The translations under genes and the position numbers were made by a program. The notes beneath the pieces were generated by a model. That model had not been told where the DNA came from and ran no database searches. It worked only from the letters and a program-made list of their open reading frames with translations. Of a stretch of 43,229 nt of DNA, positions 1 through 43,229 are shown piece after piece. The stretch spans positions 1-43,229 of the forward strand of contig CAIQNV010000099.1 of NCBI GenBank assembly GCA_903873295.1. Direction: 5' to 3'. The DNA comes from an uncultured Elusimicrobia bacterium. GTDB taxonomy: Bacteria; Elusimicrobiota; Elusimicrobia; Elusimicrobiales; UBA9959. The stretch's first letter is position 1, and every line of letters starts with the position of its first letter.

Positions 1-3000
1 AGTATGACCCCGCATCCAATACCTGGGCTACAAAAGCTGTAATGCCCACGGCACGTTATGGTTTAACAGCCGGGGTAATAGGCGACAAATTGTATGCCGT
101 GGGAGGATATAATGGGAGTTTATTAGATACTAACGAAGAATATGACCCCACAGCTAATACTTGGACGACAAAAGCTGTAATGCCCACGGCCCGACGGCAT
201 TTGTCTTCGGGAGTAATAGGCGGCAAATTGTATGCAGTTGGTGGTGGGCTTGAGGATGGGAGTAATTACTTTAATGCCAACGAAGAGTATGACCCCGCAT
301 CCGATACCTGGGCGACAAAAACTGTAATGCCCATAGCACATTGGTGGGGCTCTGCCTGTGTAGTAGGCGGTAAGCTGTATGCTGTGGGGGGATTTAATGG
401 AAGTGCATTTTTAAACACCAACCAGGAGTATAATCCCGTGTTGAATACTTGGAGTACAAAATCAGTAATGCCCACGGCCCGCGATGGTTTATCTGCGGGG
501 GTAGTAGGCGGCAAACTGTATGCAGTGGGGGGGGATAATGGAAGTTCTCTTCCAAGTGCCAATGAGGAGTATGATCCTGCGTCCAATACCTGGGCTACAA
601 AAGCTGTAATGCCCATACTTCAGGATGGTTTGTCAGTTGGAGTAATAGGCGGCAGGTTATATGCGGTGGGTGGAACTCCCAATGATTTGAGTCCAATAGA
701 TAACAACAACGAATACGACCCCGGCGTGGCGGCGGCGTTCACCGCGCTGACGCCTAACACGCAGTACAGTTTTAAAGCCAAAGGGCGCAATGCTATTGGG
801 GCGGAGACGGATGAAGGGCCGGTGGTTTCCACTTATACGCTGGCGGCGCCGCTGGCTGCGGCGGGGGTGTTTAAGGTTTATACCACAAGCGTCAGTGTGA
901 ATTGGACGGCGATAGGCGGGACTAACGGGTATACGGTGCGGGCAGTCTCGGGCTCGGACGGGGCCGCGCTGTCGTCAAGCACCAGCGATGGGAATGTGGG
1001 TTCGTTGCTGCTCAACGAGATGAGCGGCAATACTACCTATTACTTCCAAGTGGGAACGCTGAACGGGAACGGCGTGGCAAATTATATAAACGCTGGCGCC
1101 ACGGTTACGCTGGCGAATACTCCCACAGCATTGCCGGCGGCGGCGGTTACGTATAACTCTATAACCGCGGCCTGGAGCGCTAGCGGCAATGCGGGCGATA
1201 CGCCTTACACGGCGGAGATCTCCACGAATGCCGGGCATTCGCCGGTGCTGGTTTCGTCGGTGACGGCTAACACCAGCATAATGTTTACGGGGCTCCCGGC
1301 CGCGAACACTTCTTATTATCTGCGCGTTAACGCGCTCAACCGCGCCGGTTCGCCCACCGACTGGGTGTCGCTCGGTTCCACAATGACGCTGGTTGAAACC
1401 CCGGCCACGGTTTACTTCGACGAAGTTTTCAGTAATTCAATAACCGCCTCCGGCTACGCGGCCACGCCGGCGTTCACCGGGTTGGAAACAGGTTTATCAG
1501 GCGTGGCATTGGCCATGAACAACGCCTATAAACCCTGGCGCAACGGCAATAAATGGACGACCAAAACGCCAATGCCCACGGCACGCTATGGGATGGCTGT
1601 GGGTGTAATAGGCGGCAAGTTGTATGCCGTTGGTGGTGGGCTTCAGGATGGGAGTAATTACTTTAATGCCAACGAGGAGTATGACCCCGTAGCCAATACC
1701 TGGGCGACAAAAGCTGTAATACCCACGGCACGTTATGGTTTAGCAGCCGGGGTAATAGGCGACAAATTGTATGCCGTGGGAGGATATGATGGGAGTAGTC
1801 TTTTAAATAGCAACGAAGAATATGACCCCGCATCTAATACTTGGGCGACCAAAGCCGTTATGCCCACTGCCCGGCGGCATTTATCTGTGGGGGTAATAGG
1901 CGGCAAACTGTATGCCGTGGGTGGCGGTCTTGGAAGTGGGGTCACAAATACTAACGAGGAGTATAATCCTGCATCCAATACCTGGACGACAAAAATGGTA
2001 ATGACCAAGGCCCGTTGGTGGGGCTCAGCTTGTGTAGTAGGCGATAAACTGTATGTTGTGGGTGGATCAGATGGGGATACTCCCTTTGATACAAATGAGG
2101 AATATGATCCCGCCACCAATGCCTGGCAAACAAAAGCGGCAATGCCCACTGCCCGTAGCGGGATGGCGGCCGGAGTGTTGGGAGGCAAGCTGTATGCGGT
2201 GGGCGGCTGGAATGGTAGCAGCTCCCTGCCTGCTAACGAGGAGTACGACCCCGTGGCTAATGCGTGGGTTGCAAAAACTGCAATGTCTACACCCCGTAGG
2301 TCTTTATCCGCCGGAGTAATAGGCGACAGGTTATATGCGGTGGGCGGAACTCCCGATGATTTGAGTCCAATGGATAACAACAACGAATACGACCCCGGGG
2401 TGGGCTCTTCATTCACCGCTTTATTGCCTAATACGCAGTACTTCTTTAAAGCCAAAACGAGGAACCAGTTGGGGGTTGAGGGGCCGGAGTCGGCGATCGT
2501 TTCCACTTATACGCTGGCCGCGGTTTCGCTGCCGGCCGGCGGGGCGGTGTTCGCTGAGGTTTATTCCTCGACCCTTACCGTGAACTGGTCGTCCGGCACG
2601 GCCGCCGGCGGGTTTAACGGGCCGGGCGCGAGCTATAAAATACAGATGTCTTCCACGGCCGATTTCATCCCCGTTATTCTCGCTTCTACTACTTACAACT
2701 TAGCACTTACCACTTATGGCCTATCCCCCAACACCACCTACTGGTTTAAGGCGCAGGCGCTGGGCTCTAACGGCGCCGGTTCCTCCGAGTTTGTGCTGGG
2801 CTCGACGGTAACGCTGCCTGTGCCGCCCGTACTTACCGGCTATACGCTGTGGGCCTCCAGCGCCGCCGTCACCTGGGGTGCGAACAACAATGCCGCCGGA
2901 ACCAGATACCAGTGCGACTTCTCCACGGACCCCGCTTTCGCGCCGGTCGCCGTTTCTTACTCGACCGGCAGCCTGCAACTGACAACTAACGACCTTATCC

Positions 3001-6000
3001 CCAATTCCACCTATTACCTGCGGCTGCGCGCGCTGTCGGCTGACACCCGGCACAGCGGGTATGTACAGGGCTTAAGGCTCGGCCTTGCCTCCGCGCCGAC
3101 CTGGCTGGAAGCTTTCACGCTTGGCCCCAATAATGCCGGGCTGTACTGGGACACGGCCCGCAACTCAGGCGGCCTTGCTGCCGGTGCCTGGACCGGCGCG
3201 GGCACCCTGCCGGTGGCGCGCCACGGCCACGCCGCGGCCGTCGCCGGCGATACACTGATAATATCCGGCGGCGGCAATGGTTTTATATATCAATCCGACG
3301 TCTGGTCGGCCCCGCTTTCGGTAAACGGCCAGGTAGGTGTCTGGACTGAGGGCCAGCCGCTGCCCGCCGTGCGCTACGGGCATACCTCGGCCGCGCTTAA
3401 AGGAAGGGCCTATGTTATAGGCGGCTACGACGGAACCGCGTCAAAGGCCGATGTCTGGAGCGCCCCGATAAGTTCGCGCGGCGCGGCGGGCGCGTGGATA
3501 GCCGAAACTTCACTGCCGCAGGCGGTTTACGCACATGCCTCGGCCATGTACAATAACAGGCTCTATGTGCTGGGCGGCTACGGCGCCGGCGCAAGGGCCG
3601 AGGTCTGGCAGACCCTGGTTAAAGACGACGGTACGCTGGGCGGCTGGACCGCCGCTACGCCGCTGCCGGAGGCCCGCTACTCGCACGCGGCCGCGCTTTC
3701 GCTTTCGACCTCGGCCGCGCGGCTCTATGTAACCGGCGGCAACGATAGCGCGAGCTCGGCCCGCGCCGAGACCTGGACCGCCGAAATTAATGGCGACGGC
3801 TCGCTGTCGGCCTGGCTGCCGGTTACGCCCCTGCCCGCGCCCCTGGTGGCCCACGGCATGGCGGCAACGCCCCGCGCGCTGTTCGTGTCCGGCGGCAATA
3901 ACGGCTCCGCGGCGCGCTCGGCGGCGCTGCGCGCGACGGTGAACTCCGACGGCACTCTGGGCCCCTGGGAAACCCAGCCCTCCCTGCCGCAGGCCGTACA
4001 ATCCCACGCCCTGCTCGAGCGCGGCGGCCGCCTGCTGGCGCTGGGCGGCTACGACGGGAGCTTCTCGAAACAGGAGATGCTGCTTTCGCTTATAACCGGC
4101 ACCGAATATACGGTGTCCGTTGCCGGAGCTTCGTTCTCTTCAACGCCCTGGCAGTCGGCAGGGCGCCTTGAGATAGGCGGGCTGAAACCCAATACCTATC
4201 ACACCTTTACCGCCGCCGCCAGGAACTTCGCCGGCGTGCTCACCGGCTATTCGCCGGCGCTTTCTACCTACACTTACTCGGCGCAGCCGGGCGCCGCGGC
4301 GTTCAGCAATGTGCGGATCTCCTCCATGCAGGTGAACTGGCTGCTGAACGATAATCCGGCCGGCACCGTCTACACGGCGGAGCTTTCCAGCGACGCCGCG
4401 CATACCCTGTTGGCCTATACGCAGTCGGTGACAGTCTCTTCGGCGGTGTTTACCGGGCTGATGGATAAATACACTTTCTACGCGAGAACGCGCGCCGTGA
4501 ACAGGGCCGGCGTTTATACCGCCTGGACCGAGTTGGGCCCGGTTATCACGCGCTCCGATCCCACGCTGGACTTCACCCCGCCGACCATGACCAACAACCA
4601 GACCGGGGACAAAACCTGGCGCAGAGCCAACAACGGCGCGTATAATATCGGCTTCATGGATACCGGCGGGGCTTACCTGGACAGGTTCCAGATAAAAGCT
4701 TCCACCAAAAGCGGCGGCGCCGGCCCGTTCAGCTTCGATTGGTCCGACATGGCGACCGATATCAACGACAGTTTTTATCCCGCCGGCTGGTCGCTGACAC
4801 CCGAGTATTGGGCGCTGCTCCAGCCCGGGACCAATTATATTTCAGTGCGCGTCTTTGACGGCAACTCCAACTCAAGTTCCACGGTGGACGCGTTCTACAT
4901 TCTAAAAGATACTACCATGCCGGTCATCACCGATAACCAGGCGGGCGAAACCGCCTGGCGCATGGACGACGCGGGCGCGGTCTACGACGTGGACTTCCAC
5001 GACGCGCTGTCGGGCCTTGCCGCGATAGAATACAGCGCCAGCACCACCCCGGCCTCGGGCAGCGCGGCAACGCTGGGCTGGAGGCCGATAAGCGCGCTCG
5101 CGCAGGGGACCTCTTCCTACACGGCGAACTGGGGGGTAGATTTCGCGGCGCTGGCCAACGACGCCACTAACTATGTCTCCGTGCGGGTCTGGGACCTGGC
5201 CGGCAATACGGTCACCGTTTCGGGCCTGGATGTTTTCAAGATACTTAAGTATGTAAGCGGGCCCGAGGCGGCCATAACCCAGCCCGCCTGGCCTTATCAA
5301 GCTGTAGCGGGCGTGATAACCGGCAACACTTCGGACGCGCGGTCGCATACCTTAAAGGGCACCGAGTTGAGCTTTAAAGACCTCTCGGTGGAGCGCTATT
5401 GGAACGGCGCTGCCTTCCTTGCGCCCTCGCCGATGTGGTGGCCCGTCTCGGGCGGCGCCTCCTGGAGCTTCGCGCCCGGCATACCGTGGCTAGAGGATTT
5501 AAAGTACCAGGTGGTGGCGCGCTCAAGCGATGTGGCGGGGAATTATTCCCTAGTCTATTCCACCAGCGAGTTTACCTTCGACTCCCTGAAGCCGGTGCTG
5601 ACTTCGCTGCTGCCGGCGGACGGCGGCACGATCGATTCCCTGCACGAGTTCTCCGGCCTGGCCTCGGACGCCTCGGGGCTGTCCGGCCTGGCCCTACGGT
5701 TAAAGCGGCTCTCGGACGAGAAATGGTGGGACTTCAACGCCGACACCTGGACCGTGGCCGGTTCGAGCGCGGCGGTAACGGCGGCGGCCGGCTGGTCTTA
5801 CACGCCCGGTGAGCTGTTAAAAGCCTCGCTCGAAAGCCAGATCGGCTATTTCTTCACGCTTTATGCCGCCGATAATTCCTACCCAGCCAATGTTTCGCAG
5901 TTCGGCGTTTACGGCTCCAGTTTTGCCTTCCTGGACGATACCCCGCCGGCGGCGATAGCCGACTTCACCGCTTCCAGCGGCAGCGCGCCGGGCAATATAA

Positions 6001-7133
6001 ACCTCGCCTGGACCGCCCCCGGCGACGACGGCCCGGCCGGGATAATACTTTACGGCCAGTACCGGGTGCAGCATTCCACGATAGCCGCCCTGGTCTTCAG
6101 CACGGCCGACGCGCAGACGGCCGAGGATTTTACCCTGGTCGCCGCCGGGTCCGCGCGCTTCAAAGAGCTCACCTCGCTGCTGCCCGGCCAGCTCTATTAT
6201 CTGCGCGCCTGGACCAGGGACGACGCCGGCAACTGGTCGGGGCTTTCGAACGGCGCCACCGTGCAGGCCACGCCCTACCCCGAAGTGATAAGCGGCCATG
6301 TTATGAAGGTCTCCAGCGAGGGTATAACCGGCGTGCTGGTGGAGGCGTTCGACACGGCGGGCGCGCTGCAGGGCTCGGTCTTCACTCTGGACGACACCAG
6401 CGGCACCTATGTGCTCAGCCACCTGCCCCTGAGCGGCTACAAAGTGCAGGCCACCTGGTCGGCGGAAGATATTATAAGCTCCGTGGGCACGGACGGCGTA
6501 ACGCTGGGCTCTAAAGACGTCGATTTTACGCTGGCTATAAACTATGAGCTGGGGAGCATAGGCGGGCAGCTGACCGGCTATAATGTTTCAAGCTATAAGT
6601 CTCAGGCCGCAAGCCGGGGAGCGAAAGCTTCGGCTGCGGGCGCGGCTTATGTGGAGCTTTACCAGCGGAACCGGCTTATAGCTACGGCGCCGGTGGACGC
6701 TACGGGGAAGTTCCTTGTAAAGAATTTGCTGCCGGGTAAGTATACCCTTAAAGTACCCGACGCTAACGGCGGGACCAAAGAGCTTGCGGTCACCCTGAAG
6801 GCCGGCCAGGCGCTTATAATAAGCCCGCTCGGCGAGCTGCTTAAAAAGGATAAGATTTACGCCTATCCTAACCCGGCCGGTAAGACCGTTATTTTCCATA
6901 TTGAAAGCGACCAACTGGCGCTGGTTAAGCAGGTGACGGTGTTCGATATTACCGGCAGGACCATAAAGGAATTGAATGACGCCGATTTCGGCACAGGGGC
7001 AGGTACCTGGGAAGCTGAGTGGAACATCCCGTCCAAGGTGGCCCCGGGCGTATACATCTACGCCGTCCGCGTCAAATTCGAAGCGACCGGCGAGTACAAA
7101 AAGATAATAAAAAAGTTCGCGATAATTAAATAA
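1..7133 (+). CDS. Giant secreted Kelch/FN3 protein with T9SS-like C-terminal domain (5' end outside window)
   Basis: The reading frame is open from base 3, so the true start and any signal peptide lie before the window. Three Kelch-type beta-propeller blocks are visible at about nt 1-720, 1555-2400 and 3180-4090. In the first two, units of about 48 residues carry the pattern NEEYDP..NTW.TK..MPTAR followed by GVIGGKLYAVGG. FN3 domains (PNTTYYF / STYTLA pattern) lie between the blocks. Ig-like modules follow at about 4570-5950 (TDNQ.G....W), then an FN3-like module to about 6280, two carboxypeptidase-regulatory-like modules (about 6283-6840), and a terminal YPNPAGKTV..GVYIYAVR..KKFAIIK domain (6850-7133). 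That last domain resembles FlgD-Ig / type IX sorting domains. The role is probably cell-surface adhesion or glycan binding, which is inference; no catalytic motif was recognised. The C-terminal third is paralogous to the gene at 16418-28051. Confidence 0.9.
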   Translation, partial: YDPASNTWATKAVMPTARYGLTAGVIGDKLYAVGGYNGSLLDTNEEYDPTANTWTTKAVMPTARRHLSSGVIGGKLYAVGGGLEDGSNYFNANEEYDPASDTWATKTVMPIAHWWGSACVVGGKLYAVGGFNGSAFLNTNQEYNPVLNTWSTKSVMPTARDGLSAGVVGGKLYAVGGDNGSSLPSANEEYDPASNTWATKAVMPILQDGLSVGVIGGRLYAVGGTPNDLSPIDNNNEYDPGVAAAFTALTPNTQYSFKAKGRNAIGAETDEGPVVSTYTLAAPLAAAGVFKVYTTSVSVNWTAIGGTNGYTVRAVSGSDGAALSSSTSDGNVGSLLLNEMSGNTTYYFQVGTLNGNGVANYINAGATVTLANTPTALPAAAVTYNSITAAWSASGNAGDTPYTAEISTNAGHSPVLVSSVTANTSIMFTGLPAANTSYYLRVNALNRAGSPTDWVSLGSTMTLVETPATVYFDEVFSNSITASGYAATPAFTGLETGLSGVALAMNNAYKPWRNGNKWTTKTPMPTARYGMAVGVIGGKLYAVGGGLQDGSNYFNANEEYDPVANTWATKAVIPTARYGLAAGVIGDKLYAVGGYDGSSLLNSNEEYDPASNTWATKAVMPTARRHLSVGVIGGKLYAVGGGLGSGVTNTNEEYNPASNTWTTKMVMTKARWWGSACVVGDKLYVVGGSDGDTPFDTNEEYDPATNAWQTKAAMPTARSGMAAGVLGGKLYAVGGWNGSSSLPANEEYDPVANAWVAKTAMSTPRRSLSAGVIGDRLYAVGGTPDDLSPMDNNNEYDPGVGSSFTALLPNTQYFFKAKTRNQLGVEGPESAIVSTYTLAAVSLPAGGAVFAEVYSSTLTVNWSSGTAAGGFNGPGASYKIQMSSTADFIPVILASTTYNLALTTYGLSPNTTYWFKAQALGSNGAGSSEFVLGSTVTLPVPPVLTGYTLWASSAAVTWGANNNAAGTRYQCDFSTDPAFAPVAVSYSTGSLQLTTNDLIPNSTYYLRLRALSADTRHSGYVQGLRLGLASAPTWLEAFTLGPNNAGLYWDTARNSGGLAAGAWTGAGTLPVARHGHAAAVAGDTLIISGGGNGFIYQSDVWSAPLSVNGQVGVWTEGQPLPAVRYGHTSAALKGRAYVIGGYDGTASKADVWSAPISSRGAAGAWIAETSLPQAVYAHASAMYNNRLYVLGGYGAGARAEVWQTLVKDDGTLGGWTAATPLPEARYSHAAALSLSTSAARLYVTGGNDSASSARAETWTAEINGDGSLSAWLPVTPLPAPLVAHGMAATPRALFVSGGNNGSAARSAALRATVNSDGTLGPWETQPSLPQAVQSHALLERGGRLLALGGYDGSFSKQEMLLSLITGTEYTVSVAGASFSSTPWQSAGRLEIGGLKPNTYHTFTAAARNFAGVLTGYSPALSTYTYSAQPGAAAFSNVRISSMQVNWLLNDNPAGTVYTAELSSDAAHTLLAYTQSVTVSSAVFTGLMDKYTFYARTRAVNRAGVYTAWTELGPVITRSDPTLDFTPPTMTNNQTGDKTWRRANNGAYNIGFMDTGGAYLDRFQIKASTKSGGAGPFSFDWSDMATDINDSFYPAGWSLTPEYWALLQPGTNYISVRVFDGNSNSSSTVDAFYILKDTTMPVITDNQAGETAWRMDDAGAVYDVDFHDALSGLAAIEYSASTTPASGSAATLGWRPISALAQGTSSYTANWGVDFAALANDATNYVSVRVWDLAGNTVTVSGLDVFKILKYVSGPEAAITQPAWPYQAVAGVITGNTSDARSHTLKGTELSFKDLSVERYWNGAAFLAPSPMWWPVSGGASWSFAPGIPWLEDLKYQVVARSSDVAGNYSLVYSTSEFTFDSLKPVLTSLLPADGGTIDSLHEFSGLASDASGLSGLALRLKRLSDEKWWDFNADTWTVAGSSAAVTAAAGWSYTPGELLKASLESQIGYFFTLYAADNSYPANVSQFGVYGSSFAFLDDTPPAAIADFTASSGSAPGNINLAWTAPGDDGPAGIILYGQYRVQHSTIAALVFSTADAQTAEDFTLVAAGSARFKELTSLLPGQLYYLRAWTRDDAGNWSGLSNGATVQATPYPEVISGHVMKVSSEGITGVLVEAFDTAGALQGSVFTLDDTSGTYVLSHLPLSGYKVQATWSAEDIISSVGTDGVTLGSKDVDFTLAINYELGSIGGQLTGYNVSSYKSQAASRGAKASAAGAAYVELYQRNRLIATAPVDATGKFLVKNLLPGKYTLKVPDANGGTKELAVTLKAGQALIISPLGELLKKDKIYAYPNPAGKTVIFHIESDQLALVKQVTVFDITGRTIKELNDADFGTGAGTWEAEWNIPSKVAPGVYIYAVRVKFEATGEYKKIIKKFAIIK

Positions 7134-7141
7134 GAAGGGAG

Positions 7142-7166
7142 TTCACCACAGAGACACAGAGAGGGA
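7142..7166 (+). repeat. Short dispersed intergenic motif (CCACAGAGACACAGAG type), copy 1
   Basis: Purine-rich sequence just after the giant gene. It reads TTCACCACAGAGACACAGAG followed by AGGGA and is a diverged copy of the motifs at 28074-28098 and 31723-31747. All three copies sit a few bases after a gene's stop codon. Function is unknown. Confidence 0.55.
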
Positions 7167-7192
7167 GGAGTACAGAGGGAGAAGATCAGGGG

Positions 7193-7244
7193 AGGGGACG
7201 TTGCTTAAAGTCTTGGAGAGTGAAAAGGTTCCTGGCACCTTTTT
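7193..7244 (+). repeat. Intergenic repeat (GGGGACGTTGCTTAAAGTC family), copy A with hairpin
   Basis: Begins AGGGGACGTTGCTTAAAGTC, as at 12859 and, with one change, 16335. It is followed by an imperfect inverted repeat (7223-7243; arms AAAAGGTTCC and GGCACCTTTT, one mismatch) that ends in a T run. The hairpin could act as a weak terminator for the gene ending at 7133. Its recurrence (12940-12960, degenerate at 8863-8880) points to a dispersed REP-like element. Confidence 0.6.
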
Positions 7245-7263
7245 ACTGGGTTTTAATATGTTG

Positions 7264-7289
7264 TAAGATAATCTTAATAAACGAGATTA
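7264..7289 (+). promoter_or_regulatory. Overlapping inverted repeats upstream of abiEi (candidate autoregulatory operator)
   Basis: TAAGAT-A-ATCTTA (7264-7276) is a perfect inverted repeat. A second pair, TAATCT (7269-7274) and AGATTA (7284-7289), overlaps it. A -10-like GATAAT (7267-7272) lies inside the first palindrome; no convincing -35 was found. AbiEi antitoxins are known to repress their own operon by binding inverted repeats near the promoter, so an operator is plausible. Confidence 0.45.
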
Positions 7290-7302
7290 ACTAGCAGATA
7301 TT

Positions 7303-8007
7303 ATGCAGACACTAACAGAAGCTATCTGGCAGTTGAAACCACTCGGCGGCCTTTTTGACGAGGCGGTGGTTGTCACCCGTTTCCCGGGCGAAACACCCGC
7401 CGCGCGCCGCAATCTTGTCTATAGGGCCGCACTGGCCGGCGAGATCGCGATACTGAGGCGCGGGCTTTATGTACTGGCCGTACCCTTCCGGCAAGCGGCG
7501 CTGGAGCCCGCGGTGCTGGCACCCATGCTCTATGGGCCAAGTTATCTGAGCTTTGAAAGTGCTCTTCGCTTTCACGGGTTGATCCCCGATGTTGTGCAGA
7601 ACGCCGCCGCCGCTACGAGCCGGCGGTCCCGCGTGTTTGATACGGCGCTTGGCCATTTTACATTTACGACCGTGCCCGTTAACGTATTAATGGCCGGCGT
7701 GCGGATAGTCACCTTTGAAATCGGAAGTCAAACCGTAACGGGGCTTGTAGCTTCGCCGGCAAGGGCGATCGCCGATCTTGTCTATACGCGCCGGGAAGTC
7801 AGCTGGAAAAATGATGGCCGGCGGTTTTTGGAAGAATCGATGCGCATTGACCGGGACGAATTGGCTGCGAAGCTCCGGCCGGAAGAGCTTGAGGCGACGC
7901 TGGCAACGTTCCGCCATCGCCGGGTGCGAGCTTTCATTGAAGGCTTGCGGCTTTCACTCGCCCGCCCGCCTAAGACCGGCCGTAATAAAAAAGGGAAACC
8001 CCGATGA
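7303..8007 (+). CDS. abiEi: AbiEi-family antitoxin / transcriptional regulator of a type IV TA system
   Basis: A 234-residue protein. It carries the family signature YGPSYLSFESALRFHGLIPD (about residues 80-100), preceded by an N-terminal winged-helix-like region (LVYRAALAGEIAILRRGLYVL). A later segment LVASPARAIADLVYTRR is also typical of the family. The length is close to other AbiEi-type regulators. Its stop overlaps the start of the next gene by four bases (ATGA, 8004-8007), so the two are translationally coupled. Family knowledge: AbiEi counteracts the AbiEii nucleotidyltransferase without binding it directly, and represses the operon. The C-terminus is basic (PKTGRNKKGKPR). No strong Shine-Dalgarno precedes the ATG. 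Identification rests on motifs only. Confidence 0.85.
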   Translation: MQTLTEAIWQLKPLGGLFDEAVVVTRFPGETPAARRNLVYRAALAGEIAILRRGLYVLAVPFRQAALEPAVLAPMLYGPSYLSFESALRFHGLIPDVVQNAAAATSRRSRVFDTALGHFTFTTVPVNVLMAGVRIVTFEIGSQTVTGLVASPARAIADLVYTRREVSWKNDGRRFLEESMRIDRDELAAKLRPEELEATLATFRHRRVRAFIEGLRLSLARPPKTGRNKKGKPR

Positions 8008-8855
8008 ACATCATCGAACAAAAGCTTAAGGACTATCGCCCTTCCACCCCCGCAGAGCAGGAAGTGGCTTTGGTTGAAATTGTGCAGCAATTGATCTTGT
8101 TCGGCCTGGCACGGACGGGGTTCTTTACCGGCGCCGCGTTTCATGGGGGCACCTGCCTGCGGATCATGTTCGGTATGAGAAGATTTTCGGAAGATCTGGA
8201 TTTCGTTCTGAAAGCTCCGTCGGATAGCTTTTCCTGGGAGGCTTATTTCCCCACAGTCCTTGCCGAGTGCCGCGCGTTCGGCATAGAGCTGGAGATCAAG
8301 GACCGGAAAAATACGACAGGTGCGGTAAAATCGGCGTTCCTTAAAACGGACTCGATAGGAAAAGTGCTTCTGGCGGCGATCCCGTTTTCCCGCCAGAGTA
8401 TGCGGAAAATCGCCATTAAGCTGGAGATAGATACAAATCCCCCGCTTGGCAGCGGGTTCGAGTCGCGGTTCCTTGGCTTCCCGGGGCCTGCCGCCGTCAC
8501 AGTACAGGATCTGTCATCGGGATTTTCCGGCAAACTGCACGCGCTTCTCTGCCGCTCCTATGTTAAAGGGCGCGATTGGTACGATCTCCTGTGGTATGCC
8601 GAGCGCGGCGCGGCGCCCAATCTTAAACTGCTGGGCAATGCCCTCCGCCAGACCGGCCCATGGGAAGGACGCCGGGTCAGCCTCGACTCAGCCTGGATAG
8701 TTGAAGAATTGCGGCGCAAGATCAGCGGTATAGATTGGGGCGCAACGCAACGGGATGTGGCCCGGTTCGTGCCGTCAGCGGAGCAAAAGGGCTTGGAACT
8801 CTGGAGTAAGGCTTTGTTTTTGAATGCCGTGGAACGTTTGAGCAGGTCGTGGTGA
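8004..8855 (+). CDS. abiEii: AbiEii-family nucleotidyltransferase toxin
   Basis: A 283-residue protein with the AbiEii/AbiGii motifs in order. Motif I is GGTCLRIMFGMRRFSEDLDF (residues 48-67), with the paired catalytic-type acids D64 and D66. Then come KLEIDTNPP (139-147) and K177, and finally VKGRDWYDLLWY (187-198). AbiEii toxins are DNA polymerase beta-like nucleotidyltransferases (DUF1814) that arrest growth; related MenT toxins modify tRNA. All recognisable motif residues are present, so the toxin looks intact. It overlaps abiEi by four bases. The pair sits between unrelated surface genes, beside repeat copies at 7193 and 8863, which is consistent with acquisition as a small cassette. The roles in phage defence or stabilisation are inferred from the family. 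Confidence 0.9.
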   Translation: MNIIEQKLKDYRPSTPAEQEVALVEIVQQLILFGLARTGFFTGAAFHGGTCLRIMFGMRRFSEDLDFVLKAPSDSFSWEAYFPTVLAECRAFGIELEIKDRKNTTGAVKSAFLKTDSIGKVLLAAIPFSRQSMRKIAIKLEIDTNPPLGSGFESRFLGFPGPAAVTVQDLSSGFSGKLHALLCRSYVKGRDWYDLLWYAERGAAPNLKLLGNALRQTGPWEGRRVSLDSAWIVEELRRKISGIDWGATQRDVARFVPSAEQKGLELWSKALFLNAVERLSRSW

Positions 8856-8862
8856 TTTTAAT

Positions 8863-8880
8863 AGGTTCCTGGCGTCTTTT
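8863..8880 (+). repeat. Degenerate copy of the GGTTCCTGGCACC hairpin motif
   Basis: AGGTTCCTGGCGTCTTTT follows the abiEii stop and matches the hairpin part of the repeat at 7223-7243 with changes in the right arm. Pairing is weakened. It may serve as a poor terminator for the TA operon. Confidence 0.4.
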
Positions 8881-8893
8881 TTAGAGAGAGAAT

Positions 8894-9535
8894 ATGAAAA
8901 ATATTAAGCCAAGTAAAAGTTTTTTGGGGCTGTGCCTGATCTTGGGCGCTTTAACTACCGCGTTCGCGGAGGACGCGGAAATTAAACTGAACTCAATTGA
9001 CGGAGCGACGAAACTTGTCATTCAGGATAAGACAGTGAAGACTGTCATCAGTTTCGATTCCGCCGGGAACATGGTAACTCTCGGGACCGCCACGATTACC
9101 GGTTCGGAGTTCTCGGTGGGTGGTTCCACCTTCGTGATTAAGAGCGGCAATGTGGGTATCGGGACAACGGGCCCTGCTGCCCGGCTTGATGTTGCCGGCA
9201 CCGCGAATATGACCACACTCTCAATTGGAGGCACGGCAATTATCGCAACAGCGGCGGAATTAAATTTTATTAACGGAGTAACCAGCGCTATCCAGACACA
9301 GTTTGCCGCGAAGGCCAATCTGGCTTCGCCTGCATTCACCGGCAATGTGACTATGCCCGGGACAGGCATCTGGAACAGCTCCGGCAATGTTGGGATTGGG
9401 ACGACAGCTCCGGGCTACAAGCTGGAAGTAGCCGGGAATCTCGGGATAAAAGCGAACGGAACGAATACCGGGGAGTTGAGAGTAGGCTACACAGCTACGG
9501 CCCCGGCCGGTTATTACGCGGTCTTTGCGCCTTAA
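8894..9535 (+). CDS. Small secreted protein, short paralogue of the DUF1566 proteins without the DUF1566 domain
   Basis: A 213-residue protein with a signal peptide (MKNIKPSKSFLGLCLILGAL...FAED). The next 90 residues match the N-terminal modules of the genes at 12971 and 14827: DAEIKLNS.DG.TKL..QDK, then GSEFSVGGST and GNVGIGTT.PAA.LDV. The second half (AELNFINGVTSAIQTQF, SPAFTGNV, then another GNVGIGTTAP) resembles tail-fibre-like trimeric repeat proteins. It ends abruptly at AGYYAVFAP, with no C-terminal binding domain. It could therefore be a truncated relic or simply a short structural protein. Surface location is inferred from the signal peptide. Confidence 0.7.
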   Translation: MKNIKPSKSFLGLCLILGALTTAFAEDAEIKLNSIDGATKLVIQDKTVKTVISFDSAGNMVTLGTATITGSEFSVGGSTFVIKSGNVGIGTTGPAARLDVAGTANMTTLSIGGTAIIATAAELNFINGVTSAIQTQFAAKANLASPAFTGNVTMPGTGIWNSSGNVGIGTTAPGYKLEVAGNLGIKANGTNTGELRVGYTATAPAGYYAVFAP

Positions 9536-9554
9536 ATATGGAAGCAGTATTAAT

Positions 9555-11291
9555 ATGAAAAATTTATCTAATCAATGCCGTAAATATTTCAGTGGGTCCA
9601 TCAAGGGCGCATTTCTGTGCGCTTTGATCTCCGCGCCCGGGATGCTTTACGGCTGGACGGATGTCCCCGGCACCAGCGTCAACATTCGTAAGATCCACAT
9701 TGACGAACTGCGCACGGGGGTTAACGCCAAACGCGCGGATTATGGCTTTTCCGCGGCAGCCTGGACCGAGAATGGCGACGACGCCACTATCATAGCCGGA
9801 ACCACGCTTATCCGTAAGGTCCAGATCGATAACCTGCGTGACAAACTGGACGATATAAATGCGGCATTCAACGGCTGGTGTTCCGGCGTGGTCCCGGCGG
9901 CCCCGGGCTGGGGCGCCATCACAGCCGGTTCCACAGTCGTCAGCGCCTCTATTTTCACCCAATTGCGCAGCGCGGTTGACGGGATAGGCGCGGCAAGCAG
10001 CTGCTGTGCCGGCAATATTTGCTACAGCAATAATGTTTATACGAATATTGCCAAGGGCGCCTCCGGCTGCGGTTTCGGCAGCTTGGCCCAAAATTGCAAC
10101 ACCGGCACCGGTTGCTGCAGCGGCGTCACGCCTTGTCAGCAAGCCGCCTGCTCGGGTGCGGCCTGTCCCGGCTGCACAGCCTCGTGCGGTACAGCCTGCA
10201 CCAGCCTCTGCCAGAACGCGACAACAAAGTACACTGCCTGCAGCGGAGGGAGCTGCTCGGGCCCGGTCGTGTGCCCGACCGGCACGCAAAGCGCGTGTTA
10301 CAATACAACCCACCCATGTTCATACAGCGGCGCTTGCACTTCTGGGAATTGCGCTGGTTGCGCCCAGGGTTCCGCCTGCCTGACCGGCACGCAGAGCGCG
10401 TGTTCTGATGCAACCCACCCCTGTTCATATAGCGGCGTTTGTACTTCCGGAAACTGTGCGGGCTGCGCCCAGGGTTCTGTCTGCCCGACCGGTACGCAGA
10501 GCGCGTGTTCTGATGCAACCCACCCCTGTTCATATAGCGGCGCTTGTACTTCAGGAAGCTGCGCGGGCTGCGCTCAGGGTTCTGTCTGCCCGACCGGTAC
10601 GCAGAGTGCGTGTTCTGATGCAACCCACCCTTGTTCATATAGCGGCGCTTGTACTTCAGGAAGCTGTGCGGGCTGCGCCCAGGGTTCCGCCTGCCCGACC
10701 GGCACGCAGAGCGCGTGTTCTGATGCAACCCACCCTTGTTCATATAGCGGCGCTTGCACTTCAGGAAGCTGCGCTGGTTGCGCGCAGGGTTCCGCCTGCG
10801 CTTGCTCCGGCAATTACACCACGTCCTGCTCCGGCGGTACATGCAATAATAGCACGAATTGTCTTACGCAGTGCGCAAGTGCAACCGCGGTTCGCACGGG
10901 CTGTGCCACCAACGCCTGCTCAGGTTTGTCAGGTTGCAGCACGGCCGCCTGCTGTGTCGACACGACACACCAGGGCATATACCCCGGCACCTGCTCGGCC
11001 GGCAGCGGCTGCTCCGCTACCTGCGGCAGTTCGTCCTCCTGTGCCAGTGCTTGCAAGACCGGTGCTTGCACAGGCGCAGGTGTTTGCGTAAATCGTGCTG
11101 ACGGAGTATCGGCTGGCACATGTTATCTCAAATCTAATTGTGGGACTGGAAATTACGTAAACGTTTGTTGCAAGCAAGATCAATGTGTAAGCGGTGTGTG
11201 TGCAACGGTGAATATCAATGAGGGCGTCGTTTGTAATGGTGGTGGTGGAGGATGTCAGGGCGGGTTCTGTCCTCCGTGCATTAATTGTTAA
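9555..11291 (+). CDS. Secreted cysteine-rich tandem-repeat protein
   Basis: A 578-residue protein. I chose the ATG at 9555 (MKNLSNQCRKYF...) over an in-frame ATG at 9525, because 9525 overlaps the previous gene and GGAAG at 9540-9544 is well placed for 9555. A signal peptide ends near SAPGMLYG. Residues about 30-150 contain three related segments (IRKIHIDELRTGVN, IRKVQIDNLRDKLD, SIFTQLRSAVDG). The rest holds roughly 75 cysteines, including five 35-residue tandem repeats (CPTGTQSACSDATHPCSYSG, then ACTSGSCAGCAQGSV). The C-terminus ends CPPCINC. Extensive disulphide bonding outside the cytoplasm is likely. No homologous family was recognised. It lies 27 bp before a secreted thioredoxin-fold protein, which could assist its folding. 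Confidence 0.8.
   Translation: MKNLSNQCRKYFSGSIKGAFLCALISAPGMLYGWTDVPGTSVNIRKIHIDELRTGVNAKRADYGFSAAAWTENGDDATIIAGTTLIRKVQIDNLRDKLDDINAAFNGWCSGVVPAAPGWGAITAGSTVVSASIFTQLRSAVDGIGAASSCCAGNICYSNNVYTNIAKGASGCGFGSLAQNCNTGTGCCSGVTPCQQAACSGAACPGCTASCGTACTSLCQNATTKYTACSGGSCSGPVVCPTGTQSACYNTTHPCSYSGACTSGNCAGCAQGSACLTGTQSACSDATHPCSYSGVCTSGNCAGCAQGSVCPTGTQSACSDATHPCSYSGACTSGSCAGCAQGSVCPTGTQSACSDATHPCSYSGACTSGSCAGCAQGSACPTGTQSACSDATHPCSYSGACTSGSCAGCAQGSACACSGNYTTSCSGGTCNNSTNCLTQCASATAVRTGCATNACSGLSGCSTAACCVDTTHQGIYPGTCSAGSGCSATCGSSSSCASACKTGACTGAGVCVNRADGVSAGTCYLKSNCGTGNYVNVCCKQDQCVSGVCATVNINEGVVCNGGGGGCQGGFCPPCINC
10272..10796 (+). repeat. Five tandem 105-bp repeats inside the Cys-rich gene
   Basis: Units start at 10272, 10377, 10482, 10587 and 10692. 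Each encodes 35 residues starting at the C of CPTGTQSAC (the second unit has CLTGTQSAC). The spacing is exactly 105 bp and units differ by only a few bases, mostly in the first two copies, so expansion looks recent and copy number may vary between strains. Confidence 0.9.
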
Positions 11292-11318
11292 CAGAAAGCG
11301 GCGATTTGGAGAATTTAA

Positions 11319-12860
11319 ATGAAAAAGATAAAAACATTGACGGCGGTCTGCTTGCTTGCGGCGGTTTCGGCGGCGGCGCAGCCGGCGGATAATAAGAAAG
11401 CTCTGGTTGAACTTTATGTGATGAGCCAGTGCCCCTACGGGGTGCAGGCGGAGAACGGGCTGTTCCCGGCGTTGAAGGCGCTGGGCGATAGCGTGGATCT
11501 GAGCCTCGCCTATATTGCCGAGGAAACCCCGGGCGCCGACGGCAAGCCCGCCGGGTTCCAGTCTATGCACGGGCCCGGAGAGGCGGAAGAAAATATCCGC
11601 CAGCTTTGCGCCCGCAAACTTTATCCCGGCAAGTGGCTGGATTATGTGCTTGCGTACAACACCGATATTAAAGCCGACTGGAAACCGGCGGCGGTAAAAG
11701 CCGGATTGGACTCGCAAAAATTGGAGGCTTGTTCCTCCTCTGAGGAGGGGAAAAAAATGTTTTCGGAAAGCATAAAGGCAGCTAAAGCGCGCAAAGCGAA
11801 TTCTTCGCCGACCATTTATATTGAAGGCAAGGAATACAGAGGGGGCAGAGGGGTAAAATCCTTCACGCTGGCGCTCTGTAACGCCATGAAAACGCGCGGG
11901 CAGGAGGAACCGGAGGCCTGCCGGAAAGCGCTCTTGCTGCCGGATGAGCCGGTGGCCGGTGGAAGCGGGGATTGCGGCAACGCGCCGCCGCCCGTCAAAT
12001 TCAATATTCAGGTAGTGAAAGAAAGCGGCTGCGGCGAATGCGCTCCGACGCTTCTGGACGCGCTTAAGCTGAAGCATCCGGCTGCCGTAGTCAAGCAGGT
12101 GGAAGCCTCCTCGCCGGAAGGGAAAGCCCTGCTCGCCCTGCATGGGGCGAGGGCGCTTCCGCTGTATGTTTTAGATAAAGAAGTGGAAAAAGAAAATAGT
12201 TTTTCTGAGCTGCTCAATTCTTATTACGGTAAATCGGCCGACGGCTATGTTATAAAGCCGGGCCCGGATACCTATATGCCTACCGTGCGCCTTGACCGCG
12301 TGGTCAAGCCGCGTCAGCTTGATCTTTACGTTGACGTTCTTTCCCCGTTAACGGCCAAGGCGGAGAGCGAGTTGTTTAGCCTTTTAAGCGACCCTATGTT
12401 CAAGGACCTGACTTTTAGCATGCATTTTATCGTGCAGGAGGGCGTAAAGGCAGATCCTCTGCCCGGCAGTCAAAAGGCCGGCGGTGTGCGCGCGGCTTCT
12501 CTTAAAGAAATGGCGGATGTTTCCCCCGGGCCGCTTATAAGCGGGAGCGGTGAGGCGGGGGTGCAGGAGAGTTTATTGCAGGCGTGCCTGTTCCAGCATG
12601 TTTCTTTCGGCAACTATATCGCCTATCTTGCCTGCCGTAACGTATCTTTAAGCGATAGTAATCGTTCGGCGGCCTGTCTGAAACCGGATAAGGTGATAGA
12701 GAAATGTGTTAAGGAAGGGGAAGGCGAGAGCTTCCTCCGGCAGGATGCAAAAACCGTCCGTGAGCTTGAGATCAATACCAGCGCGGCCGTTCTTTGGGAA
12801 AATCGCTACGGGCCGTTCAGCTGGCAAGGTGTAGACCTGCGCCGTCTATTAAGGGATTAG
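11319..12860 (+). CDS. Secreted multi-domain thioredoxin-fold protein (GILT/DsbA-like)
   Basis: A 513-residue protein with a signal peptide (MKKIKTLTAVCLLAAVSAAA). Domain 1 begins ALVELYVMSQCPYGVQAE (residues 28-45), where C38 sits in CPYG, so the second active-site Cys is absent. SMHGPGEAEENIRQLC (82-97) recalls the CQHG..EC..N....C signature of GILT-type thiol reductases. Another segment is typical of thioredoxin folds (SSPTIYIEGKEYRGGRG). Domain 2 (about 225-300) has a canonical-looking CGEC motif (C238, C241) and a cis-Pro-like ARALPLYV. Domain 3 (about 330-513) looks like a degenerate copy. GGAG at 11311-11314 precedes the ATG at good spacing. It follows the Cys-rich protein gene by 27 bp; disulphide formation or isomerisation for that protein is an inference. 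Confidence 0.75.
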   Translation: MKKIKTLTAVCLLAAVSAAAQPADNKKALVELYVMSQCPYGVQAENGLFPALKALGDSVDLSLAYIAEETPGADGKPAGFQSMHGPGEAEENIRQLCARKLYPGKWLDYVLAYNTDIKADWKPAAVKAGLDSQKLEACSSSEEGKKMFSESIKAAKARKANSSPTIYIEGKEYRGGRGVKSFTLALCNAMKTRGQEEPEACRKALLLPDEPVAGGSGDCGNAPPPVKFNIQVVKESGCGECAPTLLDALKLKHPAAVVKQVEASSPEGKALLALHGARALPLYVLDKEVEKENSFSELLNSYYGKSADGYVIKPGPDTYMPTVRLDRVVKPRQLDLYVDVLSPLTAKAESELFSLLSDPMFKDLTFSMHFIVQEGVKADPLPGSQKAGGVRAASLKEMADVSPGPLISGSGEAGVQESLLQACLFQHVSFGNYIAYLACRNVSLSDSNRSAACLKPDKVIEKCVKEGEGESFLRQDAKTVRELEINTSAAVLWENRYGPFSWQGVDLRRLLRD

Positions 12861-12930
12861 GGGACGTTGCTTAAAGTCTTAGTAATTAAGTTTTCTTGAC
12901 GGGAATTGCAGGGAAGAGTTAGCGGCGGCG
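12859..12930 (+). repeat. Intergenic repeat (GGGGACGTTGCTTAAAGTC family), copy C
   Basis: A 72-bp sequence starting inside the stop codon of the preceding gene. It matches 16335-16406 with four base differences; its first 20 bases also match 7193. It precedes a secreted-protein gene, as does copy D. No good -10 box follows the TTGACG at 12896-12901, so a promoter role is unproven. Confidence 0.75.
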
Positions 12931-12939
12931 AGGAGAGTG

Positions 12940-12961
12940 AAAAGGTGCCTGGCACCTTTTT
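12940..12961 (+). terminator. Perfect hairpin with T run (AAAAGGTGCC arms)
   Basis: The arms AAAAGGTGCC (12940-12949) and GGCACCTTTT (12951-12960) pair perfectly over ten bases around a nominal one-base centre (a three-base loop if the top pair opens), followed by another T. It has the form of an intrinsic terminator for the gene ending at 12860. It lies only 10 bases before the next start, so it could also attenuate that gene, and it recurs in the window as part of a repeat. Confidence 0.55.
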
Positions 12962-12970
12962 GTGGAGAAT

Positions 12971-14797
12971 ATGAAGAAAACGATGGCGGTTAAGGGTCTT
13001 TTGGGGCTGTGCCTGGTTTCAGGCGCTGTGAGTCACTCATTTTCGGCGGACGCGGAAATAAAGATGGTTTCAAACGACGGGTCTGATAAATTCCTCATCC
13101 TTGATAAGGACCGGAAAATCGCCGCCAGTTTTGATTCGGACGGAAACAGCAGATTTAGCGGAACTGTCACGGTCGCCGGTTCACAATTTTCGGTAGGCGG
13201 CTCAACGCTTGTTGTTGCCGGCGGCAAAGTCGGCATCGGGGTTACAGCTCCGGCCTCTCTGCTGGAAGTTAACGGCGCCGTAAGGGTAGGGAACTATACG
13301 ACCGCGGCAAGGCCTTTGGCGACCTCCTCGAATAAAGGCGCTTTTATTTTTGACACGGATATTGGAAAGCCCTATGTGTCAAACGGCTTGGTCTGGAAAG
13401 CTCTTGATAGTGAAATTGAAGAGGTGAAACTGAATTCGAACGACGGCTCAACAAAATTGATAGTTCAGGATAAAGACGCCGGCACTGTTTTCGGCGTAGA
13501 TTCAACCGGGAACGCCGTAATTGCCGGGACCGCCGCGGTGGCCGGTTCGGAATTTTCCGTAGGCGGCTCTCTGCTGGCGGTAAAAGACGGCAAAGTCGGA
13601 ATAGGGACAACGGCGCCGGCCGTCGCGCTGGACGTAAACGGCGCGGTAAGAGTAGGCAACTATACAGCCGCGGCAAGACCTTTGGCGACAGCCGCGAATA
13701 AAGGCGCTTTTATTTTTGATACGACCGCAGGGAAGCCGTATGTGTCGAACGGAACGGTTTGGAAACCCCTGGATACCGATTTCGACAGCGACGGGATAAC
13801 CGACGCGATAGATGTTAACGACAATAACGCCGCAGACGCCACCGCCGTTGCGGCTGACGCGTTAGCCGGCAAAACATTTTATGCGGGCGGGGCGGCCAAA
13901 ACCGGGAATGTGCCGACGGGCGCCAATGTAACAGGCGGCAACGGCTTAATTACCTTTACGATCCCCGACGGTCTTTATTCCGGCAGCAAGACAGCCACCG
14001 CCGTGGACGCTAATCTGGCGGCTGAGAACATTAAAAGCGGTGTTACCATCTTCGGTGCGGCGGGCATATTCACTGCCGGCGCCACGGCGGCGGCGGGGGA
14101 TATCCTAAGCGGTAAAACGGCGGGGGTAAGCGGAAGCCTGATCACCGGGAACGTGCCGGCCGGCGCCAATGTGTCGGGCGGCAACGGCTTAACGACTTTT
14201 ACGATCCCCAACGGGCTCTATTCCGGCAGCAAGACAGCTACGGCTGTGGACGCTAATCTGGCGGTAGGGAACATTAAAAGCGGCACTACCATCTTCGGCG
14301 CGGCGGGCACTTATACAGCGACGGGCCATTATCTGCCTGACACGGAGCAGTCCGTCAGTTATGCCTCCATATTTGACGATGACGCCGATTATGCGCCGGC
14401 GCTTAGCCAACCAAGCTACACGGACAATGGAAACGGGACCATAACCGATAACAGGACGGGGCTCATATGGTTGAAAGATCCTGAGGCTACAGTCGTAAAC
14501 TCGACTTATACCTGGACGAATGCAATAGCAGCCTGCGAGACTTTGAGTTATGTTTACAACGATTGGCGGCTGCCGAATATTAGAGAGCTTGAGAGCATTG
14601 TGGATTATGGCACAGCGGCTTCAGCTAAAATAAACGCGACGTATTTCCCCAACACGCAGGGAGATTATTACTTATCATCCACCACTTATACGCCCAATAC
14701 CGCCAGCGTGTGGTTCGTGCTCTTCAGTAATGGCTATGTGAGCTTCTTCAGTAAAGGCGGCGCCGGCCGCGTCCGCTGCGTCCGCGCCGGCCCATGA
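12971..14797 (+). CDS. Secreted modular protein with C-terminal DUF1566 (Lcl_C-like) domain, paralogue 1
   Basis: A 608-residue protein. I chose the ATG at 12971 rather than an in-frame GTG at 12962, because it aligns with the MKK starts of its paralogues and the GTG lies in the ribosome-binding region (GTGGAG). The signal peptide ends near HSFSA. Two copies of a roughly 120-residue module follow (about 27-146 and 150-267: GSEFSVGGS, KVGIGTTAP, NGAVRVGNYT, NKGAFIFDT, KPYVSNG.VWK). Next is an Asp-rich TSP3-like stretch (DFDSDGITDAIDVNDNN, 270-286). Two GANV.GGNGL..FTI..GLYSGSKTATA repeats follow (about 318-450). DUF1566 occupies about 483-606 (YTDNGNGTITDNRTGLIWLK, DWRLPNIRELESIVDYG, VRCVRAGP). 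DUF1566 is related to C-type-lectin-like folds, so a surface ligand-binding role is likely. The final 30 codons look like a hypervariable segment. Confidence 0.85.
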   Translation: MKKTMAVKGLLGLCLVSGAVSHSFSADAEIKMVSNDGSDKFLILDKDRKIAASFDSDGNSRFSGTVTVAGSQFSVGGSTLVVAGGKVGIGVTAPASLLEVNGAVRVGNYTTAARPLATSSNKGAFIFDTDIGKPYVSNGLVWKALDSEIEEVKLNSNDGSTKLIVQDKDAGTVFGVDSTGNAVIAGTAAVAGSEFSVGGSLLAVKDGKVGIGTTAPAVALDVNGAVRVGNYTAAARPLATAANKGAFIFDTTAGKPYVSNGTVWKPLDTDFDSDGITDAIDVNDNNAADATAVAADALAGKTFYAGGAAKTGNVPTGANVTGGNGLITFTIPDGLYSGSKTATAVDANLAAENIKSGVTIFGAAGIFTAGATAAAGDILSGKTAGVSGSLITGNVPAGANVSGGNGLTTFTIPNGLYSGSKTATAVDANLAVGNIKSGTTIFGAAGTYTATGHYLPDTEQSVSYASIFDDDADYAPALSQPSYTDNGNGTITDNRTGLIWLKDPEATVVNSTYTWTNAIAACETLSYVYNDWRLPNIRELESIVDYGTAASAKINATYFPNTQGDYYLSSTTYTPNTASVWFVLFSNGYVSFFSKGGAGRVRCVRAGP

Positions 14798-14826
14798 GCA
14801 GAGGAAGGAATTAAAGAGATAGTGTT

Positions 14827-16281
14827 ATGAAGAAACCAATGCTGATAGAAACATTTTTGGGAATGTGCCTGCTTCTGGGCATTTCTAATTACGCGTTTTC
14901 GGAAGACGCGGAGATCAAGCTGAATTCAAATAACGGGTCGACTAAATTTATTATTCAGGACAAAGACGCCGTCGCCGTTTTCAGCGCTGATTCCGATGGG
15001 AATACCGTGATCGGCGGAACGGCTACGGTCGCCGGTTCCGGTTTTTCGGTGGGCGGCTCCACGCTCGTCGTCATTAACGGCAGGGTCGGCATCGGGACAA
15101 CGGCGCCGGCCGCCGCGCTGGACGTGAACGGCGCGGTAAGGGTCGGAAACTATACTACCGCGGCAAAACCAACAGCGGCCGCCGCGAATAAAGGCGCCTT
15201 TATCTTTGATACAACAATAGGAAAGCCCTATGTGTCGAATGGAACGGTTTGGAACCTCTTCGACAGCGATTTTGACGGCGACGGAATAACCGACGCTATT
15301 GATGTTGACGACAACAACGCCGCCGACGCTACCGCCGTCGCGGCTGATGTCTTATCCGGGAGGACATTCTATGCCGGCGGAGCGGGCAGGACCGGGAGTG
15401 TGCCGGCGGGGGCCAATGTGTCAGGAGGTAACGGTTTGAAAACCTTTACCATAACCGATGGCCTCTACTCCGGCAGCAAAACAGGCACCGCCAACGATGC
15501 TCTCCTGGCGGCGGGTAATATAAAATCGGGGATCACCATCTTAGGTACGGCGGGCACTTTCACGACCGGCGCCACCGCGGCAGCCGGGGATATGTTAAGC
15601 GGTAAAACCGGCGTGGTCAACGGAAGCACAATAACCGGAAATGTGCCGGCAGGCGCCAATGTAACGGGCGGCAACGGCTTAATAACCTTTACGATCACCG
15701 ATGGTCTCTATTCCGGCGGCAAGACAGCCGCCGCCGCGGACGCGAATTTAATAGCGGCGGATATCAAAAGCGGTGTCGCTATCTTCGGCAAGACGGGCAC
15801 TTTTACCGGCAATAATATTCCGGACACCGGGCAGATTACCGGTTATGCCACCAGTGACGACGCCTCCTACGCCTCCTCCGCCCAGCCGGGTTACACGGAT
15901 AACGGCGACGGCACCACGACCGACATCAGAACAGGATTTATGTGGGCTAAAGACGGCAGCGGCGCGGGTTGTAACAGCGGAGGCACGGCTCTCTGGGAAG
16001 TAGCCGGGAATTTCTGCCAAAACCTGACTTTTGCGGGTTTCACGGATTGGCGTATGCCGAACATAAGGGAGCTTATGAGTATAACGGATTATGGCGCAGC
16101 CTCCACAGCTAAAATAAACGGGACATATTTCCCGAACACGGCGGCAGAGGCTTACTGGGCAGCCACCACTTATGTCCCCAATACTGCCTATGCATGGACA
16201 GTGGCCTTCAACGATGGCCTTGTGGGCGCCACCAGTAAGGCTGGCAGCTACTACATCCGCTGTGTGCGTGGAGGCCCGTGA
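14827..16281 (+). CDS. Secreted modular protein with C-terminal DUF1566 (Lcl_C-like) domain, paralogue 2
   Basis: A 484-residue protein starting 29 bp after paralogue 1. It has a signal peptide (MKKPMLIETFLGMCLLLGIS...FSED). There is one N-terminal module instead of two (GSGFSVGGST, RVGIGTTAPAAALDVNGAVR), an Asp-rich FDGDGITDAIDVDDNN stretch and two GLYSG repeat units. A DUF1566 domain follows (YTDNGDGTTTDIRTGFMWAK, DWRMPNIRELMSITDYG, YIRCVRGGP). It arose by tandem duplication with paralogue 1, followed by module gain or loss. The last 30 codons differ from paralogue 1 mostly at non-synonymous positions, unlike the conserved core of the domain. Likely a surface-displayed binding protein; the ligand is unknown. 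Confidence 0.85.
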   Translation: MKKPMLIETFLGMCLLLGISNYAFSEDAEIKLNSNNGSTKFIIQDKDAVAVFSADSDGNTVIGGTATVAGSGFSVGGSTLVVINGRVGIGTTAPAAALDVNGAVRVGNYTTAAKPTAAAANKGAFIFDTTIGKPYVSNGTVWNLFDSDFDGDGITDAIDVDDNNAADATAVAADVLSGRTFYAGGAGRTGSVPAGANVSGGNGLKTFTITDGLYSGSKTGTANDALLAAGNIKSGITILGTAGTFTTGATAAAGDMLSGKTGVVNGSTITGNVPAGANVTGGNGLITFTITDGLYSGGKTAAAADANLIAADIKSGVAIFGKTGTFTGNNIPDTGQITGYATSDDASYASSAQPGYTDNGDGTTTDIRTGFMWAKDGSGAGCNSGGTALWEVAGNFCQNLTFAGFTDWRMPNIRELMSITDYGAASTAKINGTYFPNTAAEAYWAATTYVPNTAYAWTVAFNDGLVGATSKAGSYYIRCVRGGP

Positions 16282-16290
16282 CTTGGGGAG

Positions 16291-16320
16291 GGTCACCAGA
16301 TTCCAGTGACCAGTCGCCAA
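16291..16320 (+). repeat. Degenerate ACTGG-type repeat, inverted relative to 29904
   Basis: GGTCACCAGATTCCAGTGAC followed by CAGTCGCCAA. Its reverse complement contains GACTGGTCACTGGAATCTGG, resembling the ACTGGTGACC / GAAACTGG series at 29904-29947. Function is unknown. Confidence 0.4.
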
Positions 16321-16334
16321 TCGGGAGAGGGAGG

Positions 16335-16406
16335 AGGGGACGTTGCTTGAAGTCTTAGTAATTGAGTTTTCTTGACGGGAATTACAGGGAAGAGTTCGCG
16401 GCGGCG
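16335..16406 (+). repeat. Intergenic repeat (GGGGACGTTGCTT family), copy D
   Basis: A 72-bp copy of the sequence at 12859-12930 with four substitutions, ending 11 bases before the start of the giant beta-helix gene. Unlike copies A and C, no AAAAGGTGCC hairpin follows. Confidence 0.75.
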
Positions 16407-16417
16407 GTTGTGAAAGT

Positions 16418-19400
16418 ATGGCGATAAGAGCGAAGAAAATTATATCGGCGGTCTGGCCGGCAATGGCGCTTTTGCTTTTGCCGGCAGGGCGCGCTTTTGC
16501 CGATCTTACCAATAACTTCGCCACGGTCACGCTCAACAATAACGCCGAGATCAGATTCTCAAGCGTAACGAATAACGCGGGCGGAACGCTGAACGGCGGC
16601 AGTTCAAAAATAAATGTTTTGGGGAATTGGGCGAATTCGGGCGTGTTTAACGCGGGAACCTCAACGGTCGCTTTCGAGAACAGCGCGGACTCGTCAACTA
16701 TTACCGGGAATACCGCTTTCTATTCGCTCGTTTCCGAGGCCGCGGGGAAAACAATAATTTTTGAGGCGGGCTCAGCCCAATCGGTGGCGAATGTGTTCTC
16801 GATCGTAGGTGTGCCGGGAAATCTTGTTAAATTGCGGTCGTCGGCGGACGCCGTTAAGTGGAGTATCAGTTCACCGAACGGCCCGCAAGCCGTCAGTTTC
16901 GCGGATATAAAGGATTCCGACGCCCTCCTGAATAATGTGGTCGCCGCGAATTCCTACAATTCGGGGAATAATAACGCCAATTGGATCTTCAGCGGGATGC
17001 CGGCGGACTGCGGCACGGGGTTCCTCGTTAAGAAGGACGGCACCGCCAACTATACCTCTATTCAGGCGGCGCTCAGCGCCCTGCCGGCTGCCTTAAGCGC
17101 CAATACCTGCGTAGTTATCCGGGATTCCGGGAACTATCCGGAGCAAGTTACAGTGCAGGGCTTCACAAATAACGGCTACCGGCTGAAAATAATGGCTGAT
17201 CCCGCGACGGGTTCCGCGCCGGTCGTAGATCCGCCCGGCGCTTCCTCCGCCGCGTTCCTGATAAAGAACGACAGCGTGACCGTGCAGGGGATAAATATCA
17301 TCCCCTCGAATACGGCGCCTTATGGAATTCTGGTCTCCTCGGCTTCGGTGAATATCTCAGGCGTCACGGTGCTTTCAGGCGGCAAGATCAGCGACGCGGG
17401 CATATCGCTGGCGGCTAATAGTTCCGGCGCTATAAATATTTCCTCCAATACTGTAAACGGCGCGCCCTACGGCCTGAAGATAGCCGCGCAGGCGGCCGGG
17501 ACAAGTATTATTGTAGCCTCCAACACTATTATCCCGGCTATTTCCGCCTCCTACGACACCTACGGGATCTATCTGAACGGGCTCGCTTCCGGCGCCACAA
17601 TTTACAACAACAACATTTATTACCGCAGCCCGGGCAACGCTGCGGGGCGTAAAGTTTACGGGCTTTACGGGCAAGCGGTGACAGGGTTGAATTTTGATCA
17701 TAACCGCATAAATAATCCCGGCATGGTCACCAGCGGGGACTTTGTGGCGGCTTCTTTTACCGATTCGGCGCAGGTTTCTTTTAAGTTTAACGATGTGGCC
17801 TCTACGAACACCGCGGCTTTTACCCTTTTTGAATTAACGAATTCCGGGCTTATCATCAAAAACAATATTTTCCTGGCTTCGGCCACCGCAGGCTCTTGGC
17901 TTACTTCGGATGGGGGACCGGGCAGTTTAAGCTCAGATTATAATGATTGGTACGGAGTCGAATCAAGTCTTGGGTGGAGCTTTAACGGCGGCCCGTATGC
18001 CAGCCTGGCCGCTTTCAGCGGGGCCTCGGGGCAGGACATTAATTCCATACAGGCCGACCCCGAATGGTATGCGGCTACAGCGGGCGGCGAGGACTTCCAC
18101 CCGCTAGCCGCCGAAGGGCGCTGGCTGGGCGGGGTCTGGGTCGACGACGCCGAAACTTCCCCGACGTTGAACAGCGGCGACCCGGGCGAGCCCTACGCGG
18201 ACGAGCCGCTCCCGAACGGGCTGCGGGTGAACCTGGGCTCTTACGGTAATACGGCGCAGGCGTCGCGCGCAAATCCCCCGGGCGCGGTCTGCGGCATCGG
18301 CGCTTACTGCGCGATGCAGTGCGACGTGAACCAGTCCGCGTCCAAGTTCCAGAGCATCCAATCCGCGCTTAATGCCTTAGATCACAATCTGACTTTAGAG
18401 ACCTGCGTAGTTATTATGGATGCGGCGAACTATGCCGAGCAGGTGCTGGTGCAGGGGTTCACAAATAACAATCACAGGCTCAAGATAATGGCGGACCCGG
18501 CGCTTATAACCGCTCCGAGCGTAAGCCCGCCGGTCGCGTCGGCCGCCGCTTTCCTGATAAAGAACGCCAGCGTGACCGTGCAGGGAATAAATATCATACC
18601 CGAGAACGCGGTGGCCTACGGCATAGCGGCCTCCTCGGCTTCCGTGACCGTTTCCAGCGTTAATGTGATTTCAGGCGGGTGGATAAGCGGCGCGGGCATA
18701 CAGCTTTCAAGCTACAGCGTAGTGTCCTATTCCACTATTACCGTGCAGGCCGCCGACGGCCTGCGGCTTTCCGGCTTAAACAGCGCAGTGTCTTTCAGCG
18801 CCATCGCCGGCGGCGGTGCGGGCAAATACGCGCTTTATCTCGCGGACGCCGGTTTTAACACCATTACGCGCTCACTCATAACTAATTCCGCTGGCGGCGG
18901 CGCGTACCTGGCTTATAGCGCGGAGCACAATACTATCTCCTATTCCACTATCACCGGCAGCGCCGGCGGTTATGCCGCCCTCGGCATAAGCGGTTCCTCC
19001 AACACCGTGGCGGGGTCGTATATGCAGGGCGCCTCCGCTGCGGACATCAGCGGCTCCACCGGCACGGTTATCGGAGGTAGCGTTTTTGCGGCGGTAAGCT
19101 CCGCGGGCTCCGCCCTCCGGTTCGCGGGCGGCGTGAACCTGGCGCTCTCCTCAAGCGCGTTCACCGGCGGAGCGCAGGGCGCGGGCATCTATCTTGACAC
19201 CCACAATTCCGGCGTTATAAACCTTTCTTCCAATACCATCACCGGCGGGCAATACGGGCTTAATATCGCCGCGCAGGATCCCGGGACGGAGCTTTCCATT
19301 TCCAGTCTTACCTTCCGCTCCCTTACGGCGGGCGCTACGGCCATTAACTTCCTGGGGGGGCAGTTCGTTTCTACCTTCACCGCGCTGGCGTTAAACAGCC

Positions 19401-22400
19401 GGGACATTTCCGTGAACGTGAACGCCGTTTCGCTCGGCGCCGGGTCGAGCATCACCATGAGCCGGGCGGTCGGGGCGAAGGTCGGGGCCTTTTATGAAAA
19501 TGACCCGTCGGGCTATGTCCATTGGGACCCGCTGCCCGCCGGCTGCGGCTCGGGGTTAAACGTGACCAAGGACGGGACCGGCAACTTTCTGTCCATTCAG
19601 GAAGCGGTCAACGCGGTCCCTGCCAGCCTGAGCGCCAATACCTGCGTTATCATCCGCGACACCGAGACCTATTCCGAGCAGGTAAGTGTGCGGGGCATCG
19701 CAGGCAACGGCTACCGGCTGAAGATAATGGCCGATCCCGCCTTTGTTAGCTCGGCGCCGGTAGTGAATCCGCCGGAAGGGGCGGCCGCCGCTTTCCTGCT
19801 GCTGAACGACAGCGTGACCGTGCAGGGGCTGAATATAATTTCCACCAATACAGTGACTTACGGCGTATTCGCCTCGTCGGCGGCGGTCAATATCTCAAGC
19901 GTTAACGTGATCTCAGGCGGGTGGATAAGCGGCGCCGGGATACAAATTTCCAGCCGCAGCGCGGTGTCTTATTCCAGCGTCACCGTGCAGTCTGCCGACG
20001 GGCTGCGGCTGACCGGGGCGGGCAGCGAAGTGTCTTTCAGCACTATTGCCGCCGGTGCAGCGGGGAAATACGCGCTTTATATAGCGGAGTCCGATTCAAA
20101 TACCGTGACGCGCTCCTACATCGCTAATTCCGCGGGCGGCGGCGCGAGGCTGGCTCCGGGCGCGGATAATAATACGCTCTCATATTCCACTATAACCAGC
20201 GCCGGCGGGTATGCCCTCGAGATCACGGGCAATTACGCCAACACCGCAGCCGGGTGCTATGTGCGGGGCTCTACGGCGGCTTATATCTCAGGTTCCACCG
20301 GTACTATCGCCGGGGGAAATATCTTTGTGGCCGCCGACGCCGCGGGCGCGGCCCTCCGGCTGGCCGGCGGCAGCCTGAACACGACGGTCTCTTCTAACAC
20401 GTTCACCGGCGGGGCGCAGGGCGCGGGCATTTATCTCGACGCAGGCAATGCCGGCAGAATAGAGCTTTCCTCGAACACGGTGACCGGCGGGCTCTACGGG
20501 CTTAATATCGCCGCGCAGAAGGCCGGCGCTGAGCTTAAGGTTTCCAGCCTGACTTTCAGCTCGCTCACGGAAGGGGGGACGGCCGTAAACTTCCTGGGAG
20601 GGCAATTTGTTTTAACTTTAACAGCCGTCGCTTTCAATAACGCGAACATCGGCGTAAATGTAAGCGCCGGTCCGCTTGAAGCAGGCTCGCGCATTACGAT
20701 GAGCCTCCCGGCCGGACCGAAGGCGGGGGTCCTGTATGAAAATGACCCGTCGGGCTATATCGATTGGGGCGCGCTGCCGGGCGACTGCGGCGCGGGTTTA
20801 AACGTGGCCAGGAACGGAACCGGCAATTACAGGTCCATCCAGGCGGCGGTAAGCGCGGTGCCCGTTAACCTGAGCACCACCACCTGCATAGTTATCCGGG
20901 ACACTGAAACCTATTCCGAGCAGATCACCGTGCGGGGCTTCGCTAATCACGGCTACCGGTTATTGATAATGGCGGATCCGACCTTCGTGAGCTCGGCGCC
21001 GGCCATTAATCCGCCCGCGGGTTCAGGCGCGGCTTTCCGGCTTCTCAACGACAGCGTCACCGTGCAGGGGATAAATATTATCTCCACCAATACCGTGGCT
21101 TACGGTATTCTGGCCTCGTCGGCTTCCGTGACTATCTCAAGCGTTAATATTATTTCGGGCGAGATGATCAGCGGCGCGGGCATCTCGGTTTCGAGCCGCA
21201 GCCTGGTGGCCTATTCGAGTATTACGGTACAGGCCGCCCACGGTCTTCAACTGACAGGTTCGAACAGCGAAGTGCTTTTCAGCACGATGACCAGCAAGGC
21301 CGCCGGGTACGCCGGGCTCTACATCACGGGCGGTTCGGCCGGCGCCCTGTATAAGTCCTATATAGAGGGCTCGACCGCGGCCTATATTTCAGGCTCAGAC
21401 GGGATCGTTCTTCAGGAAAGCGTCTTTGTTTCCAACGATACCGCGGGCCATGCCCTCAGGCTTGCGGACGGCAGCGCGGACCTGAAGCTCTCTTCAAGCA
21501 CGCTCACCGGCGGGGCGCAGGGCGCGGGCATCTATCTCGACGCCGGCAATTCGGGCGCGCTGGAACTTTCCTCCAACACTATCACCGGCGGGCGGTACGG
21601 GCTTAATATCGCCGCGCAGTCGGCCGGGGCCGCGCTTTCCGTTGCGGGCCTGACCTTCAGTTCCCTTACGGCGGGCGCGACGGCCATAAATTTCCTGGGT
21701 GGGGAATTTGTTTCCACCTTTACGGCGGTAGCGTTCAACAGCGCCGGCATAGGCACGAATATAAACGCAAGCGCGTTGGCGGAGGGCTCAAGCGTTTACA
21801 TCCTTCTTCCCTCGGGCCAGAAGGCGGCTCAGGCGCTCGCCGACGACCCCCTCAACCGGGTGCAATGGCCCTGGCCGGCCGCGCCGTACCTTTACGCGGT
21901 TAATGAGAGCAGCATAGCCGTGGCCTATGGCGCGAACGGCGCCTCCGGCTATACGGCGGAAGCCGCTGTCGCGCCCGATTTCGCCGGCGCGCTGTCCTCC
22001 TCTACCCTTTCCCAGTCGGCCTCTCCGCTTTCCGTCTCTATCCTGTCGCCGGACACCACTTATTATCTGCGCGCGGGCGCGCTTTGGGACCAGGCCACCT
22101 ATTATAATCCCGTTGTGGTATTTGCCACTTCAACCCTCGCCCTGCCGCCGGCGGCCCCGGTCGTTCTGGCCGTGCAGCCTAACTCCGCCGTAGCGAGCTG
22201 GGGGGCGGTGGCGGCGCAGGGCTATCTGCTTGAAGCTTCCACCGCTTCCGCTTTCACCGGTATAGTTCTTTCTTCCTCCTCCTCCGGCCTCCAGGTCTCC
22301 ACCCTTACAGTGGGGGGACTGCTGCAGAACACCACCTACTATTTCCGCGCCGGTTCGCTGAACTGGAACAAGGTCCTTACTTACGCAGTAGCCGCCCCGA

Positions 22401-25400
22401 CTTCGACGCTGTCCGATCCCGTTACGGGGGCGCAAATAGCCGGCGTGTTCATGTCCAGCGTGGCCGTGAGCTGGCTGCCGCTGCCGGTCTCGCCTTCCAG
22501 CGCGACCTGCGAAGGCTATATGCTGGAAGCTTCCACGGACCCGTATTTCGGGGGGCTGATCTTCTCCACCGCTACCGCCGACTCACAGACGGCCGACCTG
22601 GCCCTGACCGGGATGGTTTCTAATATACTGTATTATTTCAGGGCAGGAACTTTGAACTGGAACGGCGTTCCGAATTACGCTTTGGCCGTCAGCACCGAAA
22701 CCCCCGATATAACGCCGCCGGATATTTCTACGGGCGCAGCCGCCTATCAGTCAGGCAGCCCGGACGGCATAAGGCTGTTCTGGACCGCGCCGGGCGATAA
22801 CGGCTATCTCGGCCCGCTGACGCCGGGCAGCGAGTTCCGCGTGCAGTGGAGCACGTCCGCGCCGGAGGCGGTGGACTGGAGCACCGCCGCCGCGCAGGTT
22901 ATTATAACCACCGGGCCGGTGGAGCAGGGCCTTACCGTTTCCACCGCGATCTTCGGCCCGCCTTCCGGGCGGACGGCCTATTTCAGGGTGTGGGCGGCCG
23001 ACGAGAAGAGCCAATGGTCGGTGATGTCGGCCACGTTCGCCGCTTTTGTCTCGCCGTTCTCGTTCGAGACGGTGGACGGCGCCTCCGCCGATGTCGGGGT
23101 TCAGGCCTCGCTGGCGGCGGGCAGGGACGGAAGCCTGCAGGTCAGCTACGGCGACCTCACCGCGAAGACTTTGAAATACGCGAAATGGAACGGCGCGTGG
23201 AATATTTCGACTATCGCCTCCGACGGCGAGAGCGAAGGGCATTCCAGCCTGGCGCTGGACGGCGGCGGGGAGCCTCAAATCTCCTATCTTAAAGGCAGCC
23301 CGTACGATGACCTGGGGTATGCGCGGTGGGACGGGGTAGACTGGAGCACGCAGACCGTGGATGCTCCCGGACTGACCGGGTACGATACCTCCATCAAGGT
23401 AGATGGTTTGGGCAACCCGCATATTTCCTATACGGACTTTTCTACCGCGAAACTCAGGTACGCCGAATGGGACGGCTCCGCCTGGAGCGCCGGGGACGTC
23501 GCCGACGTCGGGAACGCGGATAGCGCTTCAACTTCGCTCGACCTGGCCGCCGACGGCTCCCCGCATATCGCGTATAACAATTCCACCACCGCCAGCCTGA
23601 TGTACGCTAAGAAGACGGGGGCGTCCTGGTCGGTTTCCGCCGTAGACGCGGCCCGGGACGGCGACAGGAATATCTCCCTGGTCCTCGACAGTTCGGCGAA
23701 CGCGCATCTCGCCTACATTTCGCCCGCGGGCGCGCTGAAATACGCCGAATGGGCCGGCTCCTGGCAGAAGACCGAGATCGAGACGGAGATAGACGCCGCG
23801 CAGCCGTCCATCGCTTTGGACGGGGCCGGCCGGCCGCATATTTCATATTATGACCAGGCGCTTAAAATACTTAAATATGCCCGCTACGACGGAGTTATCT
23901 GGAGCACCGGCACAGTGGATTCGGCCGGAGATGAAGGCTCTAACGGCTCAATAGCTTTGGACGGCGCAGGGGATATCCATATTGTCTACCGCGACGGGAC
24001 TACCGGCGATCTGAAAGCCGCGCACTGGACGGGGGCCGGGCTGCCCGCGCCGCTGGGCGGCAATGCCCGCGGACGGGCGCAGGCGCCGGACGGAATGCAG
24101 ACCGGCCTGCTTGGCTCCGCTTCCGTGCAGTGGCTCTGGACCGACCATGCCGCGAATGAAGAAGGCTACGCGGTCTATTATTCCAGCACAGGAATTGTCC
24201 CGTACGTGTTCAGCTCTTCTGTGAGCGCCGCAGCTTCCACGGGCGGGACCGGCTTCTGGTTCCAGACCGGGCTGACCCCGAACACCTCGTATCAGGCCTA
24301 CGCGGCCGCGTACAATGAAGGCGGGGTGGCGGTTTCAAGTCCGGCTTTAGTGTATACGCTGGCGGAGGCCCCGGCCAGCCTGGAAGCCGCTAAAATCTAT
24401 ATCTCGAGCGTAGTCGCCGCCTGGCCGCCCGGAGCTAATCCCGCGGGGACGAATTATCTGGCCGAGCTCTCCTCTAAAGCGGTTTTCACCCCCAGCGACA
24501 GCTACGGCACTACGGGGAGCTCGGCCCCGTTCGGCGGGCTCGCCGCCAATACCACGTATTATTTCCGCGTGAGGGCCTATAACAGTCCCGGCGTGGAGAC
24601 CGCGCCGACCGGGCCGCTCGCGGCCGTTACGCTGCCCGATCCGCCCTCGGCGCTGGGCTTTTCGGGTGTTTCTTATTCGAGTCTTACCGTGTCCTGGGCC
24701 GGCGGCCTGAATTCCCCGGAGACGCGCTATTATGCCCAGGTCGGCTTCGATCCCGGCTTTACGTCGGGGGCCTCCACTATCACCTACGCTTTCAGCCATA
24801 CTTTCGGGGAGCTCTCGCCTAACACCACCTATTTTGTGCGGGTTAAGGCTATAGGCCTGCTGGGCGCCGAAACCGTCTACGCGCAGTTCGGCTCCACCAT
24901 AACCACTTCGGTCACGCCGATAGCGACGCTCCCGTGCGCGGTCAGCACAAATACGGTAACGGGCTATTGGTCCTATAACGGCAATCCACCCGGAACCCGC
25001 TACCTGGCGCAGATCTCCACGGACAATTTCAACACAGTACAGGCCTCCTCGGAAACTGTGAACGACTATGCGCTGTTCGGCGGGCTGACGCCAAATACGA
25101 CTTACTACCTGCGCACCGCCTCGCTTAATATCTTCGACACTCCCAGCCAATTCGCCGGGCTGCCGGAAGCGCTTACCTATGCCGCCCAGCCGCTGAAACA
25201 GGCCGATCCCTTCCCGTCGGTGAGCGCCTTTTCGGTCGCGGTGGAGTGGCTGGCCAACTTCAACCCGCCGGAGACGGAATATCTGTCCGAGGTCTCTACC
25301 GCCGCCGATTTCTCGGCCGCTAAAGTTATCGGCCCGGGCTGGGCCGCAGGGGTTTTGGTGACGGCCGTGGTGCCTGATCCGCTGACCCTTTATTATTTCC

Positions 25401-28051
25401 GCGCCAAGGCGCGTAACGCGGCCGGTATCGAAACGGCTTACGAAAATTTCGGCTCCACCCGCACTATCGGCGGCGTGGATAGTTCCCCTCCGGTGATCAC
25501 CGACAACCAGTCGGGCGACATGAACTGGCGCAGCTCCAATACCGCCGTTTATAATATCGATTTTGCGGATTCAGGCGGCTCCTACCTGAATCAAGTAAAG
25601 GTCAAGATAACCGCAGGCGCGGGACAGAGCGGTACTTTAATAGCCGATTGGACCCCTGTTCTGACCAATATCGCCGCCAACTCCTATTTAACCGACTGGT
25701 CTTTGACCCCCGGCCTCTGGTCCCTGCTGCCGTCCGGCCTCAGCTATGTTTCCGTGCGCGCCTTCGACGGTTCAGGCAATTACAGCGACAAGACCGACGC
25801 CTTCTACGTTCTGAAAGATACCACGGCTCCTACGATCGCCGACAACCAGCCGGGGGAGGAGGTCTGGCGCAATACCAACCCCGGCGCCGTCTACCTGGTG
25901 AATTTTAACGATGCGCAGGGCGGCGCGGGCCTGGCGGCCGTGGAATATAGCGCCAGCGATACGGAGGGCGCGGCTGACGGCAAGGTGCTGACCTGGACCG
26001 GGCTAACCGGGCTTACGCCGGGCGCCACCTATTATAACGGGCCCTGGGCGTTGAATTTTGGCGGGCTGGAGAACAGCGTCACCAACTATATCTCCGTGAG
26101 GGCCAGGGATCTGGCCGGGAATGTCTCTTCTCTTGCCGACGCTTTCCTGGTGCTTAAGAACGTGAGCGGGCCGACGGTGAGAATAACGGCTCCTTACGCC
26201 GGCTTCCATTCCGCGCTGGCCGCGATAACCGGCAATGCCGCGCCGATGCTTGAGGCCGATGTAAGCGGCACGGAAATAACCATACAGGAGAAGCCTTCCA
26301 ACAAATACTGGGACGGCGTTGATTTTACTACTGCGGACCGGGTGTGGCTGACGGCGGCAGGACAGACGGCCTGGACCTATGACAGTTCGGGCGTAGGCTG
26401 GGTCTCCGGGACCCGGTACGAGGTGGTGGCGCGCTCAAGCGATACCGCGCTGAATTATTCCATAACTTACGCCACCGCCGCCTTCACTTTTGACCGGAGC
26501 GTGCCGACCGCGTTCATCTCCGCGCCCGCCGCGGACACGACGCCTGAAACCCCGGCGGTGATAGCCGGCACGGCGCAGGATCCTTCGCCCAACTCGGGAG
26601 TGCCGTATATCAACCTTACTTTGCAGCGGCAGGTCGATCTTAAGTGGTGGAACTTCTTCGCCGGCGCGTGGGGGGCCTCCCCTGTTTCCACTATGACGGC
26701 GGGCGGCGCGTCCTGGAGTTTCTATCCGGACGGAGCGCTGCGCGGTAATCTGCTTGATGGCGGCGTCTACTTTGTTTATGCCTCGGCCAGGGACGGGGCG
26801 ATGCCGCCGAACGAGTCCCCCGCCGGGCTTTACGCCTCCACCTTCACCGTGCGCGATACCGTCCCGCCCGGAGTGATTACGGAGGTTTCAGGGGCCGAGG
26901 GCAAGCTGCCGGGCAGGCTGCTGCTGACCTGGACAGCCTCCGGTGACGACGGGCCCTCGGCGGCGCTCTCACAGGGCGAATTCCGGATAAACTATTCCAC
27001 CTGGGCCGGCGCGGTTTTCAGCACGGCGGCGGCGCAGGTGCTTATTTCCACCACCGTGACGCCGGGGACGACGCAGGCGTATCTTATTTCCGGCCTCGCG
27101 CCCGGCGTTACCTATTACCTCGCTGTCTGGGCGGGCGACGAGGCCGGGCTGTGGTCGGGGCTTTCGCCGCTGGCGTCCGCCAGGGCCGGCGTCAGCCTGC
27201 CCGACACGATTTCAGGGAACGTGCGCACCCCGACGGGGCAGGGAGTTACCGGCGTTATGATGCAGGCTATAAACCAAGCTCTGGCCGTAGTGAAAACGGC
27301 TTACACTATTGACGACGGAAGCGGAGCATTTACGTTGAACGGACTGGATCAAGGGGTGTACCGGGTGCAGGCCACCTGGCTGGACAACGGCTTCGCCAGT
27401 TCCGTAGCTTCGGACCAGATCCCCACCGGCTATGCCGAAGTGGCTTTTGAACTTTCGGTGGCTTACCAACTGGCCAGCATAGGCGGGGAACTGGCCGGGT
27501 ATCAGATGCCGGCAGCCGGTTCCAAGCCACAGGCGGCTGGTTACCGGTTACTGGGGGCTGCCTCTGTGGAGCTTTACCAGAGCAACAGTCTTGTAGCGTC
27601 GGCGCCGGTGGATGCCGGCGGGCGGTTCCTTATCAGCAATTTACTGCCAGGCAGCTATATGCTGAAGGTGCCGGACGGCGCGGGCGGCTCTAAACAGCTG
27701 CAGGTGACGCTGGCGCCGGGCCAGGACCTGCGGCTGAGCCCGCTTGGAGAACTTTTAAAAACGGATAAAGTTTATGCCTTCCCCAATCCGGCCGGGCGCA
27801 GCGTCACTTTCCATATAGAGAGCGGCCAAAGCCCGGTGCTAAAGCAGGTCACGGTTTTTGATATTACGGGGCGGGCTATTAAAGAATTCCCGGACACGGA
27901 TTTTGTCGAAATCAGCCCGAAAGTCTGGGAAGCCGTCTGGAATATTCCGTCGGGCGTGGCTTCCGGGGTGTATATTTATTCCACGCGCGTGAAGTTCGTA
28001 GCCAGCGGCGAACATAAGAAGACGATAAAGAAGTTTGCGATAATCAAATAG
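16418..28051 (+). CDS. Giant secreted beta-helix / beta-propeller / FN3 protein with T9SS-like C-terminal domain
   Basis: A 3877-residue protein with a signal peptide (MAIRAKKIISAVWPAMALLL...AFA). After an N-terminal beta-rich domain (to about nt 16990) come four large tandem copies of a parallel beta-helix module starting near nt 17010, 18300, 19540 and 20788. Each opens with a pectinesterase-like pattern (KDGTGN..SIQ.A..A.P, then TCVVIRD...Y.EQV). Repeats 2-4 are strikingly similar (GGAQGAGIYLD, LSSNT.TGG.YGLNIAAQ). FN3-like domains follow (about 21880-23050). A propeller of about seven units is at 23050-24040 (SLALDG.G.PHISY.D, then LKYA.W.G..WS). More FN3 domains run to about 25480, then Ig-like modules, two carboxypeptidase-regulatory-like modules (27200-27760) and a terminal FPNPAGRSV..GVYIYSTR..KKFAIIK domain. 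The last third parallels the gene ending at 7133. Probable surface adhesin or carbohydrate-binding protein; no catalytic residues were assigned. Confidence 0.9.
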   Translation: MAIRAKKIISAVWPAMALLLLPAGRAFADLTNNFATVTLNNNAEIRFSSVTNNAGGTLNGGSSKINVLGNWANSGVFNAGTSTVAFENSADSSTITGNTAFYSLVSEAAGKTIIFEAGSAQSVANVFSIVGVPGNLVKLRSSADAVKWSISSPNGPQAVSFADIKDSDALLNNVVAANSYNSGNNNANWIFSGMPADCGTGFLVKKDGTANYTSIQAALSALPAALSANTCVVIRDSGNYPEQVTVQGFTNNGYRLKIMADPATGSAPVVDPPGASSAAFLIKNDSVTVQGINIIPSNTAPYGILVSSASVNISGVTVLSGGKISDAGISLAANSSGAINISSNTVNGAPYGLKIAAQAAGTSIIVASNTIIPAISASYDTYGIYLNGLASGATIYNNNIYYRSPGNAAGRKVYGLYGQAVTGLNFDHNRINNPGMVTSGDFVAASFTDSAQVSFKFNDVASTNTAAFTLFELTNSGLIIKNNIFLASATAGSWLTSDGGPGSLSSDYNDWYGVESSLGWSFNGGPYASLAAFSGASGQDINSIQADPEWYAATAGGEDFHPLAAEGRWLGGVWVDDAETSPTLNSGDPGEPYADEPLPNGLRVNLGSYGNTAQASRANPPGAVCGIGAYCAMQCDVNQSASKFQSIQSALNALDHNLTLETCVVIMDAANYAEQVLVQGFTNNNHRLKIMADPALITAPSVSPPVASAAAFLIKNASVTVQGINIIPENAVAYGIAASSASVTVSSVNVISGGWISGAGIQLSSYSVVSYSTITVQAADGLRLSGLNSAVSFSAIAGGGAGKYALYLADAGFNTITRSLITNSAGGGAYLAYSAEHNTISYSTITGSAGGYAALGISGSSNTVAGSYMQGASAADISGSTGTVIGGSVFAAVSSAGSALRFAGGVNLALSSSAFTGGAQGAGIYLDTHNSGVINLSSNTITGGQYGLNIAAQDPGTELSISSLTFRSLTAGATAINFLGGQFVSTFTALALNSRDISVNVNAVSLGAGSSITMSRAVGAKVGAFYENDPSGYVHWDPLPAGCGSGLNVTKDGTGNFLSIQEAVNAVPASLSANTCVIIRDTETYSEQVSVRGIAGNGYRLKIMADPAFVSSAPVVNPPEGAAAAFLLLNDSVTVQGLNIISTNTVTYGVFASSAAVNISSVNVISGGWISGAGIQISSRSAVSYSSVTVQSADGLRLTGAGSEVSFSTIAAGAAGKYALYIAESDSNTVTRSYIANSAGGGARLAPGADNNTLSYSTITSAGGYALEITGNYANTAAGCYVRGSTAAYISGSTGTIAGGNIFVAADAAGAALRLAGGSLNTTVSSNTFTGGAQGAGIYLDAGNAGRIELSSNTVTGGLYGLNIAAQKAGAELKVSSLTFSSLTEGGTAVNFLGGQFVLTLTAVAFNNANIGVNVSAGPLEAGSRITMSLPAGPKAGVLYENDPSGYIDWGALPGDCGAGLNVARNGTGNYRSIQAAVSAVPVNLSTTTCIVIRDTETYSEQITVRGFANHGYRLLIMADPTFVSSAPAINPPAGSGAAFRLLNDSVTVQGINIISTNTVAYGILASSASVTISSVNIISGEMISGAGISVSSRSLVAYSSITVQAAHGLQLTGSNSEVLFSTMTSKAAGYAGLYITGGSAGALYKSYIEGSTAAYISGSDGIVLQESVFVSNDTAGHALRLADGSADLKLSSSTLTGGAQGAGIYLDAGNSGALELSSNTITGGRYGLNIAAQSAGAALSVAGLTFSSLTAGATAINFLGGEFVSTFTAVAFNSAGIGTNINASALAEGSSVYILLPSGQKAAQALADDPLNRVQWPWPAAPYLYAVNESSIAVAYGANGASGYTAEAAVAPDFAGALSSSTLSQSASPLSVSILSPDTTYYLRAGALWDQATYYNPVVVFATSTLALPPAAPVVLAVQPNSAVASWGAVAAQGYLLEASTASAFTGIVLSSSSSGLQVSTLTVGGLLQNTTYYFRAGSLNWNKVLTYAVAAPTSTLSDPVTGAQIAGVFMSSVAVSWLPLPVSPSSATCEGYMLEASTDPYFGGLIFSTATADSQTADLALTGMVSNILYYFRAGTLNWNGVPNYALAVSTETPDITPPDISTGAAAYQSGSPDGIRLFWTAPGDNGYLGPLTPGSEFRVQWSTSAPEAVDWSTAAAQVIITTGPVEQGLTVSTAIFGPPSGRTAYFRVWAADEKSQWSVMSATFAAFVSPFSFETVDGASADVGVQASLAAGRDGSLQVSYGDLTAKTLKYAKWNGAWNISTIASDGESEGHSSLALDGGGEPQISYLKGSPYDDLGYARWDGVDWSTQTVDAPGLTGYDTSIKVDGLGNPHISYTDFSTAKLRYAEWDGSAWSAGDVADVGNADSASTSLDLAADGSPHIAYNNSTTASLMYAKKTGASWSVSAVDAARDGDRNISLVLDSSANAHLAYISPAGALKYAEWAGSWQKTEIETEIDAAQPSIALDGAGRPHISYYDQALKILKYARYDGVIWSTGTVDSAGDEGSNGSIALDGAGDIHIVYRDGTTGDLKAAHWTGAGLPAPLGGNARGRAQAPDGMQTGLLGSASVQWLWTDHAANEEGYAVYYSSTGIVPYVFSSSVSAAASTGGTGFWFQTGLTPNTSYQAYAAAYNEGGVAVSSPALVYTLAEAPASLEAAKIYISSVVAAWPPGANPAGTNYLAELSSKAVFTPSDSYGTTGSSAPFGGLAANTTYYFRVRAYNSPGVETAPTGPLAAVTLPDPPSALGFSGVSYSSLTVSWAGGLNSPETRYYAQVGFDPGFTSGASTITYAFSHTFGELSPNTTYFVRVKAIGLLGAETVYAQFGSTITTSVTPIATLPCAVSTNTVTGYWSYNGNPPGTRYLAQISTDNFNTVQASSETVNDYALFGGLTPNTTYYLRTASLNIFDTPSQFAGLPEALTYAAQPLKQADPFPSVSAFSVAVEWLANFNPPETEYLSEVSTAADFSAAKVIGPGWAAGVLVTAVVPDPLTLYYFRAKARNAAGIETAYENFGSTRTIGGVDSSPPVITDNQSGDMNWRSSNTAVYNIDFADSGGSYLNQVKVKITAGAGQSGTLIADWTPVLTNIAANSYLTDWSLTPGLWSLLPSGLSYVSVRAFDGSGNYSDKTDAFYVLKDTTAPTIADNQPGEEVWRNTNPGAVYLVNFNDAQGGAGLAAVEYSASDTEGAADGKVLTWTGLTGLTPGATYYNGPWALNFGGLENSVTNYISVRARDLAGNVSSLADAFLVLKNVSGPTVRITAPYAGFHSALAAITGNAAPMLEADVSGTEITIQEKPSNKYWDGVDFTTADRVWLTAAGQTAWTYDSSGVGWVSGTRYEVVARSSDTALNYSITYATAAFTFDRSVPTAFISAPAADTTPETPAVIAGTAQDPSPNSGVPYINLTLQRQVDLKWWNFFAGAWGASPVSTMTAGGASWSFYPDGALRGNLLDGGVYFVYASARDGAMPPNESPAGLYASTFTVRDTVPPGVITEVSGAEGKLPGRLLLTWTASGDDGPSAALSQGEFRINYSTWAGAVFSTAAAQVLISTTVTPGTTQAYLISGLAPGVTYYLAVWAGDEAGLWSGLSPLASARAGVSLPDTISGNVRTPTGQGVTGVMMQAINQALAVVKTAYTIDDGSGAFTLNGLDQGVYRVQATWLDNGFASSVASDQIPTGYAEVAFELSVAYQLASIGGELAGYQMPAAGSKPQAAGYRLLGAASVELYQSNSLVASAPVDAGGRFLISNLLPGSYMLKVPDGAGGSKQLQVTLAPGQDLRLSPLGELLKTDKVYAFPNPAGRSVTFHIESGQSPVLKQVTVFDITGRAIKEFPDTDFVEISPKVWEAVWNIPSGVASGVYIYSTRVKFVASGEHKKTIKKFAIIK

Positions 28052-28073
28052 GGGAGAATAGTTAAGAGGAGAT

Positions 28074-28098
28074 TTTACCACAAAGTCACAAAGGGGGA
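28074..28098 (+). repeat. Short dispersed intergenic motif (ACCACAAAGTCACAAAG type), copy 2
   Basis: TTTACCACAAAGTCACAAAG followed by GGGGA, identical over 25 bases to 31723-31747 and similar to 7142-7166. It lies in the 116-bp gap between the giant gene and the next gene, where nothing else was recognised. Confidence 0.7.
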
Positions 28099-28167
28099 TG
28101 GGAGTCGGGAGCTGAAATAGGGGAGCGGGAATTTGGGAAGAGAGGTTGGGAATAAAGAGGATGAGAT

Positions 28168-29898
28168 ATGAAAATTTTTAGATATTTTGGGTTAATGGCG
28201 GGGTTACTGTTTATCAATTACTCGAGTGCGGGGGCGGCGCTGACGGCGGGGGGGGCGGCCGCGCTGGACGGCTCAGGGAACCAGCGCACCGCCTTCACCA
28301 ATGTGGAGACCCTGGCGCTGCGCCAAGCTGTCAATAATTCCGTAGCCAGCGCCACCGAAAGGATACAGTTCAAGTTCACCATCTACAACCCGTCCGGCGG
28401 CGCGGTGTTCCGCCAGGAGGGCAATTCCACCGGGGCGGTGCAGGGCAATTCCAACAGCCAGCTGGCGGGGCTGGCCATCTCAAGGTTTTACAGCGTGCCG
28501 GGGGTTTATAAATTCCGCGCCGAGGCTGCGCTCGGCGCCGAGACGGTGACGCAGGAGGTGTCTTTCCAGGTCTCTTCGCCCAATATAAATCTTATTTATC
28601 CGCCCTACGGGGCGAGGGGGCTCACCGACAAGCCGCTGATCTTCAGGTGGGTGGCCAGCGGCGCCAGCACCTATAAAATAACCGTGGCCGAGAGCGCCGG
28701 GATCTACGACAATCCGGTGCATACGGGCAATGCTTCAGGCGGGATGTACGCCTACCCTGAAAACCCCACCGGTCCGCGCGAGCAGCTGGTGCCGGATCTG
28801 GTATATTACTGGAAAGTGGAAGGGCTGGACCCCGTCGGTATGAAGATAGCGGAAAGCACGGTTTACAGTTTTTCCCTTAAGGCCCTGGCCTCTTCCCAAT
28901 CGCGCAATGTGTCGGTGATAGCGCTCGAAATGACGGACTCTAAAGCGGATTTTACAAGACCGCTGCATTTCAGGGCGGTGGTGCAGAACACCGGCGGCAC
29001 CAATGAAGCGGGCATCTCTATCAAAATGAGCCTGAGCGGCCTGCCGTCGCAGGATTCTCCCAAGAATATAGGCATGCTTAACGCCGGGGAAAGCCGCGAG
29101 ATCCCGTTCATGGCTTTTATGCCCGAGGGGCAGGTAGAAGGCCTGGCGGTGGCGTGCCTGGATATTTTTGACGACAATATACAGGATAACTGCAAGACCA
29201 AATTGATAAACAAAGGCGCGGGGGAGGCCGCCGCGGCCGACAGCGAGGAGACGCGCAAGCTGAGCTACCAGGAGATCTGGGACGAGATACTCAAGCGCCT
29301 TGGGCCGGAGGCGAGCCGCGCGCTGGAAGGCTACACTTTCGACAGCATAGAATGCGCCAACTGCAGCGCCGGCGAGCTGAACGAGCTGATGCTGTCGCTG
29401 ATAAACGGCAGCGCCAGCCTGACAGGCGCGGCCGTGTCCGAAGACTACCAGCCGGCGCAGACGGCGGCGGCCGACCAGCCGAAGCCGGAAGAGGAGGAAG
29501 CCGCGCCCGAGGAGGAGACCGAGCTGGACCTGACCATCCTGGAGAAATCCAAAGGCGAGGAGTGGAGCGGCTACACCAATTCCGTAAAATCCCAGGAGCC
29601 TGTTTTCTACACTATAAAAAGCCAAAAAGTGTGGGAGAAGGTCTGGGGGCTGTTCTCAAGCGAGGAAGCTCCCGTAGTGGATTTCGGCGAAAAACTGGTA
29701 GTAGGCATTATAGCCGGCGTCGGGAATAAAGCAGACAGCGTGAGGATAATAGCGCGCCGCAAGGTGGGCGAGGCGACGGTGTTCGATTATTATATGACCG
29801 GGGCCGCCGGTGAAAATACCGCCGTGCCGTATATCTTCAGGCTCTACGATAAAGCGGATGGGAAGATCGAGTTCAAGAGGATAGATGTGGGGAAATAA
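28168..29898 (+). CDS. Secreted protein with Ig-like/CARDB region and C-terminal PrcB-like domain
   Basis: A 576-residue protein with a signal peptide (MKIFRYFGLMAGLLFINYSSAGAA). Residues about 62-135 and 140-236 look like Ig-like beta domains (INLIYPPYGARGLTDKPLIF; YYWKVEGLD). Residues 245-345 resemble a CARDB adhesion domain (VSVIALEM.D......RPLHFRAVVQNTGGTNEAGISIKM). A helical stretch (365-420) and a very acidic linker (436-453) follow. Residues about 468-576 match the PrcB C-terminal domain pattern (YTIKSQKVWEKVW, PVVDFGEKLVVGIIAG, VPYIFRLY). PrcB-type domains were named from a protease-complex component of Treponema. First gene of a five-gene envelope cluster; a periplasmic or surface scaffold role is inferred. 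Confidence 0.75.
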   Translation: MKIFRYFGLMAGLLFINYSSAGAALTAGGAAALDGSGNQRTAFTNVETLALRQAVNNSVASATERIQFKFTIYNPSGGAVFRQEGNSTGAVQGNSNSQLAGLAISRFYSVPGVYKFRAEAALGAETVTQEVSFQVSSPNINLIYPPYGARGLTDKPLIFRWVASGASTYKITVAESAGIYDNPVHTGNASGGMYAYPENPTGPREQLVPDLVYYWKVEGLDPVGMKIAESTVYSFSLKALASSQSRNVSVIALEMTDSKADFTRPLHFRAVVQNTGGTNEAGISIKMSLSGLPSQDSPKNIGMLNAGESREIPFMAFMPEGQVEGLAVACLDIFDDNIQDNCKTKLINKGAGEAAAADSEETRKLSYQEIWDEILKRLGPEASRALEGYTFDSIECANCSAGELNELMLSLINGSASLTGAAVSEDYQPAQTAAADQPKPEEEEAAPEEETELDLTILEKSKGEEWSGYTNSVKSQEPVFYTIKSQKVWEKVWGLFSSEEAPVVDFGEKLVVGIIAGVGNKADSVRIIARRKVGEATVFDYYMTGAAGENTAVPYIFRLYDKADGKIEFKRIDVGK

Positions 29899-29903
29899 TA
29901 AAA

Positions 29904-29947
29904 ATCTGGAATCGCAGACTGGTGACCGGAAACTGGAGACTGGAAAC
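29904..29947 (+). repeat. Degenerate tandem ACTGG-type repeat
   Basis: Contains GACTGGTGACCGGAAACTGG followed by AGACTGGAAAC, i.e. several spaced CTGG(A/T) units between two genes. Similar to 16291-16320 in reverse orientation. No role is apparent. Confidence 0.45.
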
Positions 29948-29981
29948 TTAAGATCGGGGGCCAAGAGCCGGGAGGAGAGCT

Positions 29982-30710
29982 ATGACCAGAAGACTTTTTG
30001 CGGCGGCGGCGCTTGCGTTGGTTTTTGCCGCGGGAAAAGCGGCTTATTGCGAAACCGGCAAACCGCTGGGGCTGGCGGTTTTTATAAGCGCCGACGTGAA
30101 GCTGCGCCGGCCCGGCGGCGCCGGGGACGCGCAGGTGAAGGTGAACGACAATCTGTACCTGGGCGATACGGTCGAGACCGCGGCCGGGGCGAAAGCTTCG
30201 GTGGTGATGCTCTATGGCTCCGAGATACGCCTGAACGAGAACACTATGCTTGAGCTGATAGCCGGCAAAAAGAGCGGCGATTCCGCAAAGCTGGAAAAAG
30301 GGCAGTTGTGGACGCGCATGCTGCATAAGCGCGGAGGGCTTAATGTAGAGACCCTCGCCGCTATCTGCGCCGTAAGGGGAACCGAGGCGGATATAGAGCA
30401 GCGCGAGGCGCTTACGGTAAAAGTTTACGAGGGGCATGTGGACGTGGAAAACAAGACCGGGAAGGTTTCTCTTAAGGCCGGAGAGATGACCCGCGTAGCC
30501 GGGGCCGCCGCCGCGCCGGGGAAGGCCTTTAAAATGCTGGCGGCCCAGACCGGCAAGTGGCAGGAGGGCGCGACCTCGACGGAGATCGCGGAGCTGCTGG
30601 AAAAGCTTAAAGCGGAGTCCGGCGACGAAAAAAAACTTAAATTCACCGTGGGCAAGTCCGGAAAGGCGGAGAAGGAAATAAAAATAAAGCTGAAGAAGAA
30701 GGGAAAATAG
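29982..30710 (+). CDS. Secreted FecR-domain protein
   Basis: A 242-residue protein with a signal peptide (MTRRLFAAAALALVFAAGKAAYC). The FecR domain spans about residues 38-165: GDTVETAAGAKASVVMLYGS, LNENTMLEL, then AAICAVRGTEADIEQREALT and VKVYEGHVDVENKTGKV. The rest is a Lys-rich helical tail ending KEIKIKLKKKGK. There is no N-terminal membrane anchor beyond the signal peptide and no FecI sigma factor nearby. It is therefore more likely a periplasmic structural or sensing domain than a classical anti-sigma regulator. GGAGGAG precedes the ATG. It lies in the same direction as its neighbours with an 83-bp gap, suggesting an operon. Confidence 0.85.
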   Translation: MTRRLFAAAALALVFAAGKAAYCETGKPLGLAVFISADVKLRRPGGAGDAQVKVNDNLYLGDTVETAAGAKASVVMLYGSEIRLNENTMLELIAGKKSGDSAKLEKGQLWTRMLHKRGGLNVETLAAICAVRGTEADIEQREALTVKVYEGHVDVENKTGKVSLKAGEMTRVAGAAAAPGKAFKMLAAQTGKWQEGATSTEIAELLEKLKAESGDEKKLKFTVGKSGKAEKEIKIKLKKKGK

Positions 30711-30761
30711 GGAAGAGTTAAGATCGAAGAGAGAAGGGCGGGGAGTAAAGAGGGAGAGTTT

Positions 30762-31712
30762 ATGAAATCGCGCGGAAAACTTAAATTAGCGCTGGCGGTT
30801 CTGGCTTTGGCGGCAGGCCCGCACTGTGCGGGCGCGGCCGAGAGTTCGGCGGCGCAGTTCCTGAAACTGGGCTTCGGAGCGCGGGCTCTGGGCATGGGCG
30901 AGGCTTTTACCGCCGTGGCCGACGACGCCTCGGCGCTGTACTACAACCCCGCCGGACTGGCGCCGGGGGCCGGGCCGGAGGGGAAAAGCGCGCTGTTCTC
31001 CCACGCCTGGCATATACAGGACATGGGCGTCTCGCAGGCGGCGCTGCTGGCGCGGCCCTGGGGCTTCGGCCTCACCTATTTCTCGGCCGGCGAGATGGAA
31101 GGCAGGGATGGCGTCGGGACCCAGACCGGAAATTTTACGGCCAGCGACCTGGCTTTTTCCGCCGGGCGCGGTTTCAAACTGGGCGCTTTCAGGGCGGGCA
31201 TAGCGCTGAAATATGTGGGCCAGAAAATAAAGAGCAGCTCGGCGCAAGCCGCAGCGGCCGACCTGGGGCTCATTTACCAGCGGGAGAATTCGCGGGCAAA
31301 ATTCGGCGTGTCGCTGGCCAACCTCGGCACTAAAATAAAATTCAGGGAGGACGCTTTCCCGCTGCCGCTGACGCTCAGGGCCGGGGTCTCGGTCGCGCTT
31401 AAGGGCGCGCCGGTACTGCTTGCGGCGCAGGTCGATCTCCCCAACGATTCGGGCGCCGCGCTGCGGCTGGGCGGGGAATACAGCGCCACCGAGAGCCTGA
31501 GGCTGCGGGTAGGCTATAAGACGGTGTCCTCTTCTGACAGGGACGCCGTGCTTGGCACGGAACTGGGCGGTTCGGGCAGCGGCGTCTCAAGCCTCTTCGG
31601 TTTTTTCGCCGGACTGGGGCTTTATATAGGCGGCTTTTCGCTGGATTACGCGCTGTCGCCCTACGGCGAGCTGGGCAGCGCACACAGGGTTTCATTAGGG
31701 CTGAAATTTTAG
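30762..31712 (+). CDS. PorV/PorQ-like outer-membrane beta-barrel protein
   Basis: A 316-residue protein with a signal peptide (MKSRGKLKLALAVLALAAGPHCAGA). The hallmark follows directly: FLKLGFGARALGMGEAFTAV, then ADDASALYYNPAGLA (residues about 31-66). This is the conserved start of the PorV/PorQ (UPF0164) family. The remainder alternates like beta-barrel strands and ends SLGLKF, a terminal Phe as expected for BAM-assembled barrels. In Bacteroidota, PorV shuttles T9SS cargo to the attachment complex. Here two T9SS-like cargo genes are nearby, but core T9SS genes are not, so a related role is inference. Confidence 0.85.
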   Translation: MKSRGKLKLALAVLALAAGPHCAGAAESSAAQFLKLGFGARALGMGEAFTAVADDASALYYNPAGLAPGAGPEGKSALFSHAWHIQDMGVSQAALLARPWGFGLTYFSAGEMEGRDGVGTQTGNFTASDLAFSAGRGFKLGAFRAGIALKYVGQKIKSSSAQAAAADLGLIYQRENSRAKFGVSLANLGTKIKFREDAFPLPLTLRAGVSVALKGAPVLLAAQVDLPNDSGAALRLGGEYSATESLRLRVGYKTVSSSDRDAVLGTELGGSGSGVSSLFGFFAGLGLYIGGFSLDYALSPYGELGSAHRVSLGLKF

Positions 31713-31722
31713 CAGAAAAAAG

Positions 31723-31747
31723 TTTACCACAAAGTCACAAAGGGGGA
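31723..31747 (+). repeat. Short dispersed intergenic motif (ACCACAAAGTCACAAAG type), copy 3
   Basis: Identical over 25 bases to 28074-28098, placed just after a stop codon. A TATACT (31794-31799) further on could be a -10 box for the next gene, but no -35 box is convincing. Confidence 0.7.
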
Positions 31748-31812
31748 AGAGGTAAGAGGGGATAAGATCAAGCCGGGGAAATAAACTTTTTGTTATACTT
31801 GGAACATCTATC

Positions 31813-33729
31813 ATGCGCAGACTAATTATATTTGCCGCCGCCCTGGGATTGGCGGTTCTAACCGGCGGACCCGCTTACGCCGACGGGACCGCCAGCCTTC
31901 AGTTCAGCGTGGCCGCCCCGGACCCCGTGATGGCGGGGTCGGAGGTAATGTTCCAGACCCTGGTGGTGAATACCGGCGCCGCCCCCTGGCCGCGCGGCAC
32001 CTATTACTGGGTGGCCGAGGTTTACGTGATTGAAGGCGAGGACAGGAAGTTCGTGGCGCAGACCGAGCCGCTCAGTCCTCCGGAAGATGTGGCCAAAGGC
32101 GCTGCGCACGGTGTGCAGATCCCCTACCTGGTGCCCGAGATCTTCAGCGGACGCCGGCTGCTTTACCGGGCTTTCCTGGTGGTGGACGGCAAGCGCATAC
32201 TTGAGACCGAATACAGGGGCTTCCAGGTCATAGAGCGGGAGTTCAAGCCGCCGCCCGAGCAGAATATGCGGCTGGGCGGAGACATCTCCTTCACCTATAA
32301 AAATTCCAACCAGGGAGGCTGGGACAACCACCAGGGCATAACCTCCGCCAATATCGTGGGCAAGGTGAAACAATCTTCTTTCATTTTTAACACCTATCTG
32401 GTGCACACTTACCACCGGCCCATAACGCCCAACCTCATCTTCCTTAATTATTACGCGCCCTGGGGCACTTTAAGCCTGGGCGATGTTTCGCCGTCGCTCA
32501 CCCCGCTTTCCATGGAGAGCCAGGGCATGCGCGGCGCGGCTTTCGAGCGGACCAGGGATAAGCTCTCCTGGACGGCCCTGGTCGGGCGCATAATTTCTCC
32601 GGAGGAACCGACGCTGACCACCGCGGGCCGCCTATCGCGCTATGCGGGCGGCTTAAAGGTTTCCTATCAGGCCAGGACGAACCTGCGCATCTCGGTGGAC
32701 ACCGTGCTGAGCCGCGACGACGAGTATTCCGTAACGCAGGACACCCGGGCGGCGGTGCTGCTGCCGCAGGAGAGCCTGGTTTACGGAGCTATGGCGGAGT
32801 GGAAAGTGAACCCGAAGCTGTCTTATATGGGCGACCTGCAGGCCAGCGCCTATAAAGCGGACACTGACGCGCCCGGAGCCAAAAGCGGCACGGCCTGGAA
32901 GCAGGAGCTTAAGTGGCGCAATAAAGGCTTTTCGGCCAGGGCGGCCTATTCGCGGGTGGGCGCCAAGTTCGTTTCTTTCGCCAGCCCCTCGGTGATCTCA
33001 GACCGGAACACGCTGGACGCCGAGGCGGGCGTTCCGCTGTCGGACAGGAGCAGCCTGGCCCTGAACTATAATACTTATACCGACAATCTGGAGAACGATC
33101 CCGCCAAGACCACCACCAAGCAGACGCAGACCAGCCTTTCCAACACTACGCGCGTTTTCACCGGCACGCTGCTGACCGCGTCCTATATGACCAATACTTC
33201 GCTGGGCAAGCCCGCGACCGTGCAGGACAATAAGACCACCACGCTGAGCTTTTCGGTGATGCAGCCGGTGGGCGTTCATAATTTAAACGGCACTTTCCAG
33301 TCCAGCGTCTTCACCGACAATACCGGGTTCTCGCCCGATCTGAACACCTCGCTTATTTCCCTGAGCGGCTCGTTCAAAGTGTCACCCCGGCTGTCGGCCT
33401 CGGCCGGCCTTGTGAGCTCGAACACAAAGGACAAGGTGAATTCCTCAACGGCCAGGAACAACACCGTCAACGCCAATGTGGCTTACTCCATGCCGAAACG
33501 CTCGCTGGCTTTCCAGTGCTGGACGGCCATCTCTTCCGGCAGGAACAACTCGCCCGTAATGCCGTCCGAAACCGGCACGCGGTCGCTTAATCTTGAAACT
33601 ATCTGGCTTAAGAGCCGCAGTTCCAAGATCACCTTCGGCGCGGGGATGCTTTCCAAGACCGATAAATATAATCCGGCCATAGAGGGCACGGAGCTGAGCC
33701 TGCTGACCAGATACAATTATTCCTTTTAA
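31813..33729 (+). CDS. Outer-membrane beta-barrel protein with N-terminal Ig-like domain
   Basis: A 638-residue protein with a signal peptide (MRRLIIFAAALGLAVLTGGPAYA). Residues about 27-140 form an Ig/CARDB-like domain (PDPVMAGSEVMFQTLVVNTG; IPYLVPEIFSGRRLLYRAFL). From about residue 150 the sequence consists of regularly spaced amphipathic strands rich in aromatic, Thr and Asn residues (GDISFTYKNSNQGGWDN; NLIFLNYYAPWGTLSLGDVS). It ends in LLTRYNYSF with a terminal Phe, as in large BAM-inserted barrels. No TonB box, plug or known porin motif was recognised. Its place after the PorV-like gene suggests it belongs to the same envelope assembly. Exact function unknown. Confidence 0.8.
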   Translation: MRRLIIFAAALGLAVLTGGPAYADGTASLQFSVAAPDPVMAGSEVMFQTLVVNTGAAPWPRGTYYWVAEVYVIEGEDRKFVAQTEPLSPPEDVAKGAAHGVQIPYLVPEIFSGRRLLYRAFLVVDGKRILETEYRGFQVIEREFKPPPEQNMRLGGDISFTYKNSNQGGWDNHQGITSANIVGKVKQSSFIFNTYLVHTYHRPITPNLIFLNYYAPWGTLSLGDVSPSLTPLSMESQGMRGAAFERTRDKLSWTALVGRIISPEEPTLTTAGRLSRYAGGLKVSYQARTNLRISVDTVLSRDDEYSVTQDTRAAVLLPQESLVYGAMAEWKVNPKLSYMGDLQASAYKADTDAPGAKSGTAWKQELKWRNKGFSARAAYSRVGAKFVSFASPSVISDRNTLDAEAGVPLSDRSSLALNYNTYTDNLENDPAKTTTKQTQTSLSNTTRVFTGTLLTASYMTNTSLGKPATVQDNKTTTLSFSVMQPVGVHNLNGTFQSSVFTDNTGFSPDLNTSLISLSGSFKVSPRLSASAGLVSSNTKDKVNSSTARNNTVNANVAYSMPKRSLAFQCWTAISSGRNNSPVMPSETGTRSLNLETIWLKSRSSKITFGAGMLSKTDKYNPAIEGTELSLLTRYNYSF

Positions 33730-33767
33730 GAGGCCGGGGCTGAGGGGCGGCGGTGTATAAAGGAATA

Positions 33768-33787
33768 CATGTATACAGGTATACATG
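33768..33787 (+). promoter_or_regulatory. Perfect palindrome overlapping the -35 box of the next gene (candidate operator)
   Basis: CATGTATAC-AG-GTATACATG: two perfect 9-bp arms around a 2-bp centre. Its right end overlaps the proposed -35 hexamer at 33786. The AT-rich sequence and placement suit binding of a dimeric regulator rather than termination, because it lacks GC-rich arms and an immediate T run. Confidence 0.6.
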
Positions 33788-33814
33788 GACTTTTGTGTTA
33801 CTGGGCGGTATAAT
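33786..33814 (+). promoter_or_regulatory. Sigma70-type promoter for the gene at 33912
   Basis: A consensus TATAAT at 33809-33814, 17 bp after TGGACT (33786-33791), which matches TTGACA at four of six positions. It lies about 100 bp before the start codon in the 182-bp gap after the previous gene. Confidence 0.6.
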
Positions 33815-33911
33815 TTGGTATATTATTCTGAACTTGGCAGTAAGGGGCCGGGGAACACGCATAAAAAAGTTACCGGGCTTGTGGAACACTAAATAAAAGA
33901 AGGGGTAAACT

Positions 33912-35135
33912 ATGAAAAAAACAATGCTGGCAGCTAGTTTAATATGCGGTGTTTTCCTTATGGCGCAGTCTGCTTTCGCTTATGACTACCTGTGGAACGG
34001 TGCCGCTCACACAAACTCGCTGGTCACCAAGAGCAAACTTAATGTCGACGCTTACCTGCCCTGGAGCTCGGGCGGTTCGGCTAAAGCCATGGGTATGGGC
34101 GGCGCTTTCACCGCTGTGGCCAATGACCTGGGCGGCGCCGTTGAGTATAACCCGGCCGGTCTTACCCAGTTGGAGCACGTTAATATCTCGGCCCTTGCCA
34201 TCTCAAGGCGCAGCACCGGCTTAAACGCTGCCGGTAAAAAAACCTCTGAATGGGACTCTGTTCTCACGCAGGCCGGAGCCGCTATAAGGCTTGGCCCGCT
34301 GGCCTTTGCCGTCAGCCGCAAGCAGCCCGAAAATGCGTCAACCTATATGACCTTCGGCAGGGCGCAGCATAATATCTACGCGCCGGATGGCTGGACCATG
34401 GGTTACACTACCTATGGTGATATGCTTGACACTGACAAACTCAAAACTACGGTGCTTACCGGAGCCATTAAGCTCGGCAAGCTCTCTCTGGGCGCCAACT
34501 ATAACAGCATAAAAGGCGATATAACCCGCTTACAGTATGGCGTGAATGCGAACAATCCCGGGGCAGCCAACAATTACTTCCACGGCCTGGAGAAAGTTAC
34601 CTTCGACGGTTATACCATGGACGCCGGCGCGCTGATGAATATGGGCGCGTTCCGTCTTGGCGCCGCCGCCAAGAACTTCAAAGGCAGTGTAGACCTGAAG
34701 CGTAATATCGTTTGGCAGGACAACTTCGATGTCGGCGGCGGCAATCCCTGGAACTGGGTTTCCCCGACAATGAGCGAGACCGTTACCAAGTTCGCCCCCA
34801 CCACCACCGTCGGTGCAGCCCTTATACTGGGTAAAGTATTCACTGTGGGCGCGGATTATGTCTCGATCAAGCTGGTAGACAGCAAGAAGACGCAGGCCAG
34901 GCTCGGCGCCGAGCTTGCCGTCGTTCCCGGCTTCCTTTTCGCCCGCGGCGGCGTGAAGAGGGACCTCAAGAATAAGATAGACAACCAGGACAATAAGGTC
35001 GATGAATATTTCATCGGCGCCGGCTTGAAGATGCTGGTCCTTACGGTGGACGCTTCCGCCTCCCTGGCTTCAGCTAAAGCGGGCTCGTCCGGAGACAATA
35101 TGACGGCCGGCGTCAGCGCTACCCTGAAGTTCTAA
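33912..35135 (+). CDS. PorV/FadL-like outer-membrane protein
   Basis: A 407-residue protein with a signal peptide (MKKTMLAASLICGVFLMAQS...AFA). The N-terminal region SSGGSAKAMGMGGAFTAVAN, then DLGGAVEYNPAGL, is the same pattern as in the PorV-like protein at 30762 and also recalls the start of FadL-type transporters. Strand-rich sequence follows and ends AGVSATLKF with a terminal Phe. AAGGGG lies just before the ATG at good spacing. Unlike its upstream neighbours it has a consensus promoter and candidate operator of its own, and a strong terminator follows, so it can be expressed separately and perhaps abundantly. Cargo is unknown (hydrophobic substrate uptake, or T9SS-like shuttling). Confidence 0.8.
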   Translation: MKKTMLAASLICGVFLMAQSAFAYDYLWNGAAHTNSLVTKSKLNVDAYLPWSSGGSAKAMGMGGAFTAVANDLGGAVEYNPAGLTQLEHVNISALAISRRSTGLNAAGKKTSEWDSVLTQAGAAIRLGPLAFAVSRKQPENASTYMTFGRAQHNIYAPDGWTMGYTTYGDMLDTDKLKTTVLTGAIKLGKLSLGANYNSIKGDITRLQYGVNANNPGAANNYFHGLEKVTFDGYTMDAGALMNMGAFRLGAAAKNFKGSVDLKRNIVWQDNFDVGGGNPWNWVSPTMSETVTKFAPTTTVGAALILGKVFTVGADYVSIKLVDSKKTQARLGAELAVVPGFLFARGGVKRDLKNKIDNQDNKVDEYFIGAGLKMLVLTVDASASLASAKAGSSGDNMTAGVSATLKF

Positions 35136-35143
35136 ATGGGTAA

Positions 35144-35159
35144 GGCGGGTCGACCCGCC
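35144..35159. repeat. 16-bp perfect GC-rich palindrome
   Basis: GGCGGGTC joined directly to GACCCGCC, just after the stop at 35135 and just before the terminator hairpin. It may extend the terminator structure. Confidence 0.5.
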
Positions 35160-35162
35160 GCG

Positions 35163-35204
35163 CGATCCCCTCTTCTCCGCAAGGAAAGGAGGGGATCGTT
35201 TTTT
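35163..35204 (+). terminator. Strong intrinsic terminator
   Basis: Ten-base arms CGATCCCCTC (35163-35172) and GAGGGGATCG (35189-35198), followed by six Ts. It terminates plus-strand transcription of the envelope cluster and ends two bases before the stop codon of the convergent minus-strand gene. Confidence 0.9.
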
Positions 35205-35206
35205 GG

Positions 35207-35944
35207 TCAGTCGAATTCGGTGAGGTTTTTGCGGTATTTCAGGGGGACGTTCTGCCGCTGGAGTTTTGGGTTTATTCTTTCTTTGATGGCGGCGGTCTTG
35301 AAAAAGTGTTTCCAAAGCTCCCGCACCTCCGCTTCTTTGCCGTCCTCCAGAAGGCGTGCGGAGGCCAGCGGGGCGTAAACAAGTTTTCCTTTGAAATACA
35401 GCGCGGCGTTATTGCGCCGGGAGTCGTGAATTACCCAGTTGAAGGTTCCCAGCCGCGCCCGGAAATGCGGGGCCAGCAGCGGCAGGATATTATGGTCGGG
35501 CTCTATTTTTGAGTAAAGCGTCTTATCCGCCAGCTCCTTGAACCTTACAAAGCCCTTGAAGCGGTGCGCCTCGCCGCCTACTCTGGCCGAAAGGCCGTGC
35601 ACTTTCTTTACCCTGTCGTCGGCCAGCATATTGTCGGCGGCGGGGCCTTTCGCGGCCAGCAGCTTCACATATTCCAATATAGCCGTTTCCGCGCCGGGGG
35701 CTTCCGAAAGGAAGGCGAAGCGGAGATGCTGCCAGGATTCCGCCGAGCCCCGGCTTTCGACCAGGTCCCGGGCGGCCGCCGCTTTTTGCGGATCGCTGCC
35801 GGCCTTTATAAATTCGGAAAAAAGCCCGGCCTCCGCCGCGGCTTCTTTAACTATGGCAGAATCCGGCAGGTTTTTCTCAACGGCCAAAGCCAGCGCCGTT
35901 AAAAATCCTTCAAAAGAGCCGTCGTAAGTATAGGTCACGCTCAT
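35207..35944 (-). CDS. DUF4130 / TIGR03915-type putative DNA metabolism protein
   Basis: A 245-residue protein. It begins VTYTYDGSFEGFLTAL, the typical start of the TIGR03915 family. Later family-like segments are RFKGFVRFKEL, YSKIEPDHNILPLLAPHFRA and WVIHDSRRNNAALYFKG. In many genomes this protein accompanies, or is fused to, a uracil-DNA-glycosylase-family domain and is paired with a TIGR03916 radical SAM protein; here it is free-standing. It overlaps the upstream radical SAM gene by four bases (ATGA read on the minus strand, 35941-35944), showing a two-gene operon. Its biochemical role is not established; DNA repair or modification is the family prediction. Confidence 0.85.
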   Translation of the reverse strand: MSVTYTYDGSFEGFLTALALAVEKNLPDSAIVKEAAAEAGLFSEFIKAGSDPQKAAAARDLVESRGSAESWQHLRFAFLSEAPGAETAILEYVKLLAAKGPAADNMLADDRVKKVHGLSARVGGEAHRFKGFVRFKELADKTLYSKIEPDHNILPLLAPHFRARLGTFNWVIHDSRRNNAALYFKGKLVYAPLASARLLEDGKEAEVRELWKHFFKTAAIKERINPKLQRQNVPLKYRKNLTEFD

Positions 35945-37221
35945 ATTTGGCCCGTCACGGTTTCGGTCAGGCCGGCCTTTACCAGGGCGGCCTCGCCGAA
36001 CAGGTCCAATTGGCCGTTGGGATTTTTATGCTCAAGCAGCTTTATCTTTATAGCTTCTTCGCTTTCCTTTTTTAAGCCGCCGTATTTGCCGCCCGCCGTT
36101 ACAAAATAAATAGCGCGCTTCATCACCACGCCCAGCTTTTTAAGGTCGTCCAGGCTCAGGGGGGCCGCGCGCCGCGCCCGCAGAATGCGCTTCGCCGAGG
36201 TTACGCCGATGCCGGGCGCCCGCAAAATTTCCTCATAGGAGGCCTTGTTGACCTCAAGGGGGAAAAGGTGCAGGTTATTAAGCGCCCAGACCGTCTTGGG
36301 GTCGAACGAGAGATCGAGCGAGGGGTGTTTCTCGTCCAGCAGCTCATCGGCGGTGAAGCCGTAAAAGCGCAGCAGCCAGTCGGCCTGGTAAAGGCGGTGC
36401 TCGCGCAGCAAAGGCGGATCGAGCAGGGCGGGCAGCCGGCTGTCTTTAATAATGGGCACGAAGGCGGAATAGTAAACCCGCTTCAGGCGCATTTTATCGT
36501 AGAGGGCCTCGCTCAGCTTTATGATCTCGCGGTCGGTTTCGGGCGTGGCGCCTATGATAAGCTGGGTGCTTTGCCCGGCCGGGGCGAATGCGGGGGAGCT
36601 TTTGATAGAGCGGCGCTCGTCCTTCGAGTCGGAAATTTTCCGCGCCAGGCGGCTCATGGGCCCCAGCACGGTAGCTTTAGTCTTACCCGGGGCCAGCAGG
36701 CGCAGGCTCTTGTCGGTGGGCAGCTCGATGTTGACGCTCACGCGGTCGGCCCAGAGGCCGGCCTGATCGATCAGCGCCTGGTCCGCGCCGGGGATAACTT
36801 TCAGGTGCACATAGCCGTTGAAGCGGAAGACCTGCCGCAGCTTGCGCACCGCCTCCAGCATCAGCTCCATGGTGCGATCGGGCGAGACGGTTACGCCGGA
36901 GCTGAGGAACAGCCCTTCTATATAATTCCTTTTATAGAACTCGAAGGTGAGGCCGGCTATTTCGTCCGGGGTCAGGATGGCTTTGGGGGTGTCGTTCGTG
37001 CGGCGGTTCACGCAGTAGGCGCAGTCGTAGACGCATTCGTTGGTCATCAATATTTTTAAAAGGGAAATGCAGCGCCCGTCGGCCGTCCAGCTGTGGCAGA
37101 CGCCGCTCAGATGAGCCGCGCCCGTGCCGCCGGCGCCGCCCCGGTCGGAGCCGCTTGAGGCGCAGGAGGCGTCATACTTGGCTGAATCAGCCAGTATTTC
37201 CAATTTTTTCTGTAGCTCCAT
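35941..37221 (-). CDS. Putative DNA modification/repair radical SAM protein (TIGR03916-like)
   Basis: A 426-residue protein. The start MELQKKLEILADSAKYDASC matches the family N-terminus. The radical SAM cluster motif is C63-x3-C67-x2-C70 (NECVYDCAYCVNRR). A family segment is seen at SGVCHSWTADGRCISLLKIL. The C-terminal part contains a helix-hairpin-helix DNA-binding motif (ILRAPGIGVTSAKRIL), which fits a DNA substrate. It is translationally coupled to the DUF4130 protein. It would use a [4Fe-4S] cluster and SAM. The substrate is unknown. No Shine-Dalgarno sequence is evident before the ATG; a TAGACT about 10 bases upstream could be a -10 box of a nearly leaderless transcript. Confidence 0.9.
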   Translation of the reverse strand: MELQKKLEILADSAKYDASCASSGSDRGGAGGTGAAHLSGVCHSWTADGRCISLLKILMTNECVYDCAYCVNRRTNDTPKAILTPDEIAGLTFEFYKRNYIEGLFLSSGVTVSPDRTMELMLEAVRKLRQVFRFNGYVHLKVIPGADQALIDQAGLWADRVSVNIELPTDKSLRLLAPGKTKATVLGPMSRLARKISDSKDERRSIKSSPAFAPAGQSTQLIIGATPETDREIIKLSEALYDKMRLKRVYYSAFVPIIKDSRLPALLDPPLLREHRLYQADWLLRFYGFTADELLDEKHPSLDLSFDPKTVWALNNLHLFPLEVNKASYEEILRAPGIGVTSAKRILRARRAAPLSLDDLKKLGVVMKRAIYFVTAGGKYGGLKKESEEAIKIKLLEHKNPNGQLDLFGEAALVKAGLTETVTGQI

Positions 37222-37242
37222 ATAAACAGTCTAGCAGACGAC

Positions 37243-37262
37243 CCCGACAAGGGCCTGTCGGG
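37243..37262. repeat. Inverted repeat in the leader of the radical SAM gene
   Basis: CCCGACA, six-base loop, TGTCGGG: perfect 7-bp arms starting 22 bp before the minus-strand start codon. A second, imperfect inverted repeat (37274-37293) lies beyond it. No T run follows on the minus strand. Could be a regulatory hairpin or operator. Confidence 0.4.
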
Positions 37263-37305
37263 ATAAATCCGCAAAATCCGGCGCTTCCGGGTTTATTATG
37301 GGGAC

Positions 37306-37428
37306 GGGCCGCTCATGGGGTTGCCCATTCCGCCGCGCAGGAACCGTTGCGCGGTTCCCCCCAGCCGGGATAATCAGGCTGGGGCCCCCCTCCCCAACGC
37401 GGCTCCAGCGCAACCCCATGACCGGCCC
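37306..37428 (+). repeat. Palindromic repeat element with 19-bp terminal inverted repeats, copy 1
   Basis: 123 bp bounded by GGGCCGCTCATGGGGTTGC (37306-37324) and GCAACCCCATGACCGGCCC (37410-37428); 18 of 19 positions pair. Inside are a GGAACCG/CGGTTCC hairpin and a tip hairpin CCCCAGCC/GGCTGGGG (37359-37384). The reverse complement of 40544-40653 is the same element with a different tip. It fills most of the 313-bp gap between the divergent radical SAM and EamA genes. No transposase is inside. Confidence 0.85.
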
Positions 37429-37479
37429 GCGGCTGTTTGATGCCCGGCAGGCGCAGTATTTTATCGGATTACAGGGCAT

Positions 37480-37508
37480 TTAACCGCGCGGAATTATTTG
37501 TATATTAT
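37480..37508 (+). promoter_or_regulatory. Possible promoter for the EamA transporter gene
   Basis: TTAACC (37480-37485), 17-bp spacer, TATTAT (37503-37508), about 27 bp before the ATG at 37535. GGAAAGGG lies between as a ribosome-binding site. The -35 match is moderate. Confidence 0.4.
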
Positions 37509-37534
37509 AGCTGAGCACACCGGAAAGGGCAACC

Positions 37535-38410
37535 ATGGAAAAAGTATATATCTACGCGCTGGCGGCCAACCTGAGTTTCGCTTTCGGCGTGCAGTTCTTC
37601 ACCCATTACGCCAGGAAGCTCTCCAGCCTCTGGGTCAACTGCTTCAAAGCCGCCGTAGCCGCGGCCCTGTTCGCCCTGACCATAGCTTTCCAGGGCGGCT
37701 TCCACGCGATCAGTCTCCCCTGCGCCGCCCTGTTTTTCGTCTCCGGCGCCCTGGGCCTGGGCCTGGCCGATATCTTCCTGATAAAATCCTTCTCGCTTAT
37801 GGGCCCGGGCCGCACCATGCTGCTTTTCGGCTTTCAGCCCCTGGTGATAGGCGTGCTGAGCTATTTCGCCTTCGGGCAGGCGGTGGACGCCAGGAAATTC
37901 CTGGCCATCCTGTTCTTCGTGGTCTGCCTTTTCATCTTCTCGCTGGAGTCCTTCCGGAAGCACGGCCACTGGAACGCGAAGGCCACCCTGTTCGCGCTTT
38001 GCGGCATAATCCTGGACGGCCTGGGCGTGCTGCTCACCCGCTATGTTTTCAACAATTCCCCCGGCATAGGCACCACCGAGGGCAATTTCTACCGGGCGCT
38101 CGGCGCGCTGCTGCTGTTCGCGCTGCTTTCCCGGCTGAAGCCGTTCCGGTTCTTCGGGAAACTGAAAGCGCTGTCTTCCCGGAGCCTGCTGTGGATAACG
38201 CTCGGCTCCGTAGCCGACACCTACCTGTCGCTGATGTTCTATCTGAGCGCTATCCGGTACGCCGGCGCGCTGGCCGCCGTTTCCGGCATAGCCATCACCG
38301 GCACTATTTTCGCCTCGGCGTTCGAATGCGCCGCGGAGAGGAAGCCGCCCTCCGCCTATCTGCTGGTCTCGTTCGTCTTTTTCCTGGCGGGAATGAGCTT
38401 TCTTTTTTGA
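37535..38410 (+). CDS. EamA/DMT-superfamily membrane transporter
   Basis: A 291-residue protein with about ten hydrophobic segments in two similar halves, the usual size and layout of EamA-type drug/metabolite transporters. Recognisable points include the first helix IYALAANLSFAFGVQFFTHY, the conserved basic spot after it (ARKLSSLWVNCFKAAVAAAL), and FVSGALGLGLADIFLIKSFS at helices 3-4. The second half has TLGSVADTYLSLMFYLSAIR and the final SFVFFLAGMSFLF. Substrate unknown; exporters of amino acids or metabolites are common in the family. A longer reading frame over the same region in another phase (37498-38460) is highly Arg/Pro-rich and is not a gene. The gene is followed at 150 bp by a histidine kinase, but co-function is not evident. 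Confidence 0.85.
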   Translation: MEKVYIYALAANLSFAFGVQFFTHYARKLSSLWVNCFKAAVAAALFALTIAFQGGFHAISLPCAALFFVSGALGLGLADIFLIKSFSLMGPGRTMLLFGFQPLVIGVLSYFAFGQAVDARKFLAILFFVVCLFIFSLESFRKHGHWNAKATLFALCGIILDGLGVLLTRYVFNNSPGIGTTEGNFYRALGALLLFALLSRLKPFRFFGKLKALSSRSLLWITLGSVADTYLSLMFYLSAIRYAGALAAVSGIAITGTIFASAFECAAERKPPSAYLLVSFVFFLAGMSFLF

Positions 38411-38510
38411 GCCGGGCCGGGAAAAAGTTTATAAGGAAGCCTCTACTTTTGTATTATTAAGGGTAGGATATATTTACGCGGATTTTTCAGGGCAGGAAGC
38501 GACAGCAATA

Positions 38511-38564
38511 ATGAAAGAATTTACGCTAACCGCAGCCAAACGCATACCGGAGCCGCTCCTATGA
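38511..38564 (+). CDS. Possible 17-codon leader ORF coupled to the histidine kinase gene
   Basis: ATG at 38511 opens a short frame encoding MKEFTLTAAKRIPEPLL, whose TGA overlaps the kinase ATG (ATGA, 38561-38564). AGGAAG at 38494-38499 is a possible ribosome-binding site, with rather long spacing. It may couple translation of the kinase, or be chance. Confidence 0.3.
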   Translation: MKEFTLTAAKRIPEPLL

Positions 38565-40519
38565 GCGACCCCAAAGGGCGCGTCCTGGTGGTCACCTCCG
38601 GGAAGGAGCTCCTTGACGAGATGACGCCGTCCATGTCGGGCCGGGGCCTGGAGCTGGTCTGCGTGCCCACCCTCAAATACGCGGCCGCCCGGCTCAGCAC
38701 CGGCGACTGCTCCGCCATGGTGGTCGACTTCAACCGGGTCGCCCCGTCCGAGCGGGAAGCTTTCCTCGAACTGCATAAACAATACTCCAGGGTGCATCTG
38801 TTCACGCTGGAGTCCATCGCCAGCACGGCGCCCACCCTTGTCTCGCCGCTGCGCCGGCTGAGCTGGCCGCTGCCTATAGGTTTCGCGGACCAGGTAAGGG
38901 TCGTGGCCCGGCCGGTGGTGATACTGGCCGATCAGGTGCTGTTCAGCACCGAAGCCGTGCAGACCGCCCTCCGGCAGGCGGGGGTCCAGCCGGTCTCCCT
39001 GGAATCCGCCACAGAACTGCCCGAATTCGTCCGCCAGCAGAACGAGGCCCGCATTGCCGCGGCCCAGGGCCAGAAGCCGAAAAAATCCTGGTCGCTGCTG
39101 GGCGGCGACGAGGAAGAGGCGTCCGAGACCACGGTGCTGCCCGGCAATATGGTGGTGGCGCAGTTCGCCGGTACCCAGAAAGAAGCCGAGGCTCTTGACG
39201 CGGGAGTGCGGAGCGCGACCCCGGAAGCCATCTGCTATTTTATTTCTGGCATGGACATGGTGCGCTACGCCATCCAGTCGCTCAAGAACGGCTGTCCCGT
39301 GGCCATCCCGCGGGAGCAGGCCGGGCGCATCGCCGGCATCCTGATAGAGAACAGCGAGGGCGCGGACGTCCGCCTGAAAGAGCGGGATACGGAGCGCATT
39401 CTCCTGCTGGATAATTTTAAGCCCGCCCTGACCACCCTGGGCCAGGCCCTGCTGGGCGCGGGCTACGAGGTCACCTCCTCCATGGACGGCGAGGAAGCGC
39501 TGGGGCTGTGTAAAAAAGGCGCCTTCCATCTCGCGGTTATCGGCACCGCCATCACTATCGCGGAGCATTCGGGGGCGGAGCTCGCCCAGAAAATGCGGGA
39601 GCGCGATCCCGATCTGCGCATTATCTTTATGGTGGACCGGTATCCTCTCCAGGCCGCGCTGCAGGGCGTCAGCCAGGTGGTGGAGCTGGGTCTCGACGAC
39701 GCTATTCTGAAGCCCGTCGAGGCTTCGCGCCTTATCTTTTCGGTGGAGAAGGCGCTGGAGCGGCGCTTCCTGCTGCTGGAGAACGCGCGCCTGCTCAAAG
39801 AGATGCAGGAGCTGAACCGGCAGCTGGCCGCGGTCAACGGCTTCCAGAAAAATTTCTTCGCCACGGTCGCCCACGATGTAAAGAGCCCCCTGACCGCCAT
39901 CCTCGGCTACTCCGAGGTGCTCACCACCAAGCTGAAGGATCATCCCAGCGAGGGCAGATACGCCTCGAACATACATACCTCGGCGAAGACCCTGAACGTC
40001 CTGATCTCCGATCTGGTGGACCTGGCCGCGATAGAATCCGGCAAGCTGCGCGTGGAGATAGGCACGCTGAACCTGCTTTCAGTCGTCCAGGACGTGCGCT
40101 CGCGGGTGGAGATAGCGGCCCAGAAGCGCAACCTCAGCTTCGGCATGGAGGTCCCGCCCGTCCTCCCGCCGCTGGCCGGCGACGACGCCCGCATAGGCCA
40201 GGTGGTGCAGAATCTCTGCACCAACGCCATCCAATACACCAAGGAAGGCGGCAAAGTGACCATAAAAGTGGAGACCGCCCCCGATAAAGTGGTCGTCAGC
40301 GTCGTCGACACGGGCATCGGCATCTCGAAGGAAGACCTGCCGCGCGTCTGGGAGCGTTTCTTCCAGACCGAGGCGGCCAAGGGCATGCGCAAAGCGGGCT
40401 TCGGCCTGGGCCTTAAGATCGCGCGGGAGATAGTCCTGCGGCACGGCGGCGAGATGGGCATAGAGTCCGAGCTCGGCGTCGGTTCCCGTTTCTTCTTCCA
40501 CATCCCCATAAAGAAATAA
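38561..40519 (+). CDS. Soluble sensor histidine kinase with degenerate receiver domains
   Basis: A 652-residue protein with no signal peptide or membrane span. The N-terminal 400 residues look like two or three receiver-like folds: about 7-95; about 117-265, interrupted by an acidic insert (GGDEEEASE); and about 279-395. In the last, the phospho-acceptor position appears as G328 (HLAVIG) instead of Asp, while the lysine equivalent K384 (DAILKPVE) remains, so it is probably a pseudo-receiver. A coiled linker (400-425) leads to HisKA with H438 (ATVAHDVKSPLTAILGY). The ATPase domain has an N box (NLCTNAIQYT, 551-560), G1 DTGIGIS (583-589) and G2 GFGLGLKIA (613-621). The kinase core looks active. 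No response regulator is adjacent, so the partner is unknown. Input is probably protein-protein rather than phosphorylation. Confidence 0.9.
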   Translation: MSDPKGRVLVVTSGKELLDEMTPSMSGRGLELVCVPTLKYAAARLSTGDCSAMVVDFNRVAPSEREAFLELHKQYSRVHLFTLESIASTAPTLVSPLRRLSWPLPIGFADQVRVVARPVVILADQVLFSTEAVQTALRQAGVQPVSLESATELPEFVRQQNEARIAAAQGQKPKKSWSLLGGDEEEASETTVLPGNMVVAQFAGTQKEAEALDAGVRSATPEAICYFISGMDMVRYAIQSLKNGCPVAIPREQAGRIAGILIENSEGADVRLKERDTERILLLDNFKPALTTLGQALLGAGYEVTSSMDGEEALGLCKKGAFHLAVIGTAITIAEHSGAELAQKMRERDPDLRIIFMVDRYPLQAALQGVSQVVELGLDDAILKPVEASRLIFSVEKALERRFLLLENARLLKEMQELNRQLAAVNGFQKNFFATVAHDVKSPLTAILGYSEVLTTKLKDHPSEGRYASNIHTSAKTLNVLISDLVDLAAIESGKLRVEIGTLNLLSVVQDVRSRVEIAAQKRNLSFGMEVPPVLPPLAGDDARIGQVVQNLCTNAIQYTKEGGKVTIKVETAPDKVVVSVVDTGIGISKEDLPRVWERFFQTEAAKGMRKAGFGLGLKIAREIVLRHGGEMGIESELGVGSRFFFHIPIKK

Positions 40520-40543
40520 AGCGTTTCCGGCCTCAAACGCCGC

Positions 40544-40653
40544 GGGCCGGGCATGGGGTTGCTCTGGAGCCGCTTTGGGGAGGGGGGCCCCGCTTCGGGG
40601 GGAACCGCGCAACGGTTCCTGCGCGGCGGAATGGGCAACCCCATGACTGGCCC
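40544..40653 (-). repeat. Palindromic repeat element with 19-bp terminal inverted repeats, copy 2 (inverted)
   Basis: 110 bp bounded by GGGCCGGGCATGGGGTTGC (40544-40562) and GCAACCCCATGACTGGCCC (40635-40653); 17 of 19 pair. The arms match the reverse complement of copy 1 with few changes, but the central tip is CCCCG-CTT-CGGGG (40588-40600) instead of CCCCAGCC/GGCTGGGG. It sits between the kinase stop and the next gene's ribosome-binding site. Confidence 0.85.
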
Positions 40654-40678
40654 ATACCCGGATAATACGGAGGCGCTT

Positions 40679-41686
40679 ATGTTTTTCGCCGATTCCCTTA
40701 TCAAATTCGCCTTGTTCTTCTCGCTGCTCACCGCCGGGCCGGCTTTTGCCGGGGAGCCGGCGGTCAAGCCCGAGGCTCTGATCCCCGCCGCTATTCCGAC
40801 GGACCGGCCGGCGCTGGACGAACTGACGGCGGAGCTGCGCGGCAAGGTCAAAACGCTGGGGCTGAACGGCCTGCCGGGCGTCAAGGGCGGGAAGGTGTCG
40901 AAAGCCCTGGTGCTGCTGCCGCACGACCGCGGCAGGGCCGGACTTATAAATTTCGAGATCGAAGCCGGCAGCCGGGCCGGGGTTTACCAGTGCGAGGCGC
41001 TGGGCCGCGGGCTGACCTCTACCGCGCCGGTGGCGGGCTGGCAGCGGGGAATGATAGGGGGCACGACCGTCTATTACGCGCCGGAGGACGGCTCCGACGG
41101 GGCCACGGTGCCGGGCGTCTATGACCTGAGGAATATTTCGCCGGACCTCTATGAAATATCCATCCTGGGAAGATCCGATTCTCCGGCTGACGACGCGGCC
41201 GTCCCCGCCGATACTTTAGGCGGAAAAGAGCCGAAGCCGTTCTTTACGGCCGTCTGGCGGAGCTGGTATCCGGCAGCCGGCGGCATCATGCCGGTGGACC
41301 TGATCTGGGCCGAAGATTCACAGGCGGGAACGCAGGGGGAGGGGGTGCCGTTCTTCGAGCGCCGCTCGACGCCCACGAGCGCGGCGTCCAAAGCCCGGCA
41401 GGCGGCGCAGCTGTCCCATAATCCGAGATATTATTACGGCCCGCATGGGCGCTCCGGTTTTGCGGTGCATACCGATCTCTGGGAGGAACCCTCCAAGCAG
41501 GCCGATCCGCAATACGCCGGGCGGCCGGAGCTTTCGGATTTCCGCTGGCGCGATACCTTCGGCTGCGTGAAGCTCAGGCCCGGGTGCCTGGCCCCGCTGA
41601 ATCGATTCATAGCGGAGCAGTCGGCGCTGGGCCGCCGCGTGCAGCTTGAGGTGCGCGAGACCGCCCTGCTCGACGAGCAGCCGTAG
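40679..41686 (+). CDS. Secreted L,D-transpeptidase (YkuD)-like protein
   Basis: A 335-residue protein. I chose the ATG at 40679 because GGAGG (40669-40673) precedes it by five bases and a signal peptide follows (MFFADSLIKFALFFSLLTAGPAFAG). The frame stays open upstream to 40553, but that part is translated repeat element. The C-terminal region GRSGFAVHTDLWEE (H264) and RDTFGCVKLRPGCL (C296) resembles the YkuD active site, where a His and the Cys of a SHGC motif form the catalytic centre. The residue before Gly-Cys is Phe rather than His, and the H-to-C spacing is long, so activity on peptidoglycan is uncertain. Residues about 70-170 form a separate beta-rich domain. The stop codon is one base from the convergent amylase stop. 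Confidence 0.6.
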   Translation: MFFADSLIKFALFFSLLTAGPAFAGEPAVKPEALIPAAIPTDRPALDELTAELRGKVKTLGLNGLPGVKGGKVSKALVLLPHDRGRAGLINFEIEAGSRAGVYQCEALGRGLTSTAPVAGWQRGMIGGTTVYYAPEDGSDGATVPGVYDLRNISPDLYEISILGRSDSPADDAAVPADTLGGKEPKPFFTAVWRSWYPAAGGIMPVDLIWAEDSQAGTQGEGVPFFERRSTPTSAASKARQAAQLSHNPRYYYGPHGRSGFAVHTDLWEEPSKQADPQYAGRPELSDFRWRDTFGCVKLRPGCLAPLNRFIAEQSALGRRVQLEVRETALLDEQP

Positions 41687-41687
41687 G

Positions 41688-43130
41688 TCAGTTGAAGATG
41701 GCGCAGCCGCGCGGCCGCAGTTTAAGGCCGGGCAGCGCGCCGGCGGGGGAAAGGGTTGCCCCGTCATTGAACAGAACGCGCGGAGACCTGCCCAAGACCC
41801 CGGGCCGCAGGGTAAGCTCCGCCGGAGCGCCGGAGGTGTTCATCGCGCAGACCAGCTGCCCGCCGCCGGGCAGGAAGCGCCTGAAGACCAGAATTCTCTC
41901 GTCGCAGTATTCCTTTAAAAATTCAAACTTTCCGCGCTTTATGACCGGGTTGTTCCTGCGCAGGGCCGCCAGCGATTTATACAGCTTAAGCAGGCCGGTG
42001 TCCCAGGTGCTTTTCCTGTCCCAGGGCATGCCGCGCCTGGTGCCGGCGTTCAGGACGCCTTTCAGGCCCAGTTCCTCGCCGTAATACAAGCTGATAGCGC
42101 CCGGGAACAGGAACGAGAATACTATCGCCAGCTTCATCCGCGCTTTATCTCCGCCGTAAGTATCGAGCATGCGGTCGGTGTCGTGGCTGGACATCATGTT
42201 CATCTGCGCCAGCGTGGTTCCGGACTTGTACTGGCCCAGCAGCGCGGTGATGTCGGCCATGAATTTTTTCTGGCCGCACGGCTCCAGGCGGCGTCCGGCG
42301 TAGGAATGGGTAAGCTTCAGCTTTTCCCCGCCGAAGCGGGAGATACAGGCGGCGCTCAGCTGGTAGTTCATCACCGCGTCGAACTGGTCGCCCTTCAGCC
42401 AGCGCCCGGCTTCGCCCCAGATCTCGCCGGTGAGATAGCAGCCGGGGTTGGCGGCCTTGCAGACGCGCCTGAATTCCCGCCAGAAGGCGTCGTCGTTTAT
42501 TTCGTCGGGCACGTCCAGCCGCCAGCCGTCGATGCCCTGCTTCAGCCAGAATTCGGCCACGCCGAGAATGAAGCTGCGCACCTCCGGGTTTTTGGTGTTG
42601 AACTTGGGTAGGGCCGGGAGGTTCCACCAGCAGGCATAATTGGGTTTTTCGTCTTTCCCGAGATTGTAGGCCTTCAGGGGGTAGCCGCGGGGGTGGAACC
42701 AGTGCCGGTAGGGCGAGGCTTTTCCGTTCTCGAGCAGGTGGTTGAACTGGAAGAAGCCGCGGCTGGCGTGGTTGAAGACGCCGTCGAGGATCACCTTTAT
42801 CCCGCGCTTGTGGGCCGCTTTCAGAAAGGACTTGAAAGCCGCATTGCCGCCCAGGACGGGGTCGACCGAGTAGTAGTCGAAAGTATGGTACCGGTGGTTG
42901 GCGGCGGAGGCGAAGACGGGGTTAAAATAGACCGCGGTCACGCCGAGCTCGAGCAGATAGTCCAGCTTTTCCTCCGCGCCTTTAAGGTTGCCGCCCTTGA
43001 AACCGCAGGGAGTTTCAGGCGAATCCCAGTTCTCGAAAACCCCGTCCGTCTTTTCCTTTACCGACCGCGCGAAGCGGTCGGGGAAGATCTGGTATATTAC
43101 CGCGCCCTTTATCCAATCGAGCTGGTCCAT
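41688..43130 (-). CDS. GH13 alpha-amylase-family glycoside hydrolase (neopullulanase/cyclomaltodextrinase-like)
   Basis: A 480-residue protein. The ATG at 43130 is preferred over an upstream one at 43190 because AAAGGA sits just before it and MDQLDWIKGAVIYQIFPDRF is the usual GH13 start. Conserved regions are in order: VILDGVFNH (113-121), LPKFN (174-178), GWRLDVPDE with nucleophile D206, GEIWGE with acid/base E236, and MMSSHDTDR with D317. The C-terminal beta domain ends LRPRGCAIFN. There is no signal peptide and no N-terminal domain of the neopullulanase type, so it is a compact cytoplasmic enzyme acting on alpha-1,4-glucans or maltodextrins (glycogen or imported oligosaccharides). Exact specificity cannot be told from motifs. 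Confidence 0.92.
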   Translation of the reverse strand: MDQLDWIKGAVIYQIFPDRFARSVKEKTDGVFENWDSPETPCGFKGGNLKGAEEKLDYLLELGVTAVYFNPVFASAANHRYHTFDYYSVDPVLGGNAAFKSFLKAAHKRGIKVILDGVFNHASRGFFQFNHLLENGKASPYRHWFHPRGYPLKAYNLGKDEKPNYACWWNLPALPKFNTKNPEVRSFILGVAEFWLKQGIDGWRLDVPDEINDDAFWREFRRVCKAANPGCYLTGEIWGEAGRWLKGDQFDAVMNYQLSAACISRFGGEKLKLTHSYAGRRLEPCGQKKFMADITALLGQYKSGTTLAQMNMMSSHDTDRMLDTYGGDKARMKLAIVFSFLFPGAISLYYGEELGLKGVLNAGTRRGMPWDRKSTWDTGLLKLYKSLAALRRNNPVIKRGKFEFLKEYCDERILVFRRFLPGGGQLVCAMNTSGAPAELTLRPGVLGRSPRVLFNDGATLSPAGALPGLKLRPRGCAIFN

Positions 43131-43184
43131 AATAATTTCCTTTAAGTGCCCCGGCGGCCTGGCAGGCGCATGGGTTCGGCGGGC

Positions 43185-43229
43185 CCTCACGGAGGCCGAC
43201 GCTTGCGTAAGCGCGGAGGCCGAGTGAGG
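43185..43229. repeat. Inverted/direct repeat structure at the right edge
   Basis: CCTCAC (43185-43190) pairs with GTGAGG (43224-43229). GGAGGCCGA occurs twice between them, and the centre GCTT-GCGT-AAGC is a small hairpin. It lies upstream of the minus-strand amylase gene and may continue outside the window. Confidence 0.45.

Follow-up and report, generated by a model that had tools for sequence, protein, structure and literature searches.

The diversity-generating retroelement (DGR) of the Bordetella phage BPP-1 is recorded with a reverse transcriptase (RT), a template repeat, Avd and a variable region (VR) in the receptor-binding protein Mtd. Mtd has a C-type-lectin fold, and its variable region is built on AAY codons. 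DUF1566 (Pfam Lcl_C) was the most common DGR target domain in a human-microbiome survey (47 proteins; PMC4159848), which in the available excerpt also quotes an earlier survey with only 7 DUF1566 against 45 FGE-sulfatase targets, and the accessible part of PMC6642488 likewise calls it the most common. Targets far from their cassette, or in genomes without one, have also been described: as far as the available portions of the papers go, target remnants without RT and template occur in Treponema denticola (PMC4891356) and remote variable proteins in cyanobacteria (PMC7517822), both known by VR similarity.

The DNA analysed here, called the window, is a stretch of 43,229 nucleotides from an uncultured Elusimicrobia bacterium. 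It carries the two tandem genes listed in Table 1. Residues 25-358 of the gene 2 product are 74% identical to gene 1, and judged by their N-terminal sequence both products are predicted to be secreted. The GTG start of gene 1 is followed by an in-frame ATG downstream. In both genes the variable region is the C-terminal part of a domain with a C-type-lectin-like fold, according to Pfam Lcl_C, a structure model and Foldseek. The top match of the gene 2 domain model among solved structures is the C-terminal domain of Lcl (PDB 8q4e; E=4.9e-5, TM 0.55-0.58), the protein from which the Pfam family takes its name, followed by weaker C-type-lectin matches. The predicted fold is C-type-lectin-like, and the match to Lcl is one of fold; when solved structures were searched by sequence with the gene 2 domain, nothing matched. 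The positions of the template Asn codons fall on the last strands and loops of the modelled domain. A search of window protein P0001 against the genome contig collection returned nothing.

Table 1. Features of the tandem DUF1566 genes in the window.
Feature	Coordinates	Strand	Description	Evidence
Gene 1	12962..14797	+	stalk-repeat protein, 611 aa from GTG, C-terminal DUF1566/Lcl_C domain	ORF; Pfam PF07603 E=6.9e-31
DUF1566/Lcl_C domain, gene 1	14435..14785	+		111.3 bits (cut-off 34.9)
VR1, gene 1 variable region	14687..14791	+	colinear with G020/G027 template repeats	
VR1 codons at the 14 template Asn (codon starts)	14687, 14696, 14705, 14714, 14720, 14726, 14729, 14735, 14741, 14744, 14747, 14750, 14759, 14765			
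Gene 2	14827..16281	+	gene 1 paralogue, stalk-repeat protein, 484 aa, C-terminal DUF1566/Lcl_C	ORF; PF07603 E=8.6e-32
DUF1566/Lcl_C domain, gene 2	15910..16269	+		113.9 bits; model pLDDT 86.9
VR2, gene 2 variable region	16171..16275	+	colinear with template repeats	

The first-pass annotation had counted 15 amino-acid differences between the C-termini of the two paralogues, with the third base kept in 10, and our codon table (14705-14773 and the aligned gene 2 codons) returns the same numbers. Its caveats stand as well: five of the 15 codons alter the third base, and synonymous differences occur past the last shared CGC. Over 36 codons from 14690 the third base is kept in 10/17 differing codons, and in the aligned C-terminal part upstream in 26/58. 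This excess is not significant (one-sided Fisher test against the upstream 26/58: p=0.11 for 10/15 and 0.23 for 10/17), as would be expected under ordinary divergence, in which the ligand-binding face changes after duplication through point mutations and positive selection and no retroelement works on the pair. Taken alone, the window pair therefore gives a weak and insufficient signal, which rises beyond chance only in comparison with related genomes, their templates and their DUF1566 genes. That one common template wrote both genes is unsupported; VR1 and VR2 differ from each other at 18/66 non-A sites, which rules out such a template.

DGRs with a DUF1566 target, a template and an RT were found in two genomes of the same genus, G020 and G027. 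On contig C143 of G020 a 603-aa DUF1566 target with a related stalk is accompanied by an Avd-like gene, the template and a 512-aa RT, and template and variable region mismatch at 14 A sites and 1 other site. Contig C310 of G027 holds target, RT and template, and here 22 A sites and 2 other sites mismatch when the flanks are counted in; of the two cassettes only that of G020 has the Avd-like gene. The G020 RT searched against viral contigs gave nothing. In a third genome, G003, an Avd-like gene sits between two DGR-type targets on contig C74; this contig gave no RT match, and the stretches of it that were examined showed no template. A pair with an adenine pattern on the same contig (score 39.5) was considered as a template and rejected, because both members lie N-terminally in paralogous targets, and it was taken as gene duplication.

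Both templates can be aligned with the C-termini of the window genes codon by codon. Where the template has its 14 Asn codons, NNY (NNC or NNT) stands in 14/14 codons of gene 1 and 13/14 of gene 2, the single exception ending in A. Compared with the window-wide NNY rate of 59% this corresponds to p=6e-4 and 0.007, respectively, and the 27/28 NNY codons of the pooled pair to p=9e-6, which argues against ordinary divergence; with amino acids held fixed the values are 0.045 and 0.086. When set against the template of G027, a relative and not the window genome itself, VR1 differs at 26/39 A sites and 15/66 other sites (Fisher 1e-5) and VR2 at 22/39 and 11/66 (3e-5), so that differences are concentrated at template adenines in both. 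The first-pass annotation had also proposed that the varied codons go back to AAC/AAT template codons with the third base retained. For the G027 template this fits, with third bases identical in 12/14 codons of gene 1 (p=0.004) and 11/14 of gene 2 (p=0.0045) under a synonymous-codon null, or p=0.033 and 0.053 conditional on NNY codons. For the G020 template the fit is not significant (10/14, p=0.12, and 9/14, p=0.13), which ordinary divergence would equally allow. Gene by gene, the evidence for the window pair is moderate.

For comparison a domain set of 50 rows was used, consisting of 48 DUF1566 genes and the 2 templates. Domains with an independent E >1e-5, a profile end <114 or identical last 40 residues were left out, as were those with a profile start >70 except in the two template loci; the 48 genes are a sample, as only part of the listed domain places was retrieved or full-length. 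Zero NNY misses at the 14 template Asn columns were found in 21/48 domains, against a mean of 0.07 and a maximum of 2 genes when 14 random variable upstream columns were drawn. The 23 genes with at least two misses match the G027 third bases in at most 9/14 codons, and the other three one-miss genes in just 7-9/14; against G020 the window pair does no better than the best of these 23. The template-A test was run on all 48 genes, and the excess in the window genes is stronger than in any of the 23. This excess is unspecific, as 10 of the 23 still reach p<0.01 (lowest 2e-4); a variable binding face under ordinary divergence can therefore yield part of the pattern. The C7 gene is the least A-biased of the 48.

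Third bases were also compared at codons that differ in amino acid and are NNY in both genes. Gene 1 shares the third base with other DGR-type genes in 183/236 comparisons within the Asn columns (78%) and 124/231 upstream (54%), gene 2 in 153/208 (74%) and 192/314 (61%), which again speaks against ordinary divergence; with the genes of at least two misses the identity is 52% for gene 1 and 49% for gene 2. The same contrast over all codons (gene 1 183/236 against 222/856 upstream; gene 2 153/227 against 315/940) was discarded: its reference genes were an all-NNY selection, which biased it, and the contrast is smaller among NNY codons only.

The genome of the window has four putative DGR targets, namely the tandem pair and those on contigs C97 and C135. 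The variable regions of the latter two differ at 20/39 template-A sites and at 1/66 others, while just upstream the genes are only 41% identical (from 1081 gene pairs, after dropping those with <55 non-A or <100 upstream sites). This is the mark of one template, and the two look freshly co-templated. Ordinary selection cannot produce identity at 65/66 non-A sites next to such divergence, and therefore a DGR has worked in the lineage of this genome. Non-A differences from the closest template amount to 4-5/66 for C135 and C97, 11/66 for gene 2 and 15/66 for gene 1, and VR1, VR2 and C97/C135 represent three different backbones.

The first-pass annotation had let its reading depend on the rest of the genome, which was searched for an RT and a template repeat; neither was found in the assembly. 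PF00078 gave 0 matches and 0 candidates, the G020 RT protein and the Avd model NF033474 matched nothing, and DNA queries with VR1 and the G027 template detected no template repeat. The G027 query picks up the G020 template (86%) and misses the C97 variable region, so that a template below roughly 76-80% identity could escape the search. Other own-genome matches to VR1, window copies aside, are 14-37 bp long (best E 0.0028). As the assembly is 89.9% complete and split into 157 contigs, the lack of RT and template in it does not refute the DGR reading. In addition, contig C135 breaks off partway through the DUF1566 domain of the array gene that follows, and a cassette could lie in this gap.

Downstream of the G020 target an 11-bp hairpin begins after 23 nt, and an 11-bp stem also follows one G003 target. 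No hairpin of at least 5 bp was found after gene 1 and only a 6-bp stem after gene 2. A long stem is missing after the G027 target too, despite its cassette, and stems of 9-16 bp follow some genes without the fingerprint. The downstream hairpin is thus neither obligatory nor specific in these genes.

Taken together, the colinear templates of the relatives, the NNY codons and the third bases shared with G027 bear out the first-pass annotation, and we assign a probability of about 0.8 to the reading that in each gene a DGR wrote the final ~105 bp, a variable region. By the mechanism established for DGRs, a template-repeat RNA rich in AAC/AAT codons would be copied by an error-prone RT with an accessory protein, adenines would be miscopied, and the cDNA would then take the place of the corresponding 3' end in the target. 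In this way residues in the C-type-lectin-like DUF1566 head of a stalk protein would be randomised, with the scaffold (W.V.F..G....K....VRCVR) kept fixed. We infer that the cassette acts or acted on the window genes in trans, and it would either lie in the unassembled ~10% of the genome or have been lost. The window pair may have drifted since, or templates other than those of C97/C135 may have written it; either would make it a remote or orphan target pair and not a complete DGR.

That the pair are ancestral targets whose cassette was lost or moved out of reach, and which now serve as ordinary adhesins, comes close to even odds. The pair's non-A differences (11-15/66) to the closest template detected, the one non-NNY codon and the missing long hairpin point in this direction, as do the Treponema remnants, the Avd-like gene retained in G003 without an RT match on its contig, and the finding that, of the 9 genomes contributing a DGR-type DUF1566 gene to the domains compared, just 2 show a DUF1566 template cassette. 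However, the apparently fresh co-templating of C97/C135 implies a recently active cassette in the lineage, and with ~10% of the genome missing and an array gene broken at the end of C135 it could be hidden. An unassembled cassette with one or more templates that still rewrites the window genes in trans is possible, if doubtful. The activity at C97/C135 and the remote cyanobacterial targets agree with it, and among 80 named loci 20 have variable regions on both sides of the template (a count by eye, up to three pairs per locus, among the best 80 of at least 583 confirmed RT matches). However, the three backbones would call for as many as three templates, and the search detected none; present diversification of the window genes is unsupported. 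Ordinary divergence, in spite of the non-significant pairwise and G020 tests, is improbable in view of the NNY codons, the third bases and C97/C135.

On a tentative note, one DGR lineage of the genus may act in trans on several unlinked and otherwise dissimilar adhesins per genome and write their tips, with target arrays kept from species to species and the cassette gained and lost, so that genomes keep retroelement-made heads without the machine. Codon patterns and sister-species templates make it possible to recognise DGR-made protein diversity even where the draft genome lacks an RT and a template. The genus provides a natural series of cassette with targets, targets only, and co-templated targets on separate contigs, which lets one ask how long DGR-written adhesins outlive cassette loss.

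Compared with the BPP-1 DGR, which is phage-borne and has all its parts adjacent, an unsystematic look beside the window pair identified no phage genes. With the DUF1566/Lcl_C variable proteins, as described in the available parts of PMC4159848 and PMC6642488, the pair shares the domain, the C-terminal VR and the adenine-linked pattern, whereas it belongs to an assembly without RT, Avd or template and to an elusimicrobial host. VR1 and VR2 are probably true variable regions of a DGR, as an orphaned or remote pair, and both kinds are already known from Treponema and the cyanobacteria. In contrast to those targets, so far as the accessible text of the two papers describes them, the window pair was recognised by the templates of other species together with a codon test, and it consists of two tandem targets with different backbones.

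The C-terminal ends of gene 1 and gene 2, the two DUF1566 paralogues of the window, are likely of diversity-generating retroelement (DGR) origin (probability about 0.8), a claim that is confined to origin and does not extend to present activity. The DGR reading of the pair in the first-pass annotation is probably right as to origin, and present activity is unproven.

Both genes carry a C-terminal Lcl_C domain (Pfam, formerly DUF1566; E=6.9e-31 in gene 1, 8.6e-32 in gene 2) behind repeated stalk modules, which in gene 2 are 74% identical to those of gene 1 (residues 25-358). These modules are found again in further members of the family, among them the DGR target of the same-genus genome G020 (39% identity), and in proteins of contigs G027:C180 and G035:C221, both of which carry DGR-like reverse transcriptases (RTs) and the accessory protein Avd. 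The domain of gene 2, modelled with AlphaFold2 (pLDDT 86.9, 46-sequence alignment), has its best fold match in 8q4e, the C-terminal domain of Lcl (E=4.9e-5), with C-type lectins next (E 0.01 or worse).

Among the 61 genomes searched, own genome counted in, DUF1566 was detected at E<=0.001 in 26 and an RVT_1 match in 16. A cassette of DUF1566 target, template and RT was found in two genomes of the same genus, G020 and G027, with mismatches at 14 A sites and 1 other site in the former and at 22 A sites and 2 others in the latter (flanks included). The Avd-like protein of G020 reaches 57 bits to NF033474, under its 80-bit cut-off. The G020 cassette contig is JAJZVJ010000172.1 (bacterium isolate SKS5.bin41), and the two RTs next closest to its RT among the matches listed are both in "Elusimicrobia bacterium" records, so that the genus probably belongs to Elusimicrobiota. 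In the named RT loci (L184-L263, the best 80 of at least 583 confirmed RT matches) a template/variable-region pair was detected by script in 60 of 80, and variable regions flank the template on both sides in 20 of 80, as counted by eye. Among the matches listed in these loci, the RTs nearest to that of G020 come from many phyla and have DUF1566 targets linked to them.

In the aligned C-termini both templates have Asn at one shared set of 14 columns, and these test columns were set by the relatives' templates and not by the window. Only codons ending in C or T (NNY) stand there in 21 of 48 DUF1566 genes with 13 or 14 columns aligned, one miss was found in 4 and two to nine misses in 23; the 48 genes are mutually related and are not 48 independent cases. 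In 2000 draws of 14 columns each from the 30 upstream columns of greatest variability, all-NNY genes numbered 0.07 of the 48 on average and never more than 2. Gene 1 has NNY at 14/14 columns and gene 2 at 13/14; of the further genes in the own genome, those on contigs C97 and C135 have 14/14 and the negative control on C7 has 5/14.

Against the window-wide NNY rate of 59% this gives p=6e-4 for gene 1 and p=0.007 for gene 2 (pooled 27/28, p=9e-6). With amino acids fixed, the NNY count gives p=0.045 for gene 1, 0.086 for gene 2, 0.029 for C97, 0.22 for C135 and 0.998 for C7. Under the same constraint the third bases of the G027 template are matched at 12/14 columns in gene 1 (p=0.004), 11/14 in gene 2 (p=0.0045), 14/14 in C97 (0 of 100,000 draws), 14/14 in C135 (p=3e-5) and 4/14 in C7 (p=0.69); when NNY is also required, p is 0.033 for gene 1, 0.053 for gene 2 and 1e-4 for C135, with 0 of 50,000 draws for C97. 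For the G020 template the matches are 10/14 (p=0.12), 9/14 (p=0.13), 12/14 (p=4e-4) and 12/14 (p=0.013) in gene 1, gene 2, C97 and C135, respectively. The best match among the 23 genes with at least two misses is 9 (G027 template) or 11 (G020 template).

The template-A excess relative to the G027 template is p=1e-5 in gene 1 and p=3e-5 in gene 2. It lies below 0.01 in 19/21 all-NNY genes and also in 10/23 genes with at least two misses, where the lowest value is 2e-4; therefore a variable binding face alone yields part of the A excess, less than in the window pair. Third-base identity, counted at amino-acid-different NNY codons only, is higher at Asn columns than at upstream columns when the pair is compared with the other all-NNY genes (gene 1, 183/236 versus 124/231; gene 2, 153/208 versus 192/314), and is 100/194 and 83/171 at Asn columns with the 23 other genes. 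With Asn third bases excluded, the backbone of gene 1 differs by 0.27 from all-NNY genes and by 0.38 from the 23, and that of gene 2 by 0.20 and 0.37, so both are nearer to the DGR type, with gene 2 the clearer case.

The 15 amino-acid differences counted earlier between the two genes at 14705-14773, with the third base unchanged in 10, were reproduced by the codon table. Upstream in the aligned C-terminal part the third base is kept in 26/58 differing codons, and this comparison alone gives p=0.11. VR1 and VR2 differ at 18/66 non-A sites, and from their nearest templates at 15/66 and 11/66, respectively; the C97/C135 backbone is present in neither. Their 3' ends are of two types: 21 bases from GTC to GGC in gene 1 are identical to the G020 template, and the end of gene 2 is closer to the G027 template and to C97/C135. 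Two templates, or age, may answer the earlier caveat of an unshared 3' boundary.

Co-templating is seen in the C97 and C135 genes, which just upstream have 41% nucleotide identity (225 aligned sites) and in the variable region differ at 20/39 template-A sites and 1/66 other sites (Fisher, 7e-10 for A versus other, 1e-19 for other versus upstream), or at 1/52 others without Asn third bases. They also have backbone differences from the G027 template in common. Non-A differences average 0.20 (upstream, 0.47) over 190 pairs of all-NNY genes and 0.47 (upstream, 0.48) over 253 pairs of genes with at least two misses; means of 0.20 and 0.415 result when Asn third bases are left out.

The first-pass annotation had proposed looking for an RT and a template elsewhere in the genome, and neither turned up in the own assembly (3.49 Mb, 157 contigs, 89.9% complete; the window is contig C99). 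The RVT_1 profile gave 0 matches and 0 candidates, a same-genus DGR RT as query gave no match, and Avd was not found there. No template repeat was found by a search that detects G020-like similarity (86%) but missed the C97 variable region, so that a template of far lower similarity could have gone unseen. As none of RT, template and Avd was found when looked for in the assembly, the window genes are classed as DGR target genes and not as a complete DGR.

Among the DUF1566 domains compared, at least one all-NNY gene occurs in nine genomes (the own genome G000, G002, G003, G005, G013, G016, G020, G027 and G033), two of which have the DUF1566 cassette. Searches of the assemblies with the RVT_1 profile and the G020 RT found no RT in G000, G002, G005 and G013. 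The two RTs of G016 are assigned to group II introns, because their RVT_1 score is strong and their similarity to the G020 RT weak. DGR-like RTs are present in G003 and G033, and the templates beside them (G003:C18, G033:C20) are unlike DUF1566 variable regions. Contigs G000:C135 and G002:C296 each stop in an array gene, within its DUF1566 domain and short of the variable region, which suggests assembly broken by population variation/hypervariable sequence or by repeats. On G003:C74 the domain is internal in three of the five DUF1566 genes, and an Avd-like gene lies between two DGR-type targets; no RT match was obtained on this contig.

Elsewhere in the window, the AbiEii-like gene and its upstream partner are possibly an AbiE-type toxin-antitoxin pair. 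On contigs G000:C135 and G027:C310, nucleotidyltransferase-like ORFs were likewise seen by eye close to DUF1566 targets. The 213-aa ORF is considered to be without a DUF1566 head because it has no Pfam match.

Features of the window and of contigs compared with it
Feature	Contig	Position	Content
Kelch protein	window	42-7133	2363 aa; Kelch and fibronectin type III repeats; sorting-tail match under its cut-off
AbiEii-like gene and partner	window	7303-8855	nucleotidyltransferase-like (PF08843, E=1e-30); upstream partner without Pfam match
Stalk ORF	window	8894-9535	213 aa; stalk module like the pair's (54% identical)
Gene 1	window	12962-14797 (+)	DUF1566
VR1	window	14687-14791	variable region of gene 1
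Gene 2	window	14827-16281 (+)	DUF1566
VR2	window	16171-16275	variable region of gene 2
Large protein	window	16418-28051	3877 aa; sorting-tail-like end (by eye)
Array gene contig	G000:C135	1-2023	
Array gene contig	G002:C296	end at 11390	
DUF1566 genes	G003:C74	12971-20853	five genes; variable regions all-NNY
Cassette	G020:C143		target 603 aa, Avd-like 155 aa, template, RT 512 aa
Cassette	G027:C310		target, RT 522 aa, template

A full-text literature search pairing Elusimicrobi* with DGRs gave a single paper, on a fungal microbiome, which mentions each in passages that have no connection with one another. The contig-based survey of PMC8144416 is, by its own statement in the section consulted, blind to remote targets. 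In known systems, DUF1566 is the commonest named DGR target domain (47 proteins) in the excerpt of PMC4159848, where an earlier survey is cited with 7 for DUF1566 versus 45 for FGE-sulfatase, and it is ranked as most common target in that of PMC6642488. Remote targets are known in cyanobacteria (PMC7517822, in part), and target remnants without RT and template are described for T. denticola in the relevant passage of PMC4891356.
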